64,000 nucleotides of DNA from Leptodontidium sp. MPI-SDFR-AT-0119 (Eukaryota > Ascomycota > Leotiomycetes > Helotiales > Leptodontidiaceae): the NCBI GenBank assembly GCA_020726505.1, contig JAHLEZ010000005.1, positions 1,116,001-1,180,000 on the forward strand, in the 5' to 3' direction. This document shows positions 1 through 64,000 of the stretch, one piece after another (position 1 is the stretch's first letter; each line of letters begins with the position of its first letter). Position numbers and translations under genes: made by a program. The notes beneath the pieces were generated by a model, which was not told where the DNA came from, ran no database searches, and saw only the letters and a program-made list of their open reading frames with translations.

Positions 1-2233
1 TCCAACCCAGCAACACCAAACGTCAACTCATCAAGCCCATTATTATCTCTCCCCCTTTGAACACGATCCGTATCCAAACCCTTCCTAGATCGTGGATCGA
101 ATCCCTGTCCAATACTCGTACTCATGCTTCCCCCCTCAAGCTCGGCAATCGGCGGCTGGCTATCCATCAGACTAATCAGATCCTCCTCGTAACCTCCACT
201 GAGTTCGTGAGCACCTTTCTTCCTCTCGTTCTCGGTATCAAGTAATTGAATCTCTGTCACGTCATCTCGCTCAATCTCCATATCCTCGACTAAAATGTCC
301 TCGAACCCGCCTTTCTTAAGGATCTTGCCAATCAGATCCGGGTAGCGCAGATGACCACTGACTTCCTTGCTCAAGTTTAGATTATCAATGCCCTCGACAT
401 CGCTAATTTCTTGTAGACCAGCAACACCGAATTGGATGGATGTAGCGCGGTAAAGAAAGGCGAGAATATAGTCATTTTCGGAGTAGACGTTGATGATCTT
501 CCCAGAGACGACAGATCGCATCACTCTCCAATTATTGCTATTACTTGGGACGGGCGAGCCAATAAAGACAACAGATTCAACCAGACCGAAGGCTTTCCGT
601 TCCGCTAGAGACTTGAGACAAGAATAGATGACTCTCGAGCCAAGCGAGTATCCAATCAACGTGACAGGTCTCTCGCCCTGCGCTTTGTTGATAAGTGCGT
701 CGGCAAGTACCTCACCCGCTTTCTCGCTTCGATTCCTCGCAACGGCGAAGGGGTTGTCTATGCTCGTTGCCATTTTTAAAAGGTAGACGGGCCACAGAGC
801 TGACCAGAGACTTGCTAGTACGGTACGTTTGAGGATCTCGACTTTGACGAATGACCAGGCGTAGGAGGAGACCATGTTCTCGAGACTAGTGCCGAGAGCG
901 ATGAGAGCTTCCATCTCATAGCGGAGGGCGAAGACTTCGCTTTCTCGCCCGAGAACTCGCCAGGGTTTGACGACGTCGTCTTTGCCGTTCAACCAGCCGT
1001 TGATGCCGATTGTTACTCGTAGTCTCCTGTATTTTTGACCTCATTAGTATTCAAACGTGTGCCTGGTATTTGACACATTGGTAAAAAGTCTTACCGGCCC
1101 TCAGTCTCTGCATCAATCTTCGTCCCATGCTCACCCCATTCAGATGCCAGAGGAAGGAATTTGAAATCCGACACCTCCTTGGCGTAATTATCAACCATCT
1201 CTCCCGTCATCTTCCCACCAAAAGCCCCAAACAAACTCCCCACTAAAGCACCATTCATCGCAAAGATCCCAAGAAACGAAGCAACACCACCCAATCCCAC
1301 GCCTCCCATGATCCCTCCAATAGCACCCGCAACAATAGGCGCTGCCAAACCACCCGTAATCCCAATGACCGCCGCTCCAGCCACAGAAGCAAGACCGACT
1401 TTCCACCGCCTGGACGACGCATTCTCAGCCTGTCGTTTCTTCGTCTCCGCATCCGCCGTCATGACCTTCGAAGCCAATAACAGTGTCTGCGCAATCTCCG
1501 TCTCCTCCTTCGTAAGAACACTCAACGGCAGCGCAAAAGCCGAGGTGACATAACAAAGCAGCACTCTCGAATGCGCAGAGTAGTGTCCTAGACTAAGAAG
1601 AAGCAGCACTAAACAACTAATCACACAGACCCTATCCTCCTTCGAAATGGTGTTCAGACGGGTAGGGATAGGATGATAGAGCGACTGTAGATGCAATACA
1701 TCTTTGGCTTCCTGCATCTCCCTCGCCTCGGCCTCGACTTCTGCCGCGACGTCTTTCACGTCCGAGGACTCGGCGGAGTAGGGAGGCGGGGCTGGATTCC
1801 TCGATGCCATCCATTCTCTCCTCCTCTGCTCGGATCGAGGATCTTCAGGCCCATCGCAAGTCTTCCTAAACTGACCCCTCACCTCGGCTGCCCAGGTGTC
1901 AAAATAGAACAGGGCGTTTTTCTGGAGTTCTTGCAGTTTGGGCGTGGATAACGATCGTTCGAGACGGGCTTCTAGACGGCGCTGTCGTGCTTCTGCTTCA
2001 GGGTCGAGAGAGGGAGAGGCGAGTGGAGAAGGAGAGGGTGATGCTGAGTTGTCACGTGAAGAGCTGCCTCCTAGGAAGAGTGGTGCGGCTTCTGTTTGAG
2101 GTCCGTTGAATGAAGCTTCGATTTTGGAGCGCATGTGTGCGATTATACTGCCCATCAGGACGGAGAGCGCGCGTCGACGTGCTGGGTTGAGGACTAATTT
2201 GAGATCTTTTGGATCGGATGCATTTGGCGCCAT
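1..2233 (-). CDS. DUF726 family membrane protein with alpha/beta-hydrolase motif (TMCO4/Mil1-like), 3' end cut by window edge
   Basis: Two exons are visible: 2233-1095 and 1026 to the edge, with an intron at 1094-1027 (GTAAGA donor, CAG acceptor) that keeps the frame. Residues about 1-200 are polar with a coiled, charged stretch. A hydrophobic segment lies at about 203-240, and a glycine/alanine-rich membrane-like stretch at about 278-346. Exon 2 continues with the family's 'GINGWL' strand and a 'GYSLGSR' nucleophile elbow near residue 505, the GxSxG signature of serine hydrolases. This order (helical N-terminus, Gly-rich membrane part, C-terminal hydrolase) is typical of DUF726 proteins such as human TMCO4 and yeast Mil1. 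Substrate and location are inferred only as membrane-associated. The ATG at 2233 is the first in frame. The C-terminus lies outside the window. Confidence 0.88.
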
Positions 2234-3104
2234 TTTTGAGGTTGATCCTCGTGAGAGGGAGATTGTTGGAGTGCTGGAGACACTGATGAATGAATGACCG
2301 GATGATAGAAGACGTGATGTTTATGAGTTGTCTCGATGTCAGACTTCGGAGATCCAGTCGTGGTGTTGAAGTGGGTTATCTATGTGGTGGTAAATCCTGC
2401 AGCCTAATCAGAGAGTAGGATTCGCTACTGGCGATTTGCAGTAAGCTTGGGGATTTCAGGAATGAGATAGGTGATTTTTATAGACAGATTTGCCGAGTTC
2501 TATATTCTCTTAGGGCTGCATAGGGACCAAGCCGATCATTAGAAGCATGAGGGTATATTTGGCCCCTCAATGTCGGCGAATTCATGAGAGTTGCATCGCC
2601 GTAGAGCTGCAGATGCCAAGCCATCAATTGTTTCAGGCTCGCTTAGGAGAAGTGTTTCCTCGCATTTGATGGAAGAGAGATGTTGTTGCATACGTTATCG
2701 CAGATAAAGCTGGAAGAAGCTGGAAGACATTAACTCTCAGAATCAGTGCGTTGCTTGAGACGAAAACACAAACACAAGAAATCTCGCCATCTCATCCGAC
2801 GATTGAATTCTGTTCGAGGTCACGTGAGGAAGCACCAAATTGTCCGCATTTTGCTCTGATGAACGCTGGAGGTAATCTGATATTAGTAGAGGTATGAAGA
2901 CGACTTCTGAAGACCAAGTTGAAGATATCTTAATTTGATGGCAGCAGCTCAAGAGAGTTATGCTCCCTTGCCTACGTAAGTATAGCCATGTGAAGATGCA
3001 AGCTGAGCCATGGATCTACCTAGATCTCAACCCAGCTCTCGCCTAACCTTCAATTCTCTTAATTCACCACATGGAATGTTCGGAATTTTCGGGACCTTGA
3101 TGCC
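2234..3104. other. Intergenic, DUF726 promoter side and cofactor B 3' side
   Basis: No open frame here resembles a protein. Both neighbours are on the minus strand, so the stretch should hold the promoter and 5' leader of the DUF726 gene and the terminator of the cofactor B gene. I see no repeat or RNA gene. Confidence 0.5.
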
Positions 3105-4365
3105 TCAAATCTCATCCATGTCCTCCAGATCATCGATGGCTGGGAAATCCCCAGTCTCAACCCGCTCTGGTCGGACAAAAACACCAAACTTTGGATCCCC
3201 GTCCTTTCCCCAGTACCTCTTGCCTTTCAAACTGCCATCATTCTTACCCACCGGTTCATCCAGCTTAACACCAACCCATTTGCCTAGACCACCAGGAATC
3301 TCCTCCACATCACCGACATACATAATCTCACCTCTCTTGGAATCATCCTCGCCGACTCGGCATCTCTTACCAACCTCAATTCCCCGATTCTTGATCTCCG
3401 CATCAATAGCATTGAGCTTTGCCTCTTCGAGAGATGGCGCGGAAGGATCGAAACGGCCGAGTTTATTTGCCTTTTTCCATGCAAGAACGCTATCGGTCTT
3501 CTGTTCGTACTCGTCCGGAGGCATCTCGTACTTGGCAACCTTGCTAGCATCCGTGAAGTTTGGGCGCATTCCAGGAGGCCGGGTGTCCGTGACCTACAAG
3601 TGGTGGAAAGTTAGCATGAGCCCGGGACGGTAAAATAATTTTGGGATGAAGCAAGCATTTTGAGTTCGGTGGCCGATATTGCACATCAAACTGATCATAT
3701 CCACCCTGAAAAAACGATCATCAACGCCAGACAGCATCTGCTGCGCGGCAGGACAAACCGACTTGGCCAGAATTTGCATTTTGACAATTGACCTTTTTCC
3801 AGAAGTTTTCCCAGTCTTAAAATAAACAAAGAGGAGATCAAACACTCCTGCCATCAGTTTGCAGGAAGGAGGTGGATATCGTTCGCGGCCCCACACTTCT
3901 TATATCTGATACATCGACTGAGGGTGCAACTCGAACCGCAACAAAGGGACAATGGATACGAAGTCAAGGCCACGATTGGCCGCTCGAATTAACCTTGTTT
4001 TGTAATCTCCATGAACTTCATCCTTGGCCAGTCGTTCCGACTAGGAAATTAGTCTCCGGGGGAAGGGTATCACCATGTTTCGTAAAGCGACGGGAAGGAA
4101 ACTTGACACTCACGTGAATCTCAGCGTACGGCGCCAGGGGAAAGTTTCCCAGCTGTGTATTTTCTTCATCAACAGCCTCAATGGGAATTGGTTGACGGCC
4201 ACCAAGCTTCAAAATGAGCTTTTGAGATAGAGGTGGGATGCCGGTGATGGGCTCCAGCTTTGCCTTGAGCTGCCCAATGGTCCATGACGGGGTGATACGG
4301 CGCTCTGAGGAGGAGTTCTCGGAGGTGATCTGGAGGGGCAGGTCCCCTGCTGTTTGCAGGCTCAT
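3105..4365 (-). CDS. Tubulin-folding cofactor B (TBCB / Alp11-like)
   Basis: Two exons, 4365-4114 and 3593-3105, give 246 residues, close to human TBCB and fission yeast Alp11. The 518-nt intron (GTGAGT donor, TAG acceptor) is long for this genome. Residues about 10-84 form a ubiquitin-like domain starting with 'DLPLQITSENSSSERR'. A charged linker containing 'SVLAWKKANKLGRFDP' follows. The CAP-Gly domain lies at about 158-227 with the diagnostic 'GKNDGS' at 200-205, and the acidic tail ends in 'DMDEI'. The protein binds alpha-tubulin and works with cofactor E in tubulin folding in the cytosol. The start at 4365 was chosen because the ubiquitin-like fold begins just after it; the open frame continues upstream to about 4560 but that part has no family match. 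Confidence 0.93.
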
Positions 4366-6963
4366 CGTGATTGATAGCTCGCAAGACTGATCTGATATGG
4401 AGAGATGACCGACGTATCCCGACCAAAGAAGTTTTGAAGGTTTTGGGTGTCGGATTCTGACGCGTCTTAGGTCTGTAGTTCGTCGGGTGAAGACTCTGGT
4501 CGGGAGAGTCCCGATGGGCGGGATTGGGTGTCCTTGCTGGATGTCTGGAGCACGCGGCACAGAGAGATCGAGTTGATGTTAATAGGAATGGGAATGTGAT
4601 CAGTGCTGGAGTTCGTCAAAAAGGACAGGGCTGGCTGGCAGGCAGAGCAGGCATGGATGGTGTGAACGACTGGGCTGAAGACAAGGACAAGGTGAGGCAT
4701 CAGAGATCCAGGGTCGTTGCTGTCGCTTCATGTTCAGAATCGATCTCACTAGCGTCGAAACATGGAACATCACGGCTTCAGCTTCGAGAACATTTAAACT
4801 TCTTCGCAAACATAAATTCCAGGATGGCTTGCGAACACTTCGAATTCATTCTTATTTGGGTTCTTATTGTTAAGTATAGGATACAGTATTAATATATCAA
4901 CCTATCATATCATAAAATGAATCGCGTAAGAATCTCTTCCCATCTTTCATCCACCCTAGCCCCTGTGACAATCACGGGATCCTCATCTAAATGGATCCTC
5001 ATCCTGTGTTCAGTTCTTCGGGGGCTGCCGAAATTGCAAATTGCGCACTTTCAGCCACCTCGACCCTGGCCCAGCCACAGGAGGTGAGGTACTTTCTGGT
5101 ACCGACAGGACGATCCTCAGCCCTCAACGACATCTCGTCTTCTGGACATGACTACCGATAACTGACAGCATGCAGAACCCTTTCTTTGCTTGCCTCATCT
5201 CTGCCGCTGTCTTGCAACGCCATGTGCTCATTCCGCTTCTCCGTCAACAATGTCTGTCGTCCCATCCGCGTTCGCTTCACTACGCGTCGTTCCCATCATT
5301 GTCAAGCAAAACAAAGCATGAATGAGTGGCAGTCCACTCGCAGTTCTCGCCGCGGTTTCATGATTCGACGCTCAGGCGGGAAAAGAAAGGGCTCATGCCC
5401 ACAACGCCAACGCCTCCTTTGTTATTCGTTAATCCTTCCGTACATTACTCTCCCCCTTCGCCATTCATTATTGGCCAATTGCCCCGTTTGCAGATCAGTT
5501 AAGTTCTATTCCAGGATTGGTCCATCCATGCCTCTCCCAAATGCGGGACGGAGCATTGAATATTCAGTCCCTGCAGAGAGGCTGACCATCACCCTGCCTT
5601 GTCCTGTGCTTCCCTGCCATGCCCTGCCATGAGTCCTGAGCCATGTCTGTGATGACCTCGAACGCTTGACAGGTTGGCCGGATGTGGAGACATGTGCATG
5701 GCTTTGTGTGTCCAGGACATTGTTGTCCTTGTTGTTCCTCCCGAGAGAGAGGGAGCTGACCCCCCAGACCAGAACCTTGCGCAGCCGCCGGTTTCCTTCC
5801 CTAAGTCTGATCTGATTTGATTTGCATCACAGTCACGGTCTCACCGCTCAAACGTCATGGGTCTTGAGACGCTGCTTCCACTCTCCAGCCCTGAAAAACC
5901 TGACCGGCGATCACGCAGTTGCATCTCGAAGACGCGCTTTGCCGTGCGTGGTCCAGAGAAGTCTCCTCCACTTGTGAGTGGGCTACTCGCCGAGGCTGCA
6001 TTCCACAATATCAGATATTAATATCTCATTTTAGGAGTGGCGGGGCAATCATATGTCATGATCAATCCGATCGTTTGTGAACATTGGCGTCTGTTCCATT
6101 CCGTAGTGGGAAGCTGTTAGGGTCTAGGGTCTTATTCGGAGAGGAGGGGAAGGCTCGGAAGTGGCGAAGTCTTCTTCCGTATAATTAAAGAACATGTGTT
6201 CCTATGATACCAAGTACCCTTAGCCAGCTCATAAATAGCATCACCGTTTCTTGTTTTGCAATTCTTTGCGAACACTGCGGGGCAAGAATCGAAACTGATG
6301 ACTGACATGACGGGTGCCAGGCAAGCAAGAGTCGAGTGATAATGGATCGCAGCTATAATAAGGCATAAATTCGGGGAGATGCTGCAGAACACTTGTTCTG
6401 CAACTAGAAACTAGAGCTCCAGCAGATCTAGGTAGGCTGCGGCCTGCCTAGTCTTGCTGCTTTTTCTGTCAAACGTCCACGTTCCGTGTTACCGCTCTTG
6501 TCGAATGCCCAGGCAACAATTGCCATTGTTCATTTCCCAACGACAAACGGACGAGCCTCCATAACGGCTTTCTGCAGCTCGAGGGCCGCGTGGGTGCGTG
6601 GGTGCGTGCGTGCCTGTCACGAAATGCCATGAGGAGGTTGGCGGGTTATGTGCGGCTGGGCTCGACGGAGAACAATGGCAGCAAGCACAGCAGGGGCATC
6701 CCCATTAATGCGGCCCTGCTAATGCACGGCATAGGAAGGCCAGCAGGAAGGACTTTAGCCTTTTCGAAGTTACTGTAGGGCAAAGTAAAGTTCAGAGTCC
6801 AAGGAGGCGGCGGCGTCGCATACAGTACAGTCAGTGTGCAGTAGGTACAGACCGTGCAACGACTCGCTACCAGCCCACCAAGTAGCGTAGCGTAGCCTCC
6901 GTACGTAGTAGCCCACCCACCCTCAAGCCCCCAACCCAACGGTCCCAACCTCCAGTCCAGTGT

Positions 6964-6991
6964 GGCTATTGGCTATTGGCTATTGGCTATT
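6964..6991. repeat. Tandem repeat, 4 x GGCTATT
   Basis: Four perfect 7-bp units run head to tail, followed by two degenerate copies to about 7007. It lies in gene-free DNA; no function is implied. Confidence 0.9.
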
Positions 6992-8926
6992 TATTGGTTG
7001 GCTATTGGCCAGCCACCTCGTCTGATGCTCGCTCTCGTCTCGAGTAGTCAACCCAGGCGCGGTTGCAGTGCAGTGCTGTCAGTGTACTGTATGTAGTCAG
7101 TGGTAGTGTAGTGTAGTGCGGCGCCACTGCACTCTGGCTTGCTCTGATTAATGTTCCATTATTTTCCCCTTCCCTAGACGAGCTAAAACCCCTCGTAGTC
7201 CCAACAGCTCACCGCTACCATGGATAGAGTTCAGTCGGGGCAGCGCCAAGACATCTTTATTTTCATTTCACGTTTCTACAAACGCCTTCTCCGCGAGAAA
7301 TTCATGGCTGGCCACTACGTACAGTCTAGTACTACCGTAGGTACTGTACATACTACTGATCTGATCCTTACTACCGGTATTGTATTACATACTGTACAGG
7401 TACACTTAGTCAGTTTGCCATCTGCTGATGCGCTTCTTACTCAGGGATGCCCGGTCCCCCGCCAGAATTTCGAGAAGGTTTCCTACTCGGCTTCTCCTCT
7501 TCCCTCTGCTCTGCTCTGCCTCTGCTTTGCACTGCAATGCGTTGGTCTGGTCTGTTCTGCTCTGCTCTCCATTGCCGTTATGGCCGTCGGTCGCCAGCAC
7601 TGGCGCACTTACACCGCCATCTCCACGATGTGAAGTCCCGCTGCGGAAGTCTGGGACAATGGATATCGAGGCAGGCACACGCCGATTATTGTGTCCTTTG
7701 TTTGGGCAGCTAGACCCGGCCCCCGGTTGCAAACGACGGAGAATTGTTGTGCCCCTTTGGGTCGTCGCTTGTCTTGACAACGCAGCATGAGGGAGCAGCG
7801 AGCGGCATATTGCTTTGTTCAGGCATCAAAATTCCATGAATTTATTTCTATATTCGGAGACACAGCCCAAACCGGATGGATGCCATGTGAGAGCAAAGCA
7901 AGCAAGGCGTCCACTTTCAGCCACCCACGCAGTTATTGGGAGTGATGGGGTGGCTTGACAATTGGCCCAACCTAACTCGGCGACTGTGACCCGGCTCCAA
8001 CAACAACGAAGATCGTGGTTCATGACAGCCTCGTTGAAGCGCTGCAAGCCATGGAGATCATACCTTGATCCCTGGAGCCCTGAAGAGCCACCCTGGTCCC
8101 TTTGACCGCCAGTTCGTTGGCCCAGGCTGGCAATCCAAGATCTGATGTGTTTGGTGGTCATGCTAACTGGCTGGCCCTGCGTGTCCTGGGGCCAGCCCTG
8201 ACTTGACTACCTGCCCGACCCATGAATGCCATAGTCCAGAGTCAGATCAGAGTTGGGGGGCCGACAAGCTTCGTCCTAAAGTCACAATCAGATTCAGCAG
8301 GCGGTACAATGCAACAATAGATGTCTGTGATGCTGAGATTGCGCACAGACATGAGCCCAAAACGGACTCGAGGGGTTGCACAGAAGTCTGGGACCATATA
8401 AGAGTTTCAACACCTCCACGGCAGGTTTCAAGCAACAATTCCGAGCCTACCCTGCCTATCTGTTTGGCTGGCTGTATGTCTGTCAATCTGTCTGTCTGTC
8501 TGAGTGCACTGAACTGCGCTGCAGTAAGAGCACTAGCCCATACCCACCCCCATCCACCTGCTCTGCGCCATCTTCCTGGGGCCCAGCCGAAGATAGCAAG
8601 CAAAGTAAAGCATCAAGCAAGCAAGCAACCAGGCAAGCAAGCATTCCAGCATTCCTTCAGGTTCAGGTTCAAGTTCATGCATGAATTCGTGGCCACGCCC
8701 CAAGCCCCTAGCAGCACCTCCTCCACACTAGTTGACCCCTGCTGCTGCTTCCCCCACCACGGGCACATTCCATCTGCATCGCGCATCTTCCCGACAGTCC
8801 GTATACTTCACTACCATGTACCGCTCGAAGATCTCCAGTTCGAACAAGTTCCTTGTCCCTCCACTCCACGCCCATCAAGCACCTTTCGACGTGTTGTTCC
8901 GTTGGCGCTGGCACTTCCCTCTGCTG

Positions 8927-8968
8927 CTCTCCTCTCCTCTCCTCTCCTCTTCCCTTCTCGTCTCATCT
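8927..8968 (+). promoter_or_regulatory. CT-rich tract upstream of the Myb gene
   Basis: Repeated CTCCT units followed by a pyrimidine-rich run on the plus strand. Such tracts commonly mark transcription start regions of filamentous fungal genes. It lies about 0.5 kb before the proposed start at 9478, so it is a candidate core promoter, not proven. Confidence 0.35.
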
Positions 8969-9477
8969 TTTGCGATTGGCTGCTTCCCAGACCTCCTTTT
9001 GCCAATCATATGGATTGCTGTCATGGTCGACACGAGCCACGCTTCTTAACTCTGAGGGCCTGAAATAGGAACGCTGTCCTCGTCGGAAGTGCCTCGTCTC
9101 AAGATTTCTCTCTGCCGAATACCCTGAGCCATCAAGCCTTCCAAAGCCACTTGCTCGTTTCACGTCAGTTGTTGTGACCGTTGTTATCTCAACTGTCAAC
9201 GACGTTCTTTCAGCTTTTCAGAATCTACTTGCTTTTGAAGTCCCATCTCTTCTCTCAACAAAAACGTGGATGTACGGGCTGCTAGCCTCCAAACACTCGT
9301 TCAGAAGCAGCTGTCTGTACTGTACTATCGACCAGACCCTCGTCTTACATCACATCCCATCCCATCATCCATACCACGATCTAGATCTGCCCGGCAAAAT
9401 ACAATCCCTACAACCAAGCCGCTCTTTGCATATGAACCGTCAGCCGTGAACGGCACCGGCGACTACACACCGTCACC

Positions 9478-10611
9478 GTGGATATCTCCCTCCTCCTCAA
9501 GGCTCCGGACTCCAATGAGTCTGCGTCATCTCCGCCCTCCCATAGACACCACACGCGATCAACATCCGTACCGTCGACTACTGGACCGCCGGAGCCTCTT
9601 TCCTATGCCCTCGCCAATCCTGGCGCCGGGGGCAAGCGCAGTATGCCTCCCCACCCAGCAGAATCCCCCGCCAAGAAGCAGAGTAAATGGTCGCCCGAAG
9701 AGGACGCTTTAATCATTGACCTGAGAGGCGGTGGCATGAAGTGGGAGGATATCTCAAAGAGGCTCCCGGGACGCAGCGCCATCAGTTGTCGTCTCCACTA
9801 CCAGAACTACCTGGAACGAAGAAGTGAATGGGACGAAGAGCGCAAGAACAAGCTCGCGAGACTTTACGAGAGGTAGTACCCTTACCCAAAACCCTATCTT
9901 GGTGCCAACAAGACCCTCGTACAACCTCCCATCGTCCACAGAGCACTAACCCCAGACAGATTCAAGCCAGAGATGTGGTCCAAGGTCGCGGAGGAGATGG
10001 CTGTCCCTTGGAGAGCAGCAGAGGCTATGCACTGGCAACTGGGAGAAGCAGACATGGCTCGACGGGCAGGAGTAGTCCCCTTCTCGCTATCTAGTGTTTC
10101 AACGGACGCACCACCACCAAGCCACCGATCGTCGCCGTCGCGAGGACATTCGCACAGCCAGTCGCAGTCGAGCGTCATGAGCGGCCCTCCAGGACCAGGA
10201 CCCGGTCCAGGTCGATACAGCAGGCCCCCAACAGTGCAGGGCAGTTCCAGTTCAAAGACAGTAGGAGGAGCACCAGCACGAACGATTGCTGCGCGAAGAG
10301 AGAGCACGCCGCGGTCCGTTCCGCCTGCGAGTCCAAGTGATGGTCTGGCATTAGCCGCAATTGGAGGTGGAGGCATGGGGATGGGAATGGGACGTGGAGG
10401 CCAGATGTTACCCAGTGTGGCCGAGATGACGACAGGAGTAAGCCCGTACAGTACGCCCGCATACGCCATGTCGATGTCCATGGCTGGAGGATATCCAAGT
10501 CCTGGACCGATGCTGCCTTCGATAGGAATGCTAGGAGGAAATCGACCGGAGGGAAAGCGAAGAGGAAGTCCAGATATGGGCCCTCGGGAGACGAGTCGGC
10601 GGAGGCAATGA
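9478..10611 (+). CDS. Myb/SANT-domain DNA-binding protein, apparent non-AUG start
   Basis: Two exons, 9478-9872 and 9960-10611, joined through an 87-nt intron with a CACTAAC branch site, give 348 residues. Residues about 68-118 form a Myb/SANT helix bundle ('KWSPEEDALIIDLRGGG', then 'WEDISKRLPGRS'). A second, looser SANT-like repeat spans the splice junction to about 165 ('FKPEMWSKVAEEM', 'WRAAEAMHWQLG'). The rest is disordered and rich in Ser, Pro, Gly and Met, with basic tail 'RETSRRRQ'. A nuclear transcription regulator is likely; targets are unknown. No ATG opens this frame: an in-frame TGA lies at 9433-9435, and the codon in a perfect ACC-N-TGG context at 9478 is GTG. The first in-frame ATG, 9643 (residue 56), would still keep both DNA-binding repeats. 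An upstream exon is the other possibility. Confidence 0.82.
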
Positions 10612-11405
10612 CTAGCTGCTTGATGGTTGTGGGATTTGGATCTGGCGTTGTGGTGGAAGGAGGGAAGGCTTGGGTCGTTGGGCAATGACATGATGGATGA
10701 CGATGATTTCGAGAAGAGCGGGTTGGTTTCCTCCCCCTCGGTTTGGTTTGGCTTGGTTTGGTCTTGGATTTTGGAATCGAACAGCATGGCTGGGCATGGC
10801 ATGGTATTGCATGAAATGATATCCCCTGATGAATTGCATACGCTGCTGCATAGAGTTCTTTTTATTTGGGTCAACAAAAAAGAACCATTGGTGTCTGGGG
10901 TTTTGTTTCTTTTCTCTAGAATTGTATTAGGAAGCTGTACTGTAAAAATAAAGCACCCTTTTTTTTTGTGGCTGCTTTCTACATCAAAAACAGATGCCTT
11001 CGCAGGCCGTTTAATGAATACAATTGTCTTTCGAGATCACTTTCGCCCTGAATCTTGAGTGTTTGATCAATCGTCGTTGTCGTTCGTGTGTCGCTTTGGA
11101 GATGATGGGGTTGATTGGTCGCAAACGGGTGGTTCTCGGAAGACTTGTCGTTGAAGGGGTTTCGTTTTGGTTTAGACTGTTTGGTTTCGAATACCAGACG
11201 CCTGGAAAACATAGTTTCTACCGCTTGAGGTATATCAAAGTCGCCTTGTACTTAGTACCTTGATTCCTCCCCGGCACCATTCTTCCCGCCGGATAACCAA
11301 AGCACACTGGCTCTTGCAACCTTCCACAGACAAGAGCCACTTCATCCTGCATCCACCAAACTCTACAATTAGAGTCGAACGCTCAAGCCTCCCGTTTCCT
11401 AAGAC
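10612..11405. other. Intergenic between convergent Myb and TRM9 genes
   Basis: This is the shared 3' region of two convergent genes, with T-rich runs near 10955-10965 that would suit 3' ends. No coding frame or RNA gene is recognised. Confidence 0.5.
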
Positions 11406-12350
11406 TCAACCTCTCCTCCGACAAATCGCCCACCAATTATCCTTCTCATACCCACTCTCCACAACCTCACCTCCAACACCCACAACATCCTCCTCCAACT
11501 CCCCCCTCCTGTACAAATGGTAATACCTCTGAAACGTCCTCTCCTTCTCCGCACCCTCCTCCACCGCCTTCTTCCCACTCTTCATCACCCACGGAACCAT
11601 AACATCCTGCTCCCCGCTCTCATCCCACCCCCTCCTACTCCCCCTCTGCTCCAACGCCCACACATAAACCAACGCCCTGCCCCCCGTCCCCAAACACCTC
11701 AAAATAGACTCCACAGCTTCCTTCCTCCTCTCCCTTGTACTCAGATGATGCACCACCGCAATACAGATAGCGAAATCAAACCGTCCGTCCTGATGCGGGA
11801 GAGACAGCGAGTCCGCTACAACCGCGGCGTGGGGTTCGTGGTGACGGGCGATCTTGACGAGGTTGGATGACCGGTCGCTGCCGATTATGAAGATGTCTTT
11901 GTTGACGGCGAGGTATTTCCCGTTACCGCATCCGATGTCGAGACCGATTGAGCCTGGGGCGAGGGATTGCAGGAAGGATTCTACGATGGGCCAGGGTTTG
12001 TACCGGGTTGAGGAGAAGTGGGAGGCGATTTGCTCGTAGACTTGGTGGACATGTTGCTCTTCGTAACTTTCTGGTTGTACTTGGTCTGGGGTTGGTGTTG
12101 GTGTTGGTTGATCCCCCTTCAGAACACTTTTTGACGTTTCGCTTGGAGGAGATGTCTTCATCTTTTCTTCACTATCGTTCTTCTCCAATGTGATTTTTGC
12201 AAGACTGTCGTTCAGGGGCTCGCTTATGTCGTGAGGTCTGTCTTGATCTATCTGTCGTGTAACTTCTGAGGTCTCTCCCTTCGGCAGACTGCTTGCATTC
12301 TCTTGAGTATGCATTGCCTCGTGGACACCTTGCACAGCTTCTCGTGACAT
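11406..12350 (-). CDS. TRM9: tRNA wobble-uridine methyltransferase Trm9
   Basis: One exon, 314 residues. Residues about 1-95 are a polar extension. The class I methyltransferase core follows: 'YEQIASHFSSTRYKPWP' at about 105-121, SAM motif I 'GLDIGCGNGKYL' at 136-147, 'GSDRSSNLVKIA', 'VVADSLSLP', then 'CIAVVHHLSTRERR', a signature of Trm9/ALKBH8 methyltransferases. The C-terminus has 'FQRYYHLYRRGELE'. With its small partner Trm112 the enzyme methylates carboxymethyluridine at the wobble base of certain arginine and glutamate tRNAs, forming mcm5U, in the cytoplasm. The N-terminal extension is longer than in yeast and probably disordered. The start is the first ATG in frame. Confidence 0.95.
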   Translation of the reverse strand: MSREAVQGVHEAMHTQENASSLPKGETSEVTRQIDQDRPHDISEPLNDSLAKITLEKNDSEEKMKTSPPSETSKSVLKGDQPTPTPTPDQVQPESYEEQHVHQVYEQIASHFSSTRYKPWPIVESFLQSLAPGSIGLDIGCGNGKYLAVNKDIFIIGSDRSSNLVKIARHHEPHAAVVADSLSLPHQDGRFDFAICIAVVHHLSTRERRKEAVESILRCLGTGGRALVYVWALEQRGSRRGWDESGEQDVMVPWVMKSGKKAVEEGAEKERTFQRYYHLYRRGELEEDVVGVGGEVVESGYEKDNWWAICRRRG

Positions 12351-13690
12351 CGTAGACTTTTCCGATTCCAGGATCCGGGTCCTTGGTGGTGATGTGCTGT
12401 GCCCGAGGACTACCTTCTAGGCACGCTTTCCAGATTCAACCCACGCGTGACTTCCTCTTCGGCATTCCAAAATTGATCTGAAAGATTTGACTTGTAGGTA
12501 CTTTCCAACTTCCAAGTCACTTCTTCCAAATTTGACTCCTTCCGAAACAGAAAGTGTTCTCTGGCGCAACTCGCACTTTTTAATCTCTCCACTGACTGCA
12601 CTTGAGAAATTTCTTCTCTCCCCACAACACAACACAATGCAAAATTGGAAATAAATACAACACTAGAACAACAATACAGCAAAATCTAGATGACCTTCCG
12701 AGAAATGTCGTCAAAACAAGCTCTCCTGGTTGTGCAGAGACATGCAGCAGCTTCCCGAGACTATGATTCTGAACAAAACATCGAGGTCTCATCATCGCGA
12801 GGCGTTGGAAGTACACAAGAGCTTGCGTCTAGGACGCATTGGGAATGGCTCCTTTTTCGATCGATGGCCCGAAGTTTTGGCGGGTGCGGGCGCCAAGCCG
12901 ACGAGGCGACGACACAGAAAAAAATCCAGGAACCTCACCCGACCTTCATATCAACAGAACCTCATCTGGTATCTGGATAATGACTCTCCACCCACCACAT
13001 TGACAACAATTGTGTCATTTCATACGAATTCGGCGATTGTCTATATTATAGACTCACATTGAGATTGGATTTTGAGCTGGAAAATATTGCCACTGCCGAC
13101 AAAGCCGTGATACTTGGAAAAGCCGATATCATCACTTTGGTTGAATTTCGCACAGATGCTATACCAGTCGGTTTTCAGAGAACGTTTATTGCATGAGCTC
13201 CAGGAGGAGCACAACTTCATCCTGATTTATATACCGGCCTTCAATCCGATATCAGCTGCGACCTGAGTTGGGACGGATCGGCTATCAACTTCATTTTTGC
13301 TCGCGTGGAGATTTTGGGAGTGAATAGGATCGCGCTCCTATTGTCCACGGCTTAATTATCTCGTCAAATCCTCCCAGCCACCCACAATACCACGCGTAGT
13401 GCCCATTCTGAGGATTTCTTCCCTATTGTCGTTCGCGAAAGCCCCACCTACCAAACTGCTATTGTACCTCAACAACCGCAGCCGCAGCCATGGCGAGGGA
13501 ATACTTAATAAAATCTCTGCATGCGCAGCCCAAGTTCTCAACCTTTTCTCTTCAATCAAACTCAAAGAAGTTGAAGTATCATCGACAGTTTCGTACCAAC
13601 AGCATCTTTGGACAACCATCCAAGCATTCTACTTCGTTCAAGAAACCTCTTTCCAAGAACCTACCTATTCGTTCTCGACCCAATATCGAA
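12351..13690. other. Intergenic between divergent TRM9 and USP genes
   Basis: This is the promoter side of both neighbours. One frame at 12984-13188 stays open for 67 codons with protein-like composition, but it has no ATG, no clear splice partner and stops cleanly; it may be a relic. The open frames at 13399-13827 overlap the first USP exon in other frames and are not supported. Confidence 0.45.
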
Positions 13691-15230
13691 ATGGCAAAAA
13701 CAAGGTCCAAGACTTTGGGTCCAAAGAGTGTCACTTCCAGTGGTTCTCAGAAGACGACCGCTTCCTCCAAAACAGGTATGTTTGCTTCCGTTATCACCCT
13801 CAGAGCAAGATACTTACATACCTGTAGCTCCTCCCACTGGACTAGAGAAGTCTAAAATAATCGGCAAAGGCTCTCAGAAGCGTGCTAGTGAGACAACCGA
13901 GAACGATGAGGACCGCTATGCAAAGCGTCTCAGGCTTGAACAAGTCACCAGTATCAACAGCGACGCGTTGACCAACAAGCGGAAGGAGAGTTCACAGCAA
14001 AAACTCGACAACTACTTTCTCAGATACTTCACCAGATACCAGAGAGAAGGTGTAAGTACCACTCTTCTCGCATCGCCCTATGTCCTCTAAGTTGACCTTT
14101 GTAGCGTGCGAAGCTTCGGTTCGATTGGAAGCGCATGCCAGTTCAGTCTCAGAAGGGCATGAGAAACCATACTGGAGCGGTCTGCTACAGATTGAGCTGT
14201 CTTCAGGCCTTGTTCCATATTCCAGTCTTCGTCAATTGGGTCATGGATACACTCAGACCGGCCGACTGTCTGTCAGATATCAAGGCGGATTGTGTCTCTT
14301 GCTGCCTCAACGCGTTGGTCACAGAGTACTGGGCCGGAACCAATGTTCTCAAGACCCTCGAACGTTTTGATGCCATCTTGGCTAAGAGTGGGTACCTAAT
14401 CATTTCGAGTACCTGACTCGTCTCAAGATACCGACGCTGACCTTGTTCACCTACAGAGGGCTGGAGTTCCGACGTTGATAATGGACAAGCGGATCCCGAA
14501 GATCAGGTCGTTGCGCTTTTCAAATTCATCCTTGAAGAGATTCCTAGCAAGTGAGTCTAACATTATGTGTTTTCCAATTCCGTACCATTCGAAACTAACA
14601 CTACCAAGGAACTACTCCACTCTGGAATCCATAACCAGTCTCAACTACACAGACATCATTACTTGCACGGCATGCGGATACAAGTCCAAGAATCACAATC
14701 TCTCCTGTCACAATCTATGCCTTCCCATGGATGCCGAAGATTCAACTTTCATGGAATACGTTGAGCGTTCGACAAAGGACACCCTCGAAGGCTGGCGCTG
14801 CCATTCTTGCCATGAGGCGGTTGATGCTCTTCGAACCATGGAGTTCTCCCACTTCCCTGAATTTCTTACCGTTCAGCTCAAGCGATACGAGTATAAAATG
14901 AAGCTCGGCACCTACGTCAAGAACAGAGCCGACGTCCAGATCCCAAAGATCCTCGACCTCACCAAGTTCCAGTCGACTGAGAGTACTTACCTCGGTCCAG
15001 GACGTCCAGGAAAGGTCGAATACGAGCTTACTTCTGTCGTCGCTCATGCCGGACAATTGGTCGGTGGTCACTACATCTGCCACGCCGCTGGTGCCGACGG
15101 ACAATGGTACAGGTATGACGATTCTATGGTTAGCAAGAGCTCTGTTGCTATGGCCTGCAAGAATTCCGGTCCTGCCAAGAAAATTTACTCATTCACTCCA
15201 TACATCATGTACTACCAGAAGAAGCGCTAG
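13691..15230 (+). CDS. Ubiquitin carboxyl-terminal hydrolase, USP/UBP family (C19)
   Basis: Five exons (13691-13775, 13828-14051, 14105-14387, 14457-14550, 14609-15230) join in frame to 435 residues; the introns are 52-69 nt with good branch sites. The N-terminus is basic and disordered. The Cys box is 'NHTGAVCYRLSCLQALFHIP' with the nucleophile at C130. A CxxC...CxxC zinc ribbon lies at C248/C251 and C293/C296. 'FLTVQLKRYEY' is the family's beta-strand motif, and the His box is 'AHAGQLVGGHYICH' with H383, followed by 'WYRYDDSMV'. All catalytic elements are present, but the residue usually Asn five places before the Cys is His125. Such enzymes remove ubiquitin from proteins; the substrate is unknown. 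A basic N-terminus would suit nuclear or nucleolar USP36-like relatives, which is inference. Confidence 0.9.
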
Positions 15231-15698
15231 ATGGTTCTACGTGGGAAAGAGAGGTTCGAGAACGTTTCGTTGTACATAGACAGACAGACAGACATTCGGA
15301 AAAGCGTGTTGGTTTTGCTGAGAGAGAGAGAGAGGCATGGATTGTAGACACACAGGCAGGTAGCATTACGGCGTTTGCGAAGCGAAGATACCATTTGGGT
15401 TTGTAGGATTAGAAATTAGAATTTTGCTTTCATGCAGAATGAAATTGCTTCTCACTGACTTGGGTTTCGGTTTCTGATTTGAACTTCCGTGATCTGATTT
15501 TGTGATGGATATGAACTCTTGGGTTATTTCATGGGCCCAAACGGAAGGAAGATATTAACACTGAGAGGCACTTTTCGTCTCTTTCATCTATCATCTGCAT
15601 GTCCATCTGCTCTGGAACCGGGATCTTCATTCTATCTAACTTACTATCTGTATATCGAGAACTAATTTGCACATTATAACCTACACTCGCCCTATTCA
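15231..15698. other. Convergent 3' region with GA microsatellite
   Basis: Shared 3' side of the USP and dehydrogenase genes. A short GA run lies near 15320-15333. Nothing else is seen. Confidence 0.5.
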
Positions 15699-16989
15699 TC
15701 ACTGCTTCCCAGTATTAAGAGAGCTCTTCTCATCAAAAACACTCGACTCAATCAAGTCCGGATACACCAACCCACCCTGTCGTCTAACCTCATCCATAGT
15801 CTCCATAATCACCAAACTCTCCTCCCAGCCCAAACCCTCACTCTCCAACTTCCCATCCCTCAAACACCTCGCTGCCTCATCCGCCTCCCAGAACATCCCA
15901 TGTCCCCATCCATCCCTCTCCGGATCCGTAGGAATCGGACACTCCACATCCTCTACAACACCCCTCTCCCCACCAACCATCAATACCCTATAATGCGTCG
16001 GTCTATACAACGGACCAAAGACCTGGATCTCCCCCTTCGTGCCCTGGATCCTAGCCGCGGGCCCAGCAGCCGGACTCCCCTCCCCATCAGGCGTCGTCGC
16101 AACCCTCAAACTCGTCGTCGCGATCCCCACACTCTGCTCTCCAAACCTCAACAGCATATTCGTCGACTCGTCCGCTCCCGTCTTAGCATATTTCTGCACC
16201 GCAGCAAGCACGCTCGGTTTCTGCCGCTGCGAGACAGGCTGGCAGTGATACAGGATCTGGAATACCCACGTCAGGGAATAGATACCTAGATCTAGCAACG
16301 CGCCGCCCGCGAGGTCGACATTCACCATGCGATTCTCATCGGGGAAATTCAAACCCCCGTCCTCTTTCGCGCACGCTACTGACAGATCTGCAGATACCCG
16401 ATGGACGGTCCCAATTACGCCTGACGAGACCATCTCCCGGATCTTAACGCTCAGTGGGAAATATCGCGTCCATACTGCTTCCATGAGGAACAACCCTTTC
16501 TCTTTAGCTGTCGAGATGAGTTTGCGTGCTTGGTCTGCGTTGACGGTGAATGCTTTTTCGCAGAGGACGTGTTTCCCTGCGTGCAGAGCGAGCATGGTGT
16601 TCTGGAAGTGGTGCGAGTGCGGGGTTGCGATGTAGATTATGTCGATGTTGGGGTCGGATACTAATTCTGCGTAGGAGCCGTAGGCTTTTGCGGAGGAGGG
16701 GGCGTTGACTGAGCGGAGGAAGTCTGAAGCGCGGGATTGGGAGGTTGAGGATGCGGCGGCGGCGACGGTGTGGGTGATGTCTGTTACGGAGCGCGTGGAG
16801 GGGTTGGTGAGGATGTCCTTTGTGAATGCTGTGGGAGGGGTGAGTGTTAGTGAGGGAAGTGAGGAGAAGTGAAGGTTGGAGATGGCATGGGACGGGGTTG
16901 TTGTTGAGGATGTGAATGAAGGACGAACTGGTTGCGATGCCTCCTGTGGCTAGAATACCCCACTTCACTTCGAAAGGAGGTGAAGCCAT
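15699..16989 (-). CDS. Gfo/Idh/MocA-family NAD(P)-dependent dehydrogenase (D-xylose 1-dehydrogenase / dihydrodiol dehydrogenase type)
   Basis: Two exons, 16989-16929 and 16828-15699, give 396 residues; the 100-nt intron has an uncommon GTTCGT donor but restores 'GGIATTFTKDILTNP' in frame. The Rossmann half starts at 'WGILATGGIA' (residues about 10-19). 'DPNIDIIYIATPHSHH' is the nucleotide-binding edge strand, and 'KHVLCEKAFTVN' carries the conserved catalytic lysine at about K112. The C-terminal half has 'GGALLDLGIYSLTWVF', typical of the GFO_IDH_MocA C-terminal sheet. Relatives oxidise aldose sugars or trans-dihydrodiols with NADP. No signal peptide is seen, so it is probably cytosolic. The exact substrate cannot be read from sequence. 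Confidence 0.92.
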
Positions 16990-17770
16990 GATGTCGTAGT
17001 GTAGATTGCAATTGACTGATTGTTTGCCTGGGATAGTTATGCTGTACAGGAGCGACTTCAATGATATATAAAGCTGTGTTAATTGAAGCTATCCGCCAAG
17101 AGTAGAAGAGTGGAAAGGGTGAAGAAGATAAAGTGATGACACCGCCATCCAAGGACCCCGCCATGCCATGACATCAAGCTTCTCAGTCCCCATTGGAACA
17201 AGCGGCCGCCGTTCCCCTTGCCCTTGCCCTTGCCCTTGCCGTGCCCTTGCCCTTCCTTCCTTCCCCCCCTCACTGCCCAACCCAGCCCAGCCCCATTGAG
17301 CCTAAATCCTCCTTCCGGGTGGCCCGCCCGCGATCCATCTCCCCTCCCATCTTGTCAACGCATCCCACACACACACCACACCCACCCCCATCCCATCGAC
17401 TTTACGACTCAGGTAACCACAGGCACGCTCTGCCGGGTGGATCCAGCTCGAGTCTCGAGTCAGTCACTCAGTCAGTCCAGTCCAGTGTAACCATCGCCGA
17501 GTCCGAAAGCAAATCCACCCCCGACCCAGCCCGATCCAGCGTCTCGGCTTCGGTTATCAGACCCGAGCGAAGCTGTTTACTTGATTACCGTTTCAGCCAA
17601 TCCGCGCACGAGCAGGAGCGGCAGTGCCGTCGGTGTTCGTCTCGATTTGCTTCTCTCTCTGGATGGCACATTGTCGACCCCACTTATTGCCCTTCAAGCG
17701 ATTGCAATTGCAATTGAAGATCTACCGGATTACAAAATTCGTTGATAATAGCAGGACCCAGAGATTCAAT
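16990..17770. other. Divergent promoter region of the dehydrogenase and aldo-keto reductase
   Basis: This 0.78-kb stretch separates two divergent reductase genes. It contains a CCCTTG tandem array (17215-17238), CT-rich DNA to 17345 and a TCAGTCAGTC-like run near 17460. No coding frame is supported. Confidence 0.5.
17215..17238. repeat. Tandem repeat, 4 x CCCTTG
   Basis: Four perfect hexamers, then a broken copy and two more partial units to about 17254. CCCTT also resembles the C4T stress-element core (AGGGG on the opposite strand), so a regulatory role is possible but unproven. Confidence 0.8.
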
Positions 17771-19076
17771 ATGTCGAGTTCGTCGTCGTCCGCTAGCTCC
17801 GCCTTCTCGATTCCCCTATCGCCAAAGGCAAACCCGGATATCAGGATCCCGAAATTCATCTACGGCACCGCAGTAAGTGCTAATCCAATTTCAATAAACC
17901 CTTCATTTCCTATTTCCTTGGACTATCATTACTTCGTGATGATTTTCCGCTACTCGTTTGCTTCGTGATTCGAGAACTTTTGCTGATTAATGGTGATGTT
18001 TTTCAATCTGTTTAGTGGAAGAAAGAACATACTGCCGAACTGGTCTACCTAGCCATCAGAGCGGGCTTTAGAGCTTTCGATGCAGCAGCCCAACCGAAAC
18101 ATTACAATGAGAAGGGGATGGGTGAGGGGATTAGAAAGGCTATTGAGGAAGGGTTAGTGAGGAGGGAGGATTTGTTTGTTAGTTTTTCCCATTCCCTCCC
18201 CCTTTATTGAATTATTCACTTTATCTCCATGCTGGAAACCGGGTCCCTTCCATCGATGACAGTAATATACCTATCGCGAGTGTATGGACGATGAGTTGAG
18301 AAGAGGTTCTCTATTTTCCATACAGATTTCCCCCGTTTTTGCCCAAAATAGCGTACTGATTCCCACAGATCCAAACCAAATACACACCTCCCTCCGGCCA
18401 AGACCCCAACAACATGCCTTACGACAGCACCTCCTCCCTCGAAGAGCAAGTAATCAACACTCTCTCCTCCTCCCTCACAAACCTCACCTTCCCCTTCACC
18501 ATCCAAGAACCGTACATCGACTCCCTGCTCCTGCATTCGCCTCTCCCAACCGCAGACCTAACCCTCCAAGCCTGGTGCACGCTCGCCTCCTACGTACCGG
18601 CCAAGATCCGCTCGCTGGGCATATCCAACACCACGCTCCCAATCCTGCAGACGCTGCTCGCCTCCTCGCAAGCCTTCACCCCGCCCCTGCCCCTCCCGTC
18701 GTTCTGCCAGAACCGCTTCTACGGTGGGACGGGCTACGAGGTCGACCTCCGCCGCTTCTGCAGGGAGCGCGGTATCGTGTTCCAGTCTTTCTGGACGCTG
18801 AGTGGGAATCCGGCACTGTTGAAGAGTGGTGTTGTAGGGGAGGTTGCGGCCGCGCTGGAGGGATGGGTGGAGAGGGGCGAGGAGAAGGCTGTTGCGCTTT
18901 ATGGACTTGTTGTTGGTCTTGGCGGTGTAAGTGTGTTGAATGGGACGACGAATATGGGGAGGATGGTGGGGGATTTGAAAGGTCTGGACGTGTTGAGGGG
19001 GTTGGTTGAGGGGGAGTGGGAGGCGAGATGGGTGAGGTGGATGGAGGTTTTTAAAGGGGTTATTGGAGAGATTTGA
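17771..19076 (+). CDS. Aldo-keto reductase family protein
   Basis: Three exons (17771-17872, 18016-18177, 18369-19076) give 323 residues, the usual family length. 'IRIPKFIYGTAWKK' is the first strand. 'FRAFDAAAQPKHYNEKG' holds the catalytic Asp (D56) and a Tyr (Y64), with the 'QPKHY' insertion known from fungal members. 'FIQTKYTPPSG' holds the catalytic Lys (K92), and 'DSLLLHSPLP' the His (H144). 'IRSLGISNTT' and 'CQNRFYGGTGYE' follow as in the TIM barrel. These enzymes reduce aldehydes or ketones with NADPH in the cytosol. The C-terminal cofactor-binding part is Gly-rich ('NGTTNMGRMVGDL') rather than the usual 'IPGA..' form. It is divergent from the Gfo/Idh gene, so joint regulation is possible. 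Confidence 0.9.
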
Positions 19077-19762
19077 GGACTTCCTTGAATTCTTTGTTTG
19101 GTTGGTTGTCATTGGGATTTTTATGGAAGGTTTGGAGGAATTTAAAAGCCCTGATGTTCTTCTTTTCTCGCTCTCTTCCCCTTGGGTTTTGACGAGGTTT
19201 TTGGGAATGCTGAAGCATGATCACCAGTACTGCCTTTTGCTTGACGAATGATGAATGATGAATGATCAAATTGAAAATTTGAAAATTTGGGAGAATTGAA
19301 AGTAAAAAAAGTTACTGTTGAAAAACATTCTTCTTGGATCGAATTTTCAAGTTTTAACCGATATGCTCTGGGTGATCTGGCTAGCTTGGTATCAGTAAGC
19401 TCAGCTCGATCAGTATTGCCTTTCTACTGAACTACAGCACTGGCTGCGGATGTCTTTTTTTTGGAGGGGAATGAGTAACTGCTCGCTGGAGCAACACGAT
19501 GAGAGCATTGCATCAAATCATATCAATAGGACGAAAAGTGGATTTCTTCGCGAGCCCTCCTAGGAACCACGACACTGCAAGTATCGCTTCAAGGGAACCA
19601 ACTGAAATGCTGCTACAGCCGTTAGCATTCTTCTATCTAGGCTTGGGGTGGACCGTTCATCAAAAATTCCCATACTTGCATTGCTCTTATATCCTCATGT
19701 CTCATGGTCCTTTCATTTCTTGCATAAAGATCTATTCCCACTCACTCCCTGAAAAAGTGGAA
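19077..19762. other. Convergent 3' region of AKR and RAD57
   Basis: AT-rich with short repeats (three GAATGAT units near 19247-19267, AAATTTG repeats near 19270-19290). These suit 3' untranslated sequence. No gene is recognised. Confidence 0.5.
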
Positions 19763-21276
19763 CTAGAAATCATCATCATCATCTCCCTCGTCAACACCCT
19801 TCCCATTCCCCTTCTTCTTCACAGCGGCCAACCCCTCGCCCTTAATCTCAAACTCAACAGCATCCAGCACACCAGGTCCACTCGGGGCAGCATGAGGCGC
19901 GAAAACAACCTTCATCCAGCGCCTCCACTTCCTCAACACCGGCTCGCCCCTCTCATTCTCTTCATCAGCCACCAACCCAGGACCATAAACCGGTCTCTTG
20001 ATAAGTGCTATCCTGCAAGAAATCTGCGTCGTCCAGATCAATCCCAGACTAGGAGTTTTGAGACTCTTGAGAGCGAGTTGTGAAGGGTATGGATCGTCCC
20101 CCCAGCCTGTGAACCATCTTTGCTGGTGGTCGAGAGACATGGGATCGATCGTGCTCCTGAAAGCCGTATTACCAGCATCAGTACCCATCGGTATGCTAGA
20201 CATAGGGCCAATCGAGCTATCAGGAATCGCTCCACCAGGACCGCTTCGTCTCGCTAATGGACTACTCTGCGTCGAGCGTCTCAGGACCGGACTACTACCC
20301 CCCTCCCCCAGAGAACCTATCCGCAACCTGATTCGCAACCACAACAGCGATATTCTGCTTTCTTGCCAACTCTCTCAATAGCTGTCCCAATTTCACCAGT
20401 TCGGAGCTTCGCTGAGCCATATTCGCCCCGCTCGTCTGACCACTCGCCACTCCTCCCCCCGGACGCTCGAATTCAGCTCTGTAGTTCGCTGCTACGGAGT
20501 CTAGGATTATGAGTCTGATCCCGTGTCTCCTGACTGCGACTGGGACTTGGAAGCGTAGGATATGGTCCTGGGATTCGAGGTCCGGAGTTACTATACTGAT
20601 GACCGAATCGAGAGTTGGTTTGGGATCTGCAGCGAGGAGGACCGGGTGCGTGAGAAGCAATTGGGAGAGTCGGCTTGTAGGAAGTGCACTTTCCGTGGAG
20701 ATGTAGAGGACGTTACTTGAGAGGCCTCGAGGGGCGGGGAGTTGGGCTGCCAGAAGGAGGGTGAGGAGGAATTGGGTCTTGCCTGCACCGCTGTGTGTAA
20801 ATAATTAGTAAGATCTTTCTACGTTATATTATGACAGGAAATCATGGTCAACGGTAATGGTAATGTACTTACCTCTCCCCAGTCACTTCCGTGATATGTC
20901 CCGTAGGAACACCACCTCCCAGTGCTCGATCCAGATCCTCATCAAGTGTACTAACCGTCCCCCAAGAACTCACAAGAGCCTCCCCCGATCTCCTCAGCGA
21001 TGCACCTGTACCTCTCAGCGCGGTATTCCCATCCTGGTCCCCATTCCCTTCCACCTGCTCGTCCTCCTTCACGCCCAAACTCGCCTGTAACGCGTCCAGA
21101 ACCGCATTGCACAACCTCTTCACATCGAGGATGGGCAACGAGGCGCGCTTTGCAATCTCAGTACAGTCTTGCGTGAGTAGATCCGCAGTCGTCACTTGGT
21201 GCTTCTCGAGCGAGGGCAAGAGCCGTACGTATTGCTGGGTCGGGAAGCCTGGAAGGACAGCTATAAGGTCTGTCAT
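19763..21276 (-). CDS. RAD57: RecA-family recombination mediator Rad57 (Rhp57), with a frame break in a G6 run
   Basis: Exon 1 is 21276-20873; a second exon starts at 20790 after an 82-nt intron and completes the Walker A box 'GESGAGKTQ' near residues 133-141. 'LIILDSVAANYR' is Walker B, and 'NIAVVVANQVADRFSGGGG' is the L2-side strand. The C-terminal part has 'MSLDHQQRWFTGWGDDP', characteristic of fungal Rad57. With Rad55 the protein forms a heterodimer that stabilises Rad51 filaments in homologous recombination. The frame ends at a TAG (20297-20295, minus strand) just after six G, while the C-terminal part is in the next frame. Either one G is extra (giving 476 residues), or an intron at 20298-20157 (GTAGTA donor, TTTCAG acceptor, CTGAT branch) removes 142 nt and restores frame (429 residues). 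The intron needs no sequence error. Confidence 0.88.
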
Positions 21277-22822
21277 GAAGGCATTTCATTTGGTGTTCTA
21301 ATTGCGGGGGGTGCTGGAATCTTAGATGGTGGGGGAAGTTTGGGGCAGGGGAGCCTGTGCTGTCGGGGAGGGAGGGGAGGGAACGCGATTTTTAGCGTGC
21401 AGCTTAAATTGACTTTGCCTTCTAGGTTGTCACTTACTTTGGACGCCCTTCACTTTTTCTTTTCAACTTCTTTTGGTTTTTGTATTTTCTACGCGTGATT
21501 TCGCGTGTAATTGAGCTCTTGTTCTTTTGCATTTATTAGCTAGGTCTGATATTTAGTGTGCCTTGTTTTATTCCGTAATTGAAGGCTGCGAGAAGTGTCC
21601 GTGTTGACCAGCTTCTAATACGCTTTCCTATGCGAAGATCAAACGTTCTTTTGATCATCAAGCGCCGAGGAATGGCAAACCTGGGAAATCTTGCAGTCGT
21701 CTTTTGATTCTTTTTGCTGCTGAATGGTAGTGCTGAGATCATTTAACCATAAGTCTCCACGTTGCCGCTGCGATTGATTTCCCCAGTATATCTTATGTTG
21801 TCAAATCTCTGATTTCATTCCTGATTCTCGTCAAGCTCCTGTATCGGGATATTCGTTTGCCAAAGGTGCTAGTGGGCCCGTCTACAGGTGCCTTGCGGGT
21901 GGTTTATCGGATGGACTCGCCATATTTGGCTTCGTTGTCCTTGTGAAGAGATGTACTCGAAAACGGAGTTGAGAGACTCTGTTACGCTGAAGGTGTCCCC
22001 TTTGAACCGCTCTCCAGATTGAAGTCCTTCAGAGATAGCAATACGCCATACGACAATCAGCTATTGTACAGATCGCAAGTCCACCCCGTTGGTCTCGTCC
22101 GGATTATTAGCGGCTACTGTTCTTCCTTTTCTTCCTACATTCTTCTTTCAGGTCCAAGAAGAGAAGTGTAATGATGGAGCGGTCCAGTAGAATTTCTCTC
22201 GTTGTATGCAAAGTGGTTTCGTAATCCACTCGTAAGTCTACCATAATACTGACTCCTTCCCATAGACAAAAAGTCATAAATACAGATATCACCAATTCTA
22301 ACATTAGTCACCCCCACCAACTGTTGCCGAAACCGCGGCCAACATATCCCTGCAAGCTGACTTCAGCTCCTGCAGCCACACAATACAAGGCTTTTTCCCG
22401 TCCCTCCAAATCCGACATCTCACCTCACACAAACCCCAAAGCAGCCGGAGCCAAGCTTCACACCCGTCTCACCAACTCACAAGCATTGGTCGATTCGCAC
22501 TAGCTCAGGTACGCGAGATTTGCGTTTGCTTTTGTTTGTTCTTCTCGAGGGGAAGCTATATCTCTGGGCTGGGATTGGACTATTTGGTTATCTTTGCTTG
22601 AAGATGGCGTTGCCAAGTGTGCTTGATTAGGATGACTATGACTTAAGTGCTGATTTGACTTTGCCTTGTGTGTGGGCGTTTGTTGAGTCGGATTCCTGTT
22701 TTTGTCTCGATTTGTCCCATCTCAGCTTTTCGTCTAAAAATTTTGGCTTCGCGTTTCGTTTGATTTTGATGATCTGTTGATCATTCGTCCCATCTCATCT
22801 CGTCTCATCTACCAAATCAACC
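21277..22822. other. Divergent promoter region of RAD57 and the membrane-protein gene
   Basis: About 1.5 kb without a supportable gene. The last 60 bases before 22823 have repeated TCATCTCGTC-like pyrimidine-rich DNA, a probable transcription start zone for the downstream gene. No repeats of note. Confidence 0.5.
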
Positions 22823-24182
22823 ATGTTGTCCCAAGCTTCAATTCCGCTATGCCTTTTCGTTTTCGTCTCTTCAGCCTCAGCTCTCGCGGTAAACAATCTC
22901 CCAGCTGAAGCTACAGCAGCCTCAAATATCATCCTCAACCTCTCTCTCCCAAGACCCACGCCAGCACCAGATAATCATGAACTGCGTCGTCGACAAGAAG
23001 CTCAAAGAACACTACTAGTCGGTCCTGATGCAACATGTGGATATATCGGCGGTAATGCCAGTAAGTCCTCATCCATCACTTCCCCTCCTCGCCAGCTTCG
23101 AAAATTATCATAAATACCTCTATCGAACCTTGCAACTGACACCCTATCTTCGCAATCCAGCTCAACCATGGGGATGCACAGCAAGCTCCACCTGCGCCTT
23201 CGCAACACCCACCATCGGGGTCCTAGATTCCACAACGACCACAGCGCCAGGCAGTGTGCTTTGCTGCGATTCTGCGTCTGGATGTCCAACTAAACCAGGC
23301 CCGACGTCTTGTGTGGATAAACATCGATTTGATATCAAGACTGCTTGTACGGGGTCTTGTTTGGAGGATGAGAGAGTGCTGAAATGGTGTGTTGTATTCT
23401 CTTCCCTCTGTTCGTAGCCATGAACGCTTCTTTTCACTCTTCACTTTCGTATATCATTTCAAACATTCCCATGTGACGCTCTTAATTCAGTACATAATCC
23501 TCTCCAACGCATCTCCCACATCCCCTCTCATCAAGCGAAGCAAACAAAACAAATCACCACTCACTACTCAGATATACCATACAAGTCCATTCCCGCTAAC
23601 CACCTACCCTCCAACAGCACATCTGGAATCTACCTCTTCTGCAATACAATCTCCTTCCCCACCCCCTCCCTCTCAGCCTTTTTCTGTAACTACATAAGCA
23701 CCTACTCGCCCATCCTCGCACAAACGACTATCTCCGGCCAAGGCGGCCGGGAATTCACGCCTACCATCCAAGCCCTACCTTCACCTACCTCATCCTCCTC
23801 GTTGTCATCCTCTACCTCCCCATCGACTTCGGCAGGTGGCTCAGTAGAATCGGCGGGTTCAAGTCCGTCTTTATCAGCTGCTGCCTCGAATGGCGGCAAG
23901 AAGAAGAGTAATAAAGGCGCTATCATTGGTGGTGTTATCGGTGGTGTTGCTGGTCTGGCGCTGTTGATAGCAGCCGTGTTTTTTGTGCTTAGGTGGAGGA
24001 AGATGAAGAGGGAGTTGGGACCGGTTATTGGGGATGAATTTACTACGAAGGAGGATGTTGATGCGCAAGCTGCTGCTGCCGGTGATGGAAAGACGGCGAG
24101 TGCCGCTAGTGGGAGTAGTGAGGAGGTGGGGAAGGTCGAGGAGGAAAAGCCTGTTGTGGAGGGGAAGAAAGTCGTAGCTTAA
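22823..24182 (+). CDS. Secreted-type single-pass membrane protein with Cys-rich ectodomain and Ser/Thr-rich stalk
   Basis: Three exons (22823-23060, 23161-23386, 23618-24182) join in frame to 342 residues. A signal peptide covers about residues 1-20 ('LCLFVFVSSASALAV'). The ectodomain has many cysteines, including 'TQPWGCTASSTCAF', 'VLCCDSASGCPTKPGPTSC', 'TACTGSCLEDE' and 'CNTISFPTPS'. A Ser/Thr/Gly-rich stalk follows, then one transmembrane helix at about 255-279 and a charged tail that is Ala/Glu-rich. The plan (signal, Cys-rich head, mucin-like stalk, one helix, short tail) resembles fungal cell-wall sensors, though I do not see a WSC domain. The ligand is unknown. The gene is not named because the ectodomain family has no function I can assign. 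Confidence 0.85.
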
Positions 24183-25163
24183 AGGGCTTGATAATTTGGT
24201 AGGGCAGGGGCAATTGGGCATACGATATCTTAAACGAAACGGGGGTACATGGGAAGGATTTATAGGTCGGTGTTTAGGTATGGATGTATGGATGATTTTG
24301 CATTGTCACTCGTGGTACTCTTTCTGTGTGCTTGGGTGCTGGAATAGTGCGAGATCCATGACTTTTTCATAAATTAATAGACCAGCATAAATGACGCCGA
24401 TTGCGTAAAATAAAGTCACTAGCCGGCTGAAAACTTCATATCTCTTCCTTTCTCTCATTCTTGTACGAGTATCACCTTTCTATAACATCTTCTTTGCTGA
24501 TACGCATTCACATCATAACTGAAACTTGTCATACGAGTATTCCCCTGTCGTTGAGAACGAACGTGTCGATTCAACTCCTCCTAATCCGCCCAGGACAACC
24601 ACCTCGGGTTCTCCAATCAATTATAACTTGATCCACACCACCCTCGGGGATTATTCCGGTCAATGGATGGGTGAATTGTTCATTTTGAGAGGCTTGAAGA
24701 AGTTATAAGTAAATATCCCTCGTGTCAGAATACCTTGCCTACTCATACAGTATCTACGATGTAAAGTTGCTAGCTACAATAAGTGTACAGTTCAACAAGG
24801 ATAAGGATGAGGACAGGAACATGACTTGTGTCCTTGATCTTGTTTTTCTAATCCCTAGGTTGATTTCCAGCCACGGACTCACGGAGAGAGGGATGGGTCT
24901 TTAAAAATTTTGGCTGACTGAAAAGGATACTCATATTTAAGCGAGTCTGTTTAATTGCAAGTACGTAGATAGGCATTTACGGTATTAATTTGATAATAAA
25001 AAATATCCATACACAGAGCATCAACCAACTCAACGTGAACCTTATCTCTCCCCGATTAAATATCAAAGATTTCATATATCTCCTTCCCAAGAGCTTGAAA
25101 GCATCTCCTTCTTTGTAGATAAACCTGTACTCATCCAACATCTTATTCAGATCGACCAGATAT

Positions 25164-25188
25164 CTCCTCCTCCTCCTCCTCCTCCTCC
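25164..25188. repeat. CTC trinucleotide repeat
   Basis: About eight perfect CTC units in gene-free DNA. Confidence 0.85.
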
Positions 25189-25428
25189 AGATGAGGGCCA
25201 AGAACTAGTAGAGTCTGTGTGGAGCACTAGAAATTACAGCTCCCATCCATTTCCGGACAAAGCGAGATGATATTCCCATGGGGCATATTTATATCAACCC
25301 CCTCATAGCTCGGCTCTACCTCCTCCCGAATTCAGGATCTAGGAAGGAAACTCGGCAAGGAAGCCATTCCCAGCCTTTTCACTTCAGCAATTCGTCGAAA
25401 CGCTAATCTTCATCATCTTACGTATCCC

Positions 25429-25460
25429 AGAGTGGCAGAGTGGCAGAGTGGCAGAATGGC
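25429..25460. repeat. Tandem repeat, 4 x AGAGTGGC
   Basis: Three perfect 8-bp units and a fourth with one change (AGAATGGC). It lies just past the stop of the minus-strand membrane protein gene. Confidence 0.85.
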
Positions 25461-25493
25461 AGTGTAACAGTATGTTGGTATCCAAAACCAAGC

Positions 25494-26573
25494 TCATCCC
25501 CAATCCATCTCAAACACATCCTCACCAACTCGACTCGTCCCCCTGCGATTCTTGCGATAGCTCAGCTCGTCCACACGGCTGTTGGGTGAGTGTGCGCTAC
25601 AGCAATCGATGCAGTCGAATATGAAGAGGAGGGCGTGAATGAATCTGTTCTTTTGTGTTAGGAGCTTTTCTCCTTCTCTCTCTCTCTCTCCCTAATTTCA
25701 TCACGAAAAAAGAAGAAGGGGAAAAATGGTATGGATGAATGAATGAGTAGGAGAAGAATGATAATGGTGATAATAAGGAAGGAAAGAAAGAAAACAAAAC
25801 ATACCCAATCCCAACAACAATCCACATCTCCACCACACCAAACCCATCTCCTTTCCCCTCTCCCCCTCCCCCTCCATCCCGTCTAACATCCCTCACCTCA
25901 AGGAATAGCACAAGAAAACTCCATATCGAGAGACTCACGACTAGGAGATCAGCCACGATGAGAGCGATGGGATGCAGACGCGGGATGGGGATGGGGAGGA
26001 GTGGATGCAGGAGCGCGAGGGTCTCGAGGAGGGAGAGGAGGAGTGTGGTTGTTGACTTTTGTGGGTATTGTTAGTATGTATGAGTTATGTGGTGTGAAGT
26101 TGGGTTTTTGTGGAGAGGTGAGGTGGGATGGGTTGAGGGGAGGTCGCTAAGAAATGGGAAGTGGGTCGGTCTGTCATAACAACAACTTGAAGCGAGGAAG
26201 CGAACAGGAGAGGAGAGGAGGAGATTTTAAGAAAACCTTGACTTACTGACACGAAAATAACAGGCCAAATACGTTGAATAGAGACCAGGCCAATGGCTAC
26301 GTATATCGCGATCGTGAGGGCTGATATACTAGCTAAGAGGGTGATGATGCGGAGTGTGAGTTGGGTCCATGGTATTCGACTTGGGTCTGGGTGAGGTTTG
26401 GTGTTCGTTGGAATGGGTATTGGTGTTGGGGATCGGGCGTTGCGCTCTTTTTTGGTGCTTGGGCGGGGAAGTGATTGCGGGAGGGTTTGGTTTTGTTGTT
26501 GTGGGAGTGCCTGTTGTTGTTGTTCTTCATCGTCGAGCACTTTTTTAAACGGCCAGGCGAATTTAGAGGGCAT
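25494..26573 (-). CDS. Small four-helix membrane protein (MARVEL-like topology)
   Basis: Three exons, 26573-26247, 26055-25805 and 25644-25494, give 242 residues with good splice sites (GTAAGT donor; CATACTAAC branch in the first intron). Residues about 1-70 are polar with Gln runs and a Pro-rich part. Four hydrophobic segments follow: about 72-92 ('IITLLASISALTIAIYVA'), about 95-125, about 135-165 ('IALIVADLLVVSLSIWSF') and about 188-210 ('MWIVVGIGFIHALLFIFDC'). The loop before the last helix is Gly-rich, and the tail is charged and cytosolic. Four helices with short loops resemble MARVEL proteins of fungal plasma-membrane domains, but no diagnostic motif is seen, so this is a topology-based call only. 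The third exon is very short and easily missed. Confidence 0.72.
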
Positions 26574-29500
26574 ATTGAACAGCGGTGATGATGATTAAGA
26601 GGAATGGAATTAGGAATGGAATTTTTATCGTTAAAAATATCGTGATTACAGTATCGTTCGGTGTCAGTTGTCAGTCAAAAAGTACGAAAATAACACCTCC
26701 AAATATCGGTAGATAGGTATGTATGTATGTAACGACAGGAAGGAAGGTAAGGTAAGACATGATCGCTCAAATCCACAGGAGGATGCACGATATTAAAGGC
26801 TTGTCTTTAGATCATCGATCTCCCGCTCTGCACTGCACTGCATTGCACTTTCCTGTCCTGCTATGTAGTGTGATGAACTACGAAGTTAGTTAGGGGACCA
26901 GCATGCAGCATTCAGAGAGGTGTGTTGCCTTCCCCCGGAGTGCTGTTCAATCCGAAGTCAGCTGCCACCAACCTGCACGAAATCATTCGTGCCTTTCCTG
27001 CTCGCTTCAGGCTAAAGAGCTGGCTTAATGCGCAAGGACGGTTTTTAGAGTTGGTGTGGGTGTTCTGAAACATAAGTTTTTGGGGTTTATTTTGAGTTTG
27101 TTGATTTCTGAAACGGATGTACGTCCAAGCGAAGGGGGTGTAATGTGGCAGGTGTGGTTTGGTTTAGCCATTTATTGAATGTTGGAAAGGTTGTTGGATT
27201 GGTGGGATGGTGATGGACGTCATTGGGGTGTAATTATCTCGTGGATTGAGATGGTCGTAGGAGGTGGCGATATATTTTGGAATCATTTGAAATTCCATGC
27301 CAATGATCTGTGCCTATGCCTTGGAGAAGTACGAGCACAACTAATAAGTCTCTAGCAATGCATTTCCACATCGGCCTGGCCATGGAAGATTCAGCACAGC
27401 TTGCGTTCATCCGTTGGTTCATCGAGACAGGTCTGGAGTCGTACAAACTCCCCTTCTCATGTACTTCACAAACGGGATGAAATGACAATGTTTCGTAGAT
27501 CCAAGAAAATGTGATGGGATAAACTGAAAATGTGCAGAATCGTAACAACCAGGGGTTGTCGCGTTAAACGTGGAAACCTGACACGAACTATTTGGAAGGA
27601 ATAAAATGGAAATGGAAATGGAATTGATGGAATGGAATACCTCAGAGTGTTTGAAGTGGGGATAAACGGGTAGGTAAATACGGCTGGCTCTCATCCCGAG
27701 TGTGATTCGGGATTTTTGAGGATGATGCCTTCAATGTTGGCTCCGCCTTGATGCCGACAACGCTACATCCCGGCGGTACGACATGTAAGAACTTTAGGGT
27801 CCAAACTGCAACCTGGTATGCATGCGGTCAGCTGCTTTTGCTGCTGCTGCACGCATCCTTTTGGACGAATGCAACAGTCCGGATGCTGCGGAAAGTAGAT
27901 GCTTGAATGCTGGTGAGATGCGGACGGTATGCTGCAGTCACGAGAGGCTCGAGGCTGCACTGCTGCAGCGGTCATCCGAGGATACCGAGCCTGTCATATA
28001 TTTGATGCGACGACGGACATCACTTGAATCGGCACAACTGGAATGCCGAATCTGTCAACCCGATCAGATGAGAGAACAAAGGCTTTCGGTGAAGGGAAGA
28101 ACGATGCTGTGTCTATGCAACACCGAACTTGAGAGTTCGGATGCATTGCTGATATGCTGTGTGCAGAGAGAAAGAAGTTTCCAAATCAAATCAAATCGAA
28201 GTAGAAGAAGAAGGGTTACCGCTTCTGGGCTCTTCTGAGATGCTTGCGGCGTCTGGTTGGTTTGGGCACGTCTGTCGCTTGTTGATTGGTAGAGGATACC
28301 CAGGTATCGAATGGCTTGGCGGTTGTTGATAAATGCTTTGAGACCCTTGTATCAAATGCCGGCCAGGGGTTGGGTTTTAGATCATGGCATGACTTGGGCT
28401 CAGACAGCTTTGCAGGAGGAGAGGAGAGACTGGATGGTTGGTTGGCGGTGAGGGAGTGAGTGATTGAGTGATTGAGTGCTTGAGAGAAAGAAAGTGGAGA
28501 GAGTGTTGTCCGGAGATAAAATACCGTTCAAAGATCTGATCTACAGTATCCTTGATTTCAAATAATTGTATCTGAGGACTTTGATATGTTAGAGAAAGAG
28601 GGCAGCACAAACCTTTGAAGACTTAGTAGTACAGGCGGTCTAACAAGACAAGACAAGACATGAGCTGCACTACTGGATGAACGCATCCGCTGGCAGGCTT
28701 GCATTGGGCTGAATTTATCGATTGATTGATTCAATATTTAGCTACTTGAACCAGTAAAAAGTTACTACTTCAGCCACCCAAGCCATCTGCCATCAGCACT
28801 AGAGTAGATTCGAGTAGGGCATGCTTCATCAGACGTATCCATTGCTTGTTTTGTCTCTTGGGAGAAGGTTTGAGGTTGAAAGTCTGGTCGCTCACTCGCT
28901 CTCTACTCCGAAGAGTTGTGGTTGAAGCTCTGAGACGGCGTATGCGCATGGATAATGTGATGGACGGTGAAGCAAAGCAAGCACAGGGATATTCGTGGTC
29001 CCGGAGCATAAAATTGCCGTCGGCCTGGCCTGTTCCCTGGGCCGATCCCCTTGGTTGCCGCTGTCCTTCAAGCCCCTGCACTTCTTCTTCCTCGGTACTG
29101 CTTCTTCCTGTTCTGTTCCTTTGTTGAAGAAAGAAAGAAAGCGTCGGCACACCCATGCGTGCAGACAGACATCCATGATACCTTACCGTGCACTGCTGCA
29201 GGCAAGGTAAGGCAAAGCAAAGCAAAGCACGTAAAGCAAGGACCTGTAGTTGGCATGAAAAGACAAGACTATACAGGACAAGCAGGATTATTGCTACAGA
29301 ACATAATTAATTGTTCCACATCAGACCAGTGAACGGATCAGATCATATCATATCATATCGCTTGTCTCGTCTCGTCAATTGACTTCCAAACACTTCTTGT
29401 TCCGGTGCCACTGTCAATTATGCTGCTGTTGTTGCTGCTGCTGCCACGCCTATCAGAACTGCAGCTATACTTGCTTACTTGCTTACTTGCTTGCACCATT

Positions 29501-29945
29501 CAAATATCACTTGAATCCTCCTCGAACTTCTCACGCCTCTTTTTTTCTTTCTATTTTGCGGATTTGATTGACTACCTCGACATATACATACACACCATAC
29601 CATCTACCATCACCTGGGTCATCCATCACATCATCGAATCCACTCTCGGGGTGCAGCACATCAATGGAACATACCAACCCTGCAGTACCGATAACCGATT
29701 AACCTCCACTCCACTTCATTCCACTCCACCTCTATCCGGCCTTGGTTACTAAGCAAATCGATCCTAAACATTCGAACTCGCAACGAGGTTTCACTCTCCA
29801 GACATCCTCCACGCAACACCCTCCCTCCACGCACCGCCATCTCTTTATCTTCTTCGCTGCATCACATCGCAGGATATGTGAGGACAACAACACACCGAGC
29901 CCCTTTCTCTCTTTTCCTTTCTCTCGTTCAACACCAATCATCAAC
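26574..29945. other. 3.4-kb gene-poor divergent region
   Basis: No coding region is supportable. The DNA is rich in simple motifs: TGGAAA repeats near 27600-27640, CAAGA units near 28645, GCAAA units near 29210-29225, and CATAT units near 29342. It separates the small membrane protein gene from the RING ligase gene, which probably has a long leader since TC-rich DNA runs from 29500 to 29945. The open frame at 27822-28238 (138 codons) has no recognisable domain. Confidence 0.4.
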
Positions 29946-31620
29946 ATGGCAGCGTCGACCGTTGCGAGGGCCATGGCCGCTCTCTTATCGCTCTCTCTCC
30001 TCACAGGCTCCGGGATGCTTGCTTCCGCTCAATCCGTACAACCCTCGAACGACACCCTTCCAACTTCAGAGAGCAATGCAGTGACGAGCTTGAGGCTCAC
30101 AGGAGGGCCGGTATTCGATACGAGAACATACAACATCGCTCCTCTAACGGAAGAGATGGGCAAGGGACAGAACCAAGTCAGAGTCGGCGTGCGTATCCCA
30201 CCCTTTCAATCAAGTTAAACCCGCAGAGTTCTAACTTCTTTGCAGGCCATAGCATTCTCAGGTCCTTTAAAAGCGGCAGACTACACAACAGTTGAGAACA
30301 TCACGGGCTCCGAAATTGCCCTCATCAACTGTGATCCGAATGGCTCGAATATCGATGCATCCGATGTGATTCAAACAGCTTGCGATCAAAAGCCCAAGGC
30401 AATTGTGCTATACAGTTTGGAGGCTCAGTCATGCAATATCACCGGATCCTTCGGCTATACATCCCTCTTCTCGATGATCTCTGCAGCAAAATCAAGAGAA
30501 CTTATGGGCATTGCGGGCATCGATTACAAAGACTCGAATAGTCTGGTTGCGAATATTGGTGTCAATAATGGGACGGCGACACTGGGGAATACCCCACCTC
30601 AGCAATCGCCGGATCCGGCAACTCCGGGAGGTCCGGCACCAACGACTGCAGTCGCTATGAGCATTCTATACAGTATTACGGGTATCATTACCCTGCTGTT
30701 CTTGGTCATCATTGCGACGGGTGCCATTCGAGCTCACCGACATCCAGAAAGATACGGACCACGAAATGGACTCGCAGGCAGACCAAGACAAAGTCGCGCA
30801 AAGGGTCTTGCTAGGGCTATGTTGGAAACTCTTCCCATTGTGAAGTTTGGAGATCCAGAACCAGTGAAGAATCCAAACGGAGATGTGGAATTGGAAAATG
30901 GGAATGCGAATCCCCAGACTTCTGGTGCCGTCACCGGAACCAATGCAGTCGCTGTAGCCACAGCGGATAGCAAAAAGGATGAGACGAAAGCAAAATCACC
31001 TTCAGACACCACTACAGCCTCTGTTGAATCAGGGCTTGGGGCGGCGCAGGCTGAATCTGTCAAGAGTGGAGAAGCCGTCGTGCCAAAGGATGGTGAATTG
31101 GGATGTTCAATCTGCACGGAAGACTTCACGACTGGCGAAGACGTTCGAGTGTTGCCGTGTGATCACAAATACCATCCTGCTTGTATCGACCCTTGGCTCC
31201 TGAACGTATCTGGAACTTGTCCATTATGGTATGTCTGAATCCAAAGTTTTATGATGGCCACTAACATTGCTTAGTCGACATGACCTCCGTCCTGTCACTT
31301 CCGTTACTTCCAATGCCGACGGAGAGCTACCTCCACCACTACCAGCCAATGACGAGGCCGATAGAATTTCAAGTGAGGGAAGTGCTCATCAACGTAGACG
31401 AGTTTCTCGCTTTCTTGATCTCAACCGACTTCGACACGCACCACCTGATGAGCGAATTGCAGCACTCCGTCAACTCCGACAGGAGGCTCAACGAGCAGAT
31501 GCAGAGCCAGTCAACAGCGAAGATATCGCGGAGGAACCAAGCCGAAGAGCTAGGTTGACCAACCGACTGAGGGATACATTCCGTATCCGGACTCGAGCTC
31601 AAAATGACGCTCCATCATGA
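29946..31620 (+). CDS. PA-TM-RING type E3 ubiquitin ligase
   Basis: Three exons (29946-30188, 30246-31228, 31275-31620) give 523 residues. A signal peptide ends near residue 28. The lumenal part (about 30-210) is protease-associated-like, with several N-glycosylation sites ('ENITG', 'CNITG', 'NNGTA') and 'PKAIVLYSLEAQSC'. One transmembrane helix lies at about 216-242. The cytosolic part holds a RING-H2 finger starting at about 368: 'CSICTEDFTTGEDVRVLPC', then H-x2-H and a final CPLC split by the second intron and completed after splicing. The tail is basic. Such proteins ubiquitinate cargo in endosomal, vacuolar or Golgi membranes. The second intron is only 46 nt. Confidence 0.93.
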
Positions 31621-32487
31621 CAAGGTCGCCACTGAAGATGGTCCAACAAATGAAGATCATGAGACTAATGATCTTGATTGAAAACATTCAATGATAACAT
31701 TTACGAATTCTCACGACATTCACTCCAATATGATATCAGCATGCAAACATCCCTCTTTTGCGTTTGGGGATATAACTATAGCTTAGGACAGGTTATCTCG
31801 GCCAGGTTTAGGTTTGGGACAATGGAGTTCATTAAGCGAGCGAGCAGGCATAGATGGCGTTTATTTGGCGTATAACTGGGATTGGGGTGGCATTCACCGG
31901 GGCTTGGGACTGTTTGGTTTCGGTTGCATGTGTTGGGCGGCTGCATACCATTTCATCGATCGTCCTGGACATACCCAGGATGAGCAGAATAGGAGGAGGC
32001 AAATGAAATGGAAATTACGAGTTTGGGGCGCTATGAGGCATGGCATGGCATGACATAGCACGCTGGAACTTCGTCTAATGCTTTATTGTAATATATTGCC
32101 AGACGAGAAGGTCAGACGAGTGGAATGAGGTTGAATGAAATGAAACGATATGAAAGGAAGTGGATCTAACGTGATTTGTGATGCTACTTTGTGCTTTGCT
32201 ATGAAAGTTATATTTGACATTCTCTCGTCCTTCTCCCTCAAATTTGTGCCAATGAAAAAAAATCTAAGCTCTCTAGAGACCGTGGGGCTGACAGCACTCA
32301 CAGCACTCCCTATGTCTCCCCCACTGCCTTGCACCAATACAGTACCCACCACCGTCTCTCTCTACTCAACACCCGAATCCCCTCACTTCTCCCTACTCCC
32401 CATCTCCCACCACCCAACGTACACATAATCCCTCTCATCACTCAATCCCATCCCAGCACCATCTCAAACCCATTCAACTCCCTCATC
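31621..32487. other. Convergent 3' region of the RING ligase and A-T-R enzyme
   Basis: No supportable gene; AT-rich short frames only. The sequence just before 32488 is unusually Pro/Ser-codon-like (CCCT-rich) but belongs to the 3' side of the reductase gene. Confidence 0.45.
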
Positions 32488-35400
32488 TCAAGAAATGAAC
32501 CCCCCCTCTCTCCACACCCTCAAATAAGCTTCCACCCACTCCCCCTTAAACCCCTCACAATCCCTCAATGCCGCACTGACCCCCCTTGTTTTAGCTGTCG
32601 CGAAGATCTTACTTTGATTTTGAATCACTTCTCCTTCTTTCTCTCCTAATCCCGCGAGATTGGTTTTAGCTTTGGTCTTGCTATGCTCGGTTACGACAGG
32701 TTCAGCGGCTGCCATGACTTCGAAGAATTGGAGGAGGCGGAGACCGGGGATTGGTTGGTTGTTTTGGTCTTGCTCTTGCTTTGGTGTGGTTGTTGAGCAG
32801 GTGATGGAAGATGTGGTAGAGGAGAGAGACAGGGAGACGAGACGATCCGTCCATTCTCTCATCGAAATCTCCTGTAGAGGTACGCTCGCTTGTCCATTAT
32901 TCTGCCTGGAAGTTTGTAGCATAGCCACGAGGTCGCTCCAGGGGATCGTGTGTGGGTTTACGATATTATGGACATCATAAATCCCATCCTCTTCTTCGCA
33001 TGTTTCCGCTCTAGATGATCTAGATCCAGATGGAGATGTAGATGTAGCCGAAAGCAAAACATCAACAATAGCCCCAGCTGCAACATCAACCGGAATCCAA
33101 TCGACCTTCTTCTCGCCCGCAAAAATCGGCAAGGCGCACATCTCAGGCCGGAACGAAGTCGCGAACAGGATCGGCCACATCTCGTCCGTGGACCAGTGGC
33201 CTGTCTTCGTGTGGCCTGAGAGTTGGCCTACGCGGAGGAGTTTGATTGGGAGGGTGAGGAGGTCGGATGCTGTTTGCGTTATACGCTCGACTGGTAGAGG
33301 GGTGGTTAGTTGAGGTGGTTGTTGGGAGGAGAGAAGGAGAGGGAAGAAGTACTGATGTATTTACTCTGCGCGTATCCTGTTGACAGCGCGATTGAGGGAT
33401 CAGGACCAATTGGTGATTCGGGGATGATAAGCGAGGGTGTTGTGGGCGAGAAAGGGGCGGCGCCCATGCAAGCACTGATACTGCTTGTGAACGCGAAAGT
33501 CTTGGGGCGACCAGCGTGGCAGAGACGGAGGAGTGACATTGTGTCTATTTAGATGTTGCGTTAGTAGCTGATTCTTCTTACTGTACACGAATGGATGATG
33601 ATGGGTTGTGGATAGATTTCCGGAGTGCTTACTTTTGATACAATCCCCCTCGAACTCCTCAACAGGCAAATTGAAATCCATCTTCCACGCCCCAGCAAGC
33701 ACGATCGTCACTTCTCTCGCGAGCATGGCGTATGTCTCGATATCAAGTCCTAGAAGAGAGTCCCGCATGCTGAGATTCAGAATCTCGATCTTCTTGCCGC
33801 CATCTTCAGTCTTGAGATCTAGGATTGAGGTATCGAGACCACGGCGCATAAGAGAAGAATGTAGTTTCTCTACTGCTGATGGGCCGCGGATGAGAGCGTA
33901 GATCTTGGTGATTTGAGAAGATGCGGAAAGGGTCGTAAGGAGTGATGTGCCGAGGGAGCCTGAACAGCCTGTTAGGAGGACTGTTTGTTTCAACGTTGGT
34001 GGATATGAAGGGGATTGTGGACGGGGAGGCCATGATGATAATTCGGCGGTAAGAGATGTGATGATTCGGTTTATTGTTTCTGCTGTGTTTGATTTCGGTG
34101 TTGGGTCTGCGGTTGAGCCGGAGTCTGAGGGTGGGGGTGTGAGAACGGTAACGAGTTTCGAGATTGAAGGATTCTCGAACAGGGTGCTGATGGTTATTGG
34201 ACGGGAAAGGTGGTTTGATAGGGATGTGCGCAAGGAGAGGGCTGTAAGGGAACTGATTCCAAGGTCGTAGAGGGTGGTGTAGTCGTTTATATCCGAGGTT
34301 GGGACATTGGACAATGTTGACAAGAGAGAACGAAGATATTCTGCGAGCGACTCTTCATCGTGACATGGTGTCGGAGGAGGCGAAAAGGTGTCTGAGTAGA
34401 GACCACCAATCTCAGCAGCGAAGATCTGTTCTGCTTCTTTCCGCTTGACATTCCCCTTGGGCGTTATTGGGAGATTGGCTCCTCGAGGGAGAATGTAGAT
34501 CATAGACCGTAAGATCTGAGAATGCTTTGGGTATCGAGCTGTCACAGATTGCACTGTCTCCCAGACTTTCTCCTCGACGACTGTGTCTTTGGGATCATAG
34601 TCCTCGTGTACTTCGACAAGCAAACTGACGCAGGGCTTGGAGTGGCCGAGAGCAAGAGCTTTGTGGATGACTTTGGCCCCCGTTTGGATATCGAGTTGCA
34701 GTGGTCCAGCGCTGGTATTCTCGCCATTACTGTGGACCAGGATATCATCTTTTCTCCCCTTCATTGTAAAGTACCCACTTCCAGGTGGATCTTGGACGAA
34801 GATGTCGTTGGTTCTGTAAGGTGCATCGCTCTCCTGCCATAACTCCGCAGCAAGCTCGAACCCCTTGAGAACCACACATTCGAAGATCCCTTCTCCAACC
34901 TCTTCCATTTTCAGGAAAGGGTTGTTTGGATATAGATTTCGGAACTTATAGCAGTCTGGACTATCTCTTCGTCCAATGGTTCGGAAAGGGGGTCCGATCT
35001 CAGTGCTGCCGTAGGTGGTTTTGACATTCACCCCAGCGGCAACGAGAGGTTTCACGATACTGTCTGAGAGAGCTGCTCCGCCTGGTTGGAGGATTTTGAG
35101 CGAAGTAAGGGGAGAGAAGTCGTGGCTGTCTGTGGTAATATACTCATACATGTTTTCGATCAGAGTGGGTGCGCAGTGAACACATTGGACTGGATGTCCC
35201 ATTTCAGACAGCGTCTTCCACGCAGAGAAGATTGAAGATGAAGAAGGTGGCCATGAAATTGGCGGAAAAGACAGTATTTGGCCGTTAGGTAGGTTCGAAA
35301 GTGCAATAGAAATTCCAGCAATATGATACCTGAGATGTTAGATTTGAGACTTGAAAAGGTGGCTCTTACGTACAGGGGAAAGAGGAGAAACCAGTTCTCG

Positions 35401-36191
35401 ATTTCGAAATCTTGGAATAAGCGATACATCCTCGCTATCAACATCATACTTCTATTGGTATGGATGATGGGTTTTGGCATTCCAGTAGAGCCAGACGAGT
35501 GGATTATGAACGAGTGTCTCTCCCAAACATCTCCCAAGTCTTGAAACCTAACTCTGTCAACCTGCTCTGATTCTGCAGCCGAGCCTTGAGGCAAAGACTC
35601 TATCATATCTAACTTTCGGGTGCCATTCGTATTCGTGCTGGCATTCTTTGAATCTGTGATGACTGCCAGTGCATTGCAGCTTTCAAGGAGATAGTGTAAT
35701 GCATTTGGTGGATTCGATTCGGCGAGCAGGAGTACCCTGACGCCAAGTTTTTGAAGTGCCAGTTGAGTGCAAAAGTACTCGATGCTCTTTCCAGCTCCAA
35801 GCAGGGCGACAGTTGGTTGTTGTTGAGAGATATTGGCTTGCTGAAGCTCATTCTCGAGTTGATAGGCATACGTCAGAGCAATCGTCTCGGTAACAGTATC
35901 GAACTCATCCCAAGTCATGGATTTGTATTCGGTCAATGGATCAGCTGTAGCTGGATAGAGAAATGCTTTCTGTGACTTGTAGACCGCACCATCGTGTCGG
36001 ACTAAAGCCGCCAAGCTGACGAGTCCTGGGTCCGAGTATCTCGTTGAGTGAGGGTCGCCGTGGAGCCACCAAAGCTCTCTCACTCGTTTCGAGGCATTGT
36101 GTGACGGAACAACCAAAGGATCAGAACATGTCGAGATGGACTTTCCAACAATAGAATCCGAAACAGGAGGATCAATCAACATGGGAGCCAT
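32488..36191 (-). CDS. NRPS-like adenylate-forming reductase (adenylation-thiolation-reductase)
   Basis: Four exons, 36191-35374, 35329-33633, 33544-33353 and 33290-32488, join in frame to 1,169 residues; introns are 44, 88 and 62 nt. The adenylation domain has core 'HSSGSTGMPKP' near 230-241, 'TYGSTEIGPP' near 378-387, and 'PITPKGNVKRKE' near 560. The thiolation domain (about 600-665) has 'LYDLGISSLTALSL' with the likely phosphopantetheine serine S633. The reductase domain starts with 'VLLTGCSGSLG' near 723-733, with 'FTSSIS' and the 'GYAQSK' YxxxK dyad in exon 3. Such enzymes activate a carboxylic or amino acid with ATP and reduce it to an aldehyde with NADPH. There is no condensation domain. 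The start at 36191 is the first ATG in frame. The substrate cannot be read from sequence. Confidence 0.93.
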
Positions 36192-38817
36192 AACGAACAA
36201 CAGGAGCAACAATACCACTCTATCCTGACAATGGACATAGAGAGACAACGTGACGAGATGGACATTAACTTCGACTAAAGCTGGGGACAACGACTACAAA
36301 AGAAGCCGTGAATAGCCTTGCATTCCTCTCTGAATCAAACGAATCTCCACACCCACCATCTGGGCCGGGCAATCATGGTCTCCTCCCTATTGGGAGGACC
36401 TCTTTGGTGTCTCATATCTAGCTTCGGAGACAAGATAGTGAGGGATGGAGTGATAGCGACTGCCAAGCTCACTTCACATCCTGCTGTGCTCCGCTCGCTG
36501 GCGAACGATTCAGAACGAATGAATTGCACGATAAGAACAAGACAAGGCAAGGCAAGACAAAGACGGCACCGACGGGCGAACATCCATATCCACTTGGATA
36601 CATGAGATCTGTGAGACGGCGACGGGCGGCTCTTTTTTGCGCGTCATGGATTTGAGGTGTCTTAGGTGGGGTCGGGGAAGATCCAAGGTTCGAAACTCTT
36701 TCTCTCTCCCCGCTGCATTCGAGGGAGGGGAGGCTACTCTTTCTCGCTCTCGGCGAATCATTCGGGCCGTTCGTCCTTTCTTGTTGCCCTACGGTTCGAT
36801 ATGCATGCATGCGGGGGAAGATCCTTGAAGCTGGGCGTTTTCTTGACGTTATCCGGACTCCTGGGATTTTGTCGACTAAGAGTAGTATCTGGGAGTGAGG
36901 AGGGGAGGGGTATCGGGCAAGGGTTTGTTAGCTGCGGGCAAGAGTCGTTGGGTCGTCCCGCTTTTGAGATGTGCATGTGGCGTAGCTGAAGTGAATCATC
37001 ACCGATTAAATGATAATATTTGAAGGGAGTGTTTCTTAAGGTGGTTGGGTTGACAAGGATGTTAGTTTCTGGTGGTGGTGTTTTGGTAGAGGCGAAAATG
37101 CCAAGGCGTCAAGATGCAAGTAGGCACAACGCCTGTTCCTGCAAAAAGGGAAATTAGAGATTCTTCACTATCTTATCATCGAAAAACTTGTGAGTGGAAG
37201 CAAATCTTGTAAACTTGATTTCTTCCTGCTTATCTATAGTTCCTCCCGCAACATCTCCCACAAAACTCGAGAATGGGGGTTGGTCACGTGTCGGTCACTC
37301 ATCAATCTCAAGTCCAAAAACGACAGATCCATGCCAGGATATATGGATTTGGGAGTGAATTATATTTCTATTTCGGGTCGTACTGTTTTGGTTTTCCTAC
37401 TAGCTTTAATGTAGCTGCTCGTTGCCTAGTTGAAATCTTCGGTGCCTGGGGTGAAAGCGGCATCGGAACATCGAATGCAGAGCTCGATAGCAATTGTTCA
37501 TAAATTTTTGCACGGCTCAATGGTTTCTCAAATCCAGTGTTTGGGTAATTATGTGGACCGAAGACAGCGGTAGATGTTGCTAGGATAACAGGGATACCTA
37601 AAAGCAGGAGATAGTCTTGGTCTCGCGTATTCAAGCGTCAGTAAACAACCTAGTTACAGCACAGGGTCCCACAAGATTGTGGAAATTCTTGAAGCTCTGA
37701 GTGCTGCTTTCTAAAAGCGACTCGCTGTGTGTACTTAACTGGTCACCTTGGTACGATTCCGAAATCGTGGACACACCTTCTTCCACCCTTGCATGCAAGT
37801 TTTTCTGCCCGATTAGGATCGCACGCTACAGTCCGCTGACTCAATTGATCCTTGACTTGAACGAATATAAATATGACAAAATGGAACTTATCGTCGCGCA
37901 AGCGCGTGGGGAGGAAACCTTGGAGTGAAGGAACATAGATAATGCTTAATAGATTTCTTGGAGGGTTATAAGGTAAGTGTCGTAGTGCTTATTCTAGGTA
38001 TGTATTTCTAGGTTAACATTGGCAAGATAAGCATGTAGCATCTGAAAGTCAAACTAAGTCCAGAGGAGCCCATCTTCAATATCGCCATGAAAGAAGCTAG
38101 GATTTACCGAATGGAGCAGAAAAGGTCGAAATCTGAGAATTGCTCATTGGATCTCGGCCTGTTTGTCTGGCCAGTTGAAGATGACTGAAATCTCGCACAT
38201 CATGTATAGAGCACAACCATGCACAAAGCCTCAACTTCCTTTGATGTCCATTTATCGGTTGTCAGATCCGAGTAACGAATCCACAGATCATGATCGTAAA
38301 GAGGGGGAGGGGCAAGCCGGGCAAGGCACTCTAGGGTCGGGCAAGCTCTGTCCCTGCATATTTTGCCCCAGGATTTGTTGGAACTATATGATATGTCGAT
38401 AAGCCTAGTGGGCCCTAAGGTATTCGATATCAGATTGTCGATATCGGTATCTGATGTCAGAAACATGATATCCCATTCTCGAAATCTAGACCCTGTCAAT
38501 GCCAAGATATGCAGATAGGGGAAGATGATGGATTGCCCAAGCAAGACGAGAGCTTGGGATGACGGCAAGGCTGAGACGAGATCGAAAGATCAGTCAATAC
38601 TGCCTCGTCAAACTCGCGAAAGGATAAGTGCACTCGTTTCCTTCTAAACCTTCCACATGCTGCGAACTTGTCTGTCATTGACTCTTTGAGTTTTTCTGCT
38701 TGTCAGCAAAAGTGGAGATCGCCACAGCGCACGTGCGGAGCAATACTCCTTTACACAGCTTCAACTTTTTCTTCCACCGCTGTTATCGGCTATTAGGCCT
38801 ACGGAAAGTTCAAGATC
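36192..38817. other. 2.6-kb divergent region between the A-T-R enzyme and the NCS1 carrier
   Basis: No gene is firmly supported. A minus-strand frame at 37634-37368 encodes a protein-like 88 codons following a good acceptor (CTTTTAG) but has no ATG or upstream exon. Another at 38678-38496 has an ATG but no family. Both are listed among weak observations. Confidence 0.4.
38783..38788 (-). promoter_or_regulatory. GATA-type site upstream of the NCS1 carrier
   Basis: TTATCG here is CGATAA on the other strand, matching HGATAR bound by AreA/NIT2 nitrogen regulators. It lies 30 bases before the ATG. A single six-base match is weak evidence. Confidence 0.3.
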
Positions 38818-40514
38818 ATGGCCCCGAAGATTGTTGAACGCTTCAGGTTGCACACCGAGCCGGGATCTTTTGCAAGTGCTAGTGGAGGATTGCCATCAAA
38901 CAAGGATCTCGACCCCGTACCTTTTGAGTCAGACGAGAGAACATGGACCTGGCCTTCACTTCTGGGGTTCTGGGTTGCGGAGGCTTTTAGTATTTCGATG
39001 TACCAAGTTGCCTCATCATCGATAACGAAAGGCTTGAGTCCTGGTTTGGCGATCACAGCTGTCCTCGTTGGGCATCTTCTGGTCTGCATTCCAGCGATGT
39101 TGAACGGCTACATTGGATGTATATATGGAATCAACTTTCCAGTGTTGATGAGATCGGCATTCGGTGTTTATGGAGCATATTTCGCAGTATTCGTTCGAGG
39201 GGTTGTGGCATGTATCTGTAAGTGTTGCCACTTCCCACACAGAACAGGCATTGACAGCTTCAGGGTTTGGAACTCAAAGTTTCCAAGGAGGTCAATGCAT
39301 TCAGACAATGCTGCAAGCGATCTGGCCGTCTTTCAAAGATTTCCCAAATCATATTCCAGCCAGTGCTCATGTCACCTCGGCGCAGATGCTGTGCTTCTTC
39401 CTCTTCATCATAATCCAGCTACCCCTACTTTGGCTGCATGTATCGAAGTTGAGATTTCTGTTCATGGCAAAGACGATCGTAATGCCTATTTTTGGAATGA
39501 CTCTGTTTATCTGGGCTTTGGTCGCTGGTAAGTCCTCTTATCCAAGCTTCGATATTAATTCTAACACAACATTCAGCCAGAGGATTTGGTCCAACTTTCT
39601 CGAAGGGAACAAACATCAAGGACGGGACACCAGTTGCAGTTGTCTTCTTTCAATGCGTAACGACCACAATCTCCCCCAAAGCTACTCTGGCTTTGAACAT
39701 GCCCGATTTCACTCGATACGCAAAATATCCTCGCCAAGTGTTTTGGACTCAGGCAGTTGGTCTCTGTGTCCTCGTCACACTCTGCGGTATTTTGGGAGTG
39801 ACAGTCACATCAGCTTGTCAAGAAGTATATGGCGTCACCACCTGGAATCCTCTACAAGTCTCTCTACTCTGGGAAAATCGCGCAGCGCAATTCTTCTCGG
39901 CACTCTGCTGGGCGTTCGCTGTGATCGGCACCAACATCTCAGCAAACTCGGTCTCTTTCTCCAATGACTTATCACTCTGGTTCCCCACATGGATCAATAC
40001 TCGAAGAGGCGCCTATGTCTGCTGCATCATATCCATTGCCGCAACACCGTGGAACATCCAGTACAGTGCTGCATCATTCTCTGCTTTCCTCGGCGGATAT
40101 GGCATGTTCCTTGGTCCGATAGCTGGAATAATGATGGCAGATTTCTGGGTTCTGCGGAAACGTCATCTGAACCTCGCTTCCCTCTATCGCCATCCTGATA
40201 TCTACAGTTTCTTCCACGGATTCAATCTGCGTGCGTTTGTTGCTTTCGTCTGTGGTATCGCACCTAATCTGGCTGGTCTAGCCCGAGCTACTGGGAATTT
40301 GAGCGTGCCAAAGACAGCAACATATGTGTATAGTTTGAGCTGGCTTATTGGGACGATCGTTTCCTTCTCGATTTACATACTAGTAGGAAAAATCTGGCCG
40401 ATGGAAGACAAGTTTGAAGAGGGCCAGGCGATGGACGGAACTGACGGCTCGAGTTTGGGGGTTAGTGACGAGGAGGGGAAGGGGATGGGAGAGAGCAAGG
40501 TGAAGGCATTTTAG
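38818..40514 (+). CDS. NCS1-family nucleobase/hydantoin-type permease
   Basis: Three exons (38818-39217, 39264-39527, 39577-40514) give 533 residues; introns are 46 and 49 nt. About twelve hydrophobic segments are seen, with a polar N-terminus and an acidic C-terminal tail. 'LLGFWVAEAFSISMYQVASSS' is the NCS1 first-helix signature. 'CIWFGTQSFQGGQC' follows the first splice; its W134 and Q138 keep the W-x3-Q pair which in bacterial Mhp1 contacts hydantoin. 'NMPDFTRYAKYPRQ' and 'TNISANSVSFSNDLS' are typical later motifs. NCS1 carriers import uracil, allantoin, cytosine, thiamine or hydantoins by proton or sodium symport at the plasma membrane. Its nearness to a hydantoinase set suggests a hydantoin or related cyclic ureide as substrate, which is inference. 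Confidence 0.9.
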
Positions 40515-41472
40515 ACTAGAAATGAACCACGAACAGTGTATATACCATTCATAATGGCTCTCAAATGACTGCAATATGTGCCCAATTACCCGAAGTTCCA
40601 ATGTTGCCTTCATGTCTCGGATGTCTTTCTCAGGATCCTACATACAAGCGATCTGGCTTCCCCGTTCAATACAAGCCAGCTAGTTCTAGGATCATGGTTC
40701 CAGGATATGCATCTTAGCATTGCTATAAACCATTCTGCAAGGTCGGAAACAACGTAAGAACAGCCTAAAGCCAAGTTCACAACACGTAGACCCAATCAGA
40801 TCTTCCGGGCCTCGCTCAAGCCCTCGCAGCTCGAGTCAATCCGAGAATACTCTAGCTTGCAACGCTTCCTCGCTTGCGACTCTTCGAATCTCCATAACCT
40901 CAAAGCCGCCGACGAGCAACTCGACTTATGCTGGAACAACGCCATTGAATCAAACTTCTCACAGATTGGGAAGTAAATACGGAAGCGAAGCATGTGAAGA
41001 GCGAGCTGGATACTCCATCGACAGTCTCGTTTGCTAGATCATTTCCTTTGCACCAATGACTACGAATAGACGAGGTCTTGTCATAACTAGAACTGGATTT
41101 TTGAGCATGTGTGTCTTGAATGTGAAGCTTGGAGATGTAGTCGCTCTTTTCATGGATTTCCTATGCTGCTAGCTCTGAGGCCAGGAACAGATCATTATGA
41201 AGCTGTTGGTGGGGTGTTTGTCGATGGCCTCGCGGATGGGCTTGTTTGGCTGAGTGCATTGCGGAGAGTCTGCTGAATAGAGCAACTTTCAGGACTCGGT
41301 AATGAAGCCTGTTCCATGTAGAAAGCTCTGATTAAAGAAGTCCAGATCCAGTATCAAGCGGCTTAGAGGTAGACCAAGATAAACACCACCAGTCCTTTTT
41401 TGGCATTAACAATACCCGGAGTCAGCAAATTCCCAGCCTTGTTCGTAGATGAGTACCTAGACAATCCCAGCT
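40515..41472. other. Convergent 3' region
   Basis: No supportable coding frame or repeat between the carrier and the unknown gene. Confidence 0.5.
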
Positions 41473-43245
41473 CTATGACGATTTCGTGAACGTCGCCGCA
41501 GTGCCGGGCATCTGAAAGCATTTTAAGCTATCCAGTTTTAGCCGCAGCAGAGAACTGCCAGTCTCCTCAACTACCAGTATACCATTCTTGAGATCGACCG
41601 TGAAACTTCTCGAGTGATGAGATGATCCCGAGTCTCTCTCGCCATGTGGGAACAGCTTGAACGTAGTCTCGCCAAGGACGGCTGCAGTGAGACCTCCGGT
41701 GCTTGACATCGAGATCTGCGGCAAGAGTTGCACAGAGCCGTATCGCCAGGTGTAGTTCGTACACCCGGGTGTACCTTCAAACATGATCTCCTTCCCGGAC
41801 GTGCTCGTGAACAAGGTGAACAGTCGCTCGAAAGTGTCAGTACCCCTTGGGTTTGCGCTCCCTTGCTCGAGAGTTTCTCCTATTGTAGATACCACCAGGA
41901 TGTGAAACAGGTCAGCTCTCGTGAGCCTTTCTACGAGCTTGACTACGTCCGGAGCAGGTGTAGATGCAGTGTCAGCGACCTGGATGGCGTTTTGCATATC
42001 GAGCTGCAACTGGCGTTCGTCCTCACTGAATGGAGAGCCGCCCGGTACAAGACTGTCGAAATCCACGGGTCCAATTAGAGACAAAGCCTGGACTATGGAG
42101 TTGGGAATTAGATGGCCAAAGTTGGAAGTAGGGGATTCAAGAGGAGTGGAGAGACATATTGATGACCAGAGTTCGTAGAAACGGAGGAGTATGTTCGGCT
42201 GTGATGCGAATTAGCAGATGTTTTCTCCTTGCTCGACATGGGGAAAATGACGTACACATGCCCTACAAAATTCTTCGAAATATTTCCAGGAAATAGATTG
42301 CGCATCTTTAAGTGTGTACTGGATCAATGCCTTTGCCAGACGTGCCGAATATGAGGCTTCCTCACCGCTATTAACGAAAAACGGTCTTTCAATATCTCCG
42401 CTTCGTTTGACATCCATGTAGTAGATCAAACCACATCTCCATGAGGTATTGTTGATACGCAAGAGTAAAACAAGTTGCAATAGAATCTGTAAGTCAAGTC
42501 TTAATAGAGCAATTGAAGATATCTTTTCTTGACGGGGCGCGGCATTCAGAAGTAGCCGTCTCGCCACTTGCTTTAGGTCTTCTTCATGCGAAACAACCGA
42601 GATATACGGCTCTGGTCGCGTGAGAGTGATGACATCGATGAGCTGTTTTTCGATAGTTTCCATCCGGCCCGTAGTATTGAATTCTCTGGATTGCTCTTCC
42701 TCTTCAGCGGAGAAAGTCCCGAGGCTGTTGAACATCAACGACGCGAGACGAGGATATTTTGCAGCCCACGATTTCTCGATTCTTCCGACCAGCTCCACGC
42801 CCCTCAGAGGAAGTAAATTGTAAGCTAGGATAAACCCATCTTCATCAATGTGTTCGTGATATGATTCTGGCCGTCCAGAGTCCGTGGGCATGTTTTCGAT
42901 CCATGGATATCCAGCAAAGTACACAAAGACTCGCCAAAGTGTTGGAATAAAGGCGCCGAGTGCTGCAGCTCGTTCGGTGGTCATGATCCATTTCTTGAGG
43001 CAGTCTTCATCCCATCGCAGCAGGCCATCATCGTTCGCAATGGCATGCTGCTGGAAGATTCGTTTCGAATGATTATGATGTTCATCGTCATTTAACTTCC
43101 CCAACGCATCCATGAGCTCTGTCGATAAGGTTGATCGGGTTAAGTCATCGTAGTACTCTTTCAAGGCTCTTTCCGATGAGTCCCAAGCTCGTTGATGAAG
43201 CAAGGTTCCAATGCCTTCTGTAAAAAATCGCCGAATTTGAGACAT
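41473..43245 (-). CDS. Uncharacterised fungal protein, 571 residues
   Basis: Two exons, 43245-42256 and 42198-41473, join in phase 0 across a 57-nt intron (GTACGT donor, CACAG acceptor) and give 571 residues. I do not recognise the family. The protein has no signal peptide or clear membrane helix and is largely helical. 'HIDEDGFILAYNLLPLRG' near 133-150 is an acidic, loop-like motif. 'YELWSSICLSTPLE' follows the splice, and the C-terminal third looks like beta strands ('SFTVDLKNGILVVEETGSS'). A protein with an N-terminal helical half and C-terminal sheet could be a TLDc-like scaffold, but I cannot support that. It lies between the carrier and the hydantoinase, so it may belong to that cluster or be an unrelated passenger. 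Confidence 0.75.
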
Positions 43246-43805
43246 TGCGAAGAAGAGTTGAATCTCAATGGGGAAAAGGAGACGTGTTGCGCCATAAAGA
43301 CCAATTAGTCGAAAAGGCGCCCTTCAATGAACCAAAATGACACGTTGCCAAGTTTGGAGTATTTTGTGAATGGTAAAGACGCAGTCTAGCCGTTATTGTC
43401 GGAAAGGAATTGTAGGATCGGAGAACTGGGACTGCGCATTAGTTCAAAGTATTTCTTCAAAGTGGCAAAGAAGGAGGAAAGGGATTGGTTCAATAAGAGC
43501 GTGGAAACGTCGTGTTATAAATACAAAAGTGGCCAATCAAAACTGTTTGCATCACGTGAGAGATGTTAAAAGCTGGACACAAGTACCCTCAAATATTGCA
43601 ATTAGTACTAGAGGCAAACCCCAAATAAAAAGGGTATCAAACTTAAGACCCAATATAGTTTTTGCTAGAGATATATAATAAACTGCAATTAATAACATCC
43701 CTCAAAAGCTAAAGAGCAATTGTTCATAAATGAAGAAGAGTCAGGGTTTACAAAAAGAACAAAAAATGAAGCACAAGACATTTGAACATCTCAGGTCGGA
43801 GGTAT
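43246..43805. other. AT-rich gap before the tRNA gene
   Basis: AT-rich promoter side of the minus-strand 571-residue gene. A run of six A at 43761-43766 (T6 on the minus strand) could end pol III transcription of the tRNA, though it lies about 40 bases beyond the tRNA 3' end. Confidence 0.4.
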
Positions 43806-43877
43806 TGAACCACACCCGATTTGAACGGATAACCTTTCGATCTGGAATCGAACGCGCTGCCGTTGCGCCAGCGGTCC
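43806..43877 (-). tRNA. tRNA-Trp (anticodon CCA)
   Basis: A 72-base cloverleaf folds on the minus strand. The acceptor stem is GGACCGC paired with GTGGTTC (two or three G-U pairs), with discriminator A. The D stem is GCGC/GCGC around AACGGCA; the anticodon stem TTCGA/TCGAA holds loop TTCCAGA with CCA; the variable loop has five bases; the T stem ATCCG/CGGGT encloses TTCAAAT. No intron interrupts the anticodon arm, although Trp tRNA genes of several fungi have one. It decodes UGG. Confidence 0.88.
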
Positions 43878-44448
43878 TTGACCTGATGAGTTTCTCATGT
43901 TTGCATGCTGACTTTTCCTTATTGGATTCTATTGTGGAGCGAGGGGAGGGAGGTACAGATTTTGTTCGGCTCGGCGGTTGAAGTTGTGGGTCAGGTGATG
44001 AAGTGGATCCCTAGAGAGTTTGGAAAGTAGGCGACGGTGAGATTGTGTCTAAGGTTAAGTTTAAATGAATTAGATGTTTCATTTGTTGTGGGATGAAAGA
44101 GGGTCGAGATACAGAGGCTTCAGAGCAACTGGGATCTTTAAAGCGTTTGTGGATCATTGGGGAACCCATTTCACGGGCTTGTGCGATAAACTGCCCGAAT
44201 AAGTTCTAGACGTTAAAATTGCGTAACTTGCAAGTCAGCTTCAGACGTCCTGTCTTATGCGGTGTATGAAGGAAAATAAAGTCAGTGGCGTCGAAATATG
44301 TACTTGCAAACGAAAGAGTAAACACTCGTAAGCGAGCCGCGCTAGTGCATCACATCAACAATTAAAACAACGTAAACTTCTCCATTTGCGCGAGCAGGTC
44401 ATTTTCTATGTCTAATAACATTCTCTCCAAGTTTTTCAAGTATTCCTC
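43878..44448. other. Gap between tRNA-Trp and the hydantoinase stop
   Basis: AT-rich, no open frame of note; likely 3' region of the hydantoinase gene. Confidence 0.5.
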
Positions 44449-46584
44449 TCATCGCCAATAATCCCTCTCACCACTCAACATACCGGTAGCCTCCTGCCCC
44501 ATCTTTCCAACCACAATCCTTCCCTTCCCCCTGACCAAAAACTTTCCATCCTCAACACCACCAACCACACCACCGTTATCCCGATCCCAGACAACCTTTC
44601 CTCTCAAGATCGTATACCTCGGCCAGTTCTTCACAGTCATGCCTTCATACGGGGTATAATCAACACCATGATGAAGCGACTTCTGCTCAATAACCACCCC
44701 TCCCTCAACCTCACTCTCCGGATACCAAATCACCAAATCGGCATCGCATCCCGGCGCAATATTCCCCTTCACGCCCTCTAGCCCATACAATTTCGCTGGG
44801 TCCGAACTCGTCAGCTGCACGAACCGCTGCAGACTCAATCGCGAAGTCTTCTCTTGTCCCGCATGACTGAACAGCAACGGTAATCTGGTCTCGACACCAG
44901 GTACTCCATTCGGGATATGCTTGTACGTCATGACCCCATCTTTGAGTCCAAGTTTCTTGCCTCCAGAGTGATCGTACGTCGAAGGCGCATGGTCCGAGCT
45001 AAAGGTCGTGAAAGTTCCGTTGGCGATCCCGCGCCACATCGCATCCAAGTCTTTGGGGTGGTGGCGGAGAGGAGGACTACACACGCATTTCGCACCTTCG
45101 AATAGATCTTGTTCATTACCCTTCAGTCTCTCGCTTAGGAGAAATAGATACTGTGGACAGGTCTCTGCGTGGATGGGCAACATCCGGGTCTGCGCTTTCC
45201 GAACATGCTTCATTGCAACCTCGGAACTCATATGCACAATCAAGATTGGCGTATCTGTCAGCTCCGCCAAGCTGATGATGCGGTATGTCGCTTCGTTCTC
45301 GGCGATTTGTGGTCGTGAGATGGCGTGGAAATACGGCTCGCTATGACCGGCTGCTTCAAGACGTGATGTAATGAGCGAGATAATGTCGCTGTTCTCAGCG
45401 TGGACCATGGCTGTGAAGCCCAGAGACCGGGCAGACATCAAGACGTCAAGGATCGCTGCATCTCCCAGCTTGAGGGGTTCGTAGGTCATGTACAACTTGA
45501 CACTTGTGATGCCTTGCGACATCAGGATTGGCAGTTCTTTGCTCATGATCTCGGGAGTTGGGTTCGTGAGGATGAGATGGAATCCATAATCGCAATAACT
45601 CTGGTTTTTAGCCCGGGTATGGTAGTCTTCGACTGTGGGTAGAACGGTCGTTGCGGTCTTGAGCTGAGAGGCAAATGCTAGAACGGAAGTTGTGCCTCCT
45701 GCGATAGCGCTTCGGGTTCCTGAAATGAAGTTGTCACCTGTAGGAGAGTTGTCTTGAGCAAAGTGGACATGGGAATCGACACCTCCTGGTGTGATATATG
45801 CGCCTTTGGCGTCGATGATCTTGGTGCTTTCACATCGTGGTAGGGATGTTCCTAGGCAAGATATGTTGCTGCCTATGATACCGATTTCAACACCAAGCGG
45901 CAAAACATCGCTGGCTGTGACCTGGAAGTGTTAGGTAAGGTCTCGCTTGGCGTGCTGTATCGTAAACAAAAAGGGGATGTGTTCAAAGCTCTTAAGCTCT
46001 CGCTCAAAGCAGTCGGTAGATGTCATCTGCCGCAACAAGATTTATGGCTCTCATCCCTCATTCGAGTTAAGTTCAACAAGAAAAGAATATCGCCAAAAGA
46101 AAAGGGCAAAAAACATACAACAGTGGGTATTCGCTGGTGGTCACCCACCCAACTACTAATCCACCGATCTGAAGCTTGTGTATGGCAGAGCGGACGGGAT
46201 GCCCAATGTCTCTTCAGTCTATGGTCGTATGTGACGGTCTTTGACTTATCTGGAGCTTTATTCCAGTAGGCTTGAAGTGCTCAACAGACGAGCAGCATAA
46301 GCAGCCAGCCCAAGCAGCCCAAGCACCTCGCTTACTTTGGAAGGGGAAAAGTTCTTTGCTGGAAGGCTCAAGTAGAATAGAGTGCGTAAGGAGAACAGAA
46401 TAAGCAGAAGTATTGATGCCTCTCTGAGCTGAAAAGAAGAAGTTTCGAAGCACTATCCTCGCTTGAGTACCCCCAAACATCAAACAAAAAGAAAAACAGA
46501 GCCATGTAATCAAGTCAGAATTCCAAAAAGTAAAAAGCACAAACTCACAATAATGCCATTGGTAACAATCGAATCAAATCCCAT
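44449..46584 (-). CDS. Cyclic amidohydrolase: dihydropyrimidinase / D-hydantoinase
   Basis: Exon 1 is only 12 codons (46584-46549, 'MGFDSIVTNGII'); exon 2 is 45921-44449. A 627-nt intron (GTGAGT donor, CCAG acceptor) joins them in phase 0 to 'TNGIIVTASDVLPLGVEIG', matching the family's N-terminal strand. The product has 502 residues. All metal ligands are present: 'DSHVHF' (H63, H65), the carboxylated lysine in 'SVKLYMTYE' (K154), 'MVHAEN' (H186), 'LIVHMSS' (H242) and 'SSDHAPS' (D322). The enzyme opens dihydropyrimidine or 5-substituted hydantoin rings to N-carbamoyl amino acids. It faces the carbamoylase across a shared promoter. Allantoinase is less likely because the gene pairs with a D-carbamoylase and has dihydropyrimidinase-type spacing. 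It is probably a cytosolic tetramer. Confidence 0.93.
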
Positions 46585-47624
46585 CTTGTGCTTCTCTGCT
46601 CTACTAAATTAGTAAAACCAAAGTCACCTAGTAATATTCACGACAACAAGTAAAGCAAACCAGAAAGACAGAGCAGAGCCTCGAAGCAAAAACACCCAAG
46701 ACCCCATCCTGCTAACATACTAGCTACAAAGTACAAATCTCTTTGTCATCTGGATCAAGGCCGTCTCATACCATCCTATCTATCGATATCTCTAGTCTTA
46801 CCAACACTTTCCACGTTCACAGCTCATCGTTCATCGTTCATCGTTCATCCCATCCCATCCTCCGCCCACCAACCATCCAATCCCATTGCCAATCCTGCAA
46901 TTCTCGGCTCCTGCACCCAAGTTGGCCGTCGGGCAAGCAAGGATGCATTAACTGGCCCCGCTCATCTGGCCGCTACTGCACCCCGATAAGCACTTGTTGT
47001 TGTCCTCGCTCGCTTATTATCCCTTCCCCCTTTGAGCATCAACTGCAGCTTGCATCTCAGCCCGCTTTCAACAATGGGATATGACCTATCGACCTATCTC
47101 ACGGCAATCACAAGGCCAACTCTGCTCATGGCCAACGATGATCAAGATCCGCCGCCTCAAAATCGAGATCTAGGGCCACCTTACCGGGTTCCGGGACGGG
47201 GATCGAGCCACGTTCTGCTCGCTGGCCTTCTTCTGGCCGGGAATGTCTGCATTGTTTCTTTCCTACCTTACTTAGTCTAGGTAACGTAGCTTGGTTGGAG
47301 ACGGGGACGTGACGGCATGGACGGCGGGGGATGAACGAGGCTGAGAATTCGTGGGACCTCACTATCTTTGGCCTTCAGGAATCTGGATAGGATTGGATAG
47401 ACTGGCTGACGGATATCCTATTCGTCCCACTCTCTTTTCCTCCTACTCTTCTGTGTTGGTTGTTTTTAAGCCATTGATACCCGTCTTCTTCATTCCTCGA
47501 GCTGAGTGTGAGTTACGCGGCTTGTTGTTTTTCTAAACACCTCCACACCCTCACACATTTTGACGTCTTTCAAGCTTCATTGTGATTTGCTTCAGAACGA
47601 AGCCAACACACAACCACATCCACC
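46585..47624. promoter_or_regulatory. Divergent promoter region of the hydantoinase and carbamoylase
   Basis: 1.04 kb lie between two divergent starts of consecutive pathway enzymes. It includes three TCATCGT units near 46824-46844 and overlapping GATA-type sites (listed separately). Several CGG/CCG half sites occur ('CCGGGTTCCGGG' near 47187), which a Zn2Cys6 factor could use. No coding frame is supported. Confidence 0.55.
46776..46785 (-). promoter_or_regulatory. Overlapping GATA-type sites
   Basis: CTATCTATCG contains two overlapping HGATAR matches on the minus strand (AGATAG and CGATAG). Paired GATA sites are the usual form for AreA/NIT2 control. Two further single matches lie at 47086-47091 and 47094-47099. 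Confidence 0.4.
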
Positions 47625-48674
47625 ATGGCACGCACACTCAAACTCGCCGCCGCCCAAATGGGCCCCGTCCACCTCACCTCCCCCCGCGCCGAAACGCTCA
47701 CCCGGCTCCTCACCCTCCTCCAAACCGCTTCCTCACTCGGCGCACAAGTCGTCCTATTTCCCGAAACAGCGCTCACAACCTTCTTCCCGCGGCACCTCAT
47801 CACCTCCCCTGCAGAACTAGAGACATATTTCGACTCGGCCTCCACGCTCCTCACATCGCCTAACACGGCACCCCTTTTCAGCCTCGCTAAAGAACTAGGC
47901 GTTGATATCGGTATCGGCTTCGCTGAGCGCGACGATGTTGACGGGAAGGGGTATAACACATCCGTGTACTTCTCAGCAAGCAAAGGCGAGATCGTAGCTA
48001 AATACAGGAAAGTCCACCTCCCCGGCACGAAAGAGCCGTTCGAGAATCCAGACGCGGTCAACCAGCTCGAGAAGCGGTATTTCGAGCCGGGGAACTTAGG
48101 GTTCAAAGCATTCCGCGCGCCAGGACTGGTCAGTGGTGTGGTTAAGAAGGGGAGTCATGATGTTGAGGGGGGTGTTAAGGGGAGGGGAGATCCGATTATG
48201 GGCTTGATGATCTGTAATGATCGGAGGTGGGTGGAGGGATGGAGATGTTATGGGTTGCAGGGCGTGGAGGTTGTGCTGTGTGGGTATAACACTGCTGGGT
48301 ACGCGCCTGATCTGTGGGGCACGAGGAAACCTATGACGCCTGAGGAAGCTGAGACGGATGCGGTGTTCCATCATAAGCTGTGTATGCAGGGGAATTCGTA
48401 TATGAATAGTTGTTTTTCGGTCAGTGCTGCGAAGGCGGGGTTGGAGGATGGGAAGTATGATTTGATTGGGGGCAGTTGTATCACGTCGCCTGAGGGACAT
48501 GTTTTGGCTGAGGCGAAGACGAAAGGCGATGAGATCGTTTTTGCAGAGGTCGACTTGGAGGATTGTAGGCAGGGGAAGGAGAAGACTTTTGATTTCGCGA
48601 GACATAGGAGGATTGATCAGTATGGTCCGATTACGGTCCAGACGGGTGTTATAGAGCCTGAACTTTTGGAATAG
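47625..48674 (+). CDS. N-carbamoyl-D-amino-acid hydrolase (D-carbamoylase, nitrilase superfamily)
   Basis: One exon, 349 residues; the ATG has an ACC before it. The nitrilase triad is clear: E47 in 'LFPETALTTFFPRH', K129 in 'AKYRKVHLPGTKE', C197 in 'MICNDRRWVEGWR'. 'LEKRYFEPGNLGF', 'CGYNTAGYAPD', 'SYMNSCFSVSAAKAGLEDG' and 'IDQYGPI' are hallmarks of bacterial D-carbamoylases rather than of eukaryotic beta-ureidopropionase. An insert of about 25 residues ('GVVKKGSHDVEGGVKG') before the Cys region makes it longer than the roughly 304-residue bacterial enzyme. It splits N-carbamoyl-D-amino acids to D-amino acid, CO2 and ammonia. It is divergent from the hydantoinase and convergent with the regulator gene. 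It lacks introns while most neighbours have them. Confidence 0.94.
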   Translation: MARTLKLAAAQMGPVHLTSPRAETLTRLLTLLQTASSLGAQVVLFPETALTTFFPRHLITSPAELETYFDSASTLLTSPNTAPLFSLAKELGVDIGIGFAERDDVDGKGYNTSVYFSASKGEIVAKYRKVHLPGTKEPFENPDAVNQLEKRYFEPGNLGFKAFRAPGLVSGVVKKGSHDVEGGVKGRGDPIMGLMICNDRRWVEGWRCYGLQGVEVVLCGYNTAGYAPDLWGTRKPMTPEEAETDAVFHHKLCMQGNSYMNSCFSVSAAKAGLEDGKYDLIGGSCITSPEGHVLAEAKTKGDEIVFAEVDLEDCRQGKEKTFDFARHRRIDQYGPITVQTGVIEPELLE

Positions 48675-49038
48675 AAGACGATAGAAATCAAGATGAAGAT
48701 ACACAAAGAACACCGAGTTGGATCAGATCAAAAGGACGATGGGAAGAGAACAAGGAAGTAGCTCTCTGCTTGCTTGCCAAGTTGATAGTCTGATGTTCAA
48801 AGGAAGGATGGAAATGCTTCAATTAGGTAGTCAAGAGCAACAACGATAACTCACAACACCAAAAAGTAGGCGAAACTAACCATTGAAGTTGAAAAGCAGG
48901 GATGATATACAATATCACAATTGCAGACTACATACAACAATAAAGCCAGTCCCGCGGCAACGTACTTGAGCTTTCCCATCCGCATTCGAAGCCACTCCCA
49001 TAATCGCTTAACTCCTCACCAACTCCTTGCCCATAACC
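48675..49038. other. Convergent 3' region of carbamoylase and regulator
   Basis: About 360 bases with no coding content; shared 3' ends. Confidence 0.5.
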
Positions 49039-51327
49039 TCACCCAACAGGCGGATGACTCGCCCCGTTCTCCAATAACAGACCGTCTAATCGTAACAATC
49101 CTAAACTCATCAATCCATTCCCTGTACTCCCGCTCCCTATCCGCATAGCCCATCGCCAGCGTGCTACTAGACCGTTGATCTCGTTCGTTTCGATGTCGTT
49201 TTGGGATGTGACAAGGAGTTGCATGAGGAAGGAAGAGGCGATGGCGAAGTTGGCTCGTGACCCTGCATCTCGTTAGTTTCGCTCAAAGAGGGGGGGGGGG
49301 GGAAGGGGGTTACATACATGAATGCCAAAACGCATCTAGAGCGCCTCTTCCTAGGTTCTCGACAAACTCCACGACTTCCTTAGCACATTCTTTCGCGCCA
49401 GCTCTTACAGCAAGTCTGCCTTCTACTATGCTACGATCTTGCTCTTCTGCACTTGACAAATTTTCCAATGGCCGTAGAAGAGCTCGAAAGAGTGTCATCG
49501 TGGCAACGATATACGCCAAGGAGAGCGAAGGGTTTCCACTTATCCTAGTGTCCACACGGCCAGCTTGTCGCATGGAAAGTGAAGGCGGTAGGGAGTCTTT
49601 CCAGTCCGTTAGACCTTTACGCAGCGAGCGAGCAAGATCCAAAGATAGGGTGAAGTTCTTGGATGTCCTCTGCGTTGCTCGAATAGTGTAGTATGAGTCC
49701 ATAATGTCGCTTAATATGATGGTCAATTCCGTGAGAAGTCGGAAATGGTTGCTGTCCGCTTCTGGTTCCAAGAACCCAGGGATAGTATTAGAGTTTAGGT
49801 CGAGAGACGGCGGTTCAAGATCGGAATCAAGAAGTGGAAGGACATCAAAATCATCTGTTTTGATATGACTTGGCATACCGGCACCTAAGGACGCCCATTT
49901 GTCCATGATGAAGACGCCGTAGAAGAGCCGTTTTCGTAAAGTCATCTCCCAGGTCGGTATGCTGCTCCAGTCACTACATTCTTTCTGAAGCCCAAGCGAA
50001 TGCGCTAAGCTGACTGTCCATCCGACCAGGCTCATTTTCCAAGGCGTATCTGTCGTATAGCGGTTCGTTGGCGCTCTTTGCAAGAGCAAAAGACAAGCTT
50101 GCAGAGTTGCTAGTCTTGGCGTGTGGAGCTCTTGAATGACAGAGAGCCATGTTATTCGAAACAGCTGATGTGAAGGTGGAGGTGAGTGAATAAGAGTGGT
50201 ACTGAGTAGATCATCGTATAGCATAAATGGCAGAGAGGTTGCGTATATAGCCGATAGAACAGAGAGTGGCAATGTTTGCAGTACAGAGGGTGAAACAGCT
50301 CCATTTGGGCAAAGCTCGCTTTTGGACAAGATAGGAAAATATGGGTATACAAATCGCAAGAAGAGACCAATCAACCGGAGAGCCTCTTGCTCGGTGAACA
50401 TACTATTAACGTCCATGCGTGACTTCTGCAAGACATCGTCTTCGATACGCGGTTCGCCCTTCTGTGCTAGGCTGTCATCCGCCAGCATGAAGACAACCGG
50501 TGGCTCCCCCTTCTCGCCTGACAGGCCATCTTGGTTCATAGAATTTTTGATCCGCCGATATGTCAACTTCGAAATCGTACACTCATCATTTGTGTCATAC
50601 TTGTAGTATTTCAACAAGTACGGATTTGACTCCCCCGTTTCTCCTATGAACCGTGCAGAGCGTGTTGTCTGCGAGTCCAATGGCGCAATACGTATTCCTC
50701 CAGACAGCAAGTATGGATCCATATTAAATATCGGAGAGGCATCGGTCTGGCTCAGGTGTAACTGGTCGGGAGAGGAATGGGCAGGGAGTCCTTCGTGGCC
50801 ATTTAGTCCATTGTAGGACTGCTCGTGATTGAACTGCGCGATGAAGCCCGGACTCAATGGGGTCGCTGAGACATCGAAGTGCTGGATTGGAGCTGGAGAA
50901 GCACGAGCGCATGTCAGCCCCATTCTTCGCAAGCAAACGTGGTTAACTTCATCCCATCTATCGCAGCCCATCTCACGTCTTCGCCGCACCACGTCGACTT
51001 ACCTGAAGCTGCCATGCCACTAGCCTCGCCATTGCCAATCGATGGATTGGGTCTCCTCTTCTTCTTTGGCCGCTCGAGAAAGGTGCAGTCTCGGCCGTGA
51101 GCTGAACAGAGATTACATGGCGGGCTCTCGTCGATTTTGCAAGCTACCTGCCTTGCGCGACAGAAATCGCAGGGCCTGTATTTGCGAGACTTGTAGGATC
51201 GAGGACCAGGCTGCACGGGCTGGACTGGCGGCGGAGGTGATGTTAGTGCCAGACCATGGCCGTTGTAGAAATCGGTGGGCGAGACCGACTGTTGGGCGTG
51301 GACATAATGGTGTGAATGTGAGTCCAT
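49039..51327 (-). CDS. Zn2Cys6 (Gal4-type) transcription factor with fungal-specific domain
   Basis: Three exons, 51327-51003, 50892-49318 and 49262-49039, give 707 residues. The binuclear zinc cluster is at C53, C56, C63, C71, C74 and C81 ('CDFCRARQVACK' then 'CNLCSAHGRDC', spacing C2-C6-C7-C2-C6). A basic linker 'RPKKKRRP' follows. The middle homology region has 'LFLRFVYPYFPILSK', 'TPWKMSLVGWTVSLAHSLG' and 'RLFYGVFIMDKWASLGAGMPS', typical of the fungal_trans domain. The short last exon carries 'WSRANFAIASSFLMQLL'. The start at 51327 is the first ATG; the open frame extends upstream only with GTG. It lies between the carbamoylase and the racemase and is divergent from the racemase, so it is the obvious candidate regulator of the hydantoin genes. 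A run of 13 C on its strand lies in the second intron. Confidence 0.93.
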
Positions 51328-52008
51328 GGCGGAGAACAAGTGAGGTTGGGATGGCGAGTCTCCGTACAGCACAGCACAGCACAGCAGGAAATTGTCGAGG
51401 CGCTGCTCCCCTGCCTGCAGCTTACGCCTGTGCTGGGAGCTGGTCTGGGGCTCCTCTCCTGGTGTAGTAGCGTACTGTGGTGGGTGATGTTCGTTCGTCG
51501 CGCAACTCTCCTTTCCCGCTCAGTATCCCTCACTTCTCTTCACAATCAATCGAGGCCGCAAACTTCAGGGTCCATTGTTTGTCGAGATAGGTAGAAGATT
51601 GCTTGATTGATTGAGGAAAAGCGCGCCGAGCGCGGGGCAGCGTGAAGCCACGAAGACCCAGCCAGTATTCGGCGCTATTATTATTGAGGATCAGTCACTC
51701 GCAATTCAACGGCCAAAGTTGCCCGTTATCTGGGGCAACGACGGGCGAAAGATGAGATGGAGATGAAGATGGGGATGGATGGATGCTTCCAATTTGGGGG
51801 TTCGAGGAAGAGCATTCCATGGTGTGGCTGGCTGGCATGTGTTCTTTTTGGTAAAGAGGTGCGACTGTCTTAGAAATATTTCTTTTCGCAAAATCCAGAG
51901 AGTGATAATTATTGCATCTTTCCTTCAATTGGTCTGCACTCATTTCTCCTTTACTTTTTCTCGCCTACTTGTCACTCGTCAAAATACCCCTTTTCAACCG
52001 CCCCTAAA
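51328..52008. promoter_or_regulatory. Divergent promoter region of the regulator and racemase
   Basis: 681 bases between divergent starts. GATA-type sites occur at 51726-51731 (TTATCT) and 51903-51908 (TGATAA), the latter about 100 bases before the racemase ATG. GC-rich CGCGCCGAGCGCGG-like DNA near 51621 contains CGG half sites. No coding frame is supported. Confidence 0.5.
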
Positions 52009-52806
52009 ATGGCCGACTCGATCTCGCTTCCGTCAGTAACCGGGTCATCAACCAAAACAATCAACATTCTCCTCATCAACCCCAATGGCACATCATCTAT
52101 GACCGATGCCTGTCTCAGATCTCTGGCAGATACCCTCCCTCCACACTGCACAGTTACAGGATTCACATCTCCTCACCCAACTCCATCAGCCATTGAAGGT
52201 CATTTGGACGGCGTTCTCTCTTCAGCGGCAGCAATCCGAGCAGTGGTACCAATTGCGTCCAAATACGACGCATTTCTCGTAGCTTGCTTCAGCGCACATC
52301 CTCTCATCAACGCCCTGAGAGAGGAACTTTCCGGCCCTGTCATCGGCATCATGGAAGCTGCTCTCTACTCTGCTAGAATGCTGGGTGGTCGACTTGGCAT
52401 TGTTGCCACTGGAGGAAGAAGTAAAGTCATGCACGAAGATGCCATCCGGTATTACGGTCTCGATGGCTTCTCCGTTGGATGTGAGACGACAAATCTGGGG
52501 GTTCTGGAGCTGGAGAGATTACCTAGAGACAAAGTCCTGGGCTTGGTTGCTGAAGCTGCGAGAAGACTGGTACAGGAGAAGGGCGCCGATTGTATTGCTC
52601 TGGGCTGTGCAGGGATGACTGAGATGAAAATCAGATGTGAAGAGGCTGTAGGCACCAAAGATGCTACCGCTCAGGTCATTGATGGTGTTGGTATTGGTGT
52701 CCAAATTTTGATTGGGTTGGTTAGGGAAGGTCATGTTACAGCGAAGGGTGGTATTTTCAGGAGTTCTCAAGATGGACGGAAGGCTAGAGGACAAGATTGG
52801 TTGTAA
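52009..52806 (+). CDS. Hydantoin racemase (Asp/Glu/hydantoin racemase superfamily, Dcg1-like)
   Basis: One exon, 265 residues. 'NILLINPNGTSSMT' near 19-32 is the family's start motif. The two catalytic cysteines are C93 in 'LVACFSAHPL' and C200 in 'IALGCAGMTE'. 'GIMEAALYSARMLGGRLGIVATG' links them, as in bacterial hydantoin racemases and yeast Dcg1. The enzyme interconverts D- and L-5-substituted hydantoins so that a D-selective hydantoinase can use both forms. It is adjacent to the cluster regulator across a shared promoter. The first 16 residues are an extra polar extension. Yeast DCG1 lies in the allantoin (DAL) cluster, so allantoin racemisation is a possible alternative. Confidence 0.93.
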   Translation: MADSISLPSVTGSSTKTINILLINPNGTSSMTDACLRSLADTLPPHCTVTGFTSPHPTPSAIEGHLDGVLSSAAAIRAVVPIASKYDAFLVACFSAHPLINALREELSGPVIGIMEAALYSARMLGGRLGIVATGGRSKVMHEDAIRYYGLDGFSVGCETTNLGVLELERLPRDKVLGLVAEAARRLVQEKGADCIALGCAGMTEMKIRCEEAVGTKDATAQVIDGVGIGVQILIGLVREGHVTAKGGIFRSSQDGRKARGQDWL

Positions 52807-53678
52807 AATGAGATATCTTGAATCTAAATTTCCTGCAAATCCTTACTCTGAACTTCCGATGCGATGAATATAGCCCCCTTCGTTCTTGTGCACAACACGA
52901 CTGAGGTTCAGAAAGATGGTAGTGCAGCTCAGCCTTGCAACATCGAACGTGCACTGTACGTGGCACTCTGCAGACCCTATCACATTGTAAAACAAGACAG
53001 ATTAAAACCCTCGTGTGGGAATATCAAGTGTTGTCACTGCCATTGTCAATGGAGCTGGAAGGCTCTGGCTAATAGGATGTGTACCGGCCCAGACAACCTT
53101 GCTAAGCGAATTCATCAGCCACAACCTTTCCGAACCTTCAAGATAACTATCTCACGCGAAGATATGCTGCAGCCCACCACAACTCCTATTGCCCGGCGAA
53201 GACCCCACCGAGAGCGCGTCAATATGGGCAAGGATAAAGTAACTTCGTGGGACAAGACATCGCAAAAAGTCCAATCCAAGTCTACAATCCCCCCAATGGA
53301 AGATATCTACACCAGAACACGCCAAGTCACACTCCGTCGTATATGCACAGAATCACACCGACTCATATATCCATTCTTACCCCAAAGATACCGTCCAAAG
53401 CACCTTCTTTTCCAGGGAGTCTGACCGGTTCTTGGCATCAAGTTCCACTGCTGAGCTGCTGAGCAACAGTTCTAAAAATCACCTCTGCGATAAGAAACGT
53501 TCACTTGAACAGCAGAAACCAATCAAACCTAAACACAACATATCCATATGCAGAGAGAAGCGTACATTTAAAATGTGGCCCGAATTGCTTTCGACAGAGC
53601 CGGGCGAGAGGAGGAAGCTTAGCCTCGGATACTGCCATGATTGAACAGTGGACTGTAGGTACCTCGAGAAGTCCTCGC
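52807..53678. other. Convergent 3' region of racemase and 2EXR gene
   Basis: Open frames at 52864-53424 and 53505-53774 carry no recognisable domain and have poor composition. Nothing is supported here. Confidence 0.45.
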
Positions 53679-54401
53679 TCAACTACGCCTACGCCGTATA
53701 GTGGATACCGGGGACGGGAGGCATTCGAGCCTTCCTCGGCGAATTATAGCCAGCTTGAAAACCCCAAGGCGTAGAGATACTTGCGGCCGGGGCCTGGCGT
53801 ATCCTGCCAAACCATCTCGCGTCAAATACTGCCGCTCCCGATTCAAAATTCGAAGCTGCTCCTGCACTTCCTCACTATCTTCCTTCACAACAAATGTAAC
53901 TTCCTCTATATTAGGGAAGTAGAAGAGGTCAACGTGGAGTGACCAGGGTGTCGTCGTACGAGTTAATGGTTCGAACTCTATAGCGAGAAAGCGCAAGCAT
54001 TCGGGATGATGAATTTTCCACAATTGGGTTAGGATGCCTTCCGGTCCCCAATCTCGGATCCAGCAATCCTTATCGTTGCGAACAAATAGCGTGTCGATCT
54101 CGGGGTTAAAATAAATGTTAGAAGTGCAGGTGCCTTGGGTATTTTGAAAGATCAAGTGGCCTGCACATCGAGCGGCGTCATATCCGATGCTTCGAGCCTC
54201 GTGACATAAGTTGACTATTATCGGCCGCGGGGTCGGCGAGAATCGAGGACACCAGTCGTGATCTTGACTGTAGTGATCGTGCTTTGCTGTCCTGACTTCA
54301 ACAACGCGCGCGTCTTGCGTAGTATAAAAAAAGGCCCAGATAGCCTGCCGAAGTTCGAGGCTCAGGCTAGCCCATCCTGTCGTCGCCGTATCCGACTCCA
54401 T
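53679..54401 (-). CDS. 2EXR-domain fungal protein
   Basis: One exon, 240 residues, from an ATG at 54401. 'WASLSLELRQAIWAFFYTTQDARVVEV' spans the 2EXR motif: Leu-x-x-Glu-x-Arg followed by Ile-Trp and a basic strand. 'PIIVNLCHEARSIGYD' and 'NIYFNPEIDTLFVRND' are the next conserved segments; the central part has 'LRFLAIEFEP'. Proteins of this sort are abundant in filamentous ascomycete genomes, often in gene-poor accessory DNA, and their function is unknown. The C-terminus is basic. The gene is divergent from the lectin gene, 188 bases away. Confidence 0.85.
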   Translation of the reverse strand: MESDTATTGWASLSLELRQAIWAFFYTTQDARVVEVRTAKHDHYSQDHDWCPRFSPTPRPIIVNLCHEARSIGYDAARCAGHLIFQNTQGTCTSNIYFNPEIDTLFVRNDKDCWIRDWGPEGILTQLWKIHHPECLRFLAIEFEPLTRTTTPWSLHVDLFYFPNIEEVTFVVKEDSEEVQEQLRILNRERQYLTRDGLAGYARPRPQVSLRLGVFKLAIIRRGRLECLPSPVSTIRRRRS

Positions 54402-54589
54402 GGTCTAGAGATAATGGGGGTGGGAATAGGTTGGTATAGTTTGAGGATATGAGATGTGGAGTGGGAGTGAGTTGGTAGGATGGGGATAGGAGTTGGTTGG
54501 CTTGGTTGTTGATGTGATAGTAAATTATATTGATCAGAGAGGAGAAATAAGCTCCCTCAAATCCCTCAAAAAGGTTGCCCGTGGGTGCT
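54402..54589. promoter_or_regulatory. Short divergent promoter between 2EXR and lectin genes
   Basis: Only 188 bases separate the two ATGs. The DNA is TGGTTGG- and GA-rich with no obvious TATA box. The lectin may extend a little upstream into it if there is a further 5' exon. Confidence 0.4.
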
Positions 54590-55064
54590 ATGTACACACG
54601 TGCCTGGAGCATTCAGGCTAAAGAGGTGTGCCATGGCGAGTGGGGTTGTTCCTACTCATCAATCAACCTGAACGACTGTGTTGGTAACTCCGATAGAGAC
54701 CTTATTGTGAGTTACCTTACGTCTCGGAGGAGGAATGCAAGCTGACTGATAATATTAGGCAGGGTAAACTTTCAATGGTAGCTACGTGGCGTATGCCAGG
54801 CTAACTGTACTTCTCCTCATAGAAGCGCTGGATACGATGACTCTTGTACCGGATGTTCGGTCAGCTCTGTTGGCCGGATGGGTTGTACCTGTCCAAACGT
54901 CGACGTGGATGAGGACTTCTCGATCCTAGATCTCAGTAAGTTTGTATGCCTCTTGACTATAGGCTCTTCTAACCCCATCAGCAGATACTTTTATCAGGAA
55001 TGAAAACGGGGGTCCTTACGTGCTAGAGCACTCAGAGTCTCGGGAGGGACTGATCAATGTCTAG
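54590..55064 (+). CDS. Cyanovirin-N homology (CVNH) lectin, 104 residues, four exons with a 5-nt microexon
   Basis: Exons 54590-54706, 54759-54763, 54823-54935 and 54985-55064 join in frame to 104 residues, the size of one CVNH domain. The first repeat has 'VCHGEWGCSYSSINLNDCVG' (residues 13-32). The second has 'SCTGCSVSSVGRMGCTC' and 'SILDLNTFIRNENGG'. Both repeats keep the 'S-x-I/L-D/N-L-N' strand and the following N-x-(D/N)-G-type turn. The introns are 52, 59 and 49 nt; the first two have CTGAC and CTAAC branch sites. The second exon is GCAGG only, and it is needed to keep frame. CVNH proteins bind mannose-type glycans. The first strand of the fold is shorter than usual, so another 5' exon is possible. 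There is no signal peptide. Confidence 0.7.
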
Positions 55065-55394
55065 AAGGGATGCTCTAGCGTGAAGAAGGCGGATAGAGGA
55101 GTAGGAGAGGGTGAACCAATGATTTATTTTTACTGGTTGGGAGGAGAAGGATTTCGTTGCGGTGTGGTGTGGTATGTTGCCGACTCTGGGGGTTAAGAGG
55201 AAAGGCAGCGTGTTCTTTTGTTTCAGTGTTCTAGCGAATTTATTTGGAATGGATAGGGTCTGGAGATTTGTTTTAGTTGTGCAGTTGTCATCAAGAAAGG
55301 GTGAAAGAGATTTACCAAGCTTGTTACCTAAGCGAGAACATGATCATGTTTATCAACTCCCTATGAAATTGCAGCATATCTGTATCAACTTACA
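55065..55394. other. Gap between lectin and ankyrin relic
   Basis: AT-balanced DNA with no supported feature. Confidence 0.5.
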
Positions 55395-55708
55395 CTAGTA
55401 TGTTGGAAACGCCTGCTCAATCATTGACTTGTTTCTTCTATATAAAGTACGAGAGTTTAATGCAGCTTCCAAGCCCTTAACAAAAAGAATATCACTTGGC
55501 TCATCCTTGAGCTTAGCATCGGCACCATTGTCCAACGAAAACCGGACCATTTCAGCTTTGCCCGCTCCTGCAGCAAGCATCAGCGGGTAGATTCGTTAGA
55601 AGTAAGCTGAATATTGGCGTCTACTCCGGCATCGAGAACTTCCTTCATATGACCAGGTTCTGCCGGAGATCCAAGCTCACACTGAATGTGGGAGATGCAA
55701 TAGCCTCG

Positions 55709-55714
55709 CTTATC
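55709..55714. repeat. Left CTTATC direct repeat of the Crypton
   Basis: Left boundary copy. The GC-rich element begins directly after it with GGGGGCCCGCGC. Confidence 0.8.
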
Positions 55715-55940
55715 GGGGGCCCGCGCAGTTGCGCCGCAACCCGCGACACCGCGCGCCCCCCTCGCTTGGGTCCCGTGACCTGCTTACCGGCCGCGGGCGG
55801 CGCGCCGTGAAATCGCGTGCGCGCCTTATGATAAGCGGCGCGGGGACTGCGCGTGCTACTTATCACCTCTCCCCCTCGCGTCCCCGTGTGTCAACAAACT
55901 GCCAAACACCGCAACCCCGAGACAGAGACGGACGACAGCC

Positions 55941-58461
55941 ATGGACGATTCGTACGCCGCCGCGACGACGCGCGCGCAGGAGGCCCGCCGCGCTGGCCTG
56001 AAGGCGAAGAAGGACGAGCAGCCGGACAATACGGCACGCAGCTACCGGTCGAAGCAGCAGGAGTGGAAGGCACGTCCCCCTCCCTCCCCCTCGTGTGTAT
56101 ATATGTAGCTAGCTAGCTAACAGAGCCGCTCTTTAGAACTGGTGCAGCAAGCCGCGGCTCGCGCAGGACGGCTCGTTCTATACTTGGCCAGACGGCGAGC
56201 TCGTGACCCCAGACAAACTAGCCGCCTGGCTAAAGGAGGACGTCCTCCTCCGGCGCGTTAAGCCAGCCGGCAAGCCGTCGACGAAGAAGCAGCAGCAGAA
56301 GAGGAAGGGGGCGGGTGACTATGACCAAGAGGCGGCAGCGCTGCTCGAGGCCAAGAGCCTCGCCCAGACCCTCGAGGTCCCGCTCGCGGAGATCGCAGAG
56401 CTGCTGGCGGAGGACCGCGAGGGCTACGTGCTCCCGGAGGCCTTCGCTCGAGAGCCGGGTACGACTGGCGATAGCAGTAGTAGAGGCGGCAGTAGTAGCG
56501 GCGAGGGCTCGTTACTTACGAAAGGGACAGTTGACGCGTATATTGCTGCTGTAATCGAGCTCTGGCGATTACAGGTCGCTCACGGTAGCCACAATACCGA
56601 GAACCCTCGCGGTGCGGCTGTCCGGGGCTTCCTCGAGCAGCGGGCGCGCCAGCGTGGCAAGCTTGATCGGGAGACCTTTAAGGACCGAGGCAATGACGGG
56701 ATCCAGGCCGGCTACTCGCCCGAAGAGTGGCTGCGGATTCAAGACGTCCTGCTCTCTGGAGCCGCGCTTATGCCGCAGAACTTGCGAACGAGGCTCGACT
56801 TGCTCCTCGGGCACTACTACCTCTTGCGTGGCGAAAACCGGCGGAAGATGGAGCTAGCAGACCTCTCTCTACTCGATTACCCGCTAACAGAGGGCCCGAC
56901 GCCGTGTAGCTGCCTCGTCACTCTCTTGCGAGACGGCAAGCTAAATAAGACAGCGAAGAAGGAGTTCATGGGCTCCCTTCGACATAAGGACCCGTTATTC
57001 TGTACGCAGGGCGCCCTCGCACAGCTCCTTTTCTGGCGCTGGCATATCGCTGGCGAGGCGCCGCCGTCTTTCCGCCAGCGGAGCGACTGGTACCGAATCA
57101 AAGTGCTCGTTGGCCAGGACCGTGAGCAAGAGCTCTCGTACCCGACGCAGCTTCAAGAGACGTGGCGTGTCTTTGGCGCAGCCGGGGTCGTCTCGACGAA
57201 GAAGACGCACCTGCCGCGGCGTGTAGGCGCGCAGAGCGCAGAAACGCACGGCAGCTCGCTCGCGCAGATCTCGCAAGCTGGCCGCTGGAACCAGAGCGTC
57301 CTTTGCCAGGCTTACCTTACACACTTACCGCGGCAGTTTATGCGTATCGTCGCCGGCTTTTCAACGTCTACTGGCGACTACTTCCTCGCGCGTGCTGCCC
57401 ACGAGCCGCCGTACGCCCTCCAGAAGCAGCTCTGGCCCTGGCTCGAGGAGTGGGAGGCCCGCTTTGAGGCGCGCGCGCGCCGGTGTACCTGGGCGCAGGG
57501 CGGCCTCGACGAAGATGACCTCGCTGGCGACGGGTTCCTCAAGCTCCTACGGCGCCTCCGCGTCGTCCTCTTACAAGACCTCGCTGTCTTACAGCCTCGC
57601 TACCCCGCGCTGCCGTTTTTCGCTTACGCCCCTTTCTACGGGCCAGATTGGGACGAGTTCGCCTTACTCGTCCAGGCCGACGCTACAGGGCCGAGCGAGC
57701 CACGGAGCCTACTCCTCGAGCGCGCGCTGCCCGAGCTGAGTAGTGTCCTCGAGAGCGCGCGCGAGGCGATCCTCCAGAGCACGCAGCGGCTCGTCGGCCG
57801 GCTCGAGGGCCGGCTCGAGGACCGACTGCAGGCTCTGCAAAGCAGCCTCGATGCCCTCGTACAAGGCCAAGTCCCAATTACTACGACGATAACCTCAGTC
57901 ACGAGCTACTTAGGCACAGGGCCGGGGATACTAACAGCGGACACGGTAACAGCGCCCGTCTCGACGCCTACGCCTACGCCTCTTCCTCTCGCGCCTCTCA
58001 TCGAGCCAGGCTTACCAGCCGTGACAGCCCTGGCTCGAGTCTTTACAGTCAAGGACGCCTGGCGAGAGTGGCGAGACGGGCTACCGGGCCAGGTGGCGAT
58101 CAGGGAGCTCGAAGAGCGCTGGGGGAGCCGCTGGCGGCCAGGGAATACAATCAAGGTCCAGTTCTGTCGGCGCAAGGTTATCTGGGACGCGGTCCGCGCC
58201 CGTATAGCGCGGGGGAGGACCGAGGAGGAGGCCGTCGACGAGCTCGAGCAGCTGCGCGCCGGCCGGAGCCTGAACCAGCTCGTGGACGAGTTACGCCAGC
58301 GCCGCCAGCGCCGCCAGGAGGGCCAGGAGGGCCAGGAGGGCCCGAGCCTGCGAGGGAAGGGGAGGGGGCAGGGTAAACAGAGTAGGCGAGGCCGCGGGGG
58401 GCTCTGGGGGCGGCGGGGCGGCGCTTCGCGCGGTAAGCAGTTAACGAAAGGGCTACAGTAG
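55941..58461 (+). CDS. Crypton tyrosine recombinase with GCR1_C-like DNA-binding domain
   Basis: Two exons, 55941-56069 and 56137-58461, give 817 residues. The junction 'SKQQEWK' + 'NWCSKPRLAQDG' is in phase 0, with a GC donor (GCACGT), a CTAAC branch site and a TAG acceptor. The recombinase core runs about 170-460: 'LLRGENRRKME' (R274 or R278), 'THLPRR' (H401, R404), 'GRWNQ' (W427) and the nucleophile Y436 in 'CQAYLTHLPRQFM', the R...HxxR...W...Y pattern of Cryptons. Residues about 680-740 ('DAWREWRDGLPGQVAIREL', 'RRKVIWDAVRARI') form a GCR1_C-like domain. The basic tail has QEG and RG repeats. The enzyme cuts and joins the element's ends. No stop or frameshift is seen, so the copy may be functional. 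Confidence 0.88.
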
Positions 58462-58715
58462 CTAGCTAGGACTTCCTTCTACTTAAAATCTACCTCTTTT
58501 ATAGACCCTTATATTGCGTGTCGCGAGTGCCCTCGGTCTTGTACCTCTCTTGATATCACGTGACTTTTACCTCTTAATATCTCGGCAACTACCTGTCCAA
58601 ATCGCTCGCCTACAGGCCCATTTTGACGGCCGCGCGCGCGCGGTTCTAACGGTGCCGTTATTATAAAATTTAAGCCGGCGGTGCTCGAGATGCGGCCCCT
58701 CGAAGGCGCGGCGCA

Positions 58716-58721
58716 CTTATC
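58716..58721. repeat. Right CTTATC direct repeat of the Crypton
   Basis: Right boundary copy, encoding part of 'PVDK' of the ankyrin gene on the minus strand. Confidence 0.8.
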
Positions 58722-59237
58722 AACAGGACTTAGGTAATCGCATACGATTTCGCGTAACCGCCCCGCCAAACGCACCAACGATAAGTTCTGCTTATCTCGT
58801 TCGTGTAGTCTCTTGGTTTTCATGAGTATCTTACGGAACAAATTCCTTGCGAGGTAAATGGCTGACCATTTGGCACCCGCGCCATTCACTTGGCAGTAAA
58901 TATTCAAGTCAGCGCCTTTCGATATCAAAAACTTGGCAAGATCTTCGTCCTTTGCCCATAGTGCTAAGCAACGGCAGCTTCCTTTTGCGGTATTGTCCTG
59001 ATTCCAAAAGAAGATATCGTTGAGCACTCCTGAGAACGTTGAGCATTTAGCGACAGCTGTAATAATTGACAGGATTGATATCTCTTTGCGTAGTCCTTGT
59101 TGAGTTGCTTCCGCCCATACCTTAAAGAGCTCGATAGCAGATTTCCCACGAAGCTCAACTGTGTGAAGAAACACGCTCAGTAGCGGCTCGGGTCGGCTCG
59201 GGTCGATCGCGACTGCTCCCTCAAGTACCAGTGTCAG

Positions 59238-59720
59238 TCATTATATACTTGCTTGAGACCAAGTACATAGAGTTAAGTTTATTGTGGACGACTGTTCCTT
59301 CTAGCGTTTCAAGCTCCGCTGGTATACCCCGAGTATAAGTTCCGGATGCTCATTTTAGGTCCCGCAGAGGGGTAATGTAGCTAACCAAGCGCGGCACATC
59401 CGGAAAGGACAGGTCGGATATTCGGCCGACATTGTTGCTTTACTTTAGGTGTCTCGTTGGTAATTACTTAGGAGACGCTAAATGGTCTCGTTCAATAGGA
59501 GCTTTCCATTTCCCATCTGAGGGGTCCGGAATGTGGGGTCGGCAATGGCGGGGGCGGGGTCTCACCAAGTCCCTACCTACCTCCCTTCACCATCAGGCTT
59601 TTCTTCCATCGAGATTTTATTAGCTTGTTAGAGACTGTACAAGCTACTATACGAGTTACTCATATATATTTTCTCCATTCACAGTTCCTCTATCTTTCAT
59701 AGCCAAGTACACACATCAAT
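59238..59720. other. P450 promoter side, ankyrin 5' region
   Basis: No coding content. Near 59180-59205 a GGCTCGGGTC unit is repeated; otherwise this is promoter and leader for the P450 at 59721. Confidence 0.45.
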
Positions 59721-61389
59721 ATGATCTCCCAACTCCTCAGCATCTCGCCTACGATCCTCGCCCTCCTCGGCAGCGGGGTAACTATCCTCTACTTCCTCCT
59801 CGCACCACTCCTCTCGCCGCAACGATCGATCCCAGGGCCATTCCTAGCACGCTTCACTCGTCTCTGGTATTTCATACAGATATACAAAGGCGATTTCGAA
59901 CGCCGAAATATAAGCTTGCACGAGGAGTTTGGTCCGGTAGTGAGGGTTGCCCCGGATGAGTATTCGGTAAATGATGTTGAGGCTGCGAGGACAATTTATG
60001 GGTTGGGGAAGGGATTTGTGAAGGTTTGTTTTATCTTTTATTCTATCTACAGTGTAGGATTTACAGCAGGGTCAAAAGCTGCAAAGAATATAGAAAGATA
60101 TTCTCGGCTATTGACAGTAGATTCGCTTGTCGTAGAAGGATATGCATTGACTAACATACGTGTAGGCTCCCTGGTACTGGGCTTGGATGCCACCGGATCC
60201 AACAAAAGCTTCCCTATTCTCAGATCTAGACCCTCATCGTCACTCTCTCCAGCGCAGGAAATTCTCCTCTCTCTACTCCATGTCCGCGCTCCTCGGCTAC
60301 GAACCATTCGTCAACAACTGCACCACCCTCCTCACGCAACGCTTCTCTGAACTCGCCCAAACACCCACCACAATTGACATGCAACACTGGCTCCAATGCT
60401 ACGCCTTCGACGTAATCGGCGAAATCACATTCGCGAACCGTTTCGGTTTCCTAGACCACGGCGCGGACAAAGAAGGCGTCTTCCAAGCCATCGATACACG
60501 AGGCGTGTACTCGACATTCGTCGGTGTATTTCCCTGGATCCACAGGTTTCTCTACCCCCTTCTCCCCAAGACAGGCGGACACGGCTATGTATTCAACTAC
60601 ACGCTCCGCCAAATCGACGACCGACAACGGACGCTCAAAGACCCGCGAAATGCGAATACAAGCCGTGAAGGACCCCCGGACATAATGACCAAGATCTTGC
60701 TCGCGCACGAAGACAACCCAGAAAAGATGACAAAGATGGACTTGATCACTATGTGTCAGTCTAACATTGGCGCGGGGAGCGACACCACCGCCATCACGCT
60801 ATCGAGTATCTTCTACCATCTCCTGAAATATCCGGCTACGTACCGGAAACTGCAAGAGGAGATCGATAATGCGGCGAGAGAAGGCAGGATCTCGGATCCG
60901 GTTACGTTCAAGGAGGCGCAGAGCGAGTTGCCGTATTTACAGGCTGTGATGAAGGAGGCGCTGCGTATTCACCCCGCTACAGGATTACCTATGCAGCGTG
61001 TTGTTCCTGCGGAGGGGACGACGATTGCGGGACATTTCATCCCTGGTGGAGCGTCTGTGGGAATCAATTCCTGGGTTGCGCATCGGAATCAGAGTGTTTT
61101 TGGTAGAGATGCTGACGAGTGGCGTCCGGAGCGCTGGTTGGAGTTTGAGGAGCAGGGTAGGGGAGGAGAGGTTGAGAGATATATGCTTGCGTTTGGGATG
61201 GGCAGTCGGACTTGTATTGGCAAGAATATCAGTTTGTTGGAGATGAGTAAGGTTGTGCCGCAGTTGGTTAGGAGGTTTGACTTTGTGCTTGAGGAGGAGT
61301 GTAAGGAGGATTTGAAGTGTTTGAATAGGTGGTTTGTGAAGCAGCAGAATTTTAGGGCGAGAGTTATGGCGAGGTCGGGGAAGGTGTAA
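59721..61389 (+). CDS. Cytochrome P450 monooxygenase
   Basis: Two exons, 59721-60023 and 60166-61389, give 508 residues; the intron (GTTTGT donor, GACTAAC branch) joins 'GKGFVK' to 'APWYWAWMPPDP'. An N-terminal membrane anchor covers about 10-35, followed by the 'IPGPFLARFTRLW' proline hinge. The I helix has 'GAGSDTTAIT' (about 303-312), ExxR is 'KEALR' (365-368), 'WRPERW' follows, and the heme loop is 'FGMGSRTCIGKN' with C451. Motifs fit fungal pisatin-demethylase-like or benzoate-type microsomal P450s. It hydroxylates an unknown small molecule on the ER membrane with a cytochrome P450 reductase partner. It stands alone with no clear pathway partner in the window. Confidence 0.95.
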
Positions 61390-63162
61390 TGAGCCTGGTG
61401 GACTAGGATGCTGGAGTGGTTGCAGGGTGCTGAGTGGATGTGAAAAGGGTTGGGGATCTCAAAGGAAACGATGAAATGGCCGGATTTAACATGATCTTGG
61501 CGTGCTAGATGACATGCATACACTTGCTTGTGACAACTATGTCGACATTCACGCCAGAGGTGTGTTGTGTTTCCCAGAAGAGGCTCGCTTCCTTCCTTCT
61601 GCCAAGCAAATTACCAAAACACTGGCAATGGAGTAGTTCCCTTAGTGCTTAATGCATATGCCACAGACAGGGGACAAATCTGGTTGCCTGAGGGGAGGCT
61701 TGAAATGCCGTTCCCGTGATTGCAGCGCGGTACTGGATCGGGCGCATCCATTGGGTTAGTGGTGGCGAAGCGGTCCTCTGTTCTTGTTTCGCCTTGATTT
61801 TGAACGGTCGAAGGATGGGATGGTAGGTATACGATTTGGGGCGAACACCGGACCGGAGTTGTTTTGCTTTGTTTTGATCTCGGTTATCGTACAGCCTTAG
61901 AATCGGGTCAGCATTTTGAAGGCAGGCGCGAAAGGTAGTCCGTGAATTCGAAATATCTTTGCCGGCTGTGCGTCTTAGTTTCTTGGTCATTGTACTATTG
62001 AATAATTTACTACGACAGCTGGTGTATTTTATGTCAGGTTAGGTCTCAGGCCGTTGAAGTGAGGAGATGGTTGATGAAATGTCGAGGTCCTGGTATTTGT
62101 TATGGCCGAGCATAAGCGGACACCACTGCGCTGGGTTTTCGTGGAGTCCCCGTATTTTCTGATCTTCCAGAAGCCTAAGCCCGATCTGACGGGTTTTACA
62201 TAAAATTGGTGCGCCCGGGGAAAAGCTGTTGCCTTACACGGCCTCATCAATTGATAGGATATCAAGATTCCAAACAAGCCCATACAATTAAGAGGCGGTG
62301 CCTCGAACCATCTCAATCCAAGATACAGTACATACAGCCACTCCACTGAGAAACTCATTCTTACCTTGAATCTCGATGTCTGCATCCATGGGCATGCGAC
62401 CTATTTTCATGACATCGGACGCTACATCCCATTAAGTTTAGATGTTGCTCACTGGCAGGGTTGCTGCATATGAAGGTTCATTTGATTGGGCTCCTCACCA
62501 CAGGCAAAATCCCGCCTTTTAATGGACTTCTCTTCTCGACTTGATCCTTTCTCGTTGAAAGACGAGAAGCCTGACTAACGGGTCAGCCAAGATGCATGAT
62601 GCAGCAGACAGACAAGCCGCACCGCCAGTTCACCAAATTTACTTGGTGTGATGTGTGGTGATGTTGACAGTGGCTCGCTGTGGCTGGGCATGGGATCAAG
62701 ATCTGGAGAAGAAAACGTCCCGCGAAGCCTCCCCCCCAAATCCCCATGTCACGATCCCTGTCTGTGCCCATGTCCCCCCAGCCAAAGTTTATAATAACCT
62801 AGCCTCTCCTCTCCCCGCTTGCTCTAGACCGTCCGACCATCTCCAGCTTTCTGGTTCTCGTTTTTGTAATCATACCAACAGAGTACAGACATCCATCCGT
62901 TCCCTCTGACGACCATCCGATTGTATCGTGAATCAGAGATACAATACAATATTTCCAGTACAGTACAGTACAGGACGGAGCAGTAAATGAATGTCCCTCC
63001 CACCACCGCCTCGCTGGATGCAGGAGTTGCGCCGCCATGACGGGTCCGAAGACCAATACTCTCCATGTGGATGAGTACGATCGGTTTGCACCCCCGCGGC
63101 CCTGGGATTGAAGGATGCCGACTGACGAGGGCACCTATAGGGAAGATGAGAAGTACAGAGGC
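61390..63162. other. 1.8-kb gene-poor region between P450 and sugar transporter
   Basis: No supported gene. Minus-strand frames at 61649-61990 and 62029-62385 have no family match. The last 300 bases are the promoter and leader of the transporter. Confidence 0.45.
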
Positions 63163-64000
63163 ATGGAAGCGCATCCGGCGCAAGTAAACCTGAATCTCAA
63201 TCTTGAAGGCCGGTTTGTATCCCTCCTCTTCATTCAAGACACCTTCTCCGCCAATTCCCATCCGTCAATCGATTAATCAACCAGCTAACCCCCTCCCTCT
63301 TCCCTCTCCACAGTATTCAAAACCCCCTCGCAGGCCTCCCAACCGCTTTTCTCCTCCGCGAAATCGACGAGTTTGCCCGGAAGAGGGGCTTGATGGATGT
63401 CCTCCCACTGCTGAGGAAGGGAGCATTAGTTGCGCGCGATCCGTCGAACTACGAGGATATTAGTGGCGAGGAGGCGCTGGATGATGCGGAGATTGAGGCT
63501 TTGAGGGACGAAGTGCTGCATAAATGGCGGCAGCCGAAGGCGCTGTATTATACGATTATAATATGTTCGATTGGGGCTGCTGTGCAGGGTTGGGATCAGA
63601 CTGGTAGGTGGATTGTTTGTTGTTGCCAAATTGGTGGGGGTTGTCGATGGTGGATCTGTATACTTTTGCGGAGCTGGGCATGGAATGAGATGAGACCGGA
63701 CGGGTGCCGGCAATATTTAGTCTCGCCTGAACTTGAGACGACTGTTTCTTTGCGGATTTATAAACAGCTTATTGAACATCCCACTAATCTCCCAAACAGG
63801 TTCCAATGGCGCCATGCTCAAATTCCCAGACTACTTCCACATCGCCTCCAATTCCACGCGGGACACCTTCCTCGTCGGCCTTCTCAACGCAGCGCCCTAC
63901 ATCGGCTCCGCATTCATCGGATGTTGGGTCTCCGATCCTCTGAACAACTACTTTGGACGTCGAGGCACGATCTTCGTGAGCGGGAACTTCTGTCTCTGGG
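63163..64000 (+). CDS. MFS sugar (hexose/inositol-type) transporter, 3' end beyond window
   Basis: Three exons are visible: 63163-63212, 63314-63603 and 63800 to the edge. The 50-nt first exon ('MEAHPAQVNLNLNLEG') joins in phase to 'RIQNPLAGLPTAFLLREI' in exon 2. Then comes an acidic cytosolic stretch, the first helix 'YYTIIICSIGAAVQGWDQTG', and the exon 3 start 'SNGAMLKFPDYF'. 'GLLNAAPYIGSAFIGCWVSD' and 'NYFGRRGTIFVSGNF' are the MFS sugar-transporter helix 2-3 motif (D-x-x-GRR). The N-terminal shape is that of fungal inositol or hexose proton symporters in the plasma membrane. The remaining helices are outside the window. Confidence 0.92.

Follow-up and report, generated by a model that had tools for sequence, protein, structure and literature searches.

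Bacteria utilize D-hydantoins through hyu operons, which bring together a D-hydantoinase, a D-carbamoylase, and a hydantoin racemase, and such hydantoinase/carbamoylase/racemase cascades, known from bacteria, are used industrially. In yeast, DAL4 is a member of the NCS1 carrier family. The yeast DAL (allantoin) cluster joins this permease to the allantoin racemase DCG1, as described in the available part of PMC3646786. No fungal hydantoinase cluster was found in the literature searched, in agreement with the first-pass annotation of this DNA, which knew of no described fungal version; the fungal papers with hydantoin-related words (PMC4782317, PMC5737690, PMC9505000, PMC5635595, PMC12735256, and PMC5640708) deal, in the passages with those words, with single genes in lists or with oxoprolinase-type hydantoinases and not with this gene set.

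We analyzed a window of 64,000 nucleotides from Leptodontidium sp. MPI-SDFR-AT-0119. Its positions 38818–52806 carry an NCS1 carrier, a metal amidohydrolase (HYD), a nitrilase-superfamily hydrolase (CARB), a Zn2Cys6 regulator, and a racemase (RAC). We propose, with a probability of about 0.6, that this is a fungal catabolic cluster with HYD, CARB, and RAC as its core, which turns a racemic 5-substituted hydantoin into a D-amino acid, CO2, and ammonia as nitrogen. RAC would interconvert the two forms of the hydantoin, HYD would open the ring to give an N-carbamoyl-D-amino acid, and CARB would split the latter into the D-amino acid, carbon dioxide, and ammonia, whereby the entire racemic pool would become usable as nitrogen. 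The proposal draws on computed gene content, intact catalytic residues, family placement, and a conserved neighborhood; from these we infer the substrate, the stereochemistry, the catabolic purpose, and the roles of carrier and regulator, while the D-amino acid product is predicted from family membership.

Organization of the locus

All five genes and the two divergent promoters announced for this region by the first-pass annotation were recovered as spliced gene models with rechecked ends (Table 1). The same three predicted reactions, the same enzyme families, and adjoining genes are shared with the hyu operons, from which the fungal cluster differs by its eukaryotic genes with their own promoters and by the single 627-bp intron of HYD. 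A further ORF (52864–53421) matched no family in the Pfam search.

Table 1. Features of the locus, numbered from the first nucleotide of the window
Feature	Position	Strand	Details
NCS1-family carrier	38818..40514	+	exons 38818-39217, 39264-39527, 39577-40514; 533 aa
Gene without Pfam family (Pfam search), between carrier and HYD	41473-43245		two pieces
tRNA-Trp, between carrier and HYD	43806-43877		
HYD, dihydropyrimidinase/D-hydantoinase-type metal amidohydrolase	44449..46584	-	exons 46584-46549, 45921-44449; 502 aa
HYD/CARB divergent promoter region	46585..47624	.	1040 bp, from gene models
CARB, N-carbamoyl-D-amino-acid-hydrolase-type, nitrilase superfamily	47625..48674	+	349 aa, one exon
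Regulator, Zn2Cys6/fungal-specific transcription factor	49039..51327	-	exons 51327-51003, 50892-49318, 49262-49039; 707 aa
Regulator/RAC divergent promoter region	51328..52008	.	681 bp, from gene models
RAC, allantoin/hydantoin-racemase-type	52009..52806	+	265 aa, one exon

Family placement and catalytic residues of the three enzymes

The catalytic residues, which we take to be such from general knowledge of the families, are intact in HYD, CARB, and RAC alike, as had been claimed. HYD belongs to the D-hydantoinase/dihydropyrimidinase family and possesses a complete metal site (H63, H65, K154, H186, H242, and D322). Among the NCBIfam profiles, the D-hydantoinase/dihydropyrimidinase model TIGR02033 matches it above the cut-off (421.8 versus 393.25 bits), while PRK13404, another dihydropyrimidinase model, stays below (556.1 versus 647). 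Its best solved relative is the dihydropyrimidinase of the yeast Lachancea kluyveri (PDB 2fty, E = 1.4e-106), homologous over most of the length and about 40% identical, and 1nfg matches at 4e-96; none of the residues examined separates dihydropyrimidinase from D-hydantoinase in HYD. Among the 120 listed homologues, some of them fragments, 82 keep the HAEN motif around H186 and 100 keep the first pair of histidines. In public records, two of the listed orthologues bear the name 'related to DAL1-Allantoinase'.

A first HYD tree contained eleven bacterial sequences, ten from CARB loci plus 1nfg. A search of 398 Pseudomonadota genomes gave HYD matches at 1e-60 or better in 79 of them, with relatives up to 54% identical and thus closer than the yeast dihydropyrimidinase. 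Sixteen sequences, 15 from this search plus L126 (the same gene as L105), were added to a second tree, in which the split between fungi and bacteria, the latter sampled from Pseudomonadota, persisted with support of 100/99. HYD lies in a supported fungal clade, separate from both the yeast dihydropyrimidinase and a second HYD-type copy of the same genome on contig C7; these two join each other weakly (91/66) on long branches. The genes of the HYD clade adjoin D-carbamoylase-type and racemase genes.

CARB is, judged by its relatives, of the D-carbamoylase kind, as first annotated. Each of its eleven best solved relatives is an N-carbamoyl-D-amino-acid hydrolase (1e-69 to 1e-66), and the next match stands at 7e-13. 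The first chain named beta-ureidopropionase, 3ivz ('Nitrilase | Beta ureidopropionase'), has an E-value of 7e-13, some 56 orders of magnitude behind. PF00795 scores 148 bits, and the only NCBIfam matches, to other nitrilase-type families, lie far below cut-off. The E-K-C triad (E47, K129, and C197) as well as R200 and R201 are invariant across 13 aligned sequences, and the motif CNDRRW is kept in all 120 listed homologues. A search of its own genome found no close second copy. In the tree, CARB forms a fungal clade apart from the sampled bacterial sequences, as HYD does, and the sequence trees speak against a recent block transfer of a hyu operon from Pseudomonadota, the sole phylum sampled.

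RAC matches PF01177 with 177.5 bits, retains both catalytic cysteines (C93 and C200), and finds no family among the NCBIfam profiles. Homology and fold comparison support the annotated racemase as one of the allantoin/hydantoin kind: two allantoin racemases are its best structural matches and also its nearest solved neighbors in the tree, where the program warns of long branches meeting, so that the joining rests more on the fold comparison. At the positions corresponding to allantoin-racemase residues 12 and 17, RAC has Asn and Met, and at 118–119 Ala-Thr (offset inferred). According to the available part of PMC12661438, the fungal racemase OpaE (PDB 9qbx) and similar enzymes are hydrophobic at the sites matching KpAllR 12 and 118–119. 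With Asn, Ala, and Thr at these pocket positions, RAC was rejected as an OpaE-type peptide epimerase, OpaE itself standing outside the alignment.

Conservation of the gene neighborhood

In fungi, the neighborhood was judged indirectly, from the serial gene numbers and host-contig sizes of the listed public homologues rather than from gene order in the genomes. Loss of the neighborhood, which the first-pass annotation had counted against its reading, was not seen by these measures for the three enzymes. Fourteen of the 15 same-genome pairs among HYD, CARB, and RAC have gene numbers at most two apart (10 of 11 genomes), the exception being Elsinoe batatas, where HYD and RAC are far apart. Three species were left out of this count because their paired records come from different strains: Parastagonospora nodorum (HYD HBI42_133440, RAC HBH69_131560), Friedmanniomyces endolithicus (CARB LTR91_018023, HYD LTS16_012638), and Elasticomyces elasticus (CARB LTR56_022585, HYD LTR66_006520). 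Host-contig sizes recur between pairs of homologue lists in 40 matches (16, 16, and 8), comprising 30 sizes, five of them in all three lists; 100 shifted offsets gave chance means of 0.07, 0.10, and 0.03, about 0.2 in total. Aureobasidium pullulans and Lasallia pustulata, each in two lists with differing host-contig sizes, were counted neither way.

Two or three of the enzymes are linked in five fungal classes among the listed homologues, the three being neighbors in several classes of Pezizomycotina, and HYD, CARB, and RAC are consecutive in Claussenomyces and Cirrosporium. The old core of the cluster is HYD, CARB, and RAC. Of the five-gene unit originally described, conservation is supported for these neighbors and not for the regulator: in six genomes no gene number falls in the CARB–RAC interval, which the regulator occupies in this window, and this places the regulator outside the old core. 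Since the same genes keep together in distant fungal classes, the cluster looks like an old and seemingly undescribed nitrogen-scavenging pathway.

The parallel drawn with bacteria stands in part. A HYD relative (38–47% identical) lies beside 10 of 80 bacterial CARB loci, seven of which also hold a racemase-superfamily gene; the other 70 lack a HYD relative of at least 38% identity in the examined flanks, some of them on short contigs. An NCS1 carrier is present in the flanks of 0 of the 80, and the racemases near bacterial CARB fall on another branch than RAC, which stands on the allantoin-racemase side (under the same long-branch warning).

Alternative pathways

Allantoin is itself a 5-ureidohydantoin, and the cluster could serve a side route in which RAC is an allantoin racemase, HYD converts allantoin to allantoate, and CARB decarbamoylates allantoate in place of allantoicase. 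The structural and tree neighbors of RAC fit this route, and the carrier scores on allantoin permease models, yet far below their cut-offs (225.7 versus 620 and 188.7 versus 800). HYD, however, scores 421.8 bits on the D-hydantoinase model but 219.4 on the allantoinase model that fits it best (cut-off 357.85), and CARB differs in kind from the M20 enzymes that the allantoate amidohydrolase models describe. An allantoinase-like gene lies elsewhere in the genome, as does a second racemase, which we take to be Dcg1-like. The sole allantoicase matches of a genome search are on contig C2, so that allantoin breakdown has another candidate seat. With the yeast DAL cluster the locus has in common a carrier and a racemase from one superfamily, set in a fungal nitrogen cluster, but it contains a D-carbamoylase-type enzyme and no allantoicase. 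We consider the allantoin route unlikely and rejected the locus as a DAL-type cluster on the HYD scores and the place of the allantoicase. Reductive pyrimidine breakdown, with HYD as dihydropyrimidinase and CARB as carbamoyl-beta-alanine hydrolase, is less probable still. It would suit the yeast enzyme as best solved relative of HYD, on the same fungal side of the tree, but it offers no place for a racemase, and its second enzyme (beta-ureidopropionase/beta-alanine synthase) is probably missing here, CARB grouping with the D-carbamoylases. The C7 copy of HYD has, less than 5 kb away, an M20 amidase that scores 278.5 bits on TIGR01879 (hydantoinase/carbamoylase family; cut-off 204), and pyrimidine breakdown therefore has another candidate seat.

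The trio might also handle endogenous or decay hydantoins rather than foreign ones, for example hydantoin-5-propionate from histidine or ergothioneine on its way to glutamate. Three amidohydrolases beside bacterial CARB relatives were profiled, and for two of them the top model is ErtD, a hydantoin-5-propionate amidohydrolase, at 481.6 and 449.3 bits (below the cut-off of 600); the third is a dihydroorotase (638.4 versus 482), and the fungal HYD attains no more than 197.3 bits on any ErtD model (cut-off 650), which makes this role rather improbable. For the preferred conversion of hydantoin to D-amino acid and ammonia, as first annotated, the families of CARB and RAC and the linkage speak in favor, while the nearest solved relatives, a yeast dihydropyrimidinase for HYD and allantoin racemases for RAC, point the other way.

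Origin and implications

It is possible, though we advance it tentatively, that the hydantoin-to-D-amino-acid pathway is an ancient one of filamentous ascomycetes that predates the divergence of five or more classes and was built, independently of the hyu operons, from the fungi's own dihydropyrimidinase and allantoin-racemase lineages and an early-acquired D-carbamoylase. If so, no eukaryotic hydantoinase cluster would have been described before it, and fungi would count as active producers of free D-amino acids. With a linked trio kept in several fungal classes, many fungal proteins currently annotated as dihydropyrimidinase, allantoinase, or carbon-nitrogen hydrolase would gain a natural function, and eukaryotic enzymes for D-amino acid production would become available. 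Such a trio is also relevant to the question, still open, of why fungi retain so many Asp/Glu/hydantoin racemases. For this racemase family, the available part of PMC5169069 reports 17 transfer events with fungi as acceptors in 15, and hypothesizes that they served the use of uncommon nitrogen sources.

Carrier, promoter, and regulator

The carrier matches PF02133 with 360 bits, TIGR00800 with 358 bits (cut-off 353.1), and Mhp1 at E = 7e-15. Its W134, Q138, and N345 occupy the places of Mhp1 Trp117, Gln121, and Asn318, contacts common to other NCS1 proteins too. It may import the hydantoin and may belong to the functional unit.

The HYD/CARB promoter contains 15 GATA motifs, the sites of nitrogen regulators, where shuffling gives a mean of 6.4 and 1 shuffle in 500 reached that number. 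The control stretch behind RAC is equally rich (15 versus 5.6; 0 of 500), and the excess, being unspecific, was rejected as a signal. HGATAR is more weakly enriched in the promoter (6 versus 2.6; 26 of 500 shuffles), and as many occur in 49 of the 606 stretches of the window.

The regulator matches PF04082 with 86 bits, its Zn2Cys6 motif was identified by eye, and it may resemble TamA/Dal81. It has two paralogues in the genome at 29–30% identity (E below 1e-39), plus weaker ones, and may regulate the cluster genes in this lineage.

Gene organization of the cluster

Leptodontidium sp. MPI-SDFR-AT-0119 (Helotiales, Leotiomycetes) has a 77-Mb genome in 69 contigs, and the window occupies positions 1116001-1180000 of C45, a contig of 3,452,068 bases. 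Predicted gene models, with splice sites set by hand, bear out all five genes that the first-pass annotation had assigned to a cluster: an NCS1 carrier, a dihydropyrimidinase/D-hydantoinase-type amidohydrolase (HYD), an N-carbamoyl-D-amino-acid-hydrolase-type enzyme (CARB), a Zn2Cys6 regulator, and an allantoin/hydantoin-racemase-type racemase (RAC). Divergent promoter regions separate HYD from CARB (1040 bp) and the regulator from RAC (681 bp), and a gene without a Pfam family and a tRNA-Trp intervene between carrier and HYD. A D-carbamoylase-named public protein of the same fungus (P0003, 319 aa, 91% identity to CARB) is shorter than the CARB frame, and its gene model may contain a false intron. 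Outside the cluster, one open frame pairs NDC10_II with GCR1_C, a combination familiar from Crypton-type elements.

Features of the cluster and its flanks (window positions)
Feature	Position	Strand	Description
NRPS-like reductase pieces	33403-36293	-	AMP-binding, phosphopantetheine site, NAD_binding_4
NCS1 carrier	end at 40514	+	predicted gene model
HYD		-	predicted gene model
CARB	47625-48674	+	predicted gene model, 349-aa open frame
Zn2Cys6 regulator	end at 49039	-	predicted gene model
RAC		+	predicted gene model
2EXR-family gene	53679-54401	-	near cluster
NDC10_II + GCR1_C	56137-58458	+	774-aa open frame
Cytochrome P450 piece	60166-61386	+	near cluster

Conservation in other fungi

Linkage elsewhere was judged indirectly from homologue lists (the best 120 each of 7998 matches for CARB, 7886 for HYD, and 363 for RAC) in two ways: from serial gene numbers, which follow the order along contigs and were compared by eye, and from contigs of the same size. 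Among the matches listed, numbers are adjacent in three of three same-genome CARB-HYD pairs and at most two apart in all eight CARB-RAC pairs and in three of four HYD-RAC pairs, the exception being Elsinoe batatas, where they lie far from each other. In total, 14 of these 15 pairs (10 of 11 genomes) fall within two numbers, a count that omits three species whose records stem from different strains. The order HYD-CARB-RAC in Claussenomyces and Cirrosporium is that of the window minus the regulator.

Serial gene numbers in other fungi
Genome	HYD	CARB	RAC
Claussenomyces	003942	003943	003944
Cirrosporium	008512	008513	008514
Trypethelium	004882	004883	
Rhynchosporium graminicola		003426	003424
Coleophoma		07940	07939
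Scytalidium		g2660	g2662
Xylographa parallela		003701	003702
Lambiella		006491	006490
Pycnora		000327	000328
Cudoniella	g12825		g12827
Elsinoe batatas	002630		007869

Thirty contig sizes recur in at least two of the three lists of 120 and five in all three; pairwise matches number 16, 16, and 8, whereas 100 shifted offsets give on average 0.07, 0.10, and 0.03. A common megabase contig does not by itself amount to adjacency, and each protein cluster is represented by its longest contig only; 14 of the 30 recurring contigs measure at most 66 kb, and one of 9,614 bases bears HYD, CARB, and RAC. Linkage occurs in Leotiomycetes, Xylobotryomycetes, Candelariomycetes, Lecanoromycetes, and Dothideomycetes (class looked up for one or two taxa each), and a 65.7-kb contig common to HYD and RAC of Fusarium pseudoanthophilum is the sole case listed from Sordariomycetes. 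By gene numbers and recurring contigs alike, the HYD/CARB/RAC neighbourhood is conserved, and the cluster is real.

Of the five-gene unit proposed earlier, the conserved linkage covers these three genes; the regulator falls outside the old core, since CARB and RAC numbers are consecutive, with no numbered gene between, in Claussenomyces, Cirrosporium, Coleophoma, Xylographa parallela, Lambiella, and Pycnora. Rhynchosporium and Scytalidium skip one number there, which leaves room for a regulator. Besides the carrier, a candidate member of the unit, the Leptodontidium genome has about ten further NCS1 loci.

Proposed pathway and related genes

Gene content, residues, and linkage are the supported part of the mechanism. 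Judging from the enzyme families, RAC would most likely equilibrate a 5-substituted hydantoin, HYD would open the ring, and CARB would release a D-amino acid, ammonia, and carbon dioxide. Allantoin, dihydropyrimidines, and hydantoin-5-propionate are rival natural substrates. Breakdown of the first two has other candidate seats in the genome, because it carries an allantoinase-like gene on C23 (32-35% identity), an allantoicase on C2, a second racemase on C17 (35% identity), and, on C7, a second HYD with an M20 amidase. CARB has no close second copy, the next genome matches reaching only 1e-4.

The second HYD (C7:1710839-1712108; 51% identity in the genome search, 46% over 480 aligned positions) lies less than 5 kb from the M20 amidase, which passes TIGR01879 (hydantoinase/carbamoylase amidase) at 278.5 over a cut-off of 204 and belongs to a superfamily that includes yeast beta-alanine synthase. 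The locus is possibly a second cluster, of L-type or pyrimidine function. The region covers G000:C7:1704691-1712108 (locus L027) and continues into L028; a P450-like and a hemerythrin-like ORF separate the two genes, and an FAD-monooxygenase-like ORF follows, these three being named by eye.

Relationship to bacterial systems

The individual gene names are already in databases, and the linked system appears undescribed in the open literature searched: titles and abstracts among the matches listed, with subscription papers mostly outside, describe no fungal hydantoinase cluster. According to PMC12661438, OpaE is the one fungal enzyme of the racemase family that has been well characterised. The HYD/CARB/RAC set is not described in the sections consulted of PMC12661438, PMC5169069, PMC9585004, PMC3646786, and PMC4195764, nor in those of fungal papers that mention hydantoin in passing. 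The cluster is best read as a fungal counterpart to the bacterial D-hydantoin systems, the five-gene unit and the substrate being only proposed.

The HYD tree splits 21 fungal rows (19 of the window clade, the C7 copy, and the yeast enzyme) from 27 bacterial rows at 100/99, with the same support for the window clade; the CARB tree splits 15 fungal from 30 bacterial rows at 100/100, and the RAC tree sets the fungal rows and two allantoin racemases apart from 17 racemases of bacterial CARB loci at 100/100, with a long-branch warning. These trees speak against a recent whole-operon transfer from the sampled Pseudomonadota; a transfer long ago, or from a different phylum, is compatible with them.

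Among 80 bacterial CARB loci (the best 80 of 543 encoding a relative), 10 carry a HYD relative at 38-47% identity, seven of these also a racemase-superfamily gene, and none of the 80 an NCS1 carrier within the flanks examined. Of three amidohydrolases identified by family models beside bacterial CARB genes, one is a dihydroorotase, and the other two come closest to hydantoin-5-propionate amidohydrolase but stay under its cut-off. The latter arrangement is seen beside the CARB relatives of L032 (Roseomonas) and L036 (a Rhodospirillales MAG), and L032 further carries LysR, HbpS-like, TctC, and second CN_hydrolase genes.
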